Positions 1 to 64,000 of a DNA stretch of 64,000 nt are shown in pieces. The position numbers and the translations under genes were made by a program. Below the pieces are notes generated by a model. The model did not search any database, was not told the DNA's origin, and was given only the letters and a program-made list of their open reading frames with translations. The DNA is taken from NCBI RefSeq assembly GCF_900113415.1, contig NZ_FOPH01000005.1:124001-188000 (forward strand). Reading direction: 5' to 3'. Source of the stretch: Oribacterium sp. WCC10 (GTDB taxonomy: Bacteria; Bacillota; Clostridia; Lachnospirales; Lachnospiraceae). How positions within the stretch are numbered: position 1 is the first letter of the stretch; the number at the start of each line of letters is the position of its first letter.

Positions 1-1232
1 AATATTTCGCATATCAATGCACAGGCATCTTTGATAAGCTTATCCCCCGCAGCATGTCCTAATGTATCATTGATATGTTTAAGACCGTTTATATCACAAA
101 CAACAACTGCCAGATGTTTGAGTTCATTATTATGAATTTTCCGGTTCAAATCATTTTCATACTCTAAATACGCGTGCTTATTTCTTACACCGGTCATAGA
201 GTCTTTGGTTGCCATATTCTGAAAAGCTATTCTCGTTTCTTTCTCTGCGTTGAGCTTCTCTTTGGATAATTCCCTTAATTCCAGAAAAAGAATAGCAGCC
301 AGAATCAGTTCTGCAAAAAACGTGAAAGTAATCTGTTTCCTGTTGGCTAAAAGATTGTTCTCGCTAATGTCACGAATCTGATCCAAAATAACGTTTTCAT
401 GGATCAAAACAGTAAACTCCCATCCTGTATTCAGAAGAGGAACGTAACACAACGTTTCAGTGACACCGCCATATATAAACGTCATGCTTCCCCCTACATC
501 GTTAGCAAAATGATCCATATTTTCTTTCCATACATCCTCAGAAACAAGACCCTTTGTTGCGTCAAATATATTATGATATGAAATAGCCGGACCAAGTTCC
601 GTGCCGGACAGATTACTTCCGTTTTTTGAATATAAAGCGAAATATGTACTGCTCTTATTATCAACCGAAAGGAGGTCAATGATATCCTTAATGTCTATCT
701 GAATGAAGCAGGCTTTGAAGGGTTTACCCATGATAGTAAGATCCGGTGTCGGAATAGCGAGGCACAACTGTTTGTAAGAACCATAAATGGAAACTGTACT
801 GATAGTACGATCAGTCATTGTTTCTTCCGATAAGAATTCATGTCTGCTTTTTCCGGTATATGTAGTATATTGCGTGTACACAACATTATCCTGATCTACC
901 AGTGCGAATCGGTTAAGAGATAATAGGTTTTTGATTTTTCCCAGGGTTTGTCGTAATTCTTCCTGTGATTCGATGTCTTCATGCTGAATATAGTCCAAAG
1001 CCGTTTCCATCTGAATGAATTCGCTTTCAATTTGATTGGCAACAGTATGAGAACGACGATCTGCTATTGATTCAAGATAAAATCGGCTTACTGTAAAAAT
1101 AGCTTCTTCTGTCTTAAGAATCGTATTATGCGACGAGTGAATTGAATTGGCAGTCACCATTGCAATTATCAGCAAACTGCCTATGATTGCTGTAAGCAAA
1201 AATGTTCTATTCGTTATCTGTTTCATTTTCAT
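1..1232 (-). CDS. Membrane sensor diguanylate cyclase (partial, 3' end off the window)
   Basis: I translated this minus-strand frame from 1232 to the left edge and found it open throughout (about 410 residues). It starts with a membrane segment (KQITNRTFLLTAIIGSLLII), continues with an extracytoplasmic sensor region of roughly 280 residues of the double-CACHE kind, a second membrane segment (FFAELILAAILFLE), a short linker, and the start of a GGDEF domain (DSMTGVRNKHAYLEYE, then VVVCDINGLKHINDTLGH). The GGDEF signature itself lies beyond the window, so activity cannot be judged. The family makes cyclic di-GMP from two GTP in response to a ligand. It begins 2 bp after the stop of the sugar-binding lipoprotein gene, so the two are probably co-transcribed and the binding protein may feed the sensor. 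ATG at 1232 is preferred; ATG at 1226 is possible. Confidence 0.85.
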   Translation of the reverse strand, partial: MKMKQITNRTFLLTAIIGSLLIIAMVTANSIHSSHNTILKTEEAIFTVSRFYLESIADRRSHTVANQIESEFIQMETALDYIQHEDIESQEELRQTLGKIKNLLSLNRFALVDQDNVVYTQYTTYTGKSRHEFLSEETMTDRTISTVSIYGSYKQLCLAIPTPDLTIMGKPFKACFIQIDIKDIIDLLSVDNKSSTYFALYSKNGSNLSGTELGPAISYHNIFDATKGLVSEDVWKENMDHFANDVGGSMTFIYGGVTETLCYVPLLNTGWEFTVLIHENVILDQIRDISENNLLANRKQITFTFFAELILAAILFLELRELSKEKLNAEKETRIAFQNMATKDSMTGVRNKHAYLEYENDLNRKIHNNELKHLAVVVCDINGLKHINDTLGHAAGDKLIKDACALICEI

Positions 1233-1234
1233 CT

Positions 1235-2353
1235 TCAAATATCACCATAAAGCAGTTCAAGCATCAATGCAGCGTCTCTCTGATAGATAATGGTAGTTAT
1301 CTCATTAGTTTTATCCGGAAATAACTCTCCTGGCATATTTCCATCAGCAATTTTCACTGCTACCTGAATCGTATCAAATCCGATTGAATAGCAATCCTGC
1401 ACTCCGAGACAATAAATCACTCCCTCATCCAGATAGCTTAATGCTTCCTGATCATGATCCATGCCGACAATAACTGCTTTGCTGCCTGTTTCTTTAACAG
1501 CTCTGGCTGCACCTACGGGGTTACTCATATTACAACAGATAATTCCATCCAGATCCGGGTTTTTTTTCAGGATATTCAGGGTAAGTCCGTATGCCAGATC
1601 AACAGAGTCCATATCATATTCCGTGGCTACGATCTCCATGTCACCATACTTTGCAATAGTGTCTCTGGCCCCTCTTGCCCTGTCTTCATGACATGGGGCA
1701 CCTCTGCTCCCCACAAGTATAGCTACCTTTCCTTTGTACGAAAGCTTTTCGCAAAGGGCTTCCGTTAAGTCTGCACCATCCGCATAATTATGTGTATTTC
1801 CAACGTATGCGATCCTTTTACAACCTGCGGCTGCGTCTGAACTTGAAAATGTCATTACTTTTGATCCTGAGTCAACCATTCTGTCAATTATCGGAGATAT
1901 AACAGACTCGTCTGCAACATCGACGCCGATCACATCATAGTTTTTTTGTTCTGCCTGAAGAAGCCGTTTTGTCTGATCTTCAGCAGAAGCGCCTTCAGGT
2001 GCCATATACTCATAAGTAACAGTAATTCCTTTATCCAGAAACTGTCTCTGGGCTTCTTCCATTCCCAGAGCTACGGCATCCCACCACGGATGGACAGTTT
2101 TATATGTGAAATAGAAATTATAATGATCCTTCTCTGGAATATACGAATCAAGCTCATGATCAAAATCAACCGCGCTACTTACAGGCTCTGCTCCTATTGA
2201 TGTGTCTTTATCTGAAGATACTGTTGAATCAACAGGAGGTAAAGTCTCATTTAAACCCTTCTCAGGATTTGCGGTAGAGCAAGCCCCAAAGGCAAGCACA
2301 ATCGTCAATACCGTAATCACTGAATATAACTTCCGAAATTTATTTCTTTGCAT
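1235..2353 (-). CDS. Periplasmic-binding-protein-like sugar-binding lipoprotein
   Basis: A 372-residue exported lipoprotein: hydrophobic signal segment followed by a lipobox ending at Cys25 (AFGACS), a Ser/Thr/Glu-rich linker, then a type I periplasmic binding fold (Peripla_BP_4, RbsB-like). Typical blocks are visible: YDVIGVDVADESVISPIID, VAILVGSRGAPCHEDRARG, DLDGIICCNMSNPVGAAR and KAVIVGMDHDQEALSYL. It would bind a sugar or related ligand outside the membrane. No permease or ATPase genes are adjacent; the next gene, 2 bp downstream, is a membrane diguanylate cyclase. A sensory role (ligand presented to the CACHE sensor) therefore looks at least as likely as transport. A good ribosome site (GAGGCAAC) precedes the ATG. 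Confidence 0.85.
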   Translation of the reverse strand: MQRNKFRKLYSVITVLTIVLAFGACSTANPEKGLNETLPPVDSTVSSDKDTSIGAEPVSSAVDFDHELDSYIPEKDHYNFYFTYKTVHPWWDAVALGMEEAQRQFLDKGITVTYEYMAPEGASAEDQTKRLLQAEQKNYDVIGVDVADESVISPIIDRMVDSGSKVMTFSSSDAAAGCKRIAYVGNTHNYADGADLTEALCEKLSYKGKVAILVGSRGAPCHEDRARGARDTIAKYGDMEIVATEYDMDSVDLAYGLTLNILKKNPDLDGIICCNMSNPVGAARAVKETGSKAVIVGMDHDQEALSYLDEGVIYCLGVQDCYSIGFDTIQVAVKIADGNMPGELFPDKTNEITTIIYQRDAALMLELLYGDI

Positions 2354-2490
2354 TTAAGTTGCCTCGTTTCCATACTTTACAGCAGAAACCTTTAGGTTTT
2401 TCAGAATGACTCAAATTGATATCCTCTTTCTGCCTGTTGTTATTTGTTTTATCGACTCGAATTCAACTTTAATCAGTGATTTTTCTGCAC

Positions 2491-2526
2491 AAGAAAATGC
2501 CCTTTGAAAAGCAAGGGCATTTTCTT
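2491..2526. terminator. Symmetric intrinsic terminator hairpin
   Basis: AAGAAAATGCCCTT pairs with AAGGGCATTTTCTT across an 8-nt loop. T-rich flanks occur on both sides, so it can act in either direction. It sits between the lipoprotein gene and the secreted protein gene and most likely ends the transcript of the latter. The rest of 2354-2621 shows nothing I can name. Confidence 0.7.
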
Positions 2527-2621
2527 ATTATCTAATCTTTGAATTGTACAACCAATCAGAGGTACAAGAATAACCGTAAATATCTCACGTACATATGTAT
2601 AATCTATGATTCGGATATTTA

Positions 2622-3248
2622 TCAAGCTCCGTAACAAAGCTCCGTTACCACTCCATTTGCAACTGTTATATAGAGAACTGGTCCGGTGCTGGATATAAAT
2701 TCTGATTTACTCATATATAAAAGCCCTTCATCAGTACCTTCCCCATACGTGGTCTGACTGGTAAGTTTAAACTGATATGTACCATTACTCATACGGGTCG
2801 CGTCTTCCCAGTTATTACCCTGATAATAATCCAGGGAACCTTTAACTGTCAGAACATCACCACTGATCGAAACAGAGGACAGATGTGAAATACCGTAGCC
2901 ACTGTCATATAAATTACCATAATAAGTTCCGGATGTGGTTACATATGAGGAACTGCTGCTTGAACTACCGTAACCGCTCGAGTAACGTGACGGCTTTCCG
3001 TCCCACGCTCCATCGGAACCAACATAATATCCGTCAGGTGTCCATGAGTTTACAAGCATAGCACCGTCACTTCCGAGATAATAATTGCCAACCCATCTGT
3101 TAGTCGCAACATTCCCATAATCGTCTATATAGTACCAGTCGCCGAAGTCGAAGGTCCAATATCCGGCAAAAGCTGTGATAGAGAAAAGAGAAATGATAAG
3201 AGCCAGAACTACCGAAAATCTAAATGCTTTTAAATATTTACCCAGCAT
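2622..3248 (-). CDS. Secreted protein with cell-wall-binding-type repeats
   Basis: The reading frame extends to 3428, but the real start is ATG 3248, which has a strong ribosome site (GGAGGTAAAC) and opens a signal peptide (MLGKYLKAFRFSVVLALIIS, cleavage near AFA-GYW). The mature protein (about 180 residues) begins with aromatic/Gly repeats of the choline- or glucan-binding type (DWYYIDDYGN, RWVGNYYLGSDGAM, YYVGSDGAW). A Ser-rich linker follows, then an unrecognised C-terminal domain of about 100 residues. Likely surface attached. An RNA element resembling the one at 5.6 kb lies upstream, so expression may be leader controlled. Function beyond wall association is unknown. Confidence 0.75.
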   Translation of the reverse strand: MLGKYLKAFRFSVVLALIISLFSITAFAGYWTFDFGDWYYIDDYGNVATNRWVGNYYLGSDGAMLVNSWTPDGYYVGSDGAWDGKPSRYSSGYGSSSSSSSYVTTSGTYYGNLYDSGYGISHLSSVSISGDVLTVKGSLDYYQGNNWEDATRMSNGTYQFKLTSQTTYGEGTDEGLLYMSKSEFISSTGPVLYITVANGVVTELCYGA

Positions 3249-3375
3249 GTTTACCTCCAAAATTTGATATGCCAAAAAACACGAACTACTTGCCTCTAAA
3301 GGATTATGTCGACGATGTTCAGGTGTTATATAAGCTCTGAAATGATGTGCAACTGTCTTTAAGATACTTACTATT

Positions 3376-3457
3376 TCTCCACGGTCATAGTCACCTAAAA
3401 ATATCTGGTTAATATGTTGCTTTCCCAATATGGTAAGGCTCCCTCTTACCTGGCATA
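3376..3457 (-). ncRNA. Leader-like RNA element, short copy
   Basis: About 80 nt shared with the element at 5573-5800, read on the minus strand. It has a GGTAAG/CTTACC stem, then a conserved AGCAACATATTAACCAGATA segment and GACCGTGGAGA. This copy lacks the 5' half and the terminator hairpin of the longer copy. It lies 130 bp upstream of the secreted protein start. Could be a riboswitch or attenuator remnant; I do not recognise the class. Confidence 0.45.
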
Positions 3458-3628
3458 CTAGTATATAGAATAATAACTATCTGACTCATTATGTACTGTT
3501 TTATTACAGAAATACTTGTCCAACATAACAGTCAGGATGTATCAGAAACTTAATTTATGCTGTACTATGTTTTGTTTTTGAGAGTTTCATATAGAAATCC
3601 CTCCATATTTCCTTTTGAAGGCAATATG

Positions 3629-3716
3629 TTGTGAAATTCCAAAAAATAAAAAAAATATATAAAAATTTTTCCGGCCAATTATTTCTGACTATCCGGCCAA
3701 TTTTGGAATTCACAAC
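3629..3716. repeat. Inverted repeat with internal direct repeats
   Basis: TTGTGAAATTCC and TTTTGGAATTCACAA form inverted arms around an AT-rich core that contains CCGGCCAATT twice. It lies just past the 3' end of the ATPase gene, where ACATTACT also recurs four times (3759-3797). A terminator or small repeat element; no gene is seen in 3249-3782. Confidence 0.4.
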
Positions 3717-3782
3717 AAATTGTCTTTTTTCGTATTTCTCTGAAACTGAATATATCAGACATTACGCAACATTACTCAGACA

Positions 3783-5462
3783 TTACTCAACATTACTTTT
3801 CTTTATCAGAAGTTCCTTTCCTTCAAAAGCAAACGCAAGCTTTATTATCCTGTCTTTGCTATATCCCGCTTCAAGAAGCTCGGTTTCATACTTCTTATCT
3901 TCGATCTGTTTCAGCGCTATATCGCAAAGCTCATCAAGGGTCCTGCCATTATCGCTCCGACGCTTGGACTTAAACTCGATGATAACAGCATTATCCTTTT
4001 TATCCTTCGGACGGAGCATGACATCATAACGGCCCAGTCCGCTTTCGCGGTTTGACTTTATCTCGTATCTGCCACGAAGTTCCACAAGAAGCCCGATCAC
4101 AAGACCGTGATAGAAGTTTTCCGGAGCTGCTTTACCACTTCCGTCAAAAGTACTGATCATACTTTCGCAGATTTCTGATAAGGTATCTGTCATGTCATCT
4201 ATGTTGCCTTCCAGGAGTGCTTTAACAAAATAACTGTAATTTTCTCCTGCATTCTCAAACCATCTCTCTACAAGCAGACTAAAGCTGTCTTTGACTTCGT
4301 GATTTGTGAGTTTAAGGCTATACACCGCCATGTTTCCTTCGCCTTCTATAGAAACCGGCTTTAGATATCCGGCTGAGAACAAAAGACTCCATATAGCGTT
4401 CTTATTACCGGTTATCTCTCCGTAGACAAGCTGTTCATCAATCTTTGTTTGTATCACGCCATCATTAAGCAGATCCTCAAAAGCCTTCTTTATCTCAACG
4501 CTCCCTTCTCTTACGAGCTTTGACACAAGTGAATTAGAGCTTGTATTAGCCCAATACGGTTCATATTTACCTTCTTGAAGGAAAGAAATGATGGACCATG
4601 GATTATAGATATCTTCAGTATTTCCAAACTTAAACCCATCGTACCATTCTTTTACCTTTTTCTTTTCAGAACTGTATCCGTAAGCTTCCAATGCCTCGAA
4701 TACTTCCTTCTCAGTAAATCCAAAACAGTCAGCATACTTATCAGATGAAATAGTTACAATTTTCAAATTGTTAAGATCTGAAAACAATGACTCCCTGCTT
4801 ACGCGTGTAATACCGGTCAAAAGGGCTTTCTGAAGGTTTGGATTGGTTTTTAAAGTGGAATTAAACATATTCCGCATGTAACCTGAGATTTCATCCCAAT
4901 AGCCATTTACATAAGCCTCCTGCATAGGAGTGTCATATTCATCTATCAGAATAATGACTTTCTTATTATAGAAATCCGAGAGCCATCTGCAAAAAGTATT
5001 GAGACATTGGCACGCTGTTCTCTCATCCATGTCGTAACTGACTTTTTGGTAGAATTCCAGGTCTTTATCACCCATTTTATCTGTGAGCCAGGTATTCTGT
5101 GCGATCCACTCAGTGAAAAGCCAGTTAAACTGTTGCAAAGCACCTTTATATGTCTCTGCTTTTACACTGGCAAAGGAAACAAAGAGTACCGGCCACTTTC
5201 CACACTCTTTCATCATTTCAGTATCCTGTGAAATACTTAATCCATCAAAGAGCTCCTCATTGTTTCCCTGTCTTTCAGAAAAGAATTTCTCAACAGTGCT
5301 CAGCATCAGAGTTTTTCCGAAACGACGCGGACGGGTGATCAATGTAATATCATCCTTACTTTGCCACCATTCATTTATAAAATAAGTTTTATCTACGTAA
5401 AAAGCATTTTCTGTTATAACCTTTTCGTAATCTTGTAAACCCAGTCCAACCGTCTTTAGCAT
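3783..5462 (-). CDS. AAA-ATPase-like protein with C-terminal PD-(D/E)XK nuclease domain
   Basis: A 559-residue protein of the family described as AAA_ATPase-like (PF09820) plus PDDEXK_9 (PF08011). The N-terminus has the family opening (YEKVITENAFYVDKTYFI) and a degenerate P-loop region (TRPRRFGKTLMLSTVEKFF). A Walker-B-like IILIDEYDTPMQEAY follows near residue 160. The C-terminus has GRYDVMLRP and AVIIEFKSK, fitting the nuclease D...ExK core. The family is abundant in Bacteroidetes and Clostridia, often in many copies, and its role is not established. Start at 5462 is chosen because an AGAGGTG ribosome site precedes that ATG; the frame itself extends to 5510. Confidence 0.85.
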   Translation of the reverse strand: MLKTVGLGLQDYEKVITENAFYVDKTYFINEWWQSKDDITLITRPRRFGKTLMLSTVEKFFSERQGNNEELFDGLSISQDTEMMKECGKWPVLFVSFASVKAETYKGALQQFNWLFTEWIAQNTWLTDKMGDKDLEFYQKVSYDMDERTACQCLNTFCRWLSDFYNKKVIILIDEYDTPMQEAYVNGYWDEISGYMRNMFNSTLKTNPNLQKALLTGITRVSRESLFSDLNNLKIVTISSDKYADCFGFTEKEVFEALEAYGYSSEKKKVKEWYDGFKFGNTEDIYNPWSIISFLQEGKYEPYWANTSSNSLVSKLVREGSVEIKKAFEDLLNDGVIQTKIDEQLVYGEITGNKNAIWSLLFSAGYLKPVSIEGEGNMAVYSLKLTNHEVKDSFSLLVERWFENAGENYSYFVKALLEGNIDDMTDTLSEICESMISTFDGSGKAAPENFYHGLVIGLLVELRGRYEIKSNRESGLGRYDVMLRPKDKKDNAVIIEFKSKRRSDNGRTLDELCDIALKQIEDKKYETELLEAGYSKDRIIKLAFAFEGKELLIKKSNVE

Positions 5463-5572
5463 GTGAACACACCTCTTTCCACTACGTCCATATATGCCTA
5501 ATAGTAGCATAATTCCGGCTGTCTCTCAAATAAGATGGACTCGATAGTTTTCAGGTGAAATCATAATACTCC

Positions 5573-5602
5573 AAAAAAAAGACCGTGAATATCTCCACGG
5601 TC
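5573..5602 (-). terminator. Rho-independent terminator of the 5.6 kb RNA
   Basis: GACCGTG-GAGATATT-CACGGTC on the minus strand followed by T8. It stands upstream of the ATPase gene start at 5462, so it either ends the small RNA or attenuates the downstream gene. Confidence 0.75.
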
Positions 5603-5800
5603 ATGATCAACTAAAAGTATCTGGTTAATATGTTGCTATCCCAACATGGTAAGCCTTTCACTTACCTGGCATATACGACCACCGATAGTTCGATGTCCGT
5701 CGGGTGCTTCCGTTAGTGATAGTTGTTCTCGATGCCAGAGCACCGCCATACCGCTCCTTAGTATGGATGTCCATCATACGACGGGAAAGAGAATACTCTT
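5573..5800 (-). ncRNA. Structured leader-type RNA ending in an intrinsic terminator
   Basis: On the minus strand between dhaM and the ATPase gene. The 5' half has GTATG/CATAC around an ATGGACAT loop, GGTGCT/AGCACC and CCGA/TCGG pairings. The 3' half has GTAAG/CTTAC, TGTTG/CAACA, and a perfect GACCGTG/CACGGTC hairpin followed by eight T. The 3' half recurs at 3376-3457. Layout (compact fold, then terminator, then gene) fits a regulatory leader or a small RNA. I do not recognise it as a known riboswitch; the raiA motif would be one class to test. Strand follows from the T tract. Confidence 0.6.
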
Positions 5801-5834
5801 TCAGCGATTAAATTATTATCATATTATCCCTCTC

Positions 5835-6230
5835 TCAGCTGTTTATTTTTTTCATAGACCGCGTCTCCTCAGCGGCCATGATAACATCTTCGATTTTGTC
5901 GCCTGAAACTGCTGAAACTGCAGCCGCAACTGTCCCTTCTACTATAGGTGCATCAGCAAGCTTAACGATAATGTCCTCATCTTCCATGAGTTCTATAGCT
6001 GTCTCTGCGCTCATGATACCGCTGCCGAGATCTGCCAGTACAACAACTCCATCACCGTCATCAGCAGCCTTAATTGCTTCGGAAATACGAACAGCATCTG
6101 TTCCTATCTCCTTATCTTCCATACCGCCGGCACAGATAATGCCTTTGTGTCCGACTGCAATCTGATCTGTAAGATCCTTTATACCCTCAGCAATTTTCCA
6201 GCTGTGTGAAACAATTACCAAACCAACCAT
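5835..6230 (-). CDS. dhaM: PTS-dependent dihydroxyacetone kinase phosphotransfer subunit DhaM
   Basis: 131 residues, the size of a single-domain EIIA(Man)-like DhaM. The N-terminal VGLVIVSHS places the phosphorylated histidine at His9, and VVVLADLGSGIMSAETAIE and VKLADAPIVEGTVAAAVSA are family blocks. DhaM takes phosphate from HPr and passes it to ADP bound on DhaL. It starts 6 bp after the dhaL stop, so the two are one operon. DhaK, the dihydroxyacetone-binding subunit, is not next to them. Confidence 0.92.
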   Translation of the reverse strand: MVGLVIVSHSWKIAEGIKDLTDQIAVGHKGIICAGGMEDKEIGTDAVRISEAIKAADDGDGVVVLADLGSGIMSAETAIELMEDEDIIVKLADAPIVEGTVAAAVSAVSGDKIEDVIMAAEETRSMKKINS

Positions 6231-6236
6231 CTAACA

Positions 6237-6857
6237 TTACTCCTTTATAAAGTCTCTGATAACTTCAAGGGTCATGGTAGCGGACGTGGCTCCCGGATCC
6301 TGATGACCTATGCTTCTGTCACCAAGATAACTTGCTCTGCCCTTTGTAGCCGCAATAGTCTTTGTGAATTTTATTCCTTCATTTGCTGCAGCGCATGCGG
6401 CGTCAAGACCGTCACCAAAGCTACCGCCGGCATCTACCTTCTCTTTGAAGGCATCAAGGGCAGGGATAAGAGAATCCAACATTGTCTTTTCACCCTTACT
6501 GGCCTTTCCTCTCTTCTGAATACCGGCTATTGCAGCTTCCAGAGATAGTTTAAAATCTTCGGCATTCACAGACTCTTTTCCTGCAAGAACCTTGGCAGCT
6601 TCCATATAAGCCGTTCCGTAAAGAGGACCTGACGCACCCCCGACAGTTGATAAAAGAGTCATTCCGGTCTTTTTGAGAACAGCACCGATATCGTGTTCTT
6701 CCGAAGGAACCTTTTCAATTACAGCTCGGAAGCCTCTTGCCATGTTAACGCCATGGTCGGCATCACCGATTTCCCGATCAAGCTCGGTCAGAAAGTCCTT
6801 GTTCTCGATGATCTTTTCTCCTATACATTTTAAGCAGCTATATATTCTTGTAGACAT
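6237..6857 (-). CDS. dhaL: Dihydroxyacetone kinase ADP-binding subunit DhaL
   Basis: 206 residues, normal DhaL length. The Mg-ADP pocket motifs are visible: LDREIGDADHGVNMARG near residue 25, STVGGASGPLYGTAY near residue 70, and GRASYLGDRSIGHQDPGATS near the C-terminus. DhaL holds ADP permanently and transfers phosphate from DhaM to dihydroxyacetone on DhaK. Upstream DNA (6858-7190) holds no dhaK, only a short frame without homology I know. The substrate-binding subunit must be elsewhere or the pair serves another kinase partner. Confidence 0.92.
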   Translation of the reverse strand: MSTRIYSCLKCIGEKIIENKDFLTELDREIGDADHGVNMARGFRAVIEKVPSEEHDIGAVLKKTGMTLLSTVGGASGPLYGTAYMEAAKVLAGKESVNAEDFKLSLEAAIAGIQKRGKASKGEKTMLDSLIPALDAFKEKVDAGGSFGDGLDAACAAANEGIKFTKTIAATKGRASYLGDRSIGHQDPGATSATMTLEVIRDFIKE

Positions 6858-7107
6858 ACGTAATCACCCTCCCCAAAAATAGTTTTATGCTCAAGACACG
6901 TTTTTTAAGCTGTGCGGATTTCATGAGCCTCTGTTTCATAATTAAATCCTCAATATATAAAAAAACTTGAACTCTCACATTTACTTACAATAAAGAATCA
7001 TCGACAGTAAGATAAACACCTATAAGAATTTTAGAATTGATGATAAGTTATTGTCAGTTCATGTTTTCAAATTACCGACAATTTTTTTGCCTGAATCCGG
7101 CCAAAAT

Positions 7108-7152
7108 AAAAGTACTTCTAAGATACCTGATAGATACCTTTGAAGTACTTTT
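7108..7152. terminator. Bidirectional terminator at the island edge
   Basis: AAAAGTACTTC and GAAGTACTTTT arms, with an inner GATACCT repeat. It lies just outside the left island repeat. It was probably the native terminator of the rlmL-like gene before insertion separated them. Confidence 0.65.
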
Positions 7153-7192
7153 AGTTCACTTTATAGTCTCAAAACCCACGCAATTTCAAGCT

Positions 7193-7224
7193 TTTTTCTC
7201 GAAATCATGAGGTTTATTCTGGTT
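7193..7224. repeat. Left attachment site (attL) of the island
   Basis: A 32-bp sequence (TTTTTCTCGAAATCATGAGG and on to TATTCTGGTT) identical to 39003-39034 in the 3' end of the rlmL-like gene. To its right, inside the island, 7225-7260 still resembles the gene coding sequence but has diverged, as expected if the element carries a gene 3' end picked up from an earlier host. Confidence 0.85.
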
Positions 7225-7325
7225 CTGCATCCTGCCTGTGTATGAATAGAAATAGGTTTTCATCAGACTTACACAATTCTCAAGAAAGTCTTATTTTATG
7301 CGGTTTCTAAGGGTGTCTCTGCATA

Positions 7326-7432
7326 TTTACCCCACTTTTTTTCGATTTTACCCCATTTTGAAACTGAAGTCACGTAGTTTATAAATTCGTGAAAAAAACA
7401 TCGATCATGCTCAAACTGGGGTAAAAAAGTGT
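7326..7432. promoter_or_regulatory. Arm-type recombinase sites, left end
   Basis: TTTACCCCACTTTTTT at 7326, ATTTTACCCCATTTT at 7345 and the inverted ACTGGGGTAAAAAAGTG at 7415. The same motif occurs twice at the right end (38851-38890). Repeated motifs just inside both attachment sites fit arm sites bound by the element's recombinase or excision factor. Confidence 0.6.
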
Positions 7433-7528
7433 GCTTTCGCCCAACATAAAAAGTAGCCCAAGCCTATGAATCCTGAGCCATTTTTTTATTTACCCAAAGT
7501 TTCAGTTGAATAAAAACAATCAACAAAA

Positions 7529-7552
7529 AAGAGGCGACGTATAGCCACCTCT
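7529..7552 (-). terminator. Terminator after the small-gene operon
   Basis: AAGAGG/CCTCTT hairpin followed by a T6 run on the minus strand, 17 bp downstream of the DUF6075-like gene stop. Confidence 0.7.
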
Positions 7553-7568
7553 TCATAAAAATTTTAAA

Positions 7569-7982
7569 TCATGAATACCATAATAGCAAAGCTTGTACAG
7601 CGTAAGGACATAATCCATATTGCAAAAGTGTACAAAAAATATTACAAGGTGAATATTTGGAATAAATCTCAACACGATTTAAAGGACTATTTTCCTCCAT
7701 GAGTGGCCCAATATGGTACAGATCGACAGCTAAACGCATAAATGCCAAATCTACCGGAGATAGCCTTGCTGAAAATTTTTCGGCGCCATATAAGAGGCGT
7801 TTCTCGTCTTGGTCAAATATTTCCGCATAATACTCTCGGCATTTTTTAGTACTACCCATGAGATAGATAAAACTACGTAATCTCTTATCACAGGTTTTAT
7901 CCTTATCATTTTTGAACAAGTGTTTATGAGACTTGTAAAATTTTTTGTGTTTGCCATCGATAAAGATAGGTTTATGCTTCAT
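7569..7982 (-). CDS. DUF6075-like protein, copy B
   Basis: 137 residues, preceded by AAGGAGT. It is a paralogue of the protein at 8777-9175. Both start with a short FxDxxHKxFYxxHK block, have a YCRK/CREYYxxxFDxDEK middle, an FMRLAVDLYH / IIRLAFDLFH helix, a YSPCNIF / YSTANVF motif and end in YAVQALLLWYS / YGVQALKLRYG. I associate the pattern with DUF6075 of Clostridia mobile elements; function unknown. Last gene of a minus-strand cluster starting at 9483. Confidence 0.7.
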   Translation of the reverse strand: MKHKPIFIDGKHKKFYKSHKHLFKNDKDKTCDKRLRSFIYLMGSTKKCREYYAEIFDQDEKRLLYGAEKFSARLSPVDLAFMRLAVDLYHIGPLMEENSPLNRVEIYSKYSPCNIFCTLLQYGLCPYAVQALLLWYS

Positions 7983-8080
7983 TTTGTTTACTCCTTTTCT
8001 GCAGTTATTAATGTTACGTATCTAATGTGTGCTTTTACTTCTGCTGATAATGATGAAACACAAAAAGAAAATGCAATAAA

Positions 8081-8109
8081 AAGAGGCAACTCATTATGAG
8101 TCACCTCTT
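8081..8109. terminator. Hairpin between small island genes
   Basis: AAGAGG/CCTCTT outer arms with ACTCAT/ATGAGT inside. Similar in its arms to the terminator at 7529. Likely reduces transcription into the last gene of the cluster. Confidence 0.5.
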
Positions 8110-8194
8110 AAATATTTTATTTGTCTAACTATTCTAATTCTATTTTTTTATTTATATCGTAATTGCCTTGCTGATTTTAGTTAAGGCCGTTAAA

Positions 8195-8743
8195 CTATGG
8201 GTCTTCACGGTATCTTAGTAGTTCTTCATATGCTTCCTCCGCATCTGCCATCGCTTCATCGAACATTTTGCTAAGTTCTTTATCATAATCGTCCTCATCC
8301 TCATCTATTTGGTTTTCTTCATTCCGCGTGCGTCTGAGACAAGTGGCTTCTACGGCCATTGATGCCATACGCTCGTATGATATTTGCAGCGTATTTGAGA
8401 TCTCTGCCGCTGATATGCCACTATCTAAAAGATCTGCTATAATATAACAATTTTGGGCGTGAGTATCCAAACCAAATGTATCCTATATATGTTTGCTTGG
8501 TTGTAAGTCGTAAAGCTTATATAACTGTCCTTCTCTTACCCATTCTTTTGCAGTCATTATGCTGATGTCAAATTCACCGGCTATTTCTTGTTCTGTTTTT
8601 CCTGTCTCTGTCATTGTTGCGGCAAGGTGTCTCGCTCTACGTCTAAGTCCAGTATCATCAAATGTGTTTTTTAATATTTTGTATCCTGGTTCATACCATT
8701 TTTTTAAATATCTGAGTACTGCTAATTTTGTTTCAGTCGTCAT
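8195..8743 (-). pseudogene. HTH-like island protein interrupted by one in-frame TAG
   Basis: Starting at ATG 8743 (ribosome site AAGGAGG), the frame runs 86 codons, meets TAG at 8483-8485, and continues in the same frame for 95 codons to TAG at 8195-8197, with TAA six codons later at 8177. Both halves read as protein. The first has a helix-turn-helix-like stretch (EQEIAGEFDISIMTAKEWVR). The second has another (SAAEISNTLQISYERM) and an acidic tail. Either a nonsense-mutated gene, two genes with a re-start at TTG 8470, or a gene needing TAG decoding. See the amber-codon finding. Confidence 0.55.
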
Positions 8744-8776
8744 TTTTTCTTGCCTCCTTCTCAAAACTATTGCATC

Positions 8777-9175
8777 TTACTCAAAACCATATCGTAATTT
8801 CAGGGCTTGTACACCATATTGAGCTAGTCCATGGTAAGCGAGAGTGCCAAATACATTTGCAGTTGAATATTTTCTAAACATATCAACCTGCTTGTCTTTA
8901 TTATCAGTTAACACAACAGGATCATCGTGGAACAGATCAAATGCAAGTCTTATTATTGCCAATGATGAGGCTGTCACCCATTCTCCAAGGTTTTCTAATC
9001 CGCATACAATTTTCTCATCCTCGCTAAATAAAGACTTATAATGTTTACGGCAATCCACGTCTATACCCAAGGTATAGATTAATGCAGCAAGGTTATAATC
9101 AAGTTCGCTTGTTTTTGTGTAAATGTTCTTGTGAGCCTCATAAAATTCTTTATGCTCATTATCTCTAAAAATCAT
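8777..9175 (-). CDS. DUF6075-like protein, copy A
   Basis: 132 residues with ribosome site AGGAG. Paralogous to 7569-7982 along its whole length (HKEFYEAHKNIY, CRKHYKSLFSEDEK, RLAFDLFHDD, YSTANVFGTL, YGVQALKLRYG). The two copies bracket the amber-interrupted gene, so the cluster may have arisen by duplication. Small cytoplasmic protein with no transmembrane segment; role unknown. Confidence 0.7.
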   Translation of the reverse strand: MIFRDNEHKEFYEAHKNIYTKTSELDYNLAALIYTLGIDVDCRKHYKSLFSEDEKIVCGLENLGEWVTASSLAIIRLAFDLFHDDPVVLTDNKDKQVDMFRKYSTANVFGTLAYHGLAQYGVQALKLRYGFE

Positions 9176-9210
9176 TATGTTATACTCCTATTCATTCTAA
9201 TAATATGTTG

Positions 9211-9483
9211 TCATTCGAAGGGATTGCGCATTCTAAGTTCTTTTGAAATTTTTTCAATCCATTTTTTCATCCGCTTCCCAGTCACACCATATTTTGCTGC
9301 AAGGACATCAAGTGGGACATGGTCATATGTATACTCTTCAAAAGCGGCTTCTCTTGCAATTTTTCTGACCGCCTTGCCTTTTAACTTATTGATATTGTTG
9401 CGAGATGTCGTGACATCTACATTAACATCCTTTTTTGCAGCCCAGCGTGAGGCATTTTTTTTGATTTGTTTCAGATTGTTCAT
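9211..9483 (-). CDS. Small basic HTH-like island protein
   Basis: 90 residues, ribosome site AGGAGA. Rich in Lys/Arg at the N-terminus. The segment VPLDVLAAKYGVTGKRMKKW looks like a helix-turn-helix. First gene of the minus-strand small-gene cluster, and divergent from the structured RNA at 9.66 kb. A DNA-binding regulator of the cluster is a reasonable guess only. Confidence 0.6.
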   Translation of the reverse strand: MNNLKQIKKNASRWAAKKDVNVDVTTSRNNINKLKGKAVRKIAREAAFEEYTYDHVPLDVLAAKYGVTGKRMKKWIEKISKELRMRNPFE

Positions 9484-9659
9484 TTTGCTAATCTCCTATG
9501 TACTACGGGTTACGACATTAATATGTGTGGGATGCAAAAAAACAAAAAAAGAAAATAAAGATAATGCATAAATATATTTTATAGAAATATTCGTACCTAT
9601 AAATATTCTTAATTCACATTATTGATAATAAAATGCATTTACTTCTCACCGCCTCACAT

Positions 9660-10234
9660 CTTATCTATATACAACTTAATCCAACCGGATATCCGGTGAT
9701 GGTATATAGACGCCATTAAGTCTTTGAGGCCGTATGGACCGCGGCTTAACAAAAAAGAGTCTCGGCGAGACAAAGACATGCACTCCTACGTCTTGTCGTC
9801 AGTGGGTAAAGGACAGCAAGCCCACGTAAAAAACCTAAGCGTCAAAAAAAGCCATCTCAGAGTAAGATGACTTGATGTATGGTTAAGAGCTGTGGGGGCC
9901 TACCGTCATAACTGACGATGGAGCATTTTATGGAAATCACACTAGTCCGAAAGGACAGCGGTAGGGGCGCAAAAGGACGCCGTGGTGTGCCGGACTATGT
10001 TCGGGTCTGTGAGTGCAGCGGGTTTAGCTACTTCAGCCGATGTCTTCGACGGAAGAAATACTTGGGGGCAGATTTTTTCTCCGTTTCCACGGGAAAAGTC
10101 TGTCCCAAGCTCTTTTCGAAGCATAGCTCCGAAATTCGGCATTCGCCTCGTCGTCTCCGGAAGAAGATATGATCTTTGAGATACATTGAGTGATAAAGTA
10201 CTAAATAGCGCTTCACTTAGCGGAGTGCTATTTT
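9660..10234 (+). ncRNA. Large structured non-coding RNA (about 570 nt)
   Basis: No coding frame explains this block, which is more GC-rich than its surroundings. Pairings seen by eye: CTATATAC 9665-9672 with GTATATAG 9702-9709; inside it ACCGGA/TCCGGT. ACTTAAT 9674-9680 inside that helix pairs with ATTAAGT 9715-9721 outside it, a pseudoknot. Then GTCTC/GAGAC, AAGAC/GTCTT, GTGGG/CCCAC, CATCT/AGATG. CCTAC 9899 pairs with GTAGG 9961 around CGTCA/TGACG and a GTCC-GAAA-GGAC tetraloop hairpin. CTTGGGGGCAGA 10061 pairs with TCTGTCCCAAG 10099. A terminator hairpin follows. The GAAA tetraloop supports the plus strand. Size and island setting recall ROOL-class ornate RNAs; class unproven. Confidence 0.65.
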
Positions 10235-10236
10235 CC
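10203..10236 (+). terminator. Terminator of the large RNA (first)
   Basis: AAATAGCGCTTC pairs with GGAGTGCTATTT (12 bp including G-T pairs) and is followed by TTCC. Confidence 0.6.
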
Positions 10237-10264
10237 TGTAAAGCCTTTGATAGTACTTGAACTA

Positions 10265-10292
10265 AAGAACTCCGACTATGAGGAGTTCTTTT
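10265..10292 (+). terminator. Second hairpin downstream of the large RNA
   Basis: AAGAACTCC/GGAGTTCTT perfect 9-bp stem with an 8-nt loop, followed by TTCC. A backup terminator or processing hairpin. The rest of 10293-10504 shows nothing. Confidence 0.55.
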
Positions 10293-10504
10293 CCTACAGC
10301 TGAAGTTGTAAAGAAATCATGTTCGTAAGAGAAGTAAATAATATTTAGTGAACAAATAAAGTTCCATAAACTGACATCTGTTTATGTGAATAGGTCTAGT
10401 CACAAGGTTTCTCCAACAAATAATTCGGCACAAATACCCTGTATTATAAAAATAAGAGCTTCCTGTCCGGATTCAGCAAGCTCTTATCTAATCACTTATT
10501 CATT

Positions 10505-10545
10505 TGGCTCTGTCACAATAAACGGTTGATAATCGCCGTTTTTAT
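10505..10545. repeat. Half copy of a MITE-like inverted repeat
   Basis: GGCTCTGTCACAATAA followed by ACGGTTGA matches one arm of the complete element at 11675-11735. The opposite arm is missing, so this is a decayed or solo end. Confidence 0.55.
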
Positions 10546-10691
10546 AAAAGTATCGTCCTCATTTTTATTATTACTGAAAAAGTCATAATATATGTGTAAT
10601 GATTAAATTGGAAAGTTTTAAAACAAAGGAGAACTACCAAATAGTTAGACAGCCGTTCAGGTGGGCTGTCGGAAAGAAAATGAGGTAAGAT

Positions 10692-10769
10692 ATGAATGAT
10701 TATTTAGACATCACAGTGGTTGATGATGAAGTTAATATGAATATTGTCAAGGCATATTCAAATGAATGA
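10692..10769 (+). CDS. Very short reading frame with ribosome site
   Basis: 25 codons (MNDYLDITVVDDEVNMNI and on), preceded by GAGGTAAGAT and, further up, a CAGCC/GGGCTG hairpin (about 10651-10670). It may be a leader peptide or the 5' stub of a deleted gene: the DNA after the stop (10770-10877) is not coding in a way I can recognise. Confidence 0.3.
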   Translation: MNDYLDITVVDDEVNMNIVKAYSNE

Positions 10770-10877
10770 AGAAGCACACCGGAATATCTCTTTTCTTTTA
10801 GTTTTGCCATTTGATCTGTCTGAAAATAAAAATCTCCAAGTACATGTCCAAGAAAAAACAAAAGAAGATATTTAGTC

Positions 10878-11540
10878 TTACAATTCCATAAGCCTTTCCA
10901 TTTCTTTTTTTATTAGTTCAAGTGTATCAAGATATACAAGATAATTTGCATCCGAAAGTCTGCGGGCTATGGTTGGCTGAGTTGTGTTCATTTTTTTTGC
11001 ACACACTTCCTGGGTCTCTCCGGTATCCATCATTTCCCATACAGTTCTTCTCTGGTTTTCATTCCACCCATATTCTATGATTTTGGTAAGTGAAAGCAAT
11101 GCATTAACACTCTCTTTCAGAAGGAATCTGTCATCCATGTTGTAAAATTCTATCTTTACATCCGATGAACGAGCCTTTAATTTTCGTTCACTGTCATGAA
11201 GAAAATTTATAGCATTCCTTGCTGCATAAAAAGCAGGTCCATCTGCCCCAATCGCTGCATCCATATTTATATCTGTTGATATATCTCCAAAACCTATACC
11301 AAACCTTATTGATACAGGATACATATGTTTTTTTATGTAATGAATAATTTCCATGATGTGGTTGGGAAGAGACAATATGCCTTGAAATTCATCCCCCAAC
11401 GTGATCAGGAAATTTGCAGCGATATCATTTTGGTAAATTATATTTATCTCCTCAAGAATAGATTTGAGTGTTTTCTGAACAGTAAAACGATCCTGTATTT
11501 TTTTTGAATCCCTGATATCTCCAATGATAGCAATGTACAT
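10878..11540 (-). CDS. SatD family protein
   Basis: 220 residues; start ATG 11540 follows GAGAGG. The N-terminus (MYIAIIGDIRDSKKI) and the block LGDEFQGIL followed by RFGIGFGDI and AIGADGPAFYAARNAI are the pattern of SatD proteins. The C-terminus contains a helix-turn-helix (QEVCAKKMNTTQPTIARRLS). The pattern also resembles class III nucleotide cyclase-like folds, but I see no basis to claim activity. It follows the BREX operon in the same direction, separated by a terminator and a MITE-like repeat, so it is probably a separate unit. Confidence 0.75.
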   Translation of the reverse strand: MYIAIIGDIRDSKKIQDRFTVQKTLKSILEEINIIYQNDIAANFLITLGDEFQGILSLPNHIMEIIHYIKKHMYPVSIRFGIGFGDISTDINMDAAIGADGPAFYAARNAINFLHDSERKLKARSSDVKIEFYNMDDRFLLKESVNALLSLTKIIEYGWNENQRRTVWEMMDTGETQEVCAKKMNTTQPTIARRLSDANYLVYLDTLELIKKEMERLMEL

Positions 11541-11646
11541 ATAAATACCTCTCACTCAAACAATTATACCTATATAGCGTATAAATGTCGATAATACCTA
11601 ATTAATGTATAGCAACAATATATACACTATAAACGTATGCTGTTGA

Positions 11647-11671
11647 TAAAAAAAGAAGCCGCTTCTTTTAG
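11647..11671 (-). terminator. Terminator at the end of the BREX operon
   Basis: AAAAGAAGC/GCTTCTTTTTTT with T-run on the minus strand, placed after the MITE-like repeat downstream of the last BREX operon gene. Confidence 0.65.
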
Positions 11672-11674
11672 ATT

Positions 11675-11735
11675 TGGCTCTGTCGCAATAAAAGGTTGAA
11701 TTTTGCGAATATCAACCCCTTATTGTGACAGAGCC
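11675..11735. mobile_element. MITE-like 61-bp palindrome
   Basis: GGCTCTGTCGCAATAAAAGG (11675) and its near-perfect complement ending at 11735 form 24-nt arms around a 13-nt spacer. A one-arm relative lies at 10505. The GGCTCTGT ends look like insertion-sequence terminal repeats. It is too short to encode a transposase. Confidence 0.55.
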
Positions 11736-11765
11736 ATTCATTTTATACAATCAGGTCTTTGTTCA

Positions 11766-12101
11766 TTAGCACTCCTCTAGATACCTTACTTCCTTCCCGT
11801 GGACTCCGGCATATTCTATTTCCGAACGTGTGCTGTCTCCGATATAGCCTCCAACATTAATTACATATATAGAGTCTGCCATATCGATTTTCCTCTTATG
11901 CATGTCATCAAGCATTTCCTTTGTCTGGGAAACTGTTCCTTCGTCCATCCCATCCCAGACTTCATCATCACCGGAGTGTCCAAACATGCCAACACTGATG
12001 ACTATGTTTCCTTCCAATGTCAGCCTCTTCTGAGCTTCTATAAATTCATCTTTAAATCGTGTACTACCACAAAGAGTGATAACAGGATATTTACCAACCA
12101 T
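11766..12101 (-). CDS. Small Rossmann-like protein, last gene after brxL
   Basis: 111 residues from ATG 12101 (ribosome site GAGGTGG). The N-terminus ITLCGSTRFKDEFIEA and the C-terminus VINVGGYIGDSTRSEIEYA are typical of nucleoside 2-deoxyribosyltransferase-like / DUF4406 proteins, which bind nucleotides or their sugars. It sits 73 bp after brxL on the same strand and before the terminator, so it belongs to the BREX transcript. Whether it acts in defence (nucleotide sensing or processing) is inference. Confidence 0.6.
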   Translation of the reverse strand: MVGKYPVITLCGSTRFKDEFIEAQKRLTLEGNIVISVGMFGHSGDDEVWDGMDEGTVSQTKEMLDDMHKRKIDMADSIYVINVGGYIGDSTRSEIEYAGVHGKEVRYLEEC

Positions 12102-12174
12102 TACTTTCCACCTCATACGTTATTGGATGTTTTTTTACATGAATACCTGCCTGACAGAAGCAAATCCACCAGGC

Positions 12175-14301
12175 TTATTCAACCCCCAACGCCTTAAACA
12201 CCGCATCAACCGGGTCACTATAAGGAACAAGCTGGAATGCAGCAAAAAGATCAGGCGGTACTGTCGCGAGGTCCATCATAGTTGCTGCAGGAAGAAGTAC
12301 CTTCTTTGTACCACTATCCAGGCATACCTGTAATGTGCTAGCAAGATTCTCAACCTTCAGTACTGTTCCTCCGATGCTGAAATCTCCAAGAACTACCATA
12401 GAACTCTGTACCGGTCTCTGAAGAGCAATCGAACACAAAGCAACAAGTGTTGGTAATGCCAGGGTCTTCGTCATTCCAAGTCCCTGCAGATCCTGATAAT
12501 TGATGATAAAATCTTTGTTCTGCGCTCCAAGAGAACCACTGATTCTGTTACCGTTTGCCTTTAAATAGCTGTATGCCGTGTCAACGGCTTCTTTACATTC
12601 ACGATCCGCCCCAAGACCAGTTCTGTCAAACTTTCCGCTTCCCGGAAGCATCTGTGACTCCAGCCTGAACACACCTATCATTCCCGACTTTCCGGGAGAA
12701 ACGGTATAGATCTGTCCGGGATTCATCATGCCTTCCGGAATCAGTTTTCCACCGCCTTGCTCAGGTACAGAAACATAGTGCTCTTCAAATGTCTCGTTAT
12801 CTATGTATGAGAAATTAACATCATAGAACTCCATGCCGCCAAGCTTTTTAAGCTGCTCTTTTACTCTTCGGCGCATCTCCAGCGCAATCTGTATGATCTC
12901 TTCCAATTCTTCTTTAGTAAACTCGCCATTTGGATATACAATCTTCACCAGACCATCTACTATCCTTCGTACAGCTATAGTATCTCTCTGATTAAGATTC
13001 TTTCCTAAACGGAAATACCTTTCGATAGCGTCTCCATACTGCTCCTTACGAAGTTCTCTCACAAACTCTGCAAGATAATCGGTGATGAAGCCATAATCAT
13101 TGGTAAAATGCTCCGGTCTGAACTTCGGAATCTCCCACCCGGGAATATAGCAGTGCATTCTGTCAAGGAAAGCCGTATCCGTCCCCATGACAGGTGGAAA
13201 TGGATCAAATAAGCTGCTTGTCTTTAAAAGCACATCAACACTTTGGTTAATGTTTCCGACAAAAACCATAGATGCAGAAGCAGCCTTTTCCTCTTTCCCT
13301 CGTGCAAAAGACCCCGATGCCATGTAGTCTTTCATGATCTGTACGCCATCTTTGTCCTTGAAGTTGATGCCTGCAACTTCATCAAATGCGACACAGTCCC
13401 ACATTCCTACAAGTCCCATTGCATGGCTGCCCATATTGTAGAAAAGATTAGCAACAGTGGTCTGTCCGCCCGAGACAAGGATGCTGTTTGGTGATACTTC
13501 CTTATAGATATGAGATTTACCTGTACTACGAGGACCAAGCTCGCAAAGATTAAAATTGTTCTCAACAAGCGGAACAATTCTAAGAAGCAACAGCCACTTT
13601 TCTCTTTCCGTCAGTCTGTCAGGCTCCATTCCAATAGAACGAAGCATGATATCTATCCATTCTTCCTTGGTGAAAGCCTTACGCCCTTCCTTGAGTTCAT
13701 TTATGTCCACTGACGGCATCTGAATAGGCTTCAGTCTGCTTATAGTGATTACCGGAGCATCCTTCTTCTTTTTCTTCTTAGGCTCTTCCAAAGAAAAACC
13801 TATAGGATTGGATTCCTCCATAGCGGCATTGTATTCAAGCTGGATTATGCACCAAATTCCGCCGCAAAGAAGGCGGTCGTATTTTTCCGGATACTCCTCG
13901 GAAATCGGAACACCACCTAAACCAAGATTTGAGAACTGAGCTTCGTACTGATCATACTTAAGATTCAGACTCACAGTTACCCTGTCAATGATGCTCATGG
14001 TGCCGCGCTGGCGAAGCCTGGACAGGATCTTCTCAGATTCATCCGGACGAACATAGTTATCCGCTAAAATGTGTTTTACACTTTCAACACCGGAAGCTAT
14101 GATCTCTTCATCATCAGAATTGCAGTACTGCCCCAAAAGATATTCCAAAACATATACAGGAACATTGGCACCTTCCTTTATATGTTTGGTGAGATCTTTA
14201 CGGACTATCTTCCCATCGAATTTTTCTCGCAATTTCAGGTTGATAGCTGCATTCTTATCCGCTATGAAGTCCTTATTCTCATTTGTAAGCTCTAAACTCA
14301 T
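12175..14301 (-). CDS. brxL: BREX protein BrxL (AAA+ ATPase with Lon-like C-terminal domain)
   Basis: 708 residues. An N-terminal DNA-binding-like region is followed by an AAA+ module with Walker A GPRSTGKSH near residue 254 and VAFDEVAGI as Walker B, then DRMHCYIPGW. The C-terminus is Lon-protease-like (LQRPVQSSMVVLGDFSIGG, GTKKVLLPAA). I cannot place a canonical Lon serine, so proteolysis is doubtful. BrxL of type 1 BREX forms hexameric rings on DNA and is required for phage restriction but not for host methylation. Start at ATG 14301 (GAGGG upstream) is preferred over GTG 14316, which overlaps the pglZ stop. Translation is probably coupled to pglZ. Confidence 0.93.
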   Translation of the reverse strand: MSLELTNENKDFIADKNAAINLKLREKFDGKIVRKDLTKHIKEGANVPVYVLEYLLGQYCNSDDEEIIASGVESVKHILADNYVRPDESEKILSRLRQRGTMSIIDRVTVSLNLKYDQYEAQFSNLGLGGVPISEEYPEKYDRLLCGGIWCIIQLEYNAAMEESNPIGFSLEEPKKKKKKDAPVITISRLKPIQMPSVDINELKEGRKAFTKEEWIDIMLRSIGMEPDRLTEREKWLLLLRIVPLVENNFNLCELGPRSTGKSHIYKEVSPNSILVSGGQTTVANLFYNMGSHAMGLVGMWDCVAFDEVAGINFKDKDGVQIMKDYMASGSFARGKEEKAASASMVFVGNINQSVDVLLKTSSLFDPFPPVMGTDTAFLDRMHCYIPGWEIPKFRPEHFTNDYGFITDYLAEFVRELRKEQYGDAIERYFRLGKNLNQRDTIAVRRIVDGLVKIVYPNGEFTKEELEEIIQIALEMRRRVKEQLKKLGGMEFYDVNFSYIDNETFEEHYVSVPEQGGGKLIPEGMMNPGQIYTVSPGKSGMIGVFRLESQMLPGSGKFDRTGLGADRECKEAVDTAYSYLKANGNRISGSLGAQNKDFIINYQDLQGLGMTKTLALPTLVALCSIALQRPVQSSMVVLGDFSIGGTVLKVENLASTLQVCLDSGTKKVLLPAATMMDLATVPPDLFAAFQLVPYSDPVDAVFKALGVE

Positions 14302-14312
14302 AAATACATCCC

Positions 14313-16829
14313 TCACCAGTTAAAGTCATCCGCAAAAGTAAGATCCATTATCACCGAATGTCTGAAAAGCTCAAGTCCGGTGTTGTCATCTGTCACCACA
14401 AGATAATACTGCTTATTCTTATCATACTTCTGATTCTTGAAGTTGAATCTCATACGGAATATTCTCTTTGCCGAATCAGGCTCCCTGCTGTCCGCCACGT
14501 AAATATTTTCATTGGAAATACGCTCACCATCCTCGGACTCAAATAACAGGCGGTAAGTAGTTTCCTTCACTGTATCACTTACAGGCTCTGACTGAATGAA
14601 ATCCATGCCTGTGATCAGATTCGTTATCTTCTGGATCATGCTCACTAGACTTATGGAAACAGGCTTTGTTTCCATATGCCCACGTTCCATCTTTAACTCA
14701 AGCACCGGAATGATCATTTCCTGAGGCGATGAACCTCCATGAACGTAATTCTGTCCGCCCCCGGAAACCTTGAACACATTGCTGCTGGATGGGAATGACA
14801 CAACCTTGTCGTCATCATTACCCATCAGATATCCTAAGCCGATATTTGAAATACCATCCTCCTGAATCGGGGTTTTTGATACGATATATCTCCTGTTGAT
14901 CCAGGCGTCTTTACCGCTCATACCGCCGATCTTATCACTCTCGCTCAGCTTGTCACGTTTATAGATAAACCCATGATCTGATGTAACTATGAACTTATAA
15001 GTATTGGCATTTATCGTGATCTTATGCATCAGATCCACGATCTCTCTGATTGCCTCATCACATGCCACGAACACCTCATCTTCAGTGTTAGGCTTATCTC
15101 CTCTCGCATCGATCTGATTGTGATAAACATAGACTATTTGCTTTCCGGTAAAGATATTTCTTAGTTCAGTCTTCTTGAGATTCTTAATGTCATCGAACTG
15201 AACGCAGACACTGTCCTTACAATGTCTCTGCAGAACGGTCTGTCTTCCTGCGAGGTCATTACAGAGGATACCGTCAGCATAAACCTCATAGTCATCTCTC
15301 ATCTCCAAAGTGTCATGAGGCAGTAATGCAGCCATTCCAAGCCTTGTATACGAAGGAAGCGAACTCATCATAGGAGAAAGCTTTGCCGTACATCTCGGGT
15401 CATCCTTCATCTTCATCAAAAGCTCGTAACCCACTTCATATCTCATAGCATCAGATATGATTACAACAGTTCTTTCTTTAGATTGGTTCACGTATCTGCT
15501 ATAGAAGTTTCTCTGCAAAGGAAGTACCTTCAGCCCATCTTCACTTGTAAGAGCAGAGTTCCATCTTGGAATCAGATCATTCAGATACTCATTGGTATAA
15601 ATGTTTTCAACAAGACTCTGCAGCTTCTCATATGGAGCCGTGTCTTCAAGCTTGTCATGATAGAAATAGAACTTCCTGTATGTCCTGTCTATCAAGTGAT
15701 CCTCTGATTCGTATTTCTTTACAATGTCTCTCATATCATCACTGCCGCCATAGTTCGCAGCATTGACAACCGAAAGAGCATTTTCCAGCATCGCATACTG
15801 ATCTCTGTAAAGCTCACCGAAATGCATCTTTGAACGCATGTCACAAATCTGGAGCAAGCTAAGCTCATCAAGCTTTGCACCCACATCTTCAGACAGGATT
15901 CTTTCAGTCATCCATCTGAGAATAAGTTCATCTACAAATGAAAAGCTTTCCAGATGTATGATATCTTCAGCACTATACTGTGAAAGATTTTCCTTTACCT
16001 TAAGCCCTGTGGCCACATGCTGAGACAGCCTGTCAAAATCAGCACTAAAAAGGATACTGTTCATCATATTATCGAGGAACGCGATAACATTGCCCTGCTT
16101 CATGGAAACAAAGTTTCTCCAGGACACAGGAACTTCTCCTCGGATATATCTATCAGCATATGTCACAAAAAGAGTGACAATTAATCTTTCAAGAGTGGGC
16201 TCCGGATCGATGTAGCCGAATTGCTGTTCACAAAGCCGCCAGAAAGCTCCCAGGAGCTCATATTTATCCATCTCCTCAAGATATTTATTATCTTCTATAT
16301 CTCCCTGGGTGATGACTATCCTTACTACCTCTTCAAAAGAGCAGGTCTTGGTTTTACATACAGCGCTGAGAAGTCCGACCAGAATATTTTCCTCATTGAA
16401 GTTCTCGATTTCCAGATCATAGAAACGCTGAGTTCTATCCTTGTTCCCAAAGAACTTGATATGCTTCTCTATGACATGTTTATACTTTTCCTCAATGCCC
16501 AGATCCACAGACAAAAGCGAAGCTCTATCTGCAAAAAATCTCTTTGAATAAAGCAAAGTATCTTCTAGATGATTGTCTTTCACATCAGGCTTAGGAAACG
16601 GTGCATATATCAGATAATTAGTTGTGGTATCCTCTCTTTCAAGGAAATACTTCGTATAAAACTGATTATCTTTTTTGAGCTTATAGACCTTTGCATTTTC
16701 CAGTTCAACCGAATCTATATCTTCCTCAAATTCAGCCTTATCATCGTACCAAAATACGAGCTTACGGACATCGCCCGTAAACTCTGTATTCAGCCTGTCT
16801 ATTATCTGTTTTAAGTTTAATTCAGCCAT
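14313..16829 (-). CDS. pglZ: BREX protein PglZ (alkaline-phosphatase superfamily)
   Basis: 838 residues, the size of type 1 BREX PglZ. The metal-binding alkaline phosphatase superfamily core is visible as VVIISDAMRYEVGYEL near residue 454 and FIVTSDHGFIYKRD near residue 614. PglZ is essential in BREX; a phosphodiesterase role on nucleic acid has been proposed. It starts one base after the stop of the DUF1016 nuclease gene, and its stop overlaps the region of brxL initiation, so all three are translated as one unit. Confidence 0.93.
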   Translation of the reverse strand: MAELNLKQIIDRLNTEFTGDVRKLVFWYDDKAEFEEDIDSVELENAKVYKLKKDNQFYTKYFLEREDTTTNYLIYAPFPKPDVKDNHLEDTLLYSKRFFADRASLLSVDLGIEEKYKHVIEKHIKFFGNKDRTQRFYDLEIENFNEENILVGLLSAVCKTKTCSFEEVVRIVITQGDIEDNKYLEEMDKYELLGAFWRLCEQQFGYIDPEPTLERLIVTLFVTYADRYIRGEVPVSWRNFVSMKQGNVIAFLDNMMNSILFSADFDRLSQHVATGLKVKENLSQYSAEDIIHLESFSFVDELILRWMTERILSEDVGAKLDELSLLQICDMRSKMHFGELYRDQYAMLENALSVVNAANYGGSDDMRDIVKKYESEDHLIDRTYRKFYFYHDKLEDTAPYEKLQSLVENIYTNEYLNDLIPRWNSALTSEDGLKVLPLQRNFYSRYVNQSKERTVVIISDAMRYEVGYELLMKMKDDPRCTAKLSPMMSSLPSYTRLGMAALLPHDTLEMRDDYEVYADGILCNDLAGRQTVLQRHCKDSVCVQFDDIKNLKKTELRNIFTGKQIVYVYHNQIDARGDKPNTEDEVFVACDEAIREIVDLMHKITINANTYKFIVTSDHGFIYKRDKLSESDKIGGMSGKDAWINRRYIVSKTPIQEDGISNIGLGYLMGNDDDKVVSFPSSSNVFKVSGGGQNYVHGGSSPQEMIIPVLELKMERGHMETKPVSISLVSMIQKITNLITGMDFIQSEPVSDTVKETTYRLLFESEDGERISNENIYVADSREPDSAKRIFRMRFNFKNQKYDKNKQYYLVVTDDNTGLELFRHSVIMDLTFADDFNW

Positions 16830-16830
16830 T

Positions 16831-18033
16831 TTAATGTCCTTTTTTCCTAGTCAGCTTATACTCTTCTTCTGCAAGTTCTATCTGTTTCTGAATCTCCTCT
16901 GCAGACGGTAAATGTTCCTGGATTTCTTTAACCTTGATATTGTCATATGTTGCAACACCCATTGGCGTGGTTATTCCTTCGAACGCCATCTGTACTTCAG
17001 TTTTGTCCATATCTTTGCAAATCAAAAGTCCTATGGAAGGATTATCGCCTTCTCTCCGTATCAGCTCATTCACAGCATTTACATAAAAATTTAATTTTCC
17101 GGCAAATTCAGGTTCAAATGGCTTTACTTTAAGTTCGATTACCACATAACAACGCAAATAAATATGATAAAACAACAAATCTATTTTTCTTGTCTTTCCA
17201 GCAATGACCATTTCCTTTTGCCGACCAACAAAGGCCCATCCAGCGCCAAGTTCCAGCAAAAATCTTGTCATACGCTGCTCAATGGCATCTTCTAATTCGG
17301 TTTCATCATATTCTTCAGGTAGAGCAATAAATCCAAGGTCATACTTTTCCTTTAGAAGCTCCTTAGCAAGTTTTCCCTGTGGTACCGGAAGTTTTTCATC
17401 GAAGTTCGTAATAGCTCCACCCATACTGTGAAACATATCAGCCCTAATGCTGTTATCCAATGCATTACGACTCAACCCTTCCTCAACTGTCCTTTTTATG
17501 TAAAAAAGTGCTTCTTCAATTGTTTTGCATTTCTGAATGATAAGAACATGATGCATCCATGGGACATAGGAAAAAATTTCTGGAAAATACATTTCTGAAG
17601 CAGGTTGCTTCAGTGTTGGTTCTTGAATTACTGAAGCAACTTGCTTCAGTGTTTTTTCTTTAACAATGATACTGTCTTCTAAGTCCTTGATGAGTTCAGA
17701 GGTCTCACTTTTTAATGCATAAAATGAATACCACTGTTTCATGAACCAAAGGTTTCTGGCAGAAAACCCCCTTGCATTTGGAAATGCATTCTGTAAGTCA
17801 AGACTTATTTGCTCAACAATGCCATTTCCCCATTTTTCCTCCGGATGCATTGCAACCAAATCTCGCCCTAACTGCCAATTAAACAATAATTGTTCAGAAT
17901 TGACCTTCATTGCCGCCTTGATTTGCGAATTCTTGAAACGTTGTTTGATATCACACATCCAAGAAATGTAATCATCATCCAACAGCACATCATGAGAATG
18001 TACTATAAAAGGTTTATTTGTAAATTCAGCCAT
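16831..18033 (-). CDS. DUF1016 / YhcG-type PD-(D/E)XK nuclease in the BREX operon
   Basis: 400 residues. The DUF1016 N-terminal domain is seen in IKAAMKVNSEQLLFNWQLG and ARGFSARNLWFMKQWY. The C-terminal nuclease core is at residues 278-300: RKIDLLFYH then YVVIELKVK. A central linker contains a repeated KQVAS / KQPAS unit encoded by two copies of a GAAGCAACTTGCTTC palindrome (17597-17655). The ATG follows a strong GGAGGTGCC. YhcG-type nucleases are frequent partners of restriction and BREX loci. Here it lies directly upstream of pglZ, separating it from pglX, which suggests an accessory effector. Confidence 0.85.
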   Translation of the reverse strand: MAEFTNKPFIVHSHDVLLDDDYISWMCDIKQRFKNSQIKAAMKVNSEQLLFNWQLGRDLVAMHPEEKWGNGIVEQISLDLQNAFPNARGFSARNLWFMKQWYSFYALKSETSELIKDLEDSIIVKEKTLKQVASVIQEPTLKQPASEMYFPEIFSYVPWMHHVLIIQKCKTIEEALFYIKRTVEEGLSRNALDNSIRADMFHSMGGAITNFDEKLPVPQGKLAKELLKEKYDLGFIALPEEYDETELEDAIEQRMTRFLLELGAGWAFVGRQKEMVIAGKTRKIDLLFYHIYLRCYVVIELKVKPFEPEFAGKLNFYVNAVNELIRREGDNPSIGLLICKDMDKTEVQMAFEGITTPMGVATYDNIKVKEIQEHLPSAEEIQKQIELAEEEYKLTRKKGH

Positions 18034-18070
18034 CAGAATGGCACCTCCTGCTTATTGAATAAGCCATGTT

Positions 18071-18163
18071 TTATGCGTTAAGCATTTTAATCAAATTTTC
18101 GAGATTTGCTCTCTTATCAGGATTCTCATCCATCATTTCCATCAGAATAAGATAGCATAAATC
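18071..18163 (-). other. 30-codon protein-like extension beyond the nuclease TAG
   Basis: After the TAG of the exported nuclease gene (18164-18166) the same frame stays open for 30 codons to TAA at 18071-18073. It encodes a plausible amphipathic segment (LCYLILMEMMDENPDKRANL and on). It may be the true C-terminus of the nuclease if TAG is read, or a remnant of a lost gene. The next ribosome site lies after it. Confidence 0.4.
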
Positions 18164-19609
18164 CTACTTGAAAACCGATTTGAAAAACTCTTCATTTCTA
18201 AGCAACATAGGAACATACAGTTTTAATGTTTTATAATACTGATATTCATAATTCTTCATTTTTAAATACTGACTAGCGGAGTTATCTCCATTGGTCCCTA
18301 TTGACCTTGTTTCATATGCTATAGTATTAATATCTCCCATCATTGTATTATAAATACCTGAATTCTTTTGATCATCAAACAGCACTGCTAGGTGTTTATT
18401 CACTTCGTAAATCAAGTCCGGATTACTTTCACTTGAATTATTAACTACAAAAGGAATACCAACTTCAGAATCATGAATCATATCTGCAAGTTCATTTTCA
18501 CCTGATGCATAATTAATATTTATTCCAGGCTGAACATTATAAAAATATACATTGAAGCAAATACCATTTCCTGCATCTTCGATGGAAAATGCTTCAATCT
18601 GAACGCCTGATACAACTTTATTATCACCATCAAATATAGGTGTTGCTCGATAAAGAACATGATTTCCTGTGCTTTTAATATACTTAGCAACGTCATCTTC
18701 AAATGGCTTCATTCCCTGATTATTCATATAGTTTGTTCCTGTGACAAGATTTGTTTCTTGCTCTTCACCGCCTAATGAATGAGCCAAAAGATGACATCTA
18801 TAATAAACATATGCAGGTTGAGAGTTTACAATGCCGTCATAATTATCTTTATTCAAATTGAAACCTGATGGTCTTAATTTGACCATGTTTTTTCTTTCAC
18901 CAACGTTTGAAATTGTATCCGCTCCTATGCAAGCAAACACAACACCAGCTCTGCCAAATTTATCCAGCGAACTATAGTTAATAAATGTAGCCTTTGTATT
19001 CTTCTGATCTATCGTAAAGTTTGGTTTATTGTTATTCAATTCTATATACGGTTGACCACAATAAGCCGAAACTGATTTTCCTTTTACCTGTGTTTCTGTA
19101 TCCTCAGGATCATCAGCTAAATAATCTGCCAAAATGTGTGAGTAATATAATAACGCAGCAAAACTATTACATTTTCCGGTTTCACTCCCAAACCAGTTGT
19201 TAAATAGTCCGAAGTCAAAAACTTTGTTGACAGCATTCTGTAATAATCTTTTTCTGTTTTTACGAGCCTTTTTATTCGTCAGATATTCAGAATCCCATGC
19301 TATGTGTGAACAATCAATCAATTCACCGTTTTTTATGTTTATATCGCTTATAGAAGGAACACTATCTACTTTTTTTAATTTCAACTGATCAACTTTATTC
19401 TGACCTTGATTATCAGCCTGTTCGCAGCACAAATACATTGCATCCAATAACAATTTTACATTTTCATCAGAGGAATACCTTAGTGCATCATCTCCAAAAA
19501 GAATTTCTCTGACACGTATGTTGCTTTGATTTTCGTCACATGCATATGCTGTAATTATATTAGTAAATAGTAATATAACTGCTACAACTACTGTAAAATA
19601 GCGTTTCAT
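18164..19609 (-). CDS. Secreted EndA-type DNA/RNA non-specific endonuclease in the BREX operon
   Basis: 481 residues with a clear signal peptide (VVVAVILLFTNIITAYA, then CDE). The central part matches EndA / streptococcal DNase nucleases: LDKFGRAGVVFACIGADT, MVKLRPSGFN, then YRCHLLAHSLGG near residue 268 (the beta-beta-alpha metal motif, with His as general base), LVTGTNYMNNQGM, PFEDDVAKYIKSTGNHVLYR and GICFNVYFYNVQPGI. About 110 unrecognised residues follow. It should act outside the membrane on DNA or RNA. The ATG overlaps the upstream lipoprotein end (AGGAAATGATAGATG), so the two are co-translated. The gene ends in TAG with an open frame beyond. A secreted nuclease inside a BREX operon is unusual. 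Confidence 0.85.
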   Translation of the reverse strand: MKRYFTVVVAVILLFTNIITAYACDENQSNIRVREILFGDDALRYSSDENVKLLLDAMYLCCEQADNQGQNKVDQLKLKKVDSVPSISDINIKNGELIDCSHIAWDSEYLTNKKARKNRKRLLQNAVNKVFDFGLFNNWFGSETGKCNSFAALLYYSHILADYLADDPEDTETQVKGKSVSAYCGQPYIELNNNKPNFTIDQKNTKATFINYSSLDKFGRAGVVFACIGADTISNVGERKNMVKLRPSGFNLNKDNYDGIVNSQPAYVYYRCHLLAHSLGGEEQETNLVTGTNYMNNQGMKPFEDDVAKYIKSTGNHVLYRATPIFDGDNKVVSGVQIEAFSIEDAGNGICFNVYFYNVQPGININYASGENELADMIHDSEVGIPFVVNNSSESNPDLIYEVNKHLAVLFDDQKNSGIYNTMMGDINTIAYETRSIGTNGDNSASQYLKMKNYEYQYYKTLKLYVPMLLRNEEFFKSVFK

Positions 19610-19612
19610 CTA

Positions 19613-21721
19613 TCATTTCCTTTCAAAATCAGTCCAATCGATTATGAATGCTATTTTGGTAGGAATTACTTCATATGAAAAATTGATAGCATCATTAGGT
19701 GAATCCACGACAGGAACTACTGTAATCTTTATCTTCTCACCAACCTGATATTTATGATCTTTTCCTTTTTTACTGGTCAAAGTGACAATATAATCTGAAT
19801 AATTGGAATTCTTTGGTCTTTCAACCTCAGATATCTCCCAATCATCAAGTGTTTCATTTGTCGCGCCACCGGTTATTGTCGCCGTTACCTTTGATCTATC
19901 AGAAATACAGGTAACCGGAATAGTCATCTCCTTTCCATCAAATGAAATATTTATATCCTTTTCGTTTATAGCTTTAACATCGCCGCTGATTCTAAACTTA
20001 TTGTCAAGCGTTTTTGTAAGGAAAAGATCCTCGTTATTCTCATGTAGTAAACCATTAATTTTATTCTTTTCCTTTGCATCAATACCCAGTTTATCGGCAA
20101 TTGCAAATAATAAATCGCAATTTAAATACAAAGCTTCGCTAACAGGCGGAACAGCCACCTTTCGCTCGTCTTTAATTAAGGTATTATATTGTTTTACTTC
20201 CTCTTTTTCTCTCTTCGTAGCATCCTTTTTTGCTTCTGCTTTAACTATCGGAGCCAAATATGTAGCATTAAGAGTCCTCTGCTCATCTACCAGTGTATTA
20301 ACATTGTAGTAAACAATATCATAAGCCTTCTTTAAATCAGCCTTCTCTTTGCTTTGTGCATAAACATCCAAATAAATCTGAGCAACAAAATATCTTAAAG
20401 CCCAATCTTCATCTTTTGTGTTATCCACTATTGCTTTGCAATATTTTCTGGCTGTATCGATGTAATCCTTTTTAGTCTTCGTTTCTTTTGCCGCGATAAT
20501 AACCATCGGAAGTGCTTCTGCGTAATCATTGTCTTTTCTTGTTATCTTCGCAGAAATTTCTTCATACTTAGCAATGGCTTTCAAACAGCTCTGATAATCT
20601 TCAGACTTATAGTAATCTTTAACTAACTCTAACCAATATGGGCCGAACTTCTGATATGTCTTCTCATTAGCCTTAAGCCAGTCTATTTTCGAAACCAAGT
20701 TTGTTTTATTAGACCAATCCACAAATGATTTAACGTCTGTATCCCTTACAACATATTCATCAGGAAGATCGTAATCTCTTACCATGTTACACATATAGTC
20801 AAATTGTGCAGTTGTGCTGTTTTGCAGTATCGCAGTCTCCGTATCATCAAGTTCCCATCCTTCTTTAATAAATTGGAGTTCAGCCTGATTCTGAGCTGCT
20901 TTATAACTTGTTGCTGAATCAACTGCCATATAAACAACAGAAGCAGCTGCCTTCAAAAGACTTCCTGATTGCACAGCACTTAAAAGACCCATAGGATTAG
21001 GTATAGCCTGCCTAAGTGCCTGAGCCTGATTCTGTTCATATATGAACTGTAATCTTTTTCTTTTAACATCAACCATTCTGTACTGATCTATTATTCCAAC
21101 TAGTTGCTTTATTTGAGCCTGTGTCTTTGTATCAACAGCTTTTAAGTTTGTATCGTTATATAAAGAAGTCCTGGCTGATTCTAAGAATAACTGATTACCT
21201 TTTGAGGCATTTATTTCCTGTGTAAGAACTGTCATATAATTCAGCATATTAATTGAAGTCAGCTGGGTAGGAGTTAACGCATTATCTGCTTCCTGTTGAG
21301 CCTTAAGTCTTTGCGCCTCTTCAGCTTCTTCAGCTTTTTTCCGTTCTTCCTCAGCCTTTTTAGCTTCAGCTTCGGCTTTAAGTCTATCTTCTTCAGCCTT
21401 TTTAGCTTCAGCTTCGGCTTTTAGACGTTCCCCTTCGACTTTTGCTTGTTCTTCAGCTTTTTTAGCTTCTTCCTCGGCTTTTCTAGCCTCCTCAGCAACC
21501 TTTTTAGCTTCTTCTTCAGCTTTCTTAGCTTCCTCCTCTGCCTTTCGTGCTGCTTCAAGATCTACACTGGTCTCTTCTGTATTTGTTTCTGAACTTGTTT
21601 CCTCTATAGTTTCAACCGGTGCACTAGTTTTGGTACTATTTCCACATCCACTAATACTTGAACATAAAATACCTGTTGAAAGAATTACTGCTAAGCCTCT
21701 ATAGCCTAAATGCTTACTCAT
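19613..21721 (-). CDS. Lipoprotein with long charged coiled coil and TPR-like region, in the BREX operon
   Basis: 702 residues from ATG 21721 (AAAAGGAG upstream). A signal sequence ends in a lipobox (SSISGC, Cys26). An Asp/Glu/Thr linker follows, then about 100 residues of KKAEEEAKK repeats, certainly a coiled coil or single helix, reflected as a DNA repeat near 21340-21545. The middle (about residues 290-510) is helical with DYYKSEDYQSCLKAIAKYEE-type TPR-like units. The C-terminus is beta-rich (DDWEISEVERPKNSNYSDYI and on). It would be anchored on the outer face of the membrane. The gene lies 46 bp after pglX and is translationally coupled to the secreted nuclease, so the two may work together as a tether and its enzyme. 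No known family recognised. Confidence 0.8.
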   Translation of the reverse strand: MSKHLGYRGLAVILSTGILCSSISGCGNSTKTSAPVETIEETSSETNTEETSVDLEAARKAEEEAKKAEEEAKKVAEEARKAEEEAKKAEEQAKVEGERLKAEAEAKKAEEDRLKAEAEAKKAEEERKKAEEAEEAQRLKAQQEADNALTPTQLTSINMLNYMTVLTQEINASKGNQLFLESARTSLYNDTNLKAVDTKTQAQIKQLVGIIDQYRMVDVKRKRLQFIYEQNQAQALRQAIPNPMGLLSAVQSGSLLKAAASVVYMAVDSATSYKAAQNQAELQFIKEGWELDDTETAILQNSTTAQFDYMCNMVRDYDLPDEYVVRDTDVKSFVDWSNKTNLVSKIDWLKANEKTYQKFGPYWLELVKDYYKSEDYQSCLKAIAKYEEISAKITRKDNDYAEALPMVIIAAKETKTKKDYIDTARKYCKAIVDNTKDEDWALRYFVAQIYLDVYAQSKEKADLKKAYDIVYYNVNTLVDEQRTLNATYLAPIVKAEAKKDATKREKEEVKQYNTLIKDERKVAVPPVSEALYLNCDLLFAIADKLGIDAKEKNKINGLLHENNEDLFLTKTLDNKFRISGDVKAINEKDINISFDGKEMTIPVTCISDRSKVTATITGGATNETLDDWEISEVERPKNSNYSDYIVTLTSKKGKDHKYQVGEKIKITVVPVVDSPNDAINFSYEVIPTKIAFIIDWTDFERK

Positions 21722-21767
21722 ACTACAAATTCTCCTTTTCAAGCTTTGAACTACATAACAAACAATT

Positions 21768-24700
21768 CTACTTCTTGAAAGCCCTAAACTTCTCCGCATC
21801 CATCATGATCGCCTTACTATCAGCAAGCACCTCATAGAACTTACCGTCACTACCAAGCTGAACCTTTCTGTAGTTGTACTTCACGCCATCATCGAGATCC
21901 AGTTCTGTTCTGGCTAATGCCAAATGACCGATCTTCTCATCATACTCCCGGCACTCTTTAAGCTGCTTCTGAAGCTTTTCCTTTCGCTTTGTTGCAGCCC
22001 CCACTTCACGGCTGTTGGTGCTGTGGTCTATCATGTCCTGCATACGTCCAATCTCCGACTCATAAACACGCTGCATCCTGTGAAGATAATCAACTCTCAG
22101 GTTTCCGATGGTATCAGCATTATATCTATGGAGATAGATCAACGCCTTAAATCCGTTCTGTTTACCACTGTCAAAGAGCCAGTAGATTGGTCTCTTTCCG
22201 GATCCTGTCACAGAATAGGTCTGACAATGATCCTTGAAGAAGTCATTCAGGAAATAATTTCTGATGATCTCTCTTGAAGAATTGCCCTTATTTCCAAGTG
22301 CCTTGGCTATGAAATCAAGATTCTGTTCCAATGTCTCAGCACCATATACCTTCTTTAACCATGCAATGAGAAGACCTACGATGTCATCTTCAAGATACTC
22401 CTCATCGGTGATAGGAAGAATATTGTCAGCATCTGGAATAAATGTCGAATACTTACTTGCATCCCATTCACCACCGGCATAAGCAAGTCCTTCAACATCT
22501 AATGAATAACGTCCGAACATACAACCAACAGCATAGGAAATCAGGCTCTTAATGTCTCTCTGAAGATCTGCCTTGCGAACGGTTATATCCTTGTCATCAA
22601 CATCAGGCCTAAGCTCATCCTGCAGTCCATAGATGTTAATAAAGATGCGATTCAGTTCTTCTTCATTCTCCTTGAGTTTTTTAAAACGTTCGTTACATTC
22701 TCCCTGCCATAGCATGAAGCAAAGTTCAAGGGGACAACTTACTTTCGTATGCCATCCGTAGTAATATTGCATAGAAGCAGCAATTGATGTGGCATCCCAT
22801 AGTTCCTTCGACAATCTAACAAGAGGGTGTTCTTCATAATCCCATGACGTTTCAAATGAATTCCAATCATTTCTTGAATACTCTATGCAGTTCTCTATGG
22901 TGTAATTGCAATTCATTTCTGTTGATATCACCGGTAGTTTTAATATAGCCCCTTCGGAATAGTCTAATGTGGGTGCTATAATTTTCAAATAATACATGCA
23001 TACATTAGAGTTCAAAAAAGCAAATATAGGCATTGTATCCTTTTTGTTTTTAATAAAGCACATAGATCCCTTTGATTCAAACATCATATTTTCATCGCTG
23101 AATCTAAAAGAAACTGGTCCAGAGGAAATAGTTGACCACGATAAGCCCTCTCGAAAGTTAAAAGCAATATTCTGTGGTCTAGAAAGAAGCCTTCCATTCT
23201 CGTCCTTATATCCTTTTAGTTTCGAACCATCATTCTCCCAATCCACTACATACGACTTATTTCCATACCATTTTCTATAGTCTCCACCCTTATTACATGG
23301 ATACCATTTTTTTCCATTTTCTTTTTTGAGAGCTGTTTTATTCTTGCCCACCTCGAACCACAATTTCAAAAACAAGTCATTATTTCCCGTCTTGAATCCC
23401 TGTTTAGTTTCTGCATAAAAATCAATTCTTTTTCCCTTAAAAGCTTCAAGTGCAAATCGAGGCACCCAATATCCCACTGGTTTTCCTGGGATATTTTCAA
23501 AAGTAGAACTATCCGCTTCAAAATAAAACCCACAGTCATGATTCCTAATAGCTTCAAGCGCTTTTATTCTCTGAACCTCCATTCCTCCAATATAATCTGT
23601 CAGTCTGATATAGCATCCATTTTTATTTATATTTCTATTTCTAACAACAAAAGTACATATAGGAACTGTTGCTTCCTCAAAAGCTGAATACTCAAACTGT
23701 ATTAGCGTTTGAATGGTATGCCCATGATATAAATATTCACGAAGTTTTTCATAACTCTGAATGAACATCCAAACATACGGAGAGAGGAATCCAGAAAAAC
23801 CATCTTTTTTACATAGCGATGTACATTTGATAATAAACGTTGAAAACAAATCAGATTTATAATCAAAGTAATTGGTTTTTAGATACTCTGCCATATTTGT
23901 ATTCATACCCTTAAAACCCATATAAGGCGGGTTAGTCGTGCACACCTCATATTTTCGTGCCATAGTCTCACCAATATTAGTCAACTCTCGAATCTTCTCC
24001 TGAGTCTCATCGATGCCCATGACATCAAAGGTCATCTGACCATTAACATCTATATTATCTGCAAATCTTCTTAGTAGGTTCCAGTCATAGTTTTCAACAT
24101 TAATAATAGAACCATATTCCTTGGCATCCTTGAAAGTATCAAGTAAGCCCTGGACCTGATTTATGGCTTCTTTTTTTTCTTCGTCACTAAGACCAGCTCC
24201 GAAGTATGTGAGCTGATCTCTGTTTATACCGTTAGATTCCTGAATTGAATATACATGGCAGGCTGCATTCGCAAGCTGATTCCAGCGGATATACTGACGA
24301 GCCTTCATCATTACCGCAAAGTACGCCATCTGATAGGCTCTGTCATCGATATCAAGTCCATAGAGATTATGTTCAAGGATACTCTTCGCTGCATCTCTTT
24401 TGCTGTATCCTGCAGATTCATAAATCTGCATAAATACTTCGAATGCATAGACCAGGATATGGCCACTTCCCATACATGGATCTATGAAATGAATGTCTTC
24501 CGGATTCAGCTTTGCATATTCACTATGTATTTCAGCAAGTTTCTCCTTTACCTCCGGCTCCTGCTCCGCTTCTTCAAGATAATATTTCCAGTTTTTCTTG
24601 AGACTATCGTTTGGATGCCCCTCCACCCACATACGACCGAGACTGTTCTCCACCATATAACGGACAATCCAGTCCGGAGTAAAAAGCTGGGTAACTGCAG

Positions 24701-25466
24701 GAATCTCTTCCTTTGTGATCTTTGTCTTTTTTGCAAATGCTTCATTCTTTGGCTCAGTATTGTAGTATTGATAAAGCCATCCTATGATCTCGACCTGTCC
24801 GCCCTGCTCTATGTTGAAGTCTTCCTCAGGGATATCGTTCACCAAATGATAGACTACCCCTTCCTTATCTATGGCAGATACATTGAGCAGTACCTCTGTA
24901 TAATCAGAAGTCTTTTCGAAAAGAGCCGGAAGAACTTCATTCAAAGCATTGCACTGCTTGATGAAGAGCATCCTGAAGCATTCATCGAGCTTATTGTCAT
25001 TTTTGAAGCTTACTATCTTCTCTTTCTCTTCTTCCGACAGAGGTAGTTCTGCGTCAAAAGGATTGGTGACGAGGTCAGGTTCCATCTTTCCGCTTTCAGA
25101 AGAAAGTACCCTGATATGTGAAGGAAGATAGTCGTTGACCTCCATGAAACGAACCGCTATAAGTCTGTTGAACCAAGTGTAGGCAACCCCTTCAACGACA
25201 TACTTGTATGCAGTGGCATAGTCTGTCTCTTCTGCCTTCTTGGTTATTACCTTGGCAAGGCTTTCCCTCTGCTTTATTTCTTCACCTGAAATGGCATAGG
25301 GTTCTGCAGTTCCGATATCAAAGAACTGAGTCTCCCTTGTAGACTGTGGGAGAGGACTCTTTATCCCATCCATTGTTACTCCCATAAGTCCTGCCTTGTA
25401 CTGTATGTCTGCAATCAGCTTGTTTCTTGCCCAAATCGCGAAGTTTTTTATAGCGGTTTTATTCAT
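21768..25466 (-). CDS. pglX: BREX adenine-specific DNA methyltransferase PglX
   Basis: 1232 residues, normal for type 1 BREX PglX. The SAM-binding motif IDPCMGSGHILVYAF is near residue 330 and the catalytic NPPYMGFKG near residue 513. Downstream target-recognition and helical regions complete the family layout. PglX N6-methylates adenine in a non-palindromic hexamer-type site, marking host DNA, and is needed for restriction. The start is ATG 25466 after GGAG. It ends in TAG, the only clear TAG stop among the larger genes here; reading past it would run into the ribosome site of the lipoprotein gene, so this TAG is probably a real stop. Confidence 0.93.
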   Translation of the reverse strand: MNKTAIKNFAIWARNKLIADIQYKAGLMGVTMDGIKSPLPQSTRETQFFDIGTAEPYAISGEEIKQRESLAKVITKKAEETDYATAYKYVVEGVAYTWFNRLIAVRFMEVNDYLPSHIRVLSSESGKMEPDLVTNPFDAELPLSEEEKEKIVSFKNDNKLDECFRMLFIKQCNALNEVLPALFEKTSDYTEVLLNVSAIDKEGVVYHLVNDIPEEDFNIEQGGQVEIIGWLYQYYNTEPKNEAFAKKTKITKEEIPAVTQLFTPDWIVRYMVENSLGRMWVEGHPNDSLKKNWKYYLEEAEQEPEVKEKLAEIHSEYAKLNPEDIHFIDPCMGSGHILVYAFEVFMQIYESAGYSKRDAAKSILEHNLYGLDIDDRAYQMAYFAVMMKARQYIRWNQLANAACHVYSIQESNGINRDQLTYFGAGLSDEEKKEAINQVQGLLDTFKDAKEYGSIINVENYDWNLLRRFADNIDVNGQMTFDVMGIDETQEKIRELTNIGETMARKYEVCTTNPPYMGFKGMNTNMAEYLKTNYFDYKSDLFSTFIIKCTSLCKKDGFSGFLSPYVWMFIQSYEKLREYLYHGHTIQTLIQFEYSAFEEATVPICTFVVRNRNINKNGCYIRLTDYIGGMEVQRIKALEAIRNHDCGFYFEADSSTFENIPGKPVGYWVPRFALEAFKGKRIDFYAETKQGFKTGNNDLFLKLWFEVGKNKTALKKENGKKWYPCNKGGDYRKWYGNKSYVVDWENDGSKLKGYKDENGRLLSRPQNIAFNFREGLSWSTISSGPVSFRFSDENMMFESKGSMCFIKNKKDTMPIFAFLNSNVCMYYLKIIAPTLDYSEGAILKLPVISTEMNCNYTIENCIEYSRNDWNSFETSWDYEEHPLVRLSKELWDATSIAASMQYYYGWHTKVSCPLELCFMLWQGECNERFKKLKENEEELNRIFINIYGLQDELRPDVDDKDITVRKADLQRDIKSLISYAVGCMFGRYSLDVEGLAYAGGEWDASKYSTFIPDADNILPITDEEYLEDDIVGLLIAWLKKVYGAETLEQNLDFIAKALGNKGNSSREIIRNYFLNDFFKDHCQTYSVTGSGKRPIYWLFDSGKQNGFKALIYLHRYNADTIGNLRVDYLHRMQRVYESEIGRMQDMIDHSTNSREVGAATKRKEKLQKQLKECREYDEKIGHLALARTELDLDDGVKYNYRKVQLGSDGKFYEVLADSKAIMMDAEKFRAFKK

Positions 25467-25480
25467 CAATTACTCCAATC

Positions 25481-28400
25481 TCAAAACTCGACATTAACGA
25501 TGTCGTTCTGATTAAGTTCCCCAAGAAGTGATTTCCTGAGTTCTTCTATATATCTGTCTACATCCTCTGCCTTTTCGATCCTCCAGGAGGATGTATGCGC
25601 CACATTCTTAATGGTGACATTCTTTGTTTTTTTCTTTTTCGGTACTTCGATAACAAGATCAGTGTTAGGTTCGTCCGGCTTCTGCTTTTTAAGCTGTTCT
25701 TCTCTTGCATTTTTAGCCGCAAGTTCAGCATCGAGATCATTCATCTCATCCAGAAGTCTTATCTTAAGTGCGCTCGCCTTGTCTGCATACGCTCTCAGTC
25801 TCGATACATTGTTACAGGTGTCTGCACCGTCCCATATCTCGCTGAACAGATGGAGATATCCCGCTTTCTTTTCATCCTTATATTCTTTAGTATCTATAAC
25901 TTCTATTACCCTGTCCTTGTCATCTTCAATGGATTTTTTAACAGGGATAGCTGCATTTTCAAGAACTGTCGTGTAGGCGTTCATGAATTTATCTCTGAGG
26001 TCAGGAAGCTTCGGAATCTCTCTGTAAGGAGACTCCAGCTTCACTATCCGTTGCATCTCGGAAACGATATTCTCAAGATTCTTATCCACGATATAAGTCT
26101 TACTGTCCTCATATATATCCAGCATATCCAGGGCTCTTGCGAAGATCTTCTGCTGTTCACCGCTGAAGAAAGACTTTACAGGATCGTAATCTTCTGCATA
26201 ATCCAGAAGATCGTCCTGATTATTTGAGATGTACTCGAAGAACTCCTTAGGGTCCGTGTACTGAACTAAATCCTGCATGAGTTTCTTACCGGAATCTATG
26301 ACCTTCTTTCCCGGGAATGCATACTGGTTGTAATTTATCGCAAGCGCATTCATCTCATTCAGTCTGTTCTCTGAATACTTCTGGAATGTACGCATCACAC
26401 TGTCTTCATCTTCTGTCACAAAAGCGCTTCCGAACAGTTCCTTTGCAACTGTCTGTACCACCTTCTTGTACTTCTCATAAACGTGTCCTCTAACTCCCAT
26501 AAGAAGGGAATCAACGTACTGTTTCCTGATGATGTAGTTTACGATTTCATCAGGAGTCTTGTTAAGAAGATTTACAACAGTACCGTTCACTGTAAGGGAA
26601 ATATCACTTCTCTTGAAAAGTCTCGCTATCAGCCAGTGAACATCATCCTCCACAAATCCGTAAGGAGCACTCATGAATCTGTCCTTGATGGTCTTCATGG
26701 AAGTCTTGATGTGTATCTGAGCATTTCCGGAAATGAAACTGAGAACATCATCAAGTGCGTGAGCATTGGCCTCACCTGTATTTCCAAGCTCAAGCTTTAT
26801 CTGGTTTGTGTCACTGAACATCTTTCTGATACTTGCTTCATCAAAAGCGGTATCTATGTAGGAAAGCTTATGATATACAGTCTGGACCAGTTTGCCTATG
26901 GCTTCATTTATTCTCTGTGTGACTTCTTTTGATGAAAGGTTCGCCACATCCCCGTTCACATATATGGTGGCAGCCTTCAGGGACTCTGTGAGATAAAGCT
27001 TCGCGTTGGAGTTACGCTCTCTCATTTCCACACGCTTTGCTTCCTTGATGGTCTCATACTTTGTGAGCTGTGATGATGTATTGAGACGAAGGAACTTCTC
27101 TATCTTCAGATACGTCATAAGCTCCTCAAGGAATGCTGAGTCGTTAGGTAACAGAACGACAACTTCCCTGCTCGTGCCTGACATCATACGAAGTGTGGCA
27201 TCATCGTTTCCACCGTCATACCATGGTGTTAGGATACGTAAGCCAATGTCATAGTTCTGATTGGACTTATATGGTCTGTCATCCACGGTCTGATTGAATG
27301 AGAATGCATATCTTCCGCTGAAAGCCGGGTATCTGTATCTCTTATCAGAGAATATGTCCTCAAAGATCATCTCTGAGACCTTGTTGATGACTTCAGCCAT
27401 TTCTACATTCTGACTTTCAATCTCACGATTGATTTCCTGCTCTTCATCGGTAAGGAAAACATACAGACTGCCATTCTTCTGTACCAGCATCTGCTGTTGA
27501 AGGATTTTTAGCGATTCTTCAACTCTGTCCTTAAGTTCTATACGGTCGTTGTCAATGTTATCAATCATGAGGCTTGTGATGTTCTCAACATTGGCCTCTA
27601 TCTCAAGGATATACTTGATCATGAAGAGGGTCTTCAGAACATTGATAGTGAAGACATCATCTGTTTTCTTTTCCGGATTGATCTTTGAATTATCAAAGGC
27701 TCTGATGATCACACTTCTGTGACTATGGTCAAGGAAGTTCTCAAGTGCATCATAGAATCTGTGGAAAGGCACAATGGCACCTTCTGTCTCATTCATGATC
27801 TTCACTGCGGACTCTTTGAAAAGGGCGAGCATGGAACGCTCACCTTCTGAAAGGTGCTTTCCGGAAGCTCCATGGGTTCTTATGGATGTAAGGACACTTG
27901 CCAGGAGATTGAACTGGTAAGGTACAAAAGGATATACTCCGGCAAAGTCGTTCTCATCAAAATACAGTTTTTTTCTCTACGCCATCATTAAATACGATAA
28001 GGTTCTTTATAAGTGTTGCCTTCTGTTCGTAGAGAAGTCTCAGAGTCTCTGCACCGGTCTCGTTCTTTGCCAGGATTCTCTTTTTGATTACTTCGTCAAC
28101 ATTGGCAGAAGAAAGAGCAAGTCTTGTGGCAAAACGTCCCTGAATCTTTGAGAAGTCATTGCCCTTTACCTTCATGATAGAGTCAACGTCCTGCTGACTG
28201 GTGACAACTACCCATGCCTTGCCCTTACATTCTTTGCTGAGCTCTTCTCTTACTGTCTGGAGATTCAGCATGAGGTTAGAGTCGTCACCGATATACTGAC
28301 CGACTTCATCAACCATGAATACAACATGGCGGTTCTCGCCCTTCTTATCGATATACTCTTTTACACGCTTTGCGAAGTCTTCAATGCTGATGCGATAAGT

Positions 28401-29099
28401 CTCTGACGCTTTTTCACACCAGTTACGCGCTGCCGCCTCGCTCATGAACCCAATGTTCACAAGAGCTTCGACTACATCGTCCTGTATGAAATCAAATTTA
28501 TGTCTTGATGATTCCCAGGCAGAGCCATATTCATCTTCAAAGGCTTCTTTGAACTGTTCATATTTTCCTTCGTCTGTGAGCTGGCTTTCCAGATCAGCAA
28601 GGTGCGGCAGGCTTCCGCAGAATCCCTGCATCTCGTTGAAGACCTTGAGGAAAACATTTACGATTGCATCCTTGTTCTGCTTACTGTTGCTGTCACTCTT
28701 CGAATCAATGTTGAAAAGGATGACATCATTCGGAGTCTGGGCAGCAAGCTTCATATCTGAGAGCACCATGGCGTCTGAGATCTTCTTGTCATCGATAAAA
28801 TAATCAATGGCCCTTTTACCATCGATTTCCTTGTTCGCAAGGATGTATGAAAGGATCTTCAGGAAGTGAGATTTACCACTTCCGAAGAAACCGGAGATCC
28901 ATACACCGATTTCGTTAGTATTTCCGTTAATTCCTTTTTTATATGCTTCAAAAAAATCGGCAAAATGCTTCTGTAATTCTCTTGTAACTACATACTCTTC
29001 AAGTTCCTGCGATACATTTGTTTCTTCGCCCTGACCCACGATGATGACACCCTGGATTTCACGATCTATAGGCTTCTGAAACATATCTTTTATTTGCAT
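25481..29099 (-). CDS. brxC: BREX ATPase BrxC, disrupted by a frameshift in an A7 tract
   Basis: Type 1 BREX BrxC is about 1200 residues. Here residues 1-380 (29099-27957) carry Walker A ISGFFGSGKSHFLK near residue 70 and Walker B HVVFMVDEVGQYIG, and end in a premature TGA after VEKKTVF. The frame one base away continues at once with KLYFDENDFAGVYPFVPYQF and runs to 25481, through the helical C-terminal half. The switch lies at seven A on the coding strand (T7 at 27968-27974); removing one A restores a single frame. Possible causes are a real mutation, a slippery phase-variable switch, transcriptional slippage or a homopolymer sequencing error. BrxC is essential for BREX, so as written the system would be off unless slippage occurs. 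Confidence 0.85.
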
Positions 29100-29251
29100 G
29101 ACTTCTCCATTCCGCTGCATAGATAAGCAGCAAAGATTCCATCTGTTAGGTTAAAAAATAGTGGTACAAAGAACCTGCCTGGCATAGATGAGTGGCATAT
29201 ACCTGCTCACTTTCCATAACGTGCTTCGTGCAGATCCTTTGAATGTATTAG

Positions 29252-29830
29252 TTATTTCACCAGTTTGAATGCCCGATAATAGTTATCATCTTTTATCTCA
29301 TCAAACAGGACCAGCTCCTGCTCGTCATAAGTACCTGGGAAGAACATCACAACCGGTGCCTTTACAAATGCCTGATGCAGGTTATTAAGCACTTTATGTG
29401 AACGCAAGATAGGAAAACATTTTCCTACACCGGTCAAAAATACTACTGCATTATCCGGAGTATGATCCTTAATATACTGAACGATCAAACTGTCATCATC
29501 ATTTATCTTCATGGAGTTGGTGACAGCCTTTGTGATCCTTTCAAGTCCTTTTTTTTCTTCGAATCTATAGCAGTTTTCCATAAAGTCGTTTTCTTTCAGG
29601 AAATCTATGATAATGTCATAAAGGTCAAATACTACGAGTTCAAAATCCTCTCCGCCCTTTGAGTTTCTGTTCTTCATATATTTAATACGCTCTCTAACTT
29701 CGAGTTCAAACTGAGGAGGATAATCAAAAACCCAATAATTTACTTCATTAGCTCTTCCGCTATTCTCTCTGAATGAAGGTTTCTTTATAGCCTCCTCCAT
29801 CTTATCGAGACGTTCCAAAAAATCTGCCAT
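29252..29830 (-). CDS. brxB: BREX protein BrxB (DUF1788)
   Basis: 192 residues, the usual BrxB length. Family blocks are seen: WVFDYPPQFELEVRERI and VFLTGVGKCFPILRSHKVLN, then PVVMFFPGTYDEQELVLFDE. A core type 1 BREX component of unknown biochemical role. Its ATG overlaps the last base of the brxA stop. 152 bp separate its stop from the brxC start; that gap contains nothing I recognise. Confidence 0.93.
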   Translation of the reverse strand: MADFLERLDKMEEAIKKPSFRENSGRANEVNYWVFDYPPQFELEVRERIKYMKNRNSKGGEDFELVVFDLYDIIIDFLKENDFMENCYRFEEKKGLERITKAVTNSMKINDDDSLIVQYIKDHTPDNAVVFLTGVGKCFPILRSHKVLNNLHQAFVKAPVVMFFPGTYDEQELVLFDEIKDDNYYRAFKLVK

Positions 29831-30453
29831 TATCTGATACCCTCCATTGCCTTTGCTATAGGAGCATAACCGTAATCATCGAGCCAATGCTTAAGTACCG
29901 GATCTAATACCGGCTTTAGGATCTTCCTCTCTGATGCCCTGCTGTACTCATCCAGTAGTCCTGCCTCAAAGAGCATAGTCTTGTAGCTTCTTGCAAGTCT
30001 TTTTACGGTCATTTCTGTAAGCTTTTCTATTTCAGGATGCTGTTCCTGCTTATTTTTGAAGAATATACTTATGTCTGCATCAGTAAGTACATTACTTCCG
30101 ATTATCAGTTTTTCTCTTATGACCTCGTACATAAAATCAAAGAATAAGGTGTCATGAGCAAGAACCGCAGCCAAGGCAAATAGTTTCTGTGTTGAAATAT
30201 CACTGTCCGTAAACAGTGGATAAAAGCTTTCATCCAGAGATTTGATCCTAGTAGTGACTGTCGAAAGAACCATCTTTGCTCTTGCAGGCGTGCTCGCTCC
30301 AAATATATTTTCTTCTTCATTTAACTTCTTAATATCGTCAAATGATTTTCCTGATGACAGCAGCTGGACTTCTTTTCTGAATTCCATAAACCAGAAGGAG
30401 AACTTCACAGCTCCGGCGCTATACTTATTTCTCTTCACTTGAGCTGCCTCCAT
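29830..30453 (-). CDS. brxA: BREX protein BrxA (DUF1819)
   Basis: 207 residues. It begins with KYSAGAVKFSFWFMEF and has the winged-helix-rich DUF1819 body ending in KPVLDPVLKHWLDDYGYAPI. Characterised BrxA binds DNA. It overlaps the regulator gene by 29 bp, indicating co-translation, and ends one base into brxB. Confidence 0.93.
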   Translation of the reverse strand: MEAAQVKRNKYSAGAVKFSFWFMEFRKEVQLLSSGKSFDDIKKLNEEENIFGASTPARAKMVLSTVTTRIKSLDESFYPLFTDSDISTQKLFALAAVLAHDTLFFDFMYEVIREKLIIGSNVLTDADISIFFKNKQEQHPEIEKLTEMTVKRLARSYKTMLFEAGLLDEYSRASERKILKPVLDPVLKHWLDDYGYAPIAKAMEGIR

Positions 30454-30655
30454 CCTCAGGAATCATTTCCATCATGTCACCTACGTCGCAATTAAGGTAT
30501 TCACAGATTCTGGTTATGACATCCATGGAGATATTTTCATTTTTGCCCATTTTGGCTATAGTATTAGGACTGGTCCTGACTGCCTCGATCAAATCGGACC
30601 TTTTCATGTTCTTATCTATGAGCAATTTCCATAATTTATTGTAACTAACCCTCAT
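30425..30655 (-). CDS. XRE-family regulator of the BREX operon
   Basis: 76 residues: a compact Cro/CI-type helix-turn-helix (KRSDLIEAVRTSPNTIAKMG, then VITRICEYLNCDVGDMME). First gene of the operon, behind a ribosome site AAGAGGTAATC and overlapping brxA. By position it is likely to autoregulate the defence operon. Confidence 0.88.
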   Translation of the reverse strand: MRVSYNKLWKLLIDKNMKRSDLIEAVRTSPNTIAKMGKNENISMDVITRICEYLNCDVGDMMEMIPEDGGSSSEEK

Positions 30656-30694
30656 CTTTGATTACCTCTTAACATAAAATCAACAACATAATGA

Positions 30695-30726
30695 TTTTAG
30701 CATAGATAATCTTGGAAATATATAAT
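30695..30726 (-). promoter_or_regulatory. Candidate BREX operon promoter
   Basis: An extended -10 (TGCTAAAAT on the minus strand, -10 at 30695-30700) stands 40 bp before the regulator ATG. The -35 is weak (AT-rich, about 30718-30726). AT-rich partial palindromes around 30730-30780 could be operator sequence for the regulator. Confidence 0.4.
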
Positions 30727-30790
30727 CTATAGGTTGTTATAGTTATAGTCTCGTAAGTTTCTTAATCTATTAAAATAATCTCGAAAACAT

Positions 30791-30856
30791 AAAAAACACC
30801 TCCTCATATATGTACATTCAGTTTTTATTCTGAATATACAATACACGATGAGGTGT
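30791..30856 (-). terminator. Terminator upstream of the BREX operon
   Basis: ACACCTCAT pairs with GAGGAGGTGT on the minus strand, with an inner TTCAG/CTGAA hairpin, followed by T6. It insulates the BREX promoter from the small lipoprotein gene upstream. Confidence 0.7.
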
Positions 30857-30972
30857 ACGTTAAAAACCGCAGTTCATATGTTTGGGTATTACGCTGTAGC
30901 ATTAGATTCTAATAGCCACATAAAGCAACAATACTCATTATCTGTACTACTGTTTTATGATCACTTTCAAAC

Positions 30973-31203
30973 TTATTTTGTTCGTAGAATCACATTGACC
31001 GAATGTGTAAGATAGACAGTACCATCGGCAGCCTTGATCTGAATCATATCCGAATTTTCGTAATCCGTCCAGGAAGATACCTCCACAGTACCTATACCAT
31101 TGATGTCAGCATATTTATACGCCCATGTTGTGTCTACTATTGTTCTGTTGCATCCTGCAAGAATTAATCCTAATAAAGCTGTAACTACAAACATTTTCTT
31201 CAT
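30973..31203 (-). CDS. Small lipoprotein
   Basis: 76 residues with a lipobox at LILAGC (Cys18). The mature part is a short domain (WAYKYADINGIGTVEVSSWT and on) typical of small Clostridia phage or island lipoproteins of unknown role. Ribosome site GAGGTAA. It precedes the BREX operon and is separated from it by a terminator. Confidence 0.7.
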   Translation of the reverse strand: MKKMFVVTALLGLILAGCNRTIVDTTWAYKYADINGIGTVEVSSWTDYENSDMIQIKAADGTVYLTHSVNVILRTK

Positions 31204-31255
31204 TTTAACATTACCTCATATAAAAACTATGATCAATCTTCATAAAATAACATTA

Positions 31256-31803
31256 TTAAATCTCATCTGAGTGCATCCTCATTGCTCCACGGATCAAAAA
31301 ATATAAACACCAGAACCATATGTTTTCATCGTCTGAATCATCGAGCATTCGCTCAAAAACACCATTTATAACCTGTTTAAATCCGGGACCGGCCATAAGC
31401 ATCAAATAAGCCCCGCCTACACGCGTATAAGTTGTTATCTCCTCAACTAACTCTTCAAGATTATCGGTTTTATAATCATTATATAATGAGGTAATATGAT
31501 TGAGCTGTTGAATACAGTCATTCGTCTTTCCATTCATTTCTGCTTTAAAAGCATTAAACCTATCACTTGTATATCCGTTATCATTAATGGATATAATCTC
31601 TTTTATAACAGCTATACATGTTTTGATGATACCTCTCATCTCATCATCTGTATAAGCACATCTAAATGTAATATCTTGTATAGGTACCTCATAACATCGA
31701 CCATCCGTTGTTTTTCTCCGGTTGCAAAATCATCTATTATCCGTTCTGCCAGAGCATCTGTATAGTCATCCTGCAAAAGATCAAATTTTGATATTTTAAG
31801 CAT
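31256..31803 (-). pseudogene. Unknown protein split by a frameshift at an A5 tract
   Basis: From ATG 31803 (AAGGAG upstream) the frame reads MLKISKFDLLQDDYTDALAE and on to FATGEK. Past the A5 at 31711-31715 it becomes nonsense and stops at 31636. The frame that includes the 127-residue ORF (31256-31639) picks up directly with TTDGRCYEVPIQDITFRCAY, so one added A would give a single protein of about 182 residues. Family unknown. It is the second homopolymer frameshift near the BREX operon. Confidence 0.55.
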
Positions 31804-31841
31804 GTTGTGCTTCTCCTTCTCTTTTCATAGTTTTTGCTTCT

Positions 31842-32078
31842 TTACTGCACGCACTTTTTGGTTCGGAATCCTTTGCAAAGTTTTCCATTTTTAACTGCAC
31901 TATCTTCTGGCAGGCACCCCCAACAACCCATGTCACTTGTAAGATTCTCGCAATCCCCGCACTTTAGTTCTTTGTTCTGGGATAATGCATCATATCGTGG
32001 CTCTACATCTGGTGTTTTTGATAAAACATCCAGGCAGTTCCCCTTTGACCTTTGTATGGTAAGATCTTGTTCTGCCAT
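31842..32078 (-). CDS. Small cysteine-rich protein
   Basis: 78 residues with CGDCENL, CWGC and a later Cys pair (LCKGF, KKC), suggesting a zinc or Fe-S site. Ribosome site AAGGAAG upstream. No family recognised. It ends 38 bp upstream of the frameshifted gene, so the two could share a transcript. Confidence 0.55.
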   Translation of the reverse strand: MAEQDLTIQRSKGNCLDVLSKTPDVEPRYDALSQNKELKCGDCENLTSDMGCWGCLPEDSAVKNGKLCKGFRTKKCVQ

Positions 32079-32488
32079 ATTCGCCCACTGCTCTTCCTTT
32101 GCTTAACTACTTCTTTACATTATCTTACTCTCAACGAATCAGCAAAACAAGGCACGGCTTTAAGGCACATCAATGATAATTATTTGAATAAATGGTACGA
32201 TTCTTACACCCTCTTCTACAGGATTAATTTTAGACAGACTCTCCTTCCCAATTTTGGGTATAAAAAATGCCGAAATATGGGTTTTTTTAAATATCCCATA
32301 TTTCAGCATCTTTATTATTGTGGTGGATTATTAACCTTAGCAGGAAATACAATGCATTTATAATCACCCATATCCTGGGTTAATCCCCTATCCGATAGGG
32401 TTTTGGATGATTTGATATCTCCTATAATCGCACAATAGATCACAACATTAACCTCTTCTTTTTAATATCTTAATCTGTATTATGTCAT

Positions 32489-32668
32489 TGTTGCCTTATA
32501 ATGGCAACATTAGTAATGTTGCCATTGTGTCGGATGAGGAAAACAGTCACCCGTCTAGTAATATCTCTTTTTATCATTCAATCTCTTAAAATGTAGAATT
32601 CTACATTTTTTTGTGTTCATATTTATCATCGGCAACATTTGTAATCAATAATTTTGTAGAATTCTACA
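32489..32668. repeat. Cluster of palindromic operator- or partition-like sites
   Basis: GTTGCC-TTATAAT-GGCAAC-ATTAGTAAT-GTTGCC (32490-32523) makes two overlapping palindromes. GGCAACATTTGTAAT (32631) is a further half site. TGTAGAATTCTACA occurs twice, at 32592-32605 and 32655-32668, exactly 63 bp apart. No gene is seen in 32079-32831. Could be a plasmid-type origin or partition region, or operators. Confidence 0.5.
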
Positions 32669-32831
32669 TTTTTTCGGAATATGGCTATAACTGCAGGTAT
32701 GTGCGAAAGCGCCATTATCACTAGTGATGTACTGAAGCATCGTATAAATCCTCTATTGACATTTTGTGGGCTTTGTACCTCTTTTTGTCATTCGTTATAG
32801 ACCTGATTCTTTATTTTTTATTTCACACACA

Positions 32832-32860
32832 AAAAAAGAAGCGGAAAATCGCTTCTTTTA
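32832..32860 (-). terminator. Terminator of the mobilisation operon
   Basis: AAAAGAAGCGATTTTCCGCTTCTTTTTTT on the minus strand: an AAGAAGCG/CGCTTCTT stem with a T-run. It lies 70 bp after the DUF6040 stop. Confidence 0.75.
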
Positions 32861-32928
32861 GTCTTATGTTCTGCTCTTATTACAGAAAAATAGATTTCTT
32901 TTGTTCTCGTCATGGAAGTCATAGAACC

Positions 32929-33807
32929 TTACTCTTTTGAACGCTGCGAGCGTTGACTTGCCACAGCCATTATCTTTAAATATATATAATTTACCAACAG
33001 CCACACTATGACAAGGTTAACTCTCAGCCACGTAAGCCTGTCTGCGAACTATACAAGCGGCGCCAAACTTAGAAGAGCCACAGTCATACTCCCTATATCC
33101 TGTGCTATATCACGCTACAGAGTTACGCTCCTACGCGCTATCTAATATATTAAACCATACCCTATTGCCACTGTGGCAACAAATGTAAATACTGTCAGCA
33201 ATCCGGCAATAATAATATTTATATTTACGTACTGGATCATCTGTTTAATTTTGTATACCGTTTTACTCATTTTGACTGCAATATCAAACGGTATTTTTAA
33301 AATCGTGAATGCATACTATAATGCATCCGCAAAATCTCTTGAAAATCTAACAGAATTAATTCCGGTAAGTAACGTTACAAATATACTATATAACAAAGCT
33401 GTTATTGTTATTCCATAGACAGCATTAATCTTTTGCCTGTACTCTCTTTGACATAGGTCACGATTCTTTTCCGTTAGTTTTTTTGCTTTCTAGGATAGAA
33501 CCCGATCATATTGCTTTTGCATTTTTGAGGCTTGATTTTTAAAGTTTTCGGCTTCAGCAAGACGTTTCTCTAGTTCTAATTCTTTTTTACGGTAGTCTTC
33601 ATTAGCGAATGAAATCATCGTCTTGATCTTGGCTTTCATATCGGTGATTACATTCTTTAATTTCACATTCTCGGTCAGTAATCGCTGATTCTCCATCAAC
33701 AAACTCTCTATCGTCTCGGACTCTTCGTTCGATTTTATCAATCTGTCGTTCTTTTTTGCGTTTTCGTTCTCGTTCTTTTCTGAGTTCATTCTGTCTCTTA
33801 AATTCAT
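32929..33807 (-). pseudogene. DUF6040-type mobilisation protein with five in-frame TAG codons
   Basis: One frame of 293 codons from ATG 33807 to TAA 32929-32931. It is a charged coiled coil (MNSEKNENENAKKNDRL, then ELELEKRLAEAENFKNQASK), then LTEKNRDLCQREYRQKI, then three to four membrane segments (AVYGITITALLYSIFVTLL; IIIAGLLTVFTFVATVAIGY; IGSMTVALLSLAPLV). The sequence keeps family character to the end but is broken by TAG at 33490, 33316, 33142, 33115 and 33049. There is no TAA, TGA or frameshift. At least one TAG (LAPLV-TAG-FADRL) falls where relatives as I recall them have Trp. It overlaps the relaxase 3' end. Recoded or decayed; see finding. Confidence 0.7.
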
Positions 33808-34597
33808 TAAGCAGCCCCTCTTTAGAAATATCCATATTAAATGATTTACTTAAGTTGGTATCGCGCACCTTATCACCCTTGTCATTTTCAAAGGTAATAT
33901 GTTTTCTATTATCTGTCCAAGTGGTATGCCACCCTCGTTCCTCCATTTCTTCAATAAAACAATCTCTGCTACAACAATCAGCCTTTGCTTCAAACACCGC
34001 ACTACCACAATCAACGACATAACTCTTTTTTGACACATCCGCCAAAAGCTTGTATTTATCTTTACTCCATGCACCAACCGCTCCATCCTCCATGACAGTG
34101 CCATCATAATGCATGCCCTTTGCTGGTACAGACAGTCCTTTTTCAATGCACATTTTATTTGTTAAGTCTTTCATTCTTTGCAGATCAGCTCTGCTATTTT
34201 GGAGTTTTAAGCCGTTTACCCATGACACGGTATTAGTCACAAGATGTATATGCAAATGCTTCCTATCCTGATGTACTGCTATTAAAGTCTGATGATCTGG
34301 AAACTATTTTTCAGCAAATTCTTTGCCAAAATCTAAAGCCTGGACCGGAGTAATTGGATCATCAGGTGCAAAGGATATGACATTATGGTTATACATACGA
34401 CCACTATCCTTATCCTAAATCTTTTTTTCAGTCACAAAGCTTTGATAAACTGTATCCTAGTTTATTTCATCCGGGGCTGGTCCGGTCATATATACAAGGT
34501 AGTCTGTGGTCTTTTGTTCCCTCAGTACATATTCAATGCAATTTCGAAGTGCACCGTGGCTCATGGTTTTGCTGTTGATTGTCTTGTTAATTGCCAT
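33602..34597 (-). pseudogene. MobA-type relaxase with three in-frame TAG codons
   Basis: A continuous frame of 332 codons from ATG 34597 to TAA 33602. The N-terminal domain is a relaxase: SHGALRNCIEYVLREQKTTD, DTVYQSF, DSGRMYNHNVISF and the metal-binding HQDRKHLHIHLVTNTVSW with its paired histidines. TAG occurs at 34457 (after DEIN), 34415 (after EKKI) and 34304 (after FAEK); the last two fall where I recall Trp in relatives. Otherwise the protein looks intact, with Trp also written TGG elsewhere. A relaxase nicks oriT and leads the strand into a recipient. It overlaps mobC and lies next to the oriT-like structure. Confidence 0.75.
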
Positions 34598-34926
34598 TCC
34601 ACATCTACCTCCTGCTTTATGCTCTTAACCTCATCTGCAATCTGTAATAATGTTTTTACTGTAGGTATCCGTCCTTGCCCATTGGCCACATGTGCCATTT
34701 GATTAAGGTTTGTCCCCATGCCTCTTAATTGCCTATCGATGTCAGCTAGGATTATATTTTTATTTTTCAACTCTTCTATTACCTCCGCTGATGTAATCTG
34801 ACTGTTTAAACAAGCCTCGATTATATACATTTGCTAAGTCAGTCCAGATTGAGTGACTTTTTCCTTCAGCTGTTCGTATTCTTCAGTCGAAAGACGTAAT
34901 AATATTGCCTTATTTCTTTTACGCAT
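34561..34926 (-). pseudogene. MobC-type mobilisation accessory protein with one in-frame TAG
   Basis: Frame of 122 codons from ATG 34926 to TGA 34561. It starts RKRNKAILLRLSTEEYEQLK (ribbon-helix-helix-like) and is interrupted by TAG at 34834 (codon 31). It continues QMYIIEACLNSQI and ends with a typical MobC tail (RQLRGMGTNLNQMAHVANGQ). MobC proteins help the relaxase open oriT. It ends 37 bp inside the relaxase start, so the operon arrangement is intact. Upstream lies the oriT-like inverted repeat region. Confidence 0.72.
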
Positions 34927-35041
34927 AATATGTTCCTCGCAAAAATATGATTGAGTTCTGAAAATATAATTTTTATTTCAAAAGCCTCCTTCCTATATCC
35001 AGCACCAAAAGAATATCGCCTTTAATCCAAAGCAGGATCCA

Positions 35042-35142
35042 AGGGTGCAACCCTGGCAAGTTTAGTTAGCAGCCCTAAAGGCTGCTAACGATGGCCGGTG
35101 TATATACACCGGACGAAACTTGCCTGACAGCTTAAGGCTGTC
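35042..35142. other. Candidate oriT: branched inverted repeats next to mobC
   Basis: Outer arms GGCAAGTTT (35055) and AAACTTGCC (35116) enclose two perfect hairpins, GTTAGCAGCC/GGCTGCTAAC and CCGGTG/CACCGG. They are flanked by AGGGT/ACCCT (35042-35054) and GACAGC/GCTGTC (35126-35142). A non-coding structured block directly upstream of mobC is where the transfer origin of such elements normally lies. Confidence 0.6.
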
Positions 35143-35182
35143 TGTGGTCTTTAGATTGAAGGAAGAGGAAGCAGGAAGAATT

Positions 35183-35270
35183 AGCTTTTTTTAGGAGTGA
35201 TAATCTTTGCAAAGTGCGTCTCCCTTGCCGGAGAGGAGCTTTGCAAAGATTATCGATGCTAAAAAAAGCT
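35183..35270. repeat. Long near-perfect hairpin beside oriT
   Basis: AGCTTTTTTTAG and GATAATCTTTGCAAAG (35183-35214) pair with CTTTGCAAAGATTATC and CTAAAAAAAGCT (35239-35270), giving about 28 bp of near-perfect stem around a 24-nt loop. Could be a single-strand origin, a terminator or a recombination relic. No gene in 35271-35512. Confidence 0.6.
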
Positions 35271-35512
35271 TTTGGGGGTGAAAAGATAAGAGGAGAATTG
35301 AATCATTATTTTGGAATCTTATCCATCACGTCAGTGGTATTAATGGATTCTTCCTGTATCACGATTGTGGTATTTACATATCATTCCATTATCTTGCTTT
35401 AATAATCTACCCACAAATGTATCTCCGTCTTCAATTTCAAGGATCACTTACTTTGTACAGATAAGTTTTTATAGCTATATAAGTGTGACCGGAATACTGA
35501 TTATTATGCCCA

Positions 35513-36031
35513 TCACAATAGCCTTTGTGCATCTACCGGACGATAACTCAGCTGGAATCGTCCATCTTCCTTGGCTTTGATTAGCTTGCTAAGGGCTTCT
35601 GCAAGAATTATATCAATTACTTTTGATCGCTCGATATTTGATAGTTTATCGCCTAGCAACTGGTCCATCATTCCGATAGTTGTTATGGATAATGTTAGCT
35701 TTTTCACAGCAGTACCTTCTTGTCTTTTACCGTGATCAATCCAAATAATCATTAGAGGTTTATCTTTATTTAATTCTTCCGGATTACCATCCATGGTATC
35801 AACAATCCCTTTTCTAAAACCAAGTTTTTGGCAAATAGAAGCAAATTGAGAATATGAAAATTGGAAGGTTCCATCATCATAGTCCGCGACCGGGCCATTC
35901 TAATACTTTTCTGCCAGATTTTTCTGTATTTCTCTCGGCATATTCAAAAAATCATCCTTTGAGTACTTTGCACTAAGTCTGTTTATTTTTGCTGCACGCT
36001 GCTTATGTTCTTTGTTATTTTCAATATCCAT
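35513..36031 (-). pseudogene. Unknown island protein with one in-frame TAG
   Basis: Frame of 173 codons from ATG 36031, with a strong ribosome site (AAGGAGCTAATTAT), to TGA 35513. Protein-like throughout: DIENNKEHKQRAAKINRLSA, then LAEKY-TAG-NGPVADYDD, then FQFSYSQFASICQKLGFRKG and KPLMIIWIDHGKRQEG. The TAG is at 35900-35902 (codon 44). No family recognised. Position between oriT and the integrases suggests a maintenance or regulatory role. The good start signal argues that the full frame was, or is, translated. Confidence 0.6.
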
Positions 36032-36178
36032 ATAATTAGCTCCTTAAAAATATTTTGGTCTTACTCACTAGGCACAAAACTTTTTTATGTCCTATTTAAT
36101 AAGGTCCAAGAACAATATGTCTATCAAATTATAAGGATAACTGTTTTTTTAGTCATAAACGTCAGTGATCTCCTAAAC

Positions 36179-37423
36179 TCAAGCAATAACTTTATGACAT
36201 AATGGCATGTTATCAAATGCAGAAAGAATATTTGCTATACGCTTTTCTTTTTCTGTACGTGTCAGTACATAGTAATATTTCTTAACTGTGTCAACATCAT
36301 TACGGAGGAGACAGGCTGCAGCTTCAACAGAGCCGCCATTGTCCATAAGATTAATCGCCATGGAGCCTCTCATAGAATGAGGCTTTAGATTTTTGTCAAT
36401 TCCCGCCTGCTTAATCCATTTTTTAAATGTGTTGCTAATATTCCCTGCGCTGATCATATTACCATGAATGGTTTCAAATACTAAAGCATCTCCGCTCTTG
36501 CCGGCACATCTATCCTTAAGTATATCTATGATAGAATCAGCAATTGGTACGTAATCAACAGAATTGTCGGTTTTCATAATGTATTTTTCGTTGGAACGGT
36601 TTCTTCTGAAAAATACACGCTTGTTATCAAAATCTATATCTTCTACGTGAAGAGCCGCACACTCTCCGTCTCTGGATGAAGTTAATAAGGCAGTCTTAAG
36701 GAAATCTGCCATTAACGCAGACTTTTTCTCTTTACGCTTATCATCACAAACATCTACAAAGGACTGTATTTCAGATTCGGTCATAAAATCCTCTTCTGTT
36801 TTCTTTTTGCGTGCCTGTTTAAACGGTTTAAGAATATATGCAGGATTACGATCAAGATTATTTACAGCACAGTACTCATCGATAACTGCTTTAAGGACTT
36901 TGATAGCTCGGTTTCTGTGAGCGATTGAATAGTTCACACGCTCTTCTGCATGCTCTTTTTTACTGTTATGATGCTTATCATAAGTTGCTGCCTTTAAATC
37001 CTCCAGCCAATCATGTAAACTTCTAACGTTTATTTGAGATATGGGCATACTTCCGATGTTGTGCTGCTTGATAAAAGTAACACAGCTATTTTTTATAGGA
37101 GTAATGGTTACCTGACTGATCTTTTTACCTTCTCTTTTCTGGCTATCCTGGTTTTTAAGGGCGGAAATATATACATCTACATAGTCATTAAGAGGGAGTT
37201 CACCATTTTCTGCATCGTATTCATTCTTTAGTTCTTTAGCTCTTTTTTCGGCGTTGCGTATAAGTGCATGTTTAGCCTCAACATCAGTACTACCATATCC
37301 ATCTAATCTCTTTGACTTACTTATATCATTAAAAAAAACAGATGCTCTAGCATTTCTTCTTCCGTTCTTATCTCTGTAATGTATTTCCTTAATAATAAAA
37401 CCTTTTCCAGCATATACCTTCAT
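36179..37423 (-). CDS. Tyrosine recombinase (island integrase 2)
   Basis: 414 residues: an AP2-like N-terminal arm domain (GSTDVEAKHALIRNAEKRAK), a SAM-like core-binding domain and the catalytic domain. Catalytic residues appear as SSRDGECAALH (Arg), KPHSMRGSMAI (His-x-x-Arg) and KKYYYVLT (Tyr). A paralogue of the neighbouring integrase at 37536-38771. No ribosome site problem at ATG 37423. A two-integrase arrangement near one end is uncommon for simple elements. Confidence 0.88.
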   Translation of the reverse strand: MKVYAGKGFIIKEIHYRDKNGRRNARASVFFNDISKSKRLDGYGSTDVEAKHALIRNAEKRAKELKNEYDAENGELPLNDYVDVYISALKNQDSQKREGKKISQVTITPIKNSCVTFIKQHNIGSMPISQINVRSLHDWLEDLKAATYDKHHNSKKEHAEERVNYSIAHRNRAIKVLKAVIDEYCAVNNLDRNPAYILKPFKQARKKKTEEDFMTESEIQSFVDVCDDKRKEKKSALMADFLKTALLTSSRDGECAALHVEDIDFDNKRVFFRRNRSNEKYIMKTDNSVDYVPIADSIIDILKDRCAGKSGDALVFETIHGNMISAGNISNTFKKWIKQAGIDKNLKPHSMRGSMAINLMDNGGSVEAAACLLRNDVDTVKKYYYVLTRTEKEKRIANILSAFDNMPLCHKVIA

Positions 37424-37535
37424 TTATTTAGCACACTCGCTTTCATAATTTTGAAGATAAAATGTGAGAAAAATAAAAAATGGATGAAAAATAAGATTTT
37501 TCATCCATTCCAATTAGTTATGTATTGTTTTATTA

Positions 37536-38771
37536 TTATTCTTTGCACGATTCCATCAATGATAAAGCATCAACAAGTACCGTTCTTCTCTTTTCTCTGG
37601 CCTGCTCTGTCAACGTATAATAATATTTCATCACGGTCTCTAGCGTATCTCTTAAGTAATCTGCTACAGCCTGAGGTGGCACTCCGTTGTCCATTAGGTG
37701 AATTGCCATGGATCCACGTAATGCATGCGGTTTAAGCTTCTTTTCAATTCCTGCTTCCTTTATCCATTTTGACATGACATTGTAAATGTTACCGGGGCTA
37801 AGTAAATTACCATGCATTGTGGCAAATATCCTATCCGATGGCTCCTTGTTTGCGCATCTCTTCTTTATTATAGATAACGCAGGTTCTATGAGAGGGATGC
37901 TGTTTATCGAATTGATTGTTTTCATATCGTACGTTTCTTCGGTCCAGTTGCGACGGAAATATAGTTCATTTGTTTCGGGGAGATAATCTTCTGCATGCAA
38001 TGATGCACATTCTCCTTCTCGGGACGCGGTAAATAACAAAGTCATGAAATAGTCTGCCATAAGTTCTGTTTTTTTATGTTTCTGCTTTTCTTTACAATAA
38101 TCTACAAATAAATCAAATTCTTTTCCAATAAGGAAATTGTCAGGAGTCTTGTGCACATTGGGCTGCGGAAACAGTTCCAAATTATCGGCAGGATTCTTTT
38201 CGTTTACACCTTTATAGTAGTTATGCATTACGAGTTTAATTATTTTTACGGCACGATTAAGATGTGTTGAAGAATAATACTTAAGTTCCATCTTATGTTT
38301 TCCTTTTTTTAACCTATGTATGTCATATCTTGCTGTCGATAGACGATTACGCCAGTTAACAAGGTCTTTATAAGTGATTTCTGATACCTTTTTCTTGCCG
38401 ATGATATCTTCATAAATAAATGTCTGACAACTTCGCTCTATTGGTTGGATAGTCGAGTCCTTAACAGCAGTACGTCTTTTTTTAAAGTCAAATTCATCTT
38501 TTTTTTGCTTTAACAGTTCCTGTACACTATCTTTAAGAGCTAATGCCCCGGCTTTATAGTCATAACCGTACCTTATCTCTTTCAAAACGATATCTGCCTT
38601 TTCCATCAATTTTCGATAAGCGTCTTTTTCAGTAGCCCCACTTGCTTCAAGACGCTTGCTGGTATCATTTAAAAAGCAGAACGTAGCTCTGGCATACACT
38701 ATGTTATATTTATCACAATGTTTCCTGTATTTGATCTCTGTGTGCTTGAAAAATTCATTTTCTCTAGCCAT
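37536..38771 (-). CDS. Tyrosine recombinase (island integrase 1, next to attR)
   Basis: 411 residues from ATG 38771 (GAGAGG upstream; the frame extends to 38807). It shares layout and motifs with the next gene: TASREGECASLHAEDY (Arg), KPHALRGSMAIHLMDNG (His-x-x-Arg) and VMKYYYTLTEQ (Tyr). It lies 230 bp from the right attachment site, with the ACCCCACTTTTTT arm-type repeats between, so it is the more likely enzyme for integration into the rlmL-like gene. Confidence 0.88.
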   Translation of the reverse strand: MARENEFFKHTEIKYRKHCDKYNIVYARATFCFLNDTSKRLEASGATEKDAYRKLMEKADIVLKEIRYGYDYKAGALALKDSVQELLKQKKDEFDFKKRRTAVKDSTIQPIERSCQTFIYEDIIGKKKVSEITYKDLVNWRNRLSTARYDIHRLKKGKHKMELKYYSSTHLNRAVKIIKLVMHNYYKGVNEKNPADNLELFPQPNVHKTPDNFLIGKEFDLFVDYCKEKQKHKKTELMADYFMTLLFTASREGECASLHAEDYLPETNELYFRRNWTEETYDMKTINSINSIPLIEPALSIIKKRCANKEPSDRIFATMHGNLLSPGNIYNVMSKWIKEAGIEKKLKPHALRGSMAIHLMDNGVPPQAVADYLRDTLETVMKYYYTLTEQAREKRRTVLVDALSLMESCKE

Positions 38772-38850
38772 AAAAAAAGAACCTCTCTTTCTGAATCTAG
38801 GGGACATCCTGTGCCGCTTAAATTCTTTAAAAGGTTCTTTTCGAATTATG

Positions 38851-38890
38851 TTTTACCCCACTTTTTTGACCATTTTACCCCACTTTTTTA
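38851..38890. promoter_or_regulatory. Arm-type recombinase sites, right end
   Basis: TTTTACCCCACTTTTTT at 38851 and ATTTTACCCCACTTTTTTA at 38872, in direct repeat and matching the motifs at 7326-7432. The promoter of the integrase probably overlaps. Confidence 0.55.
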
Positions 38891-38998
38891 TACAAAAAAG
38901 TGTTTATACCATGAACTTACTGCATAAACATGCATTAACCTGCATATAGATGCACTCAATTTAAAACGGTCAAAAAGCCTCCGGAGCCTTGATTTTCC

Positions 38999-40192
38999 TT
39001 ACTTTTTCTCGAAATCATGAGGTTTATTCTGGTTTGTCATACGTCCTGTGTATGAATAGAAGTAGGTCTTCATCATACCATTATAGATCTTACGGTTCTT
39101 ATCGGCCTTACCAAGATACTTCTGTGAATCCTCCCAGGCTGTAATGATATGCATAGCCCAGCTGTCAAGACTCTGATAAGCTTCCTTAAGCTCTGTGTAA
39201 AGCATAGGAAGATTTCTCTTATCTTCGATACGCTCACCGTAAGGAGGGTTACTAATGATGTACCCGGCCTTTCCGCTGTGTGAGAAGTTTGCAACATCTC
39301 TAACCTGAAGGTGAATGATCTTGTCTACGCCTGCACGTTCAGCATTCTCCCTTGCCACAGGTATAACATCAGGATTAATGTCGTATCCCTGAATGTCTAT
39401 CTTCTTTCCTTCCTTTGTCATACCGGTTTCGAGAAGCTCTGTATCCACCATCTCATTTGCCTCATCAAAAGCATTGTACCAGATCTTCTTGTCAATGAAG
39501 TTAGTCCAGGTCTCAGAGATAAATGCTCTGTCCATACCCGGAGCGATATTGGCAGCGATCATTGCAGCCTCTATGACAAATGTTCCTGAACCACACATCG
39601 GGTCAACCAGCGCATGATTCTTATTCCAGCCAGACTGCATGATGAGTGCTGCAGCGAGAGTCTCTGTGATCGGAGCGAGACCCTGTTTCAGACGATAGCC
39701 TCTCTTATGAAGTGACTCTCCTGATGTATCAAGACATACTGTAAACTCATCCTTGTATGCAAATACTCTCACCGGATACTTTGCACCATGCTCCTCAAAC
39801 TGAGAGATACCGAAATACTCACCAAGTCTTGAGACCATAGCCTTCTTCATGATTGACTGAATGTCTCTTGTTGAGAAAAGCTTTGATTTAACCGAGCTTG
39901 CCTTGGTTACCCAGAAGCTTCCGTCCTTCGGTATATACTCTTCCCATGGAAGCTTCTTTGTTGCCTGGAACAGTTCCTCCCAGGTCTCAGCCTTGAAAGA
40001 ACCAACCTTAAGGAGAATTCTCTCAGGTGTTCGCATAAAGATATTGGCACGTGCGATGGCATCGGCATCACCGATAAATCCTACACGTCCGTCTGTTACT
40101 GTAGTAATGTCATATCCGAGATCAATGACCTCTTTTTTTGTTACTGCTTCAAGACCAAAATGACATGGAGCAACAAGTTCAAATGTCTTCAT
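38999..40192 (-). CDS. THUMP-domain 23S rRNA guanine-N2 methyltransferase, RlmL/YpsC type
   Basis: 397 residues (ATG 40192 after GGAG; ATG 40204 is an alternative). An N-terminal ferredoxin-like/THUMP region (FELVAPCHFGLEAVTKKEV), then a Rossmann methyltransferase with VDPMCGSGTFVIEAA and the catalytic IISNPPYGER near residue 312. Its last 12 codons are the right attachment site. The insertion therefore regenerates the 3' end and the gene stays intact (ending HDFEKK). Confidence 0.9.
   Translation of the reverse strand: MKTFELVAPCHFGLEAVTKKEVIDLGYDITTVTDGRVGFIGDADAIARANIFMRTPERILLKVGSFKAETWEELFQATKKLPWEEYIPKDGSFWVTKASSVKSKLFSTRDIQSIMKKAMVSRLGEYFGISQFEEHGAKYPVRVFAYKDEFTVCLDTSGESLHKRGYRLKQGLAPITETLAAALIMQSGWNKNHALVDPMCGSGTFVIEAAMIAANIAPGMDRAFISETWTNFIDKKIWYNAFDEANEMVDTELLETGMTKEGKKIDIQGYDINPDVIPVARENAERAGVDKIIHLQVRDVANFSHSGKAGYIISNPPYGERIEDKRNLPMLYTELKEAYQSLDSWAMHIITAWEDSQKYLGKADKNRKIYNGMMKTYFYSYTGRMTNQNKPHDFEKK
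39003..39034. repeat. Right attachment site (attR) of the island
   Basis: The 32-bp sequence shared with 7193-7224, inside the last codons of the rlmL-like gene. The distance between copies is 31,810 bp. Confidence 0.85.
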
Positions 40193-40248
40193 ATTATTCT
40201 CCATTCTGCCGCACTAATCGCGACTGTAAAACATCTATATATAAAAAA

Positions 40249-40295
40249 GGCGGACTTGAATGCATGGAATATTCTCTCAGCATATCAAATCCGCC
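40249..40295 (-). terminator. Terminator of the DUF1700 gene
   Basis: GGCGGACTTGA pairs with TCAAATCCGCC; on the minus strand a T6 run follows. Confidence 0.65.
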
Positions 40296-40346
40296 ATCCA
40301 TTGCTTAGTGATAAATATCTATATATACTCTGACCGGTTTGAGTGG

Positions 40347-41015
40347 TTATTTTAAAAATTTGGATATCATCCAGACTACCAGTCCTGCAATCATCATCGG
40401 AACCAGAATCGGTGAAAGCAATTCCAGTATTCCGCCTAAAAGCATGATCAATAATTCCAAAATAAGGAAGAAAATGATCATAAATACGAGACATCCCCAA
40501 CTTCCGGTATTAAAGACATGTCCGTAATAATGGCTGCCATTCTGAGATGATTCATTTCTATCACCGAAAAAGCTTCCGAATGATGAACGTCCGTTATCAT
40601 TTCTTACACCATCCTCAGAGTAGCTCTGCTGCTCACCTCTGCTTTCATTCTCATAATTCTGCGTTGGTTCAGCATTATCATCCTGACTGCTGTAAGGCTC
40701 ATTCTGACCACTTCCGTACGCATGAGACCTCTCATAGTCAAATGCATCTGAATACGGTTCTGTATCAATAGTGCCTCTGATTTCTTCATCCTGAGATGCT
40801 ACAGGGTCACCTGCTGCCTCTGCTGTTTCAATGATGGTTTTGGCAAGAAGTCTAGGTGAACCAAGTTCCTGAACCACTTCGGCCTCGCTGCGACCATTAC
40901 GTACCTCTCCTGAGATATAGTTATCATAATATGCAAGCTGCTCATGAATGACCTGATCGGAAACATTGAGATTAAGCTGTACTGTCAAATCGTGAAGGAA
41001 CTGTTCCTTTGTCAC
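40347..41015 (-). CDS. DUF1700 (HAAS-type) membrane protein
   Basis: 222 residues starting at GTG 41015 (AGAGGAC upstream). The N-terminal 65 residues are the helical DUF1700/HAAS domain (LAYYDNYISGEVRNGRSEAE, then VVQELGSPRLLAKTI). A long Ser/Asn/Glu-rich low-complexity stretch follows, and a C-terminal hydrophobic hairpin (LVFMIIFFLILELLIMLLGG and LLSPILVPMMIAGLVVWMI). Members usually sit in the membrane and take part in signalling, often beside a PadR regulator, which is absent here. Confidence 0.75.
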   Translation of the reverse strand: MTKEQFLHDLTVQLNLNVSDQVIHEQLAYYDNYISGEVRNGRSEAEVVQELGSPRLLAKTIIETAEAAGDPVASQDEEIRGTIDTEPYSDAFDYERSHAYGSGQNEPYSSQDDNAEPTQNYENESRGEQQSYSEDGVRNDNGRSSFGSFFGDRNESSQNGSHYYGHVFNTGSWGCLVFMIIFFLILELLIMLLGGILELLSPILVPMMIAGLVVWMISKFLK

Positions 41016-41141
41016 TTTTATGTCCTCTCTTGGATGTATAGTAAACGTTTCGGTCCAAACCGTGCTGATATTTTCCCGAAACCTGTAAAGCTCTCTTAAA
41101 TCTGAAGACAGATGAGAACTCTATCACTAGAATAGAATAAA

Positions 41142-41170
41142 CCGAGACCTGCACCTGATGCAAGCCTCGG
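41142..41170 (-). terminator. Hairpin terminator after aspS (distal)
   Basis: CCGAG/CTCGG arms with an inner TGCA loop; TTTATTC follows on the minus strand. Confidence 0.5.
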
Positions 41171-41182
41171 TGGTAAATTTAA

Positions 41183-41238
41183 CAAAAAAATAAGTGTATA
41201 GGCCGGAAGACACATATCATGCAGCCTCTTCCCCGGTC
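41183..41238 (-). terminator. Terminator after aspS (proximal)
   Basis: GACCGGGGAAGA pairs with TCTTCCGGCC, followed after a short gap by a T7 run on the minus strand. Confidence 0.6.
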
Positions 41239-41260
41239 TTTTAAATCATTATCAGTAATC

Positions 41261-43069
41261 TTATTCCGCAGCTTCCTCTTCGTCAGGAACAACGGCGATA
41301 CCAAGATCTACAAGCTGCTGCTCATCAAATACAGGAGCCGGAGCTTCCATCATAGGATCTGAACCATCCTTAACCTTCGGGAAGGCGATAACATCACGGA
41401 TAGTATCTGAACCAACCATCCACATCGCAAGACGATCAAGACCGTAAGCAAGACCTGCGTGAGGAGGAACTCCATACTTGAATGCCTGCATAAGGAATCC
41501 AAACTGCTCGTTTGCCTTCTCAGGAGTAAATCCAAGCTTCTCAAGCATCTTCTCCTGAACGTCTGCCTGATGTATACGAACAGAACCGCCTCCAAGCTCA
41601 GTACCATTGAGAACGATATCGTAAGCCTTGGCACGAACTGCACCCTGATCTGAATCAACGAGAGGAAGATCCTCGTCCATAGGCATTGTAAACGGATGGT
41701 GCATAGCCTGGAATCTGTCAAGCTCCTCAGACCACTCGAACATAGGGAACTCTGTAACCCAAAGGAACTTCCATGCCTTTCTGTCAATGAGGTCAAGATC
41801 AGCACCAAGTTCAAGACGAAGCGCACCAAGTGAATTCCAAACAGTTGTCTTCTTTGTGTCTGATACGAACATAAGAAGATCGCCTGCCTCACCGCCCATA
41901 GCTGAAACCAGAGCTTTAAGCTCATCTTCTGTCATGAACTTTGCAAATGATGACTTGTAAGTGCCATCCTCATTGATAGCGAGATAAGCAAGACCCTTTG
42001 CTCCATAGCCCTTAACAAACTCTGTGTACTTGTCAATGTGCTTACGTGGCATCTTTGCCTGTCCCTTAACATTGAGACCCTTGATCATGCCGCCCTCTTT
42101 TGCACAGTTTGCAAAAACCGAGAAACCGCAATCCTTAACAACCTCTGTCACATCCTGAAGAAGCATCTCAAAACGCATATCAGGCTTATCTGAACCATAG
42201 TTGTTCATGGCATCTATCCACTTCATACGACGGATAGGAAGCTCAATGTCTACATCACAGATCTCCTTAAATACATACTTAAGAAGTCTCTCATTTACTT
42301 CGATAACATCATCAACGTCTACGAAAGAAAGCTCCATATCAACCTGTGTAAACTCAGGCTGACGGTCTGCACGGAGATCCTCGTCACGATAGCATCGTGC
42401 AAGCTGGAAGTAACGGTCAAAACCGGATACCATAAGAAGCTGCTTAAGAAGCTGAGGTGACTGTGGAAGCGCATAGAATGAACCATGGTGCATACGTGAT
42501 GGTACAAGGAAATCTCTTGCTCCCTCAGGTGTTGACTTAATAAGTGTAGGAGTCTCGATCTCAAGGAATCCGTTATCCATCATGAACTTACGGATAAGGA
42601 ATGCAAGTTTTGCACGGGTCATGATACGCTGAGCAAGCTCAGGACGACGAAGGTCAAGGTATCTGTACTTAAGACGAACATTCTCATTGGTTGCGATTCC
42701 GTCCTCAATAGGGAATGGCGGAGTCTCTGACTCAGAAAGGATACGGAGTGATCTTGCTGAAATCTCGATAGCACCGGTCTTCATGTCCTTGTTGGCATCC
42801 TTACCACGGGAACGAACGATACCTGTTACTGCTATAACAAACTCTGAACGAAGCTTTGCTGCCTTCTCGAAAACTTCTGTTCCGCAGTCAGCCTCTTCAA
42901 ATATTATCTGTAAGATTCCGGAACGATCACGAAGATCTGTAAAGATAAGCCCACCCTTGTTTCTGGACTTCTGTACCCAGCCCATCATGGTTACTTCTTT
43001 TCCGATAAATGATTCATCAAGTTCTGTACATCTGCACGTTCTGTGCAGACCTTTCATTGACTCTGCCAT
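41261..43069 (-). CDS. aspS: Aspartyl-tRNA synthetase
   Basis: 602 residues from ATG 43069 (GAGGTATTCTT upstream), the length of bacterial AspRS. OB-fold anticodon domain (VTMMGWVQKSRNKGGLIF), class II core with FDRYFQLARCYRDEDLRADR and PEFTQVDMELSF, the GAD insertion, and motif 3 GLAYGLDRLAMWM. Charges tRNA-Asp in the cytoplasm. Lies directly downstream of hisS on the same strand, an order common in Firmicutes. Confidence 0.97.
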   Translation of the reverse strand: MAESMKGLHRTCRCTELDESFIGKEVTMMGWVQKSRNKGGLIFTDLRDRSGILQIIFEEADCGTEVFEKAAKLRSEFVIAVTGIVRSRGKDANKDMKTGAIEISARSLRILSESETPPFPIEDGIATNENVRLKYRYLDLRRPELAQRIMTRAKLAFLIRKFMMDNGFLEIETPTLIKSTPEGARDFLVPSRMHHGSFYALPQSPQLLKQLLMVSGFDRYFQLARCYRDEDLRADRQPEFTQVDMELSFVDVDDVIEVNERLLKYVFKEICDVDIELPIRRMKWIDAMNNYGSDKPDMRFEMLLQDVTEVVKDCGFSVFANCAKEGGMIKGLNVKGQAKMPRKHIDKYTEFVKGYGAKGLAYLAINEDGTYKSSFAKFMTEDELKALVSAMGGEAGDLLMFVSDTKKTTVWNSLGALRLELGADLDLIDRKAWKFLWVTEFPMFEWSEELDRFQAMHHPFTMPMDEDLPLVDSDQGAVRAKAYDIVLNGTELGGGSVRIHQADVQEKMLEKLGFTPEKANEQFGFLMQAFKYGVPPHAGLAYGLDRLAMWMVGSDTIRDVIAFPKVKDGSDPMMEAPAPVFDEQQLVDLGIAVVPDEEEAAE

Positions 43070-43137
43070 AAGAATACCTCTATATTTAAAATTAACGATG
43101 AGTTGTCCAATGTTTAGATATCTCACCTATGTAAAAG

Positions 43138-43296
43138 CCGTCATGTTTAGACGACGGTATTATAATAATTCCCTTAGGGAAACGCTGATCAAAGCGTTTC
43201 CCTGGCCGGATTTCGATGCGAAGCATAAACTTCCTTTAAAAATCCGTGCCTCGACGCCGGAAGCTCCGGGGAAACACTGATATAATCAGTGTTTCC
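43138..43296. repeat. Three hairpins between hisS and aspS
   Basis: CCGTCATGTTTAGACGACGG (43138), GGGAAACGCTGATC paired with AAAGCGTTTCCC (43177-43202), and GGAAACACTGAT paired with ATCAGTGTTTCC (43270-43296). The last ends the hisS transcript; the others may be repeat units. No gene. Confidence 0.55.
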
Positions 43297-44568
43297 TCAG
43301 TTCAGTGAATCCTGATAGAACTCCTTAAACTCTGTATAACCTTCCTGTGTAAGCTGCTCTTTCTGGAACTTCTTGTTCTTGTTCATACGTGAAACGAGCA
43401 CCGTTTCGCCATTCAAGCGAAGCTCCATAGCTTCATTAAGAGCCTCTGAAGTCTTTTCAGCATCCAGATTCTTATCAAGAAGGAATGCTATCCTCTTTCC
43501 TTCACCCGGAACCTTCTCGTCAGCATCAAGCATGATGGTGATGATACGCTCGAAACCAATGGAGAATCCAACAGCAGGTGTATCCTGTCCTGTGAACTTT
43601 CCTACCATCTTATCGTATCTTCCACCGCCGCCAACTGAACCGCCGAAGCCTTCAGCACGGATTTCAAAGATAGGTCCTGTATAGTAGCCCATGCCTCGAA
43701 CAAGAGTGGGATCGAACTCTACATTAACCTTAACACTCTTAACTCTGGCCACAGCCTCTACTATCTCGGCAAGATTGGTTGTTACTGTCTCAGGAAGAAC
43801 CTCCTTAAGCTTCTCTCCGAGTGAACGGATATCCTGAGCTTCAGTACCGATGCTTCCAAGAAGCGTCTGATATCTGTCTATAACTTCTTCTGCATATCCT
43901 AGAGAAAGAAGTTCTTCCTTAACCCCTTCGTTTCCGATCTTGTCTGCCTTATCAAGGCTTATGCATACCTTCTCGAAATCCTCTTCAGGGAATCCTGCGT
44001 AGGCCTGCATGCCGCGAAGAATCTCACGGTCATTGATAACGATCTTGAAGTTATACTTATCACCGAAACCTATGCGGTTAAGAAGAGTTGAGATAGCAAG
44101 TATAAGCTCAATCTCGGAAACATTGGAACCATCACCGAAGATGTCTATATCGCACTGTACAAACTCACGGAAGCGTCCCTTCTGAGGACGGTCTGCTCTG
44201 AATACAGGTCCAATCTGAAGTGCCTTAAAAGGACTTGGGAGCTGTGCCTGATTCTGGGAATAAAAACGGCTTAAAGGTAATGTGAGGTCATATCTCAGTC
44301 CTGAATCACTGAGGTCATCAAGGCTACCGTTCTGATATGCAGATTCCAGCTTATCACCGCGCTTCATAACCTTGAATATAAGCTTCTCATTGTCACCGCC
44401 CTGCTTGCTGAGGAGGTTCTCGATATGCTCCACAACCGGGGTTTCGATCTCTGTAAATCCAAATTCCTTATATGTTCTTCTGATCTCTGAGAGAACATAC
44501 TGGCGAAGCTCCATCTCACGTGGAAGGATATCCTTCATGCCTGTAACAGGCTTTTTCTTTAATGCCAT
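43297..44568 (-). CDS. hisS: Histidyl-tRNA synthetase
   Basis: 423 residues. ATG 44568 is chosen because TTGAGGT stands at proper spacing; ATG 44574 abuts it. Class II motifs: motif 2 GPVFRADRPQKGRFREF, HisA-type LVRGMGYYTGPIFE, and motif 3 VGFSIGFERI. The C-terminal anticodon domain is present. I looked for a T-box leader upstream and found none; instead a large inverted-repeat structure precedes the gene. Confidence 0.96.
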   Translation of the reverse strand: MALKKKPVTGMKDILPREMELRQYVLSEIRRTYKEFGFTEIETPVVEHIENLLSKQGGDNEKLIFKVMKRGDKLESAYQNGSLDDLSDSGLRYDLTLPLSRFYSQNQAQLPSPFKALQIGPVFRADRPQKGRFREFVQCDIDIFGDGSNVSEIELILAISTLLNRIGFGDKYNFKIVINDREILRGMQAYAGFPEEDFEKVCISLDKADKIGNEGVKEELLSLGYAEEVIDRYQTLLGSIGTEAQDIRSLGEKLKEVLPETVTTNLAEIVEAVARVKSVKVNVEFDPTLVRGMGYYTGPIFEIRAEGFGGSVGGGGRYDKMVGKFTGQDTPAVGFSIGFERIITIMLDADEKVPGEGKRIAFLLDKNLDAEKTSEALNEAMELRLNGETVLVSRMNKNKKFQKEQLTQEGYTEFKEFYQDSLN

Positions 44569-44688
44569 TTCCATACCTCAATATCAATAAATTTCACGGT
44601 CAATAATTATAACAATATTCCATAACTACCGCAAGACCTCCGCGGATATTATGAGGCCACGTTATTCTAAAAACAGAACAGTTCAGCC

Positions 44689-45006
44689 TGGTCAGAGATT
44701 TCAGAAGAGCCAGATGAGCCCCATATAAGGCCGTAAAGCCGAAGCGAGAAAAATCAGAATCGGGTCCTTTAGTGGCTCTTGGTTACATTTTCCTTAGATC
44801 CCTCGCCAAGTCAGAGTTTTCATAAAGAAAACTCTGATATTGTCGAGGGCCTAGAACTGCCCACGATTTGTTTTTTTATCGTGGGAGCCACGCGGCTTTG
44901 AGCGGTTCAGATGAATCCACAAGGATTCATTCTCTGACCACTTAGAGACCCGATTCTTGATTTTTCCGCTTCGGCACCTCGGTCTTATATGGAGCCCATC
45001 TGGCTC
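44689..45006. ncRNA. Large inverted-repeat structure, candidate structured RNA
   Basis: Arms of about 60 nt (44706-44766 and 44947-45006) pair almost throughout, for example GAGCCAGATGAGCCCCATATA with TATATGGAGCCCATCTGGCTC. Inside are TCAGAGTTTTC/GAAAACTCTGA, CCCACGAT/ATCGTGGG, GAATCC/GGATTC and CCCTCGCC/GTCGAGGG hairpins. GGTCAGAGA (44690) is also complementary to TCTCTGACC (44932). It fills the hisS-lysA gap. Strand not decided; a repeat element is the alternative. Confidence 0.5.
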
Positions 45007-45017
45007 GTCACGGTTCT

Positions 45018-46283
45018 TTAAAGATATTTCTTCATTGTGTCGTCTATATCAAGTGTTGCAAAGTAGTCTGCCGGAGTCTGGGCACGACGGATAAGCTTAA
45101 CTGAGCCGTCCTCTCTCAAGAGAAGTTCACTGGACCATAGCTTTCCGTTGTAGTTGTAACCCATGGCAAATCCATGTGCGCCGGCATCATGAATAAAAAG
45201 ATAATCTCCCTTTTCAAGTTCCGGAAGCTCACGATCTATGGCAAACTTATCATTATTTTCGCAAAGAGATCCTACTACATCATAAGTCTTTGTTGCTTCC
45301 GCATCTTCCTTGCCAAGAACCGTAATGTGATGGTATGCACCGTACATAGCCGGTCTCATAAGGTTTACAGCGCAGGCATCTACACCTGCATACTCCTTAT
45401 AAGTATGCTTGAAGTGGATGACCTTTGTGATGAGTGCGCCGTAAGGTCCGGTCATAAATCTGCCCATTTCTGTGAAAATGCTTATGTCTCCGAGTCCGTT
45501 GGGAACCAGCACCTCATCAAACACCTTATGTACACCTTCACCGATCTCTAGAATATCATTTCCCTCCTGGTCAGGCTTGTAAGGAATGCCGACACCACCG
45601 GAAAGATTGATAAAGTCAAGTTCTACACCCGTTTCATTCCTGATTCTTACTGCAAGTTCAAAAAGCTGTTTTGCAAGTGTAGGATAATAATCATTGGTAA
45701 CAGTATTGGACGCAAGGAAAGAATGCATTCCAAAACGCTTTACACCCTTGTCCTTCAGAATCTTATATGCCTCAATGATCTGTTCTGTAGTCATACCGTA
45801 CTTGGCATCCTGAGGATTATCCATGATGGTATTTGCAATCTTGAAGTATCCGCCCGGATTGAAACGAAGTGACATGGTCTCAGGTAAATATCCGAGAGTT
45901 TCCTCCAGTTCCTCAATGTTTGTAAAGTCATCAAGGTTTATGATTCCACCGAGTTTCTCACAAAACTTATATTCACTGAGGGGTGTTTCATTTGAGGAGA
46001 ACATGATCTCATGTCCTGAAAAGCCACATGCATCAGACATCTGAAGTTCGGTAAGGGAACTGCAGTCAGTTCCGCATCCTTCCTCCCTGAGTATCTTCAG
46101 AATAGTCGGGTTAGGGCAGGCCTTTACTGCAAAATACTCTTTAAATCCCTTATTCCAGCCAAAGGCTTTATAAACTTTTCTTGCATTCTCCCTGATACCT
46201 TTCTCGTCATAGAGATAAAAAGGAGTGTCATAGGTTTCGTTTATTTTCTGAACCTGCTCAAGTGTTGCATATGGTGTTTTCAT
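45018..46283 (-). CDS. lysA: Diaminopimelate decarboxylase
   Basis: 421 residues from ATG 46283 (GAGGAGG upstream). A PLP-dependent fold III decarboxylase: FAVKACPNPTILKIL carries the PLP lysine, LDFINLSGGVGIPY the glycine-rich phosphate loop, and GSLCENNDKFA the catalytic Cys region. The C-terminal YNGKLWSSELLL is typical. Makes L-lysine from meso-diaminopimelate. Upstream is a GTGGGG/CCTCAC hairpin (46307-46345) that could attenuate it. Confidence 0.88.
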   Translation of the reverse strand: MKTPYATLEQVQKINETYDTPFYLYDEKGIRENARKVYKAFGWNKGFKEYFAVKACPNPTILKILREEGCGTDCSSLTELQMSDACGFSGHEIMFSSNETPLSEYKFCEKLGGIINLDDFTNIEELEETLGYLPETMSLRFNPGGYFKIANTIMDNPQDAKYGMTTEQIIEAYKILKDKGVKRFGMHSFLASNTVTNDYYPTLAKQLFELAVRIRNETGVELDFINLSGGVGIPYKPDQEGNDILEIGEGVHKVFDEVLVPNGLGDISIFTEMGRFMTGPYGALITKVIHFKHTYKEYAGVDACAVNLMRPAMYGAYHHITVLGKEDAEATKTYDVVGSLCENNDKFAIDRELPELEKGDYLFIHDAGAHGFAMGYNYNGKLWSSELLLREDGSVKLIRRAQTPADYFATLDIDDTMKKYL

Positions 46284-46306
46284 TGTTTTCCTCCTCTGCA
46301 TTTTAA

Positions 46307-46345
46307 ATAAGACCCCACAAATAATAATATTTGTGAGGCCCTTAT
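46307..46345 (-). terminator. Hairpin in the lysA leader
   Basis: ATAAGGGCCTCACAAATA pairs with TATTTGTGGGGTCTTAT; TTTAAA follows on the minus strand, just before the lysA ribosome site. It may end the pyk transcript or attenuate lysA. Confidence 0.5.
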
Positions 46346-46490
46346 CCTCATCATGATGAAATACATCTGTAAATATGCGTGCGTATAAAATCGTCACTCA
46401 ATGATGATACATCGCACTCTCATTGTGTGCAATGAATTTTCATCTTTACATGATATAACATCCCGATGAATTTGAGAAATAATTTTTAGT

Positions 46491-47921
46491 TTATGCTCCC
46501 ATTACTCGCATGATATTTGTTGCTGTAACAGGCTGATTACGTGTAAGTCTGGAAAGAATTCCGGCTGTGATTACACAAAGGTCTCCCTTCTCTACGATTC
46601 CGCGGTTACGAAGCTCATCCATGGAGTTCTCGAAAAGCTCATCTGTTGTATCAGATCTTCTTGCCCAGATAGGTGTAACACCCCAAAGGAGCATCATCTG
46701 ACGAACAGTTGCCTGGCTTGGAGACATTGCATAGATAGGTGTTGCAGGACGATACTTTGAAATAAGTCTTGCAGTTGAACCTGTAAGTGACGGAACGATA
46801 AGTGCCTTTGCCTGAAGCTCTGATGCTGTTGTAACTGAAGCGGCACAAACAGCATTTGAGATATTGGCATAAGTATTCTCATCAACCTTACGCTTCTTGT
46901 ACATATTGTAATCAAGGAACTGCTCTGTATACTCAACGATAGAAGCCATCATCTCGAGCGCCTCTACAGGATACTTACCGGCAGCTGTCTCTCCTGAAAG
47001 CATAACAGCATCTGTTCCGTTGTAAACAGCATTGGCAACGTCAGTAACCTCGGCTCTTGTAGGACGTGGATTTCGGATCATTGAGTCAAGCATCTGTGTT
47101 GCTGTGATAACAAGCTTACCGGCGAAGTTTGCCTTCTTGATCATCTCCTTCTGAAGCTGTGGAAGACGCTTTGCCTCGATCTCAACACCAAGGTCACCAC
47201 GAGCAACCATGATACCATCAGCAGCATCAATGATCTCCTCAAGGTTATCAAGACCTTCCTGAGACTCGATCTTTGCGATGATCTTCATGGAAGAACCTGC
47301 ATTGTCGATGATCTCACGGATCTGACGGATAGTTTCAGCATTACGTACAAATGAAGCTGCCACAAAATCAAAACCAACTTCAAGACCGAACTTGATATCA
47401 TCGATATCCTTCTCTGTAAGGCCCGGAAGTCTGATGCTTACATTAGGAACATTTACGCCCTTCTTCTCGCCAAGCTCACCACCGTTTGTGATCTCACAAC
47501 GGATCTCTGCTCCTTCTACGCTCTTAACCTTGAGACCGATGAGACCGTCATCGATAAGGATAACGCTTCCCTCGGAAACATCCTGATTAAGTCCGTCATA
47601 ATTGATATAAACCTTATCCTTGTTTCCGATGCACTCTTCTGTTGTAAGAATGATCTCAGATCCTGCCTCAAGAGTTACCTTCTTGTGGTCCTCAAGCTCA
47701 CCTGTACGAATCTCAGGTCCCTTTGTATCAAGGAGTGCTGCGATCTCACGACCGCTGTCCTTACGTGCTTCCTTAAGAAGTGCGTATCTCTCAAGATGCT
47801 CCTGATGACTTCCGTGAGAGAAGTTGAAACGGGCAACATCCATATTGTCTGCAAGTTTTCTTAATATAGTATAGTCATTCTCATTTGGTCCAAGTGTACA
47901 TACAATCTTAGTTTTTCTCAT
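46491..47921 (-). CDS. pyk: Pyruvate kinase
   Basis: 476 residues, single-domain-set bacterial enzyme without the extra C-terminal PEP-utiliser domain. TKIVCTLGPNENDYTIL, then the barrel with KIIAKIESQEGLDNLEEI (catalytic Lys), VARGDLGVEI and TRAEVTDVANAV, and a C-terminal domain with SLTGSTARLISKYRP. Converts phosphoenolpyruvate and ADP to pyruvate and ATP, feeding pyruvate formate-lyase. Confidence 0.97.
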   Translation of the reverse strand: MRKTKIVCTLGPNENDYTILRKLADNMDVARFNFSHGSHQEHLERYALLKEARKDSGREIAALLDTKGPEIRTGELEDHKKVTLEAGSEIILTTEECIGNKDKVYINYDGLNQDVSEGSVILIDDGLIGLKVKSVEGAEIRCEITNGGELGEKKGVNVPNVSIRLPGLTEKDIDDIKFGLEVGFDFVAASFVRNAETIRQIREIIDNAGSSMKIIAKIESQEGLDNLEEIIDAADGIMVARGDLGVEIEAKRLPQLQKEMIKKANFAGKLVITATQMLDSMIRNPRPTRAEVTDVANAVYNGTDAVMLSGETAAGKYPVEALEMMASIVEYTEQFLDYNMYKKRKVDENTYANISNAVCAASVTTASELQAKALIVPSLTGSTARLISKYRPATPIYAMSPSQATVRQMMLLWGVTPIWARRSDTTDELFENSMDELRNRGIVEKGDLCVITAGILSRLTRNQPVTATNIMRVMGA

Positions 47922-47963
47922 TAAAAAGCCTCCTGTAATAATTGTGTTTAAGTCAGTTTCATG

Positions 47964-48012
47964 TCATATGACCGGCATCCGGTAAGGACTGCTTCCGGAA
48001 GTCCCGTCATAT
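47964..48012. terminator. Hairpin between rhomboid-like gene and pyk
   Basis: TATGAC/GTCATA outer arms with GGACT...AGTCC inside and a CCGG pair. It lies downstream of pyk's start region, in the gap after pyk is initiated, and most likely belongs to the pyk leader. Confidence 0.35.
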
Positions 48013-48030
48013 AATGATGTGTTTTTCACA

Positions 48031-48678
48031 TCATCTAAAATCATTAATATGGAAAACATTGCGATTCTTAGGTCTCTGATTTGAGAGGTAGAAAAACAAT
48101 GCCACATTCAAAATAGATAACGCTATCGCCACTTTTGTTCCAATGTCCGGTATAGTCAAAAACATGAAGATATATAAAACCACTTCTGCTATAGCCAGCC
48201 ATTTGGCCTTGATAGGTATGATAAAGTAAAGCATAAATGTTGCATCCGGAAACGAAAGCGCATATGCCAGAAAAATGCTGAAAGTCATATACGTCGGATA
48301 CATCTGAAGAGAAATTCCTGTAACTATATAAAACAGGAGTGCGGTAACCACCAGCATCAGCGCACCTGTGAAGAAAAAGAAATTATACTTGAATGTCCCC
48401 CAAAGGCTCTCCAGTGTGGTTCCCAGACTGTAGTAAACAAATGTTGCGATAATCATCCATACCACACTAGTGGATGGCGGATAAAACAGAAATGTCACTA
48501 TACGCCATATGTGGCCATGCAAAATAGCTTCGGGATCAAGATCCAGATAGTAATAATACAGTAATGGATTAAACATCTGAATAAGAAAACCCACCACATA
48601 AATAACACATATGTACTTCATAAGGTCTGGGATGGCGTAGCGTCCCAGTTTACGTTCCAGCTTCTGAAATATTGTCAA
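48031..48678 (-). CDS. Rhomboid-like membrane protein lacking the protease serine motif
   Basis: 215 residues with about six membrane segments. The N-terminal amphipathic region, the loop HGHIWRIVTFLFYPP and later helices follow the rhomboid fold. The GxSG catalytic motif is not seen where expected (MYPTYMTFSIFLAYA), and no matching His is evident. Probably an inactive rhomboid relative (pseudoprotease) in the cytoplasmic membrane. Downstream of it on the same strand is pyk's gap; no operon partner upstream. Confidence 0.65.
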   Translation of the reverse strand: MTIFQKLERKLGRYAIPDLMKYICVIYVVGFLIQMFNPLLYYYYLDLDPEAILHGHIWRIVTFLFYPPSTSVVWMIIATFVYYSLGTTLESLWGTFKYNFFFFTGALMLVVTALLFYIVTGISLQMYPTYMTFSIFLAYALSFPDATFMLYFIIPIKAKWLAIAEVVLYIFMFLTIPDIGTKVAIALSILNVALFFYLSNQRPKNRNVFHINDFR

Positions 48679-49247
48679 TTCAATTCTCCTTAAGTTAGTT
48701 TTTGTGTTGCACTGAATATAAATGTAATCATTTAAAAAAGGACCAAAGTGCCCCTTTATAAAAAATTTTCATAAAGTATATATTCTGTTATTGTGTTTTT
48801 CAAGGAAAAATGTGCTTAAAAAAATACATTTAAGGACTTTTTTATTTTTTTATAATGTATACACAGTGAAAGTTACTCATATTTTTTTCATACCACTTTA
48901 TTTATCGTCGATTTTATAAGGGATATATTCAATTTTCTCAGGTTTTTCAAAAAATTTTCTTGATTCTCCCCGACTTTTGTTCACAAAACTTTTACATTAT
49001 TACAGTTGAACGGTATCTGACTAAATGTTAAGATAGCATCTTGGTTCATACTCTATAAATATAAGAAAGATTATTCTTACACATATATCTTTCTTCTTAT
49101 TTATGATTATGAGCTCGTCTTTTGAACTCACCTGGCAAGTGATGAGATCTTTTCTCAAGAATGCCATCATGTAACCTTCCGATAACTTAGGGGCTTATTT
49201 TTTATGGGCTTATCGGATGGCAAGTTTATAGAAGATGGGGTTAATTT
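48679..49247. other. AT-rich divergent intergenic region with leader hairpins
   Basis: A 570-bp gap between divergent genes. 48780-49010 is very AT-rich. Near the activase gene, GGCA...TGCC encloses GAGA/TCTC (about 49134-49172). CCGATAA (about 49178) pairs with TTATCGG (about 49209) around a T6 run. A 5' leader structure for the activase transcript is likely; class not recognised. Confidence 0.4.
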
Positions 49248-52200
49248 ATGCAGCAATACAGACTTGGAATTGATATCGGATCAACTACTGTTAAGATTGC
49301 AATTCTTGATCAGAACAAAAAGCTGCTGTTCTCAGACTACCGACGTCATCATGCCGATATTCAGGGAACACTGGCTACTATTCTTGAAGAAGCAAGGATA
49401 CAGCTTGGAGATATCAATCTTTCTACCGTTATCACCGGCTCCGGCGGACTTACTCTCAGTAAGCACATCGAAGCCTTTTTCTGTCAGGAAGTCGTAGCGG
49501 TAGCAACAGCTTTAAAAGACTATCGTCCGGATACAGACGTGGCTATAGAACTTGGTGGTGAGGATGCCAAGATCATTTATTTCAAAGGCGGTATCGACCA
49601 GCGCATGAACGGAATCTGCGCAGGCGGCACCGGTTCTTTCATTGATCAGATGGCATCTCTTCTTCATACCGACGCATCAGGACTCAATATTCTTGCAAAG
49701 GACTATCAGATGATCTATCCGATAGCTGCAAGGTGTGGTGTATTTGCCAAAACAGACATACAGCCTTTGATAAATGAAGGAGCGGCACGTGAGGACCTTG
49801 CGGCATCCATATTCCAGGCTGTTGTAAATCAGACTATATCGGGACTGGCTCAGGGCAAGCCTATCAGAGGTCATGTTGCCTTCCTTGGCGGTCCTTTACA
49901 TTTTATGCCGGAGCTTCGCAAGGCTTTCATACGTACTCTGAACCTTCAGGGTCCTGAGATCATTGAACCTGAGAACAGCCACCTTTTCGCAGCTATCGGC
50001 TCATGTCTCAATACTCCTGAAGATGCTAAGTCAGTTTCCATTGATCATCTCATCAATCTTCTTCGTAATGGAATCAGGATGGATGCAGAATTAAAACGAA
50101 TGGATCCTCTCTTCAGGAATGCGGATGAATATGAGGCTTTCACAGAACGTCACAACAAGGCGAGGGTGAAAAGCAGTGATATACGTAATTATCACGGTAA
50201 TGTTTATCTCGGAATCGATGCCGGTTCTACCACAACAAAACTGGCCCTTGTCTCAGAAGAGGGTGAACTTCTGTACAAGTTCTACAGGAATAACAACGGT
50301 TCGCCTATCGCTACAGCGATAGATTCCATGAAAGAGATACGCGATCTTCTTCCGGAGGATGCACGTATCGCCTATGGATGCTCTACCGGATATGGTGAAG
50401 CACTTCTTAAGTCAGCATTTCAGCTTGACGAGGGCGAAGTTGAAACCATATCTCATTACTACGCAGCATCTTTCTTTGATCCTGATGTAGACTGTATTCT
50501 TGATATAGGCGGTCAGGACATGAAGTGCATCCGCATAAAGGACGGCACTGTAGATTCCGTACAGCTCAACGAAGCCTGCTCCAGTGGATGCGGTTCTTTC
50601 CTTGAGACATTCGCGAAGTCTCTCGACTACTCCGTCATTGACTTTGCAAAGGAAGCTCTTTACGCCGAGAACCCTACAGACCTCGGATCCCGTTGCACAG
50701 TTTTCATGAATTCCAATGTTAAACAGGCGCAAAAAGAAGGTGCTACCGTTTCAGATATTTCTGCCGGACTTGCCTACTCTGTAATCAAGAATGCTCTGTT
50801 CAAGGTAATCAAGGTTACAGATGCCAAAGACCTCGGAAAACACATCGTTGTTCAGGGTGGAACCTTCTATAACGATGCGGTTCTTCGTGCTTTCGAGAAT
50901 CTTTTGGGTGCCCATGTTGTCAGACCTGACATAGCCGGAATCATGGGTGCTTTCGGAGCTGCACTCATTGCCCGTGAAAGATATCATCTCGCAAACAAAA
51001 AACTTAAGGCTATGAAGCCGACCGAGGAAATAAAGGTCCCTCTCACTGCCTATAAGCGTGTGCAGACCTCCATGCTTCCTCTGGATGAGATCATCAATCT
51101 TAAGTACACCACCAAGATGACCAGATGCCAGGGCTGCAACAACCATTGTGTTCTGACTATCAACCAGTTTGGTGCAGGCAGAAACTTCATTTCCGGAAAC
51201 CGCTGTGAACGTGGTCTCGGAAAATCAAAGATAAAGAGAGATATTCCCAATCTTTTTGCATACAAGCTGAAGAGAATGTTCGACTATGAGCCATTGCCTC
51301 AGGACATCGCCGAGCGTGGAGAGATCGGTATTCCAAGAGTTCTCAATATGTATGAGAACTATCCTTTCTGGGCTACCTTTTTCCGTGAGCTGAAGTTCAG
51401 AACCATCCTTTCTCCGGCAAGTACCAGAAAGATATATGAGCTTGGTATCGAGACCATACCTTCAGAGTCAGAGTGTTATCCTGCAAAGATAGTTCACGGA
51501 CATATCGAGTGGCTCATAAGAAACGGCCAGAAGTTTATCTTCTACCCATGTATACCTTATGAGCGTAATGAAACACCTGATGCAGGCAACCATTACAACT
51601 GTCCTATGGTTACCTCCTACGCCGAAAACATCAAGAATAATGTTGAAGGCCTCGAGGACAATTCGGTAATGTTTATGAAGCCTTTCCTGGCTTTCACTAA
51701 CGAAAAGATCTGTACCGATCAGCTTGTCAGAATATTTGTTCATCCTGACGGAATTGAAAACTCTATTCGACCTGTCGGAGAACTCACTCTTGAAAAGATC
51801 GGGCAGCAGTTCAAAGAATGGAACTTCACTGAAGCGGAGATCCGTTCTGCGGCACACGAAGCATGGATAGAGCTCGAGCAGGCCCACCGTGACATGCAAA
51901 AAAAGGGTGAAGAAACTCTCCGCTGGATGAAGGAAACTGATCATCGTGGCATAGTTCTCGCAGGACGTCCATACCACGTTGACCCTGAGATAAACCACGG
52001 TATACCCGAACTTATCACAAACTATGATTTCGCAGTTCTTACCGAGGATTCTGTTTCGCACCTTGGTCAGGTTGAAAGACCGATCATTGTAACTGACCAG
52101 TGGATGTACCACACAAGACTCTACCGTGCAGCCGAATTTGTCAAAACCCGGGAAGATCTGGATCTCATCCAGCTTAATTCCTTCGGATGCGGACTGGATG

Positions 52201-53630
52201 CAGTCACCGTAGATCAGGTCAGAGATATTCTTACAGGTTCGGACAAGATTTATACCGTACTCAAGATTGATGAGGTTAATAACCTGGGCGCTGCACGTAT
52301 TCGTGTGCGTTCGCTCATAGCAGCCATACGCGTACGTGATGAGAAGCATTATGTACGCACCATGAGACCCGCAAGCTACGAACGCAAACTCTTTACCAAG
52401 GATATGAAGGCAGAGGGCTATACCATTCTTTGTCCTCAATTGTCTCCTATCCATTTTGATATGATAGAACCGGCCATCCGTGCTTCAGGCTACAATCTGG
52501 TTGTTTTGGACAATGCAAACCGCAATGCCATAGACACCGGACTGAAGTACGTAAACAACGATGCATGCTATCCGTCCATCATAGTTATCGGACAGATCAT
52601 GGATGCTCTCAACTCCGGTAAATACGACCTCAACCACACAGCTGTCATCATGTCACAGACCGGTGGCGGTTGTCGTGCTTCAAACTACATCGGTTTTGTC
52701 CGACGTGCTCTGGAGCATGCAGGCATGTCTCAGATTCCTGTTATTTCGCTCAATGCCAACGGCATGGAATCAACACCGGGCTTTAAACTGACTCTTCCTC
52801 TGCTCACACGAGCAATGCAGGGTGTGGTTTACGGTGATGTTTTCATGAGAGCCCTTTATGCCACAAGACCTTACGAGAAGGTTCCCGGTTCAGCAGAGGC
52901 GCTGTATCAGAAGTGGCGTCAGGTTTGTATCAAGGCATTGTCGAAAAGAACTACTTCCATGTATCTCTTCTCAAAGAATGTACGTGGAATAATCAGAGAT
53001 TTTGATGCGCTTCCTATAAAGGAAGGGCTTGTCAAGCCTAAGGTGGGTATAGTAGGTGAGATTCTTGTAAAGTTCTCACCTCTCGCCAACAATCATATAG
53101 TTGAGCTTCTTGAGAATGAAGGTGCCGAAGCTGTTATGCCGGATCTTATGGATTTCCTGCTGTACTGTTTCTACAACCAGAACTTCAAATACGAGAATCT
53201 CGGTGCAGGCTGGAAGGGTAAAACACTTTGCAACTGCGCAATCAATCTTTTGGAGTATTTCCGTAAGACTGCACGAAAGGAGTTTGCGAAGTCTAAGCGC
53301 TTCACGGCCCCCGGTGATATCAAGGAGCTTGCAAAGATGGCAAAGGAATATGTTTCAATCGGCAATCAGACCGGCGAGGGCTGGTTCCTGACCGGTGAGA
53401 TGCTGGAACTCATGGAGGAAGGTGTCAACAACATTGTTTGTACCCAGCCTTTCGGATGTCTGCCTAACCATATCGTCGGTAAGGGTGTCATCAAGGAGTT
53501 GAAGCGTCACAATCCTGATGCCAATATCATCGCTGTTGACTATGATGCCGGTGCATCTGAAGTCAACCAGCTTAATCGTATCAAGTTGATGCTTTCTGTC
53601 GCGCAGAATAAACTGAAGGAGCAGGCATAA
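49248..53630 (+). CDS. Fused 2-hydroxyacyl-CoA dehydratase activase (two BadF/BadG ATPase domains plus DUF2229 and dehydratase-like region)
   Basis: 1460 residues. Two ASKHA ATPase modules: [18 protein letters not shown] with [13 protein letters not shown] (about residues 4-135), and [19 protein letters not shown] with [16 protein letters not shown] (about residues 323-450). Then a DUF2229 region with a Cys-rich motif ([20 protein letters not shown]). Then a 2-hydroxyglutaryl-CoA-dehydratase-D-like part ([20 protein letters not shown]). The family is thought to drive ATP-dependent electron transfer through a [4Fe-4S] cluster. The fused protein is widespread in Clostridia; its substrate is unknown. 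No dehydratase subunits are adjacent. Confidence 0.9.
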
Positions 53631-53750
53631 ATCATATCCCGCCCATCCGGAATCCGGCGTTCGTTGCGACCGGCTCACGGTGTTGATTATCCCATCCGGA
53701 ATTCGATGCTCGGCGCGGTCGGCTCACGGTGTTGAAAGTACATCTCATAC

Positions 53751-53802
53751 AAAAATCCTCTCGGCTCGGACGCTTATATGCGTTCGTTCCGAGAGGATTT
53801 TT
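53751..53802. terminator. Bidirectional terminator after the activase gene
   Basis: AAAAATCCTCTCGG pairs with CCGAGAGGATTTTT; inner GGACGC/GCGTTC. Ends the activase transcript. Confidence 0.8.
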
Positions 53803-54060
53803 CTATTCAAAGTTCTTTCAAACAGCAAGCCTGGCCGCATCCAATCATCGAATTCTTTACATTGATACATGCTTTATGTTGATTAAAAAAATAGATCTGG
53901 AATCATCAGGCAGGTAAAAATCAGCACATATGTTAGCGTTAACTTCTCTCTATCAACTGCATTATTATTTTAAATAAAGTAGTATATTGATAACAAACGC
54001 TCTCAGTGAAATCGAAGCTTTAATGGAGACTAAGCTTGCTGCTTGAAAGAACATGTACTG

Positions 54061-54114
54061 AAAAAAGTCCATCAGAGATGAACATATAAATGTTCAATCG
54101 CTGACGGACTTTTT
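54061..54114. terminator. Bidirectional terminator downstream of glyA
   Basis: AAAAAAGTCC and GGACTTTTT arms with TCAG/CTGA and GAACAT/ATGTTC inside. Confidence 0.75.
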
Positions 54115-54254
54115 GATTGGAATGTACTTTCAACGCCGTGAGCTGGCACCATGAAGTTCGATTTCACGTCCGTTTGGGATGAAGTGAGCCGACCGCGCCG
54201 GGCATCGAATTCTGAACTCAAAACACAGATGTCATTGGTACGTCATTTTTATAT

Positions 54255-55508
54255 TCAACCCTCGTAAATCGGATACTTCTTCGTAAGTTCAGCAACCTTA
54301 GCCTTGATTTCGTCCTTTGAATTCTCAAAATCAGTTGCTGCCTTCCAGATGCACTCTGCGATAGGTGCCATATCCTCTTCCTTGAAGCCACGAGTTGTAA
54401 CCGCTGCTGTACCGATACGAACACCGGAGGTAACGAATGGTGAACGAGGATCATTCGGAATAGCATTACGATTGAGAGTGATATTAACCTCATCACAGTT
54501 ATTCTGAAGAACTTTACCTGTAAGCTCCGGAATATTTGTAAGGTCAACAAGCATGAGATGATTGTCAGTACCGCCTGATACAAGCTTAAATCCCTGAGCA
54601 ACCATAGCTTCCGCAAGAGCCTTACAGTTCTTTACAAGCTGTGTCTGATACTCCTTGAATTCCGGCTTAAGAGCCTCACCGAAACATACAGCCTTTCCTG
54701 CGATGACATGCTCAAGCGGTCCGCCCTGACATCCCGGAAATACAGCCTTGTTGAAATTGTACTTCCTGGCAATTTCTTCGCTTGAAAGAATAAGACCGCC
54801 TCTTGGTCCGCGTAACGTCTTATGTGTTGTGGTGGTAACTACATGTGCGTATGGAATAGGTGACGGATGAATACCTGCTGCAACAAGACCGGCAATATGT
54901 GCCATATCTACCCAAAGAACAGCTCCCACCTTGTCTGCTATCTCACGGAAACGCTTGAAATCAATGATCCTTGGATATGCAGAAGCACCTGCTATGATCA
55001 TCTTTGGCTTTTCCCTTACTGCCAGAGCCTCTACCTCATCATAATCAATGTAGCCATCAGCATTGACACCGTAAGGCACTATGTTGAAATATTCGCCTGA
55101 GAAATTGGCAGCAGAACCGTGTGTGAGATGTCCGCCGGCATCAAGTGACATACCAAGTATCGTATCTCCCGGCTTACATATAGCCATGGTAACAGCCATA
55201 TTTGCCTGCGCTCCGGAATGAGGCTGAACATTGGCATACTCACAATTAAAGAGCTTCTTGGCACGCTCAATGGCTATAGTTTCGATATCATCTACGTTAA
55301 CGCATCCACCATAATAACGCTTACCAGGGTAGCCTTCAGCATACTTGTTGGTGAGTACAGTTCCCATAGAAAGCATCGACACATCAGACAGGATGTTTTC
55401 GGATGCGATAAGCTCAATATTGTTCTGCTGGCGCTCGTACTCTTTGATGATGAGATTCCCAACCTCTGGATCGGCTGCTGCAATGTAATCCATCACTTCC
55501 TTGATCAT
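54255..55508 (-). CDS. glyA: Serine hydroxymethyltransferase
   Basis: 417 residues from ATG 55508 (GGAGGTAACT upstream). PLP fold I enzyme: [27 protein letters not shown]-type region ([12 protein letters not shown]), [13 protein letters not shown], and the PLP lysine in [16 protein letters not shown]. Interconverts serine and glycine with tetrahydrofolate, supplying one-carbon units. Confidence 0.97.
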
Positions 55509-55576
55509 AGTTACCTCCACTTATAAACATTAATTTGGTTAAGTGATGACATAAATCATGTCTCACCTGAACCGGA

Positions 55577-57328
55577 TTAAGGCTTCAGCTGATAATCATC
55601 GATTATGATCTGAAGACTTTGATTCCCATTATATTCATTAATCTGAGGATAGTAAACCACATCTATTTTGGCATTTCTGCCCTTTTCTCTTAAAAATTCA
55701 TCTCCATTTGTAAATATTAACCCGTCCATTAAGCAACCGGATTCCGAAAGAAGACGCATTTTAACTACATTTCTGTTTTTACCAAATACCTTACAGTCTG
55801 CAATGCCAAGATTTTTGGTGGCAAAACAGGGTTTTTCATTTCCCTTGCCAAACGGCTCCAGCTTTTCAAAATCATGGATGAGGTTATCCGAAATATAATC
55901 AATCGGCATAGGAACATCTATCCAAAGCTTATCAACAAGCTGTTCCTTTCCAAGCGTGCATCTACGGTTAAGTTCTGCTCTGAAACTTTCCACATTCCTC
56001 TCAAGAAGAGTGAATCCTGCAGCCATGGGATGACCTCCCCACTTAAGCAGCAGATCACTAACCTCCTGCAGATGCCCGGACATGGAATACCCTTCTATAC
56101 TTCTTCCGGATCCCTTAACCAAAGGTTCTCCTGCCTCATCACCCTCTGCTCTTGTTATAACAAATGACGGCTTATAGAACCTTTCACGAAGCCTGCCTGC
56201 GATGATACCTGCAAGACTCTCATGGAGCCCTGGGATATAAACAACAAGCACCATGTCTCTCATATAGTACTTCTCCACCATCTCAATCGCCTGATTGGTA
56301 GCCGCAATAGTCATGGTCTTACGGGAATCATTGAGTTCCTTAAGCCTTACAGCCTTATCAAATGCCTCGCTGACATCATCAGTCAGGAAAAGATCCAATG
56401 CTATCTCTGCGGAACGGAGTCTGCCGCCGGCATTGATGCAGGGACCTATAATGTATCCGATATGATATGAAGTGATATGCTCCTGAGTAAGCAGCTCCTG
56501 AACCTGAAGCAAAGCCCTGAGTCCCGGATTTGTGGTCTGCTTAAGCTGCTGCAGCCCAAACTTGACTATGGTTCTGTTCTCATCCTTTAGCTCCATAACA
56601 TCACAGATGGTTGCAATTGCAGCAAATTCAAGGAATTCATAGTACTCCTCCTCAGGAATTGCATGATTCTGATACATCATTATGATGATCTTCCATGCCA
56701 CAACGGCTCCGCATATCTCCGGATAAGGATACCTGTTGTCTTCTCTTTTCGGGTCAACCACCGCACTAGCCGGTGGAAGAATATCTCTGGATTCGCAGCC
56801 GTAGTCCTCATCCTGATTCTGTCGTACGTCATGATGATCCGTAACAAGCACCGTAATTCCAAGTTCTCTTGCATGCTTAAGTTCATCTATAGCTGCAATT
56901 CCGTTATCACAGGTAAGTATGACCTGAACCCCGTCTTCCTTTGCTTTGTTTATAATGTCTACATTAATGCCGTATCCATCCCTGATGCGGTCAGGCAGAA
57001 CATAATCCACCTGAGCCCCAAGTCTTCTTAAGCCCCTGACCAGAATATAAGTGGCACAAACACCGTCCACATCATAGTCTCCGACTACTCTGATATGCTT
57101 TTTCTCAGCGATAGCTCTGTTTAACTGATTCATACATTTGATGGCATCCGGAAGATACAACGGTGAATGAAGATCCTCCTCCAGAGAACCATGCAGAAAC
57201 TGATTTATCTGACTGTCAGAGTTAATATCCCTATTTCTCAATATTCTCGCAGTCACCTGATCGATACCGTATTTGTCGGCTATTGCCTTGAAATCAGCTT
57301 TTTTATTATATAAAAACCATTTTTTCAT
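55577..57328 (-). CDS. recJ: Single-stranded-DNA exonuclease RecJ
   Basis: 583 residues. The DHH-family metal motifs are present: VVGDYDVDGVCATYIL, VTDHHDV and GPCINAGGRLRSA. A DHHA1 domain follows (GKGNEKPC and MRLLSESGCLMDGLIFTNGD in the OB-like part). Degrades ssDNA 5' to 3' in recombination and repair. Ribosome site AAGGAATAT. Confidence 0.93.
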   Translation of the reverse strand: MKKWFLYNKKADFKAIADKYGIDQVTARILRNRDINSDSQINQFLHGSLEEDLHSPLYLPDAIKCMNQLNRAIAEKKHIRVVGDYDVDGVCATYILVRGLRRLGAQVDYVLPDRIRDGYGINVDIINKAKEDGVQVILTCDNGIAAIDELKHARELGITVLVTDHHDVRQNQDEDYGCESRDILPPASAVVDPKREDNRYPYPEICGAVVAWKIIIMMYQNHAIPEEEYYEFLEFAAIATICDVMELKDENRTIVKFGLQQLKQTTNPGLRALLQVQELLTQEHITSYHIGYIIGPCINAGGRLRSAEIALDLFLTDDVSEAFDKAVRLKELNDSRKTMTIAATNQAIEMVEKYYMRDMVLVVYIPGLHESLAGIIAGRLRERFYKPSFVITRAEGDEAGEPLVKGSGRSIEGYSMSGHLQEVSDLLLKWGGHPMAAGFTLLERNVESFRAELNRRCTLGKEQLVDKLWIDVPMPIDYISDNLIHDFEKLEPFGKGNEKPCFATKNLGIADCKVFGKNRNVVKMRLLSESGCLMDGLIFTNGDEFLREKGRNAKIDVVYYPQINEYNGNQSLQIIIDDYQLKP

Positions 57329-57601
57329 ATATATTCCTTATTTATTACCGATAATCTTATGAGAGAGATCCGGGGAAGCGATATAATCAACATTTCCCTT
57401 AATAAATATTACATCTCTGTCCCTTATGGAATTATGACACTTACATCAAAATGATGTATAATACTTTCTTGGCACACACTAAATATATGCAAACAGTGTT
57501 GAGTATATCACAATTCTCAATCATAGTGGTTGTTTTATACTTTGTAATCCCAAAAAAGTTTACACTCATTATTTGACCATTCTTTGGAGATATAAGATTA
57601 T
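57329..57601. other. Divergent promoter region of recJ and the CPBP gene
   Basis: 273 bp without a frame. It contains several AT-rich boxes and the ribosome site TTGGAGATAT of the plus-strand gene. I cannot assign an exact promoter. Confidence 0.3.
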
Positions 57602-58468
57602 ATGAAAAATACTACAAAATCAGCCTTTTCAAAGATTGCCATCGCACTTCTTCTGTTTGAAATCATGTTTCAGTACGGTGGTTTACTATTGACAGAATAT
57701 GGTTCTGATATTTACAGGATTGAGGAGTTTTCACTGATGGTTTCAGGCATTGTTTCAACTATAGTTATTCTTCTCATCTTCGGAACCGCAGACCTGAATC
57801 TCAGATATAAGAAGTTCAATCCTTTGATATTTCTATGGCTTATCCTTATGGTTTACGGTGTGCAGGGTATCGGCAATTTCGTCACCATGCCTCTTATTGA
57901 CTGGCTATCAACTATAGGATATGACATGCAGTATTCCAAAGATGTTGCATCAGGCTATGGCATGACCGGGTTCTGGGCATTTTTTTACACCTTTGCTGCA
58001 GCCCCTGTTCTTGAAGAATGTTTCTTCCGTGGTCTTATCTTTGGTTACCTCAGAAAATACGGAAAAATTTTTGCCATCATCATCACATCCTTCTTTTTCG
58101 GGCTCATGCACTTAAATATCGTGCAGTTCCCTACAGCAGTGTTGATCGGGCTCATTTTTGCATGGACAAGGGATACCTATGGCCTTCCTTTCTCTATCTT
58201 TATACACGCAAGCAACAATATTCTTGCTACTGTAATGAACAATTATATCGAAGAACACATTTCAGTACAGGTCATTTATTTCGTTATGATCTATGGAGGC
58301 ATGCTTGCAATCCTTGTCAGCCTGATCTTCAATTTCAAGCAGATTATCGCCGCATTCAAAAATGAATCCAATCTCCTAGGTATCTGCAGACAGTGGTTCA
58401 CCACCATCCCTGTCATCCTGGTGACAGCATTTTTCCTTATCATAACAGTGCTGAGCATTCTTATATAA
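57602..58468 (+). CDS. CPBP-family intramembrane metalloprotease
   Basis: 288 residues, about eight membrane segments. The CPBP (Abi/CAAX) motifs are complete: motif 1 APVLEECFFRGLIFGYLRK near residue 138, motif 2 FFFGLMHLN, and motif 3 FIHASNNIL. In bacteria the family acts in bacteriocin immunity, signalling or prenyl-protein processing; the substrate here is unknown. Stands alone, convergent with the HerA-like gene. Confidence 0.88.
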   Translation: MKNTTKSAFSKIAIALLLFEIMFQYGGLLLTEYGSDIYRIEEFSLMVSGIVSTIVILLIFGTADLNLRYKKFNPLIFLWLILMVYGVQGIGNFVTMPLIDWLSTIGYDMQYSKDVASGYGMTGFWAFFYTFAAAPVLEECFFRGLIFGYLRKYGKIFAIIITSFFFGLMHLNIVQFPTAVLIGLIFAWTRDTYGLPFSIFIHASNNILATVMNNYIEEHISVQVIYFVMIYGGMLAILVSLIFNFKQIIAAFKNESNLLGICRQWFTTIPVILVTAFFLIITVLSILI

Positions 58469-58533
58469 TGCTCCACCACATAAGCGCACCTGTCAGGGAG
58501 TAATTCCCACTGGCAATTATCCTTTTATATCAC

Positions 58534-58580
58534 AAAAGACTTTGTTCCGGGCTTTTACAGCCTTAAACAAAGTCTTTTTT
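58534..58580. terminator. Shared terminator of convergent genes
   Basis: AAAAGACTTTGTT pairs with AACAAAGTCTTTTTT; T-runs on both strands suit the convergent CPBP and HerA-like genes. Confidence 0.8.
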
Positions 58581-58649
58581 ACTATCATACAAGTATCTCA
58601 TGACGTGAGTGTCAAAAGCATTTTCCAATCACTGATGATAAGCAACACA

Positions 58650-60209
58650 TCATTTATTGAACAAAGTATCAAGGATGCCTCTTCCAAGTGCCGCGCCGAT
58701 ATTTCCGCCAACGCGCTTGCCAAAGCTTCCAAGGAAAGTCTTTCCGATGGCGCCTCCGGCTTCACGCCCCAAAGTTCCCGCTGTAGATCTTCCTACAGAT
58801 TTCACTGCATTTGTTTTTGTTCTGTCAAGCTTAGCCTGTGCCTTTGCCCTCTCAGCCGCCTCCTTTTCAGCCTGCTTTTCCGCTTCCATTCTCGCAGCTT
58901 CCGCAGTTGCTTCATCAGTAAGCCTCTTAAAGAACTCATATGCCGAGTCTCTGTCTATGGTTTCATCATATTTACCGCAAAGATCAGATCTGTTTATGAC
59001 AGCAAGCCTGGAAGTATCATCCACGGGTCCCATCATGGATCTCGGCGGAAGCACCTTACAGTTCCTCACCATCTCAGGTTTTCCTTCATTATCAAGGAAA
59101 GAAATGAGCGCTTCGCCTGTTCCCAGGTTTTGAAGTACCGTTGCAGTATCAAAGTTCTTATTAACCCGGAACGATGACGCAGCCGCTTTAACCTTCTTCT
59201 CTTCAGCAGGGGTATACGCATGAAGTGCATGCTGAACCTTATTCCCAAGCTGTGCAAGTACACCATCGGGGATATCTGAAGGATTCTGAGTTATGAAATA
59301 AACGCCTATTCCTTTTGACCGAATCAGCTTGACAACCTGCTCGATCTTATCTACCAGCACCTTTGGAGCACCATTAAACAGAAGATGTGCTTCGTCAAAG
59401 AAAAATACCATCTTAGGCTTTTCCGGATCTCCCATCTCAGGCATCTGTTCAAAAAGCTCAGAAAGCATATAGAGCATAAATGTGGAATAAATCACAGGGT
59501 TCTGTATGGTACTCTCGGCATCAAGAATGTTGATCATTCCCTTGCCGGCACCGTCAGTTTTGAAGAAGTCATGAATGTCTATCGCAGGTTCTCCGAAGAA
59601 ACTGTCACCTCCGGCTGTCTCCAACGCTACTACAGAACGAAGTATCGCATTCAGAGAAGCTGTAGTCATGTTTCCATACTCTGCACTGTACTTCTTGTTA
59701 TTCTGGGCAACATACTGAACCATGGCGCGCAGATCCTTTGAATCCAGCAGGAGCAGATTCTCCTCATCAGCTATTCTGAAAATGATGGTCAGTATATTCG
59801 CCTGAAGATCAGTCAAACCAAGAATACGTGAAAGTAAAGTAGGGCCGAATTCACTGACGGTGGTACGCAGAGGGAGTCCTTTTCTGCCACTGATATCCCA
59901 AAACTGTGTAGGATATGCCTGATATGAAAATCCTGCATCGGAGAGTCCGAATTTCTCAATTCGTTTTCTCATATCATCGCTATCAACTCCGGGAGCAATC
60001 ATTCCTGCGAGATCCCCCTTTACATCAGAGAGAAATACAGGAACTCCCATATCACTGAATGACTCTGCCATAACTTTCAGTGTCACTGTCTTTCCTGTTC
60101 CGGTAGCACCCGCGATAAGTCCGTGTCTGTTTGCCATACCGGGCAATATACATACCTTTTCGGATGTATCAACATCAAGCCCCATCCAAACCTTATTTTC
60201 AAATACCAT
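58650..60209 (-). CDS. HerA-like ATPase (DUF853)
   Basis: 519 residues; ATG 60209 after GAGGAGG is chosen over an upstream GTG. Walker A LIAGATGTGKTVTLK near residue 33, Walker B KMVFFFDEAHLLF, and VYFITQNPSDIPDGVLAQLG as the sensor region. An Ala/Glu/Lys-rich helical stretch and a Gly-rich tail follow. Members of this COG0433 group are common single genes in bacteria with a proposed DNA translocase role. Confidence 0.9.
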   Translation of the reverse strand: MVFENKVWMGLDVDTSEKVCILPGMANRHGLIAGATGTGKTVTLKVMAESFSDMGVPVFLSDVKGDLAGMIAPGVDSDDMRKRIEKFGLSDAGFSYQAYPTQFWDISGRKGLPLRTTVSEFGPTLLSRILGLTDLQANILTIIFRIADEENLLLLDSKDLRAMVQYVAQNNKKYSAEYGNMTTASLNAILRSVVALETAGGDSFFGEPAIDIHDFFKTDGAGKGMINILDAESTIQNPVIYSTFMLYMLSELFEQMPEMGDPEKPKMVFFFDEAHLLFNGAPKVLVDKIEQVVKLIRSKGIGVYFITQNPSDIPDGVLAQLGNKVQHALHAYTPAEEKKVKAAASSFRVNKNFDTATVLQNLGTGEALISFLDNEGKPEMVRNCKVLPPRSMMGPVDDTSRLAVINRSDLCGKYDETIDRDSAYEFFKRLTDEATAEAARMEAEKQAEKEAAERAKAQAKLDRTKTNAVKSVGRSTAGTLGREAGGAIGKTFLGSFGKRVGGNIGAALGRGILDTLFNK

Positions 60210-60468
60210 AAATGAATGCCTCCTCACCTATCACCGCTGATTTTAAGCCGTTATTCTGACATACAGTCATATCAGTAGGACTCTGTAAATGAATTTTTCG
60301 TATTATCCTATTATTTACAGATGTCTTTTTGATCTCTTTATTATTAACCTGCGTAACCATCAGGTATTAAGTACACAAAACATACCTTCTCTGCATCTAT
60401 TTTAACACAAGCAAAAGGCAAATTTATACTATGAGAGTATCTTTTCACATAACAGCAAAACCAGCGCT

Positions 60469-61206
60469 TCAGGCTATTCCGAGAAGTTCCTCTGCATGCT
60501 TTACAAGTGCATTGTCAGGAGCCTTAACATCACCCAATGTATACTTGATTCCAAGCTTCTCATACTTGAAAACACCGAGACTGTGATATGGCAGTACCTC
60601 AACCTTCTTCACTGTCTTAAGAGTATCTATGAACTTCCTGGTCGCAATGAGCTCTTCATCGGAATCAGTAAGTCCCGGAACCAGCACATGACGTATCCAC
60701 ATATCTACGCCCTGCTCGCTAAGATATGAGCAACAATCAAGTATGTTCCTGTTGGTATGTCCGGTAAGCTTCTTATGCTTTTCATCATCGATTTCCTTGA
60801 TATCAAAAAGCACTGTATCGGTAACTTTGATAAGACGATTGAACTTACTGAAGAATGGCTCCTCCCTTGTAAAAGGCTGCGCAGAAGTATCGAGACATGT
60901 GTTGATACCCATAGCCTTAGCCTTTTCAAAGAGATCAATGACGAAATCTATCTGGATGAGCGGATCACCACCGCTTACAGTTATTCCTCCATCTTCGCCC
61001 CAATAATCACGGTATCTGACTGCGTGTTCGAGAATATCGTCTGCTGTACGCATATCTTCACTATGAAAGTCCCAGGTATCAGGATTATGGCAATAGCGGC
61101 AGCGCATATTGCATCCCTTAAGAAATACTATGTATCTCACTCCGGGACCATCTACAGATCCAAATGTTTCAATGCTGTGGATTGCTCCTTTAATTGCTTC
61201 AGCCAT
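60469..61206 (-). CDS. pflA: Pyruvate formate-lyase-activating enzyme
   Basis: 245 residues from ATG 61206 (AGGAGGAACG upstream). Radical SAM motif CNMRCRYCHNPDTWDF near residue 29, then GGITVSGGDPLIQ. It generates the glycyl radical on PflB under anaerobic conditions. Lies downstream of pflB on the same strand with a terminator between, so it is probably expressed partly by read-through. Confidence 0.95.
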   Translation of the reverse strand: MAEAIKGAIHSIETFGSVDGPGVRYIVFLKGCNMRCRYCHNPDTWDFHSEDMRTADDILEHAVRYRDYWGEDGGITVSGGDPLIQIDFVIDLFEKAKAMGINTCLDTSAQPFTREEPFFSKFNRLIKVTDTVLFDIKEIDDEKHKKLTGHTNRNILDCCSYLSEQGVDMWIRHVLVPGLTDSDEELIATRKFIDTLKTVKKVEVLPYHSLGVFKYEKLGIKYTLGDVKAPDNALVKHAEELLGIA

Positions 61207-61275
61207 AATCGTTCCTCCTGAATAAATAACTTTGTGTTCAATCATGTTCCGTCACGATCCAACACATTTGAGATA

Positions 61276-61309
61276 AAACAAACCGCCACTCTCAAAAGAA
61301 AGCGGCGGC
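61276..61309 (-). terminator. Terminator between pflB and pflA
   Basis: CCGCCGCT pairs with AGTGGCGG on the minus strand, followed by TTTGTTTT. Confidence 0.7.
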
Positions 61310-61472
61310 CTGTTTTCAAAGTTCTTTTGTATTATCTTATTTCCTGAGCCATTATCATAAAACGATACCAGAGTCAAATACATGACAACTCATTAATGAC
61401 ACTCAATGAATAAATAAACGGAACTTATGTCCCTGAATCATTGAATGACTCAGTATTTCAGAATTTGTAAAA

Positions 61473-63719
61473 TCAGAGTGCCTTATGCTCAGTTCTTGAA
61501 ATTACATCAAGCTGCTGCTCTCTTGTAAGATCGATGAACTTAACTGCATAACCTGATACACGGATTGTAAAGTTAGCGTACTCTGGCTTCTCTGGGTGCT
61601 CCATAGCATCCTTAAGCTTCTCAACACCAAACACATTTACATTTACGTGATGAGCGCCCTTTGAGAAGTAACCGTCCATAACTCTTACGAGTGTTGTAGC
61701 CTGCTCATCCTCGTTATGTCCGAGTGCTGAAGGGTTGATTGTCTGAGTATTTGAAATACCGTCAAGTGCATACTCATAAGGAAGCTTTGCAACCGAGTTA
61801 AGAGATGCAAGAAGTCCTGAGTTCTCTGCACCGTAGCTTGGGTTTGCTCCAGGTGAAAGTGGAGCACCTGCCGGACGTCCGTCAGGCATAGCACCTGTTG
61901 CCTTACCGTATACTACGTTTGATGTGATAGTAAGGATAGATGTTGTAGGCTCTGAATCTCTGTAGGTGTGGTGCTTCTTGATCTTGTTAAGGAATGTCTT
62001 AAGAAGATCAACAGCGATCTCATCTGCACGGTCATCATCATTACCATACTTAGGGAAATCACCCTCAACCTCATAATCTACTACAAGGCCATCCTCATCA
62101 CGAACAGTCTTAACCTTAGCATACTTGATAGCTGAAAGTGAATCTACTACGTGTGAGAAGCCTGCGATACCTGTAGCGAATGTGCGGCGTACATCTGTAT
62201 CGATAAGAGCCATCTCAGCTGCCTCATAGAAGTACTTGTCGTGCATGTACTGGATAAGATTAAGAACGTTTACATAAACGCCTGCAAGCCAATCCATCAT
62301 CTGATCATACTTGTGGCAAACCTCATCATAGTCAAGGTACTCTGATGTGATAGGCTTGTACTCAGGTCCGATCTGCTCCTTAAGCTTCTCATCAACACCG
62401 CCGTTGATAGCGTAAAGGAGGCACTTTGCAAGGTTTGCACGAGCTCCGAAGAACTGCATCTCCTTACCTGTCTGTGTAGCAGATACACAGCAGCAGATTG
62501 AGTAATCATCGCCCCATACAGGTCTCATAACATCATCATTCTCATACTGGATAGAAGATGTTGTTACAGAGATCTTTGCAGCATACTTCTTGAATGTCTC
62601 AGGAAGTCTCTTTGTATAAAGAACTGTAAGGTTTGGCTCCGGTGCAGGTCCCATGTTCTCAAGTGTGTGAAGGAAACGGTAATCGTTCTTTGTAACCATT
62701 GAACGACCATCCTGACCCATACCTGCAACCTCAAGTGTAGCCCATACAGGGTCACCTGAGAAAAGCTGATTGTATGAAGGAATTCTTGCGAACTTAACCA
62801 TACGAAGCTTCATAACGAAATGATCGATAAGCTCCTGAGCTTCCTTCTCTGTAAGAGTACCCTCTTTAAGGTCTCTTGTGATATAGATATCAAGGAATGT
62901 AGATACACGACCTACTGACATTGCGGCACCGTTCTGTGTCTTGATGGCAGCAAGGTATCCAAAGTAAAGCCACTGAACAGCTTCCTTTGCATTCTTGGCA
63001 GGAACAGAAATGTCATAGCCGTAAGATGCAGCCATCTCCTTCATCTGACGGAGTGCTCTCATCTGATCAGCGATTTCTTCTCTCTGACGAACGATCGCAT
63101 CTGTCATTGTTCCATCGCCACAGTTGTCGAAATCCTTCTTCTTCTCTTCGATAAGGAAGTCGATACCGTAAAGGGCGATTCTTCTATAGTCGCCAACGAT
63201 ACGTCCACGGCCGTATGTATCAGGAAGACCTGTGAGGATATGAGCGTGACGAACCTTCTTCATCTCCGGTGTGTAAGCATCAAATACTCCCTGATTGTGT
63301 GTCTTGTGATACTCTGTGAAAATCTTGTGAAGAAGCGGATCCGGTGTATAACCGTATGTTGTACAAGCCTGCTCTGCCATCTTGATTCCGCCGTATGGCA
63401 TGAATGCTCTCTTAAGAGGCTTATCAGTCTGAAGACCCACTACCTGCTCCTTATCCTTGGAATCGGCAGTAATGTAAGCAGCATCGTATGCTGTGATACC
63501 GGAAACAACCTTTGTCTCCATATCAAGAACTCCGCCCTTAGCTCTCTCTTCCTTCTGTAATCCCTGAACCTCATCCCAGAGCTCCTTTGTAGCATCTGTA
63601 GGTCCCTCAAGGAAACTATCATCACCATCATATGGTGTGTAGTTGTTCTGAATGAATGAACGTACGTTTACGTCACTTGTCCAATGTCCGGCATTAAAGC
63701 CTCTCCATTCCTCTCTCAT
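61473..63719 (-). CDS. pflB: Formate C-acetyltransferase (pyruvate formate-lyase)
   Basis: 748 residues, normal PflB length. The adjacent catalytic cysteines lie in [16 protein letters not shown] and the glycyl-radical loop near the C-terminus is [15 protein letters not shown]. Cleaves pyruvate with CoA to acetyl-CoA and formate, the main route from pyruvate in mixed-acid fermenters. A strong promoter and a folded leader precede it. Ribosome site TTGGAGGAAAAG. Confidence 0.97.
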
Positions 63720-63755
63720 GTCTTTTCCTCCAATATAACCTTTGTCTTATCTTAA

Positions 63756-63819
63756 GTATCAGTCCCTAATATCTACATCGGTCTTCCCCGTCACCTCTGT
63801 AGCTCTCCTCCTCTGATAC
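63756..63819 (-). promoter_or_regulatory. Folded 5' leader of pflB
   Basis: GTATCAG/CTGATAC closes a 64-nt domain with CTACA/TGTAG inside and GGAGGAGA in the first strand. Could affect translation or stability of the pflB message. I do not recognise it as a ZTP or tetrahydrofolate riboswitch. Confidence 0.4.
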
Positions 63820-63850
63820 ATAAAGAATAAACCTGTAAGCCCGAATTGTA

Positions 63851-63866
63851 TGTTGCCTATGCAACA
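63851..63866. promoter_or_regulatory. Palindrome in the pflB promoter region
   Basis: TGTTGCCTATGCAACA, a 6-bp inverted repeat with 4-bp spacer between the promoter and the folded leader, a possible regulator site. Confidence 0.35.
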
Positions 63867-63913
63867 TTAATTAAATTTATGTATACAGAATACCAATCAA
63901 TTCAAGCATCGAA

Positions 63914-63942
63914 AGTATATTATTTTGATAATAATTAGTCAA
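63914..63942 (-). promoter_or_regulatory. Sigma-A promoter of pflB
   Basis: On the minus strand TTGACT (63937-63942), a 17-bp spacer and TATACT (63914-63919). Near-consensus, and the only such match in the region upstream of pflB. Confidence 0.75.
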
Positions 63943-64000
63943 TATAGCAAAGGTCTTAATTTTGCATGTTTTCATATAAAAACACTAAGCTTTATAAGTT

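Follow-up and report, generated by a model that had tools for sequence, protein, structure and literature searches.

In-frame TAG codons in the mobilisation genes of an integrated Oribacterium element suggest present or past reading of TAG as an amino acid

We found that four genes of a mobilisation module in Oribacterium sp. WCC10 are interrupted by in-frame TAG codons and by no other stop, and that a diverged sister module in a second genome of the genus shows the same restriction to TAG, suggesting that TAG very probably was once, or still is, a sense codon in these transfer genes.

Results

An integrated mobilisable element with a BREX cluster

The DNA analysed here (the window, 64 kb) lies on contig C28 of the host genome G000, a 3.64-Mb draft in 53 contigs. 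An integrated mobilisable element of 31.8 kb (7193..39034) was delimited in it by 32-bp direct repeats, a displaced RlmKL C-terminus, and the presence of integrases and a relaxase. The right attachment repeat (39003..39034) is inside the 3′ end of an RlmKL-type methyltransferase gene (38999-40204), and the left one (7193..7224) sits in the displaced copy of that gene's C-terminus. The element carries a BREX cluster on the minus strand (12175..30453) in the order brxL, pglZ, a YhcG-type nuclease, an endonuclease, an unknown gene, an Eco57I-type methylase, brxC in two pieces, brxB and brxA; a SatD-family gene, two tyrosine integrases (36179..37423 and 37536..38807, minus strand, both PF00589) and the mobilisation module are also present. 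No TAG interruption was seen in the BREX, integrase or SatD genes. Frameshifts split brxC and the gene at 31.3 kb, near the TAG-containing genes.

The mobilisation module is encoded on the minus strand and includes mobC (34561..34926, 121 codons), the relaxase (33602..34597, 331 codons), a third mobilisation gene (32929..33807, 292 codons) and an unknown gene at 35.5 kb (35513..36031, 172 codons). The G320 homologue of mobC matched Pfam MobC and a NikA-like family, and the relaxase was recognised by a profile match, with PF03432 downstream of its TAG codons; its nearest named homologues, 48-51% identical, belong to Lachnospiraceae and Butyrivibrio. The third gene had been called DUF6040 in the preliminary description, a name that we could not uphold, as a 105-aa piece of it matched no Pfam family and the corresponding G320 piece gave a single weak, unrelated Pfam match below the cut-off. 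A conserved non-coding stretch with an inverted repeat (35115..35283, minus strand), 75.6% identical to G320 over 172 columns, is probably oriT, judging from its conservation and its inverted match to itself. Integrase, attachment repeats and relaxase, the marks of an integrative and mobilisable element, are thus present, with oriT represented by the conserved non-coding inverted repeat alone. No mating-pore family was detected among the larger ORFs scanned at 7.2-39 kb. Contig C18 was considered as a helper and rejected, with no mating-pore family among 10 ORFs searched by Pfam and 10 by PHROGs (overlapping sets).

TAG is the only internal stop in the window module

Our recount confirmed the starting observation that four frames are broken only by TAG, ten times in all: across the 916 codons of mobC, the relaxase, the third gene and the 35.5-kb gene there are ten internal TAG, no TAA and no TGA. 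The TAG codons lie at 34834-34836 in mobC, at 34457-34459, 34415-34417 and 34304-34306 in the relaxase, at 33490-33492, 33316-33318, 33142-33144, 33115-33117 and 33049-33051 in the third gene, and at 35900-35902 in the 35.5-kb gene, the higher number being the top of the codon on the minus strand and the lower one the base originally reported. Each gene is otherwise one continuous frame, and none of the four carries a frameshift. In random sequence of the same composition and length, about 32 TAA, 19 TAG and 19 TGA would be expected. Under a one-step mutation model, TAG makes up 0.29-0.32 of new stops, and the chance that ten out of ten would be TAG is 4e-6 to 1e-5, with transition weight and AT bias varied over five settings. 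The contexts around the TAG codons, judged by eye, bore out the earlier statement that they have no common motif. A further TAG-containing gene, an accessory HTH gene on the minus strand near the left end of the element (8177..8743; the 8-kb gene), has an in-frame TAG at 8483-8485; the gene may in truth end at another TAG, at 8195-8197.

A diverged sister module in G320 and an intact one in G302

Seventeen genomes of the genus were searched at the DNA level, and three gave matches, namely G000 itself, G320 and G302. The G320 module is 64% identical to the window at the DNA level across most of the third gene and the relaxase; the G302 match spans 29 bases. All eight internal stops of the G320 module are TAG, with no TAA, TGA or frameshift: five in the third gene, two in the relaxase, none in the 35.5-kb gene and one in mobC, whose start is less sure, its TAG being at codon 6. 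The same mutation model gives this outcome a chance of 2e-4 to 7.5e-4, and the two modules combined have TAG at 18 of 18 internal stops. The G320 copy is located on the 97-kb contig C7, which looks plasmid-like from its DnaB-like helicase gene.

Three TAG columns are common to the window and G320, one in the third gene and two in the relaxase, so that both relaxase TAGs of G320 coincide with window TAG columns. Opposite the unshared window TAGs, G320 has Q, F, H, Y, W, Y and L, and opposite the unshared G320 TAGs, the window has M, Q, G and W (mobC N-terminus aside); exchanges between TAG and a residue thus involve Trp twice and Tyr twice. In G302, mobC, the relaxase and the third gene are all intact; its residues at the three TAG sites of the relaxase are Tyr, Trp and Phe, and at the shared third-gene site it has Trp.

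The 8-kb gene also has a homologue on the G320 contig, 36.6% identical over 131 aa, with one TAG at a different place. A second gene family of both replicons therefore has TAG too: the G320 TAG lies opposite a window Trp and the window TAG opposite Met. Moreover, an 865-bp stretch around the SatD gene is common to both replicons at 97.3% identity, indicating that DNA moved between them or came from a common source.

Residues at the TAG sites

We scored the residues aligned with 15 unique TAG columns, using 20 of the 27 relaxase matches (E 1e-60 or better) plus G302; besides the pair itself, there were six homologues for the third gene and none for the 35.5-kb gene. Summed log-odds were 11.4 for Trp, 6.2 for Tyr, 1.6 for both His and Phe and 0.4 for Met, with all others below zero. 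Gln summed to -1.7 and was the main or a partial residue in two of the 15 columns (mobC 31 and third gene 106). When the columns were resampled (n = 5000), the best residue was Trp 3891 times, Tyr 764 times and His 253 times. As a control, draws of equal size were made for seven residues, and each residue was itself called most often, in 1461 (Gln) to 2000 of 2000 draws. The mean score per column was 0.76 for TAG versus 2.61 for real TGG codons. Of the single-step routes that lead to TAG in the mutation model, a share of 0.27-0.30 starts from Trp or Tyr, and most of the remainder from Lys, Gln and Glu; Shulgina and Eddy (PMC8629427) warn that pseudogene stops lean to Trp. The alignments suggest that the residue is most likely aromatic, with Trp first and Tyr next, although this is a weak call, and the preference for Trp over Tyr is likewise weak. 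The proposal that TAG stands at Trp sites was therefore sustained in part: Trp is the best of the 20 residues, but the sites are mixed.

Constraint, conserved residues and phylogeny

Comparison of the window with G320 revealed constraint downstream of the TAG codons. In the relaxase, the 263 codons that follow the last shared TAG gave pS 0.80 (saturated) and pN 0.29, and the 35.5-kb gene after its TAG gave pS 0.82 and pN 0.26. Weaker constraint was obtained after the first TAG of mobC (pS 0.66, pN 0.42) and of the third gene (pS 0.55, pN 0.32), and little in the last 38 codons of the latter (pS 0.60, pN 0.50). Relaxase columns that do not vary among the close intact copies were retained at 64 of 70 in the window and 65 of 70 in G320 (both above 90%), and intact full-length relaxase rows retained 72 of 72 to 72 of 78. 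This test used 14 close rows, with two TAG columns set aside per copy; L087 is without its N-terminus, and L091 was left out as a near copy of L090.

In the relaxase tree, from which six distant rows were dropped, the end branches of the TAG copies, at 1.15 and 1.08, exceed all others in the close set (next 0.86). The two copies are separated by starred branches and were grouped in 2% of 200 bootstraps; forcing them together cost 15.9 log units (AU p 0.0515). As the tree does not group the TAG copies, it does not establish a common origin, and the TAGs shared by the relaxases could be inherited or could reflect two separate events at identical Tyr and Trp sites. Given the long end branches and the ungrouped tree, the constraint may in part be older than the TAGs. 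By identity, each mobC TAG copy is nearer to other genera than to the other TAG copy, while the third genes of the window and G320 are mutual nearest (49.6% versus about 30%). The relaxase and mobC thus lie apart and the third genes together, indicating that the module may be a mosaic.

Host code and search for a decoder

RF1 is present in the host without internal stops, and TAG terminates 32 of 245 ORFs of at least 250 aa in a 545-kb sample that includes the G320 contig C7. A suppressor tRNA in this host, as the preliminary description had envisaged, was not found: no CUA anticodon appeared among 75 tRNA matches in G000 (150 of 224 first-look candidates scored, with ARAGORN run on the loci) or among 54 in G320 (150 of 187 scored), the assemblies being about 97% complete each. 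Four G000 matches that ARAGORN left uncalled at default were read as other anticodons. No tRNA was detected in the 64-kb window; on the G320 contig there was no Rfam tRNA match, and no ARAGORN tRNA in five of its six stretches (L149-L153). With RF1 intact, TAG in use as an ordinary terminator and no CUA tRNA, the host appears to use the standard code, and no decoder was found in the assemblies.

A loose CUA-tRNA pattern picked out two places in G000, and both were rejected. One is a tRNA-Arg; the other, C33:73523, yielded no ARAGORN tRNA at default and no CUA tRNA at lowered thresholds, and adjoins a downstream open frame that is rhodanese-like by eye. The loose pattern occurred in at least 137 of 145 genomes of relatives, with a control of similar size, and a strict version occurred in 88 of 395 genomes, within the genus only at C33:73523. 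ARAGORN found no CUA tRNA in the 35 pattern loci on which it was run. The preliminary description had also proposed looking for a pyl system; PylS was above the cut-off in 0 of 21 genomes, with weak sub-threshold matches in 18, and pyrrolysine was rejected. The preliminary description had named two observations that would together speak against amino-acid reading of TAG, namely the lack of an amber-decoding tRNA in this or related genomes and the decay of sister copies through TAA, TGA and frameshifts; no such tRNA was found in the genomes searched, but the G320 copy shows no such decay.

Occurrence in other genomes and collections

A relaxase profile run over 395 genomes gave matches in 71, and among the matches listed internal stops occurred only in G000 (three TAG), G320 (two TAG) and a distant copy in G339 (two TAA). 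The third-gene profile gave five matches in 397 genomes, a set outside which G320 lies; G000 has five TAG and the other four have none. None of the 22 mobC and 27 relaxase matches in homologous loci has TAG at these columns, and the few TAG codons in their stop-to-stop frames were read as lying upstream of the start or beyond the natural end. Searches of IMG/VR gave no TAG copy of the relaxase, the third gene, the 35.5-kb gene or the 8-kb gene, and searches of plasmids gave no DNA match and no TAG copy of the 8-kb gene. Relaxase relatives on plasmids (330 records) and phages (13), compared by identity alone, are all below 60% identical.

We also looked for TAG-joined frames elsewhere in the host. 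In a 545-kb frame scan, the joins listed were fewer for TAG than for TGA or TAA, and a homology-based join scan returned at least 48 TAG, 155 TGA and 46 TAA rows. The raw counts are therefore no evidence of TAG reading elsewhere. Apart from the mobilisation genes and the 8-kb pair, the TAG rows listed comprise a DUF1016-type gene located on C18 as well as some short stretches. A codon-usage screen missed even the known TAG genes and was set aside. TAG-written mobilisation genes were not reported in the open papers searched.

Discussion

Taken together, the TAG-only stops in two modules, the Trp and Tyr exchanges, the retained residues and the downstream constraint point to TAG as a sense codon. 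The earlier proposal of amino-acid reading of TAG, present or past, gained support from the eight out of eight TAG stops in G320, the exchanges with Trp and Tyr and the kept conserved residues. We lean, if only somewhat, towards the fuller reading that TAG is a sense codon now or was one through most of the history of these genes, that the residue is likely aromatic, and that the tRNA resides outside the host genomes, so that an external decoder would make transfer conditional. The decoder, an amber-decoding tRNA, would arrive with a phage, a plasmid, a helper element or another host. In its presence, full-length transfer proteins would be made; in its absence, ribosomes would halt at the first TAG and the element would stay put. 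Viral contigs contained at least 82 CUA tRNAs in the 80 loci listed, and since such tRNAs are plentiful there, a visiting phage could supply one, which is a conjecture. A more specific form, in which UAG encodes Trp (or Tyr) as a lock on transfer that is opened by the suppressor tRNA of an incoming phage, plasmid or helper, is possible but doubtful.

Alternatively, the modules may have evolved in a TAG-reading host or period and may now be unread, recent pseudogenes in ordinary hosts. This explanation is unlikely, though the likeliest of the rivals, and is consistent with the standard host code, with the failure to find a decoder, and with frames still clean enough for a recent loss. It would require two modules diverged to 64% DNA identity to have arrived recently in two species, and a TAG-reading source copy was not found in the collections searched. 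That ordinary pseudogenes acquired random nonsense mutations that are all TAG by chance is improbable. Trp, Tyr and Gln codons are one step from TAG, the lean of pseudogene stops towards Trp noted above would favour the same residue, brxC and the 31.3-kb gene are frameshifted nearby, a distant G339 relaxase carries two TAA, and the TAG relaxases have long end branches. However, such decay would have to yield 18 TAG out of 18 internal stops in two modules with zero frameshifts, spare 64 and 65 of 70 invariant columns, and place both G320 relaxase TAGs on window TAG columns; it also predicts Lys, Gln and Glu as the commonest sources, while the highest scores are those of Trp and Tyr.

Ordinary near-cognate tRNAs could insert Gln, Tyr or Trp at UAG, and a low natural read-through by such host tRNAs, giving trace-level protein on purpose, would fit the presence of Q, Y and W among the residues opposite TAG. 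The host tRNA-Trp also appears, by reading, to be mismatched at the top of the anticodon stem, and a tRNA-Trp with a 4-bp anticodon stem is reported to read UGA (PMC13092985). That report concerns UGA rather than UAG, however, and UGA is unused in these genes; read-through would also have to succeed at three sites in one gene and at five in another, leaving almost no product, and this explanation is very unlikely. An assembly or sequencing error, conceivable for a draft genome of 53 contigs, is scarcely credible, as two separate genomes with diverged modules carry TAG at both shared and different sites and no shared base context was seen. The recoding proposed here concerns mobilisation genes, both on an integrative element and on a contig that looks plasmid-like, in standard-code hosts that yielded no decoder. 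Conditional decoding, if real, would represent a new kind of gene-transfer control; if the genes derive from a former host, they would be a trace of an undescribed UAG-reading bacterium or element. Annotation pipelines would label such genes pseudogenes, and more of them may thus be hidden.

Stop-codon recoding is already known in phages. The table 15 phages (UAG = Gln; for example Crassvirales) likewise have amber codons in mobile-element genes within a standard-code host, and about half of TAG-recoded phages (375 of 715) are reported to carry an amber suppressor tRNA (PMC11210395). In contrast, the element described here was found without a CUA tRNA, Gln scores below Trp and Tyr, and TAG is confined to some of its genes. 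In pyrrolysine hosts, UAG serves as sense codon and stop side by side, and our case is similar in that UAG would be a sense codon in hosts that also end genes with it; it differs in that no PylS passed the cut-off in the 21 genomes, in the many sites per gene, and in the aromatic positions and mobilisation genes concerned. The plastid code of Balanophoraceae (table 32) reads UAG as Trp throughout the plastid. Trp is also the best single residue for UAG here, but in this case the host uses the standard code, and the assignment to Trp is weak. Compared with the integrative and mobilisable elements of Firmicutes, the element stands apart by its in-frame TAG, which among the relaxase homologues listed occurs only in G000 and G320, while its integrases, attachment repeats, relaxase, MobC and probable oriT are those of that class.

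DNA shared by the element and the congener contig

The 31.8-kb integrated mobilisable element of the window (7193-39034) was compared with the 97-kb contig C7 of the congener genome G320, which carries a related mobilisation module. Around the SatD gene, window 10872-11736 matched C7:38712-39576 at 97.3% identity over 865 bp, far higher than the 64% of the mobilisation genes, and this 865-bp stretch is best read from its identity as recently shared between the two.

Frames in and beside the mobilisation genes

In both species, the third mobilisation gene starts approximately 190-200 bases inside the relaxase gene, in a different frame, and no TAG was found in this overlap (window 33602-33807; G320 stretch L115:9557-9744). 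A gene at window 31256-31814 is broken by a frame change, while its G320 homologue (L115:3781-4320) is intact and encodes 179 aa, indicating that frameshift decay does occur beside the clean mobilisation frames. Within the BREX cluster, brxC also falls into two pieces because the frame shifts in an A tract (window 27832-27990); the gene may be truly decaying or subject to phase variation, or the shift may come from misassembly.

Contig C18 of the WCC10 genome carries another relaxase-like frame (19784-21415) and a DUF1016/YhcG-type gene (76660-77871) with one in-frame TAG, homologous to window 16834-18051; this gene could be another of the TAG-bearing genes or simply a pseudogene.

tRNA genes of the two hosts

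At C18:70300-73726 (stretches L035 and L170), 14 or more tRNA genes are closely packed, among them those for Trp, Tyr (two) and Gln, and an RNA-ligase gene lies directly downstream. Partial tRNA-Trp copies are present in WCC10 (C15:339405-339459) and G320 (C10:82948-83001); they are identical over approximately 58 bases, have different flanks and are followed by a terminator-like stretch, and the copy looks like an attachment-site remnant. In the ordinary tRNA-Trp of both hosts (WCC10, L047:155-226; G320, L160:105-176), a T-C mismatch, by our reading, tops the anticodon stem. This would be the 4-bp anticodon stem form, which PMC13092985 links to UGA reading.
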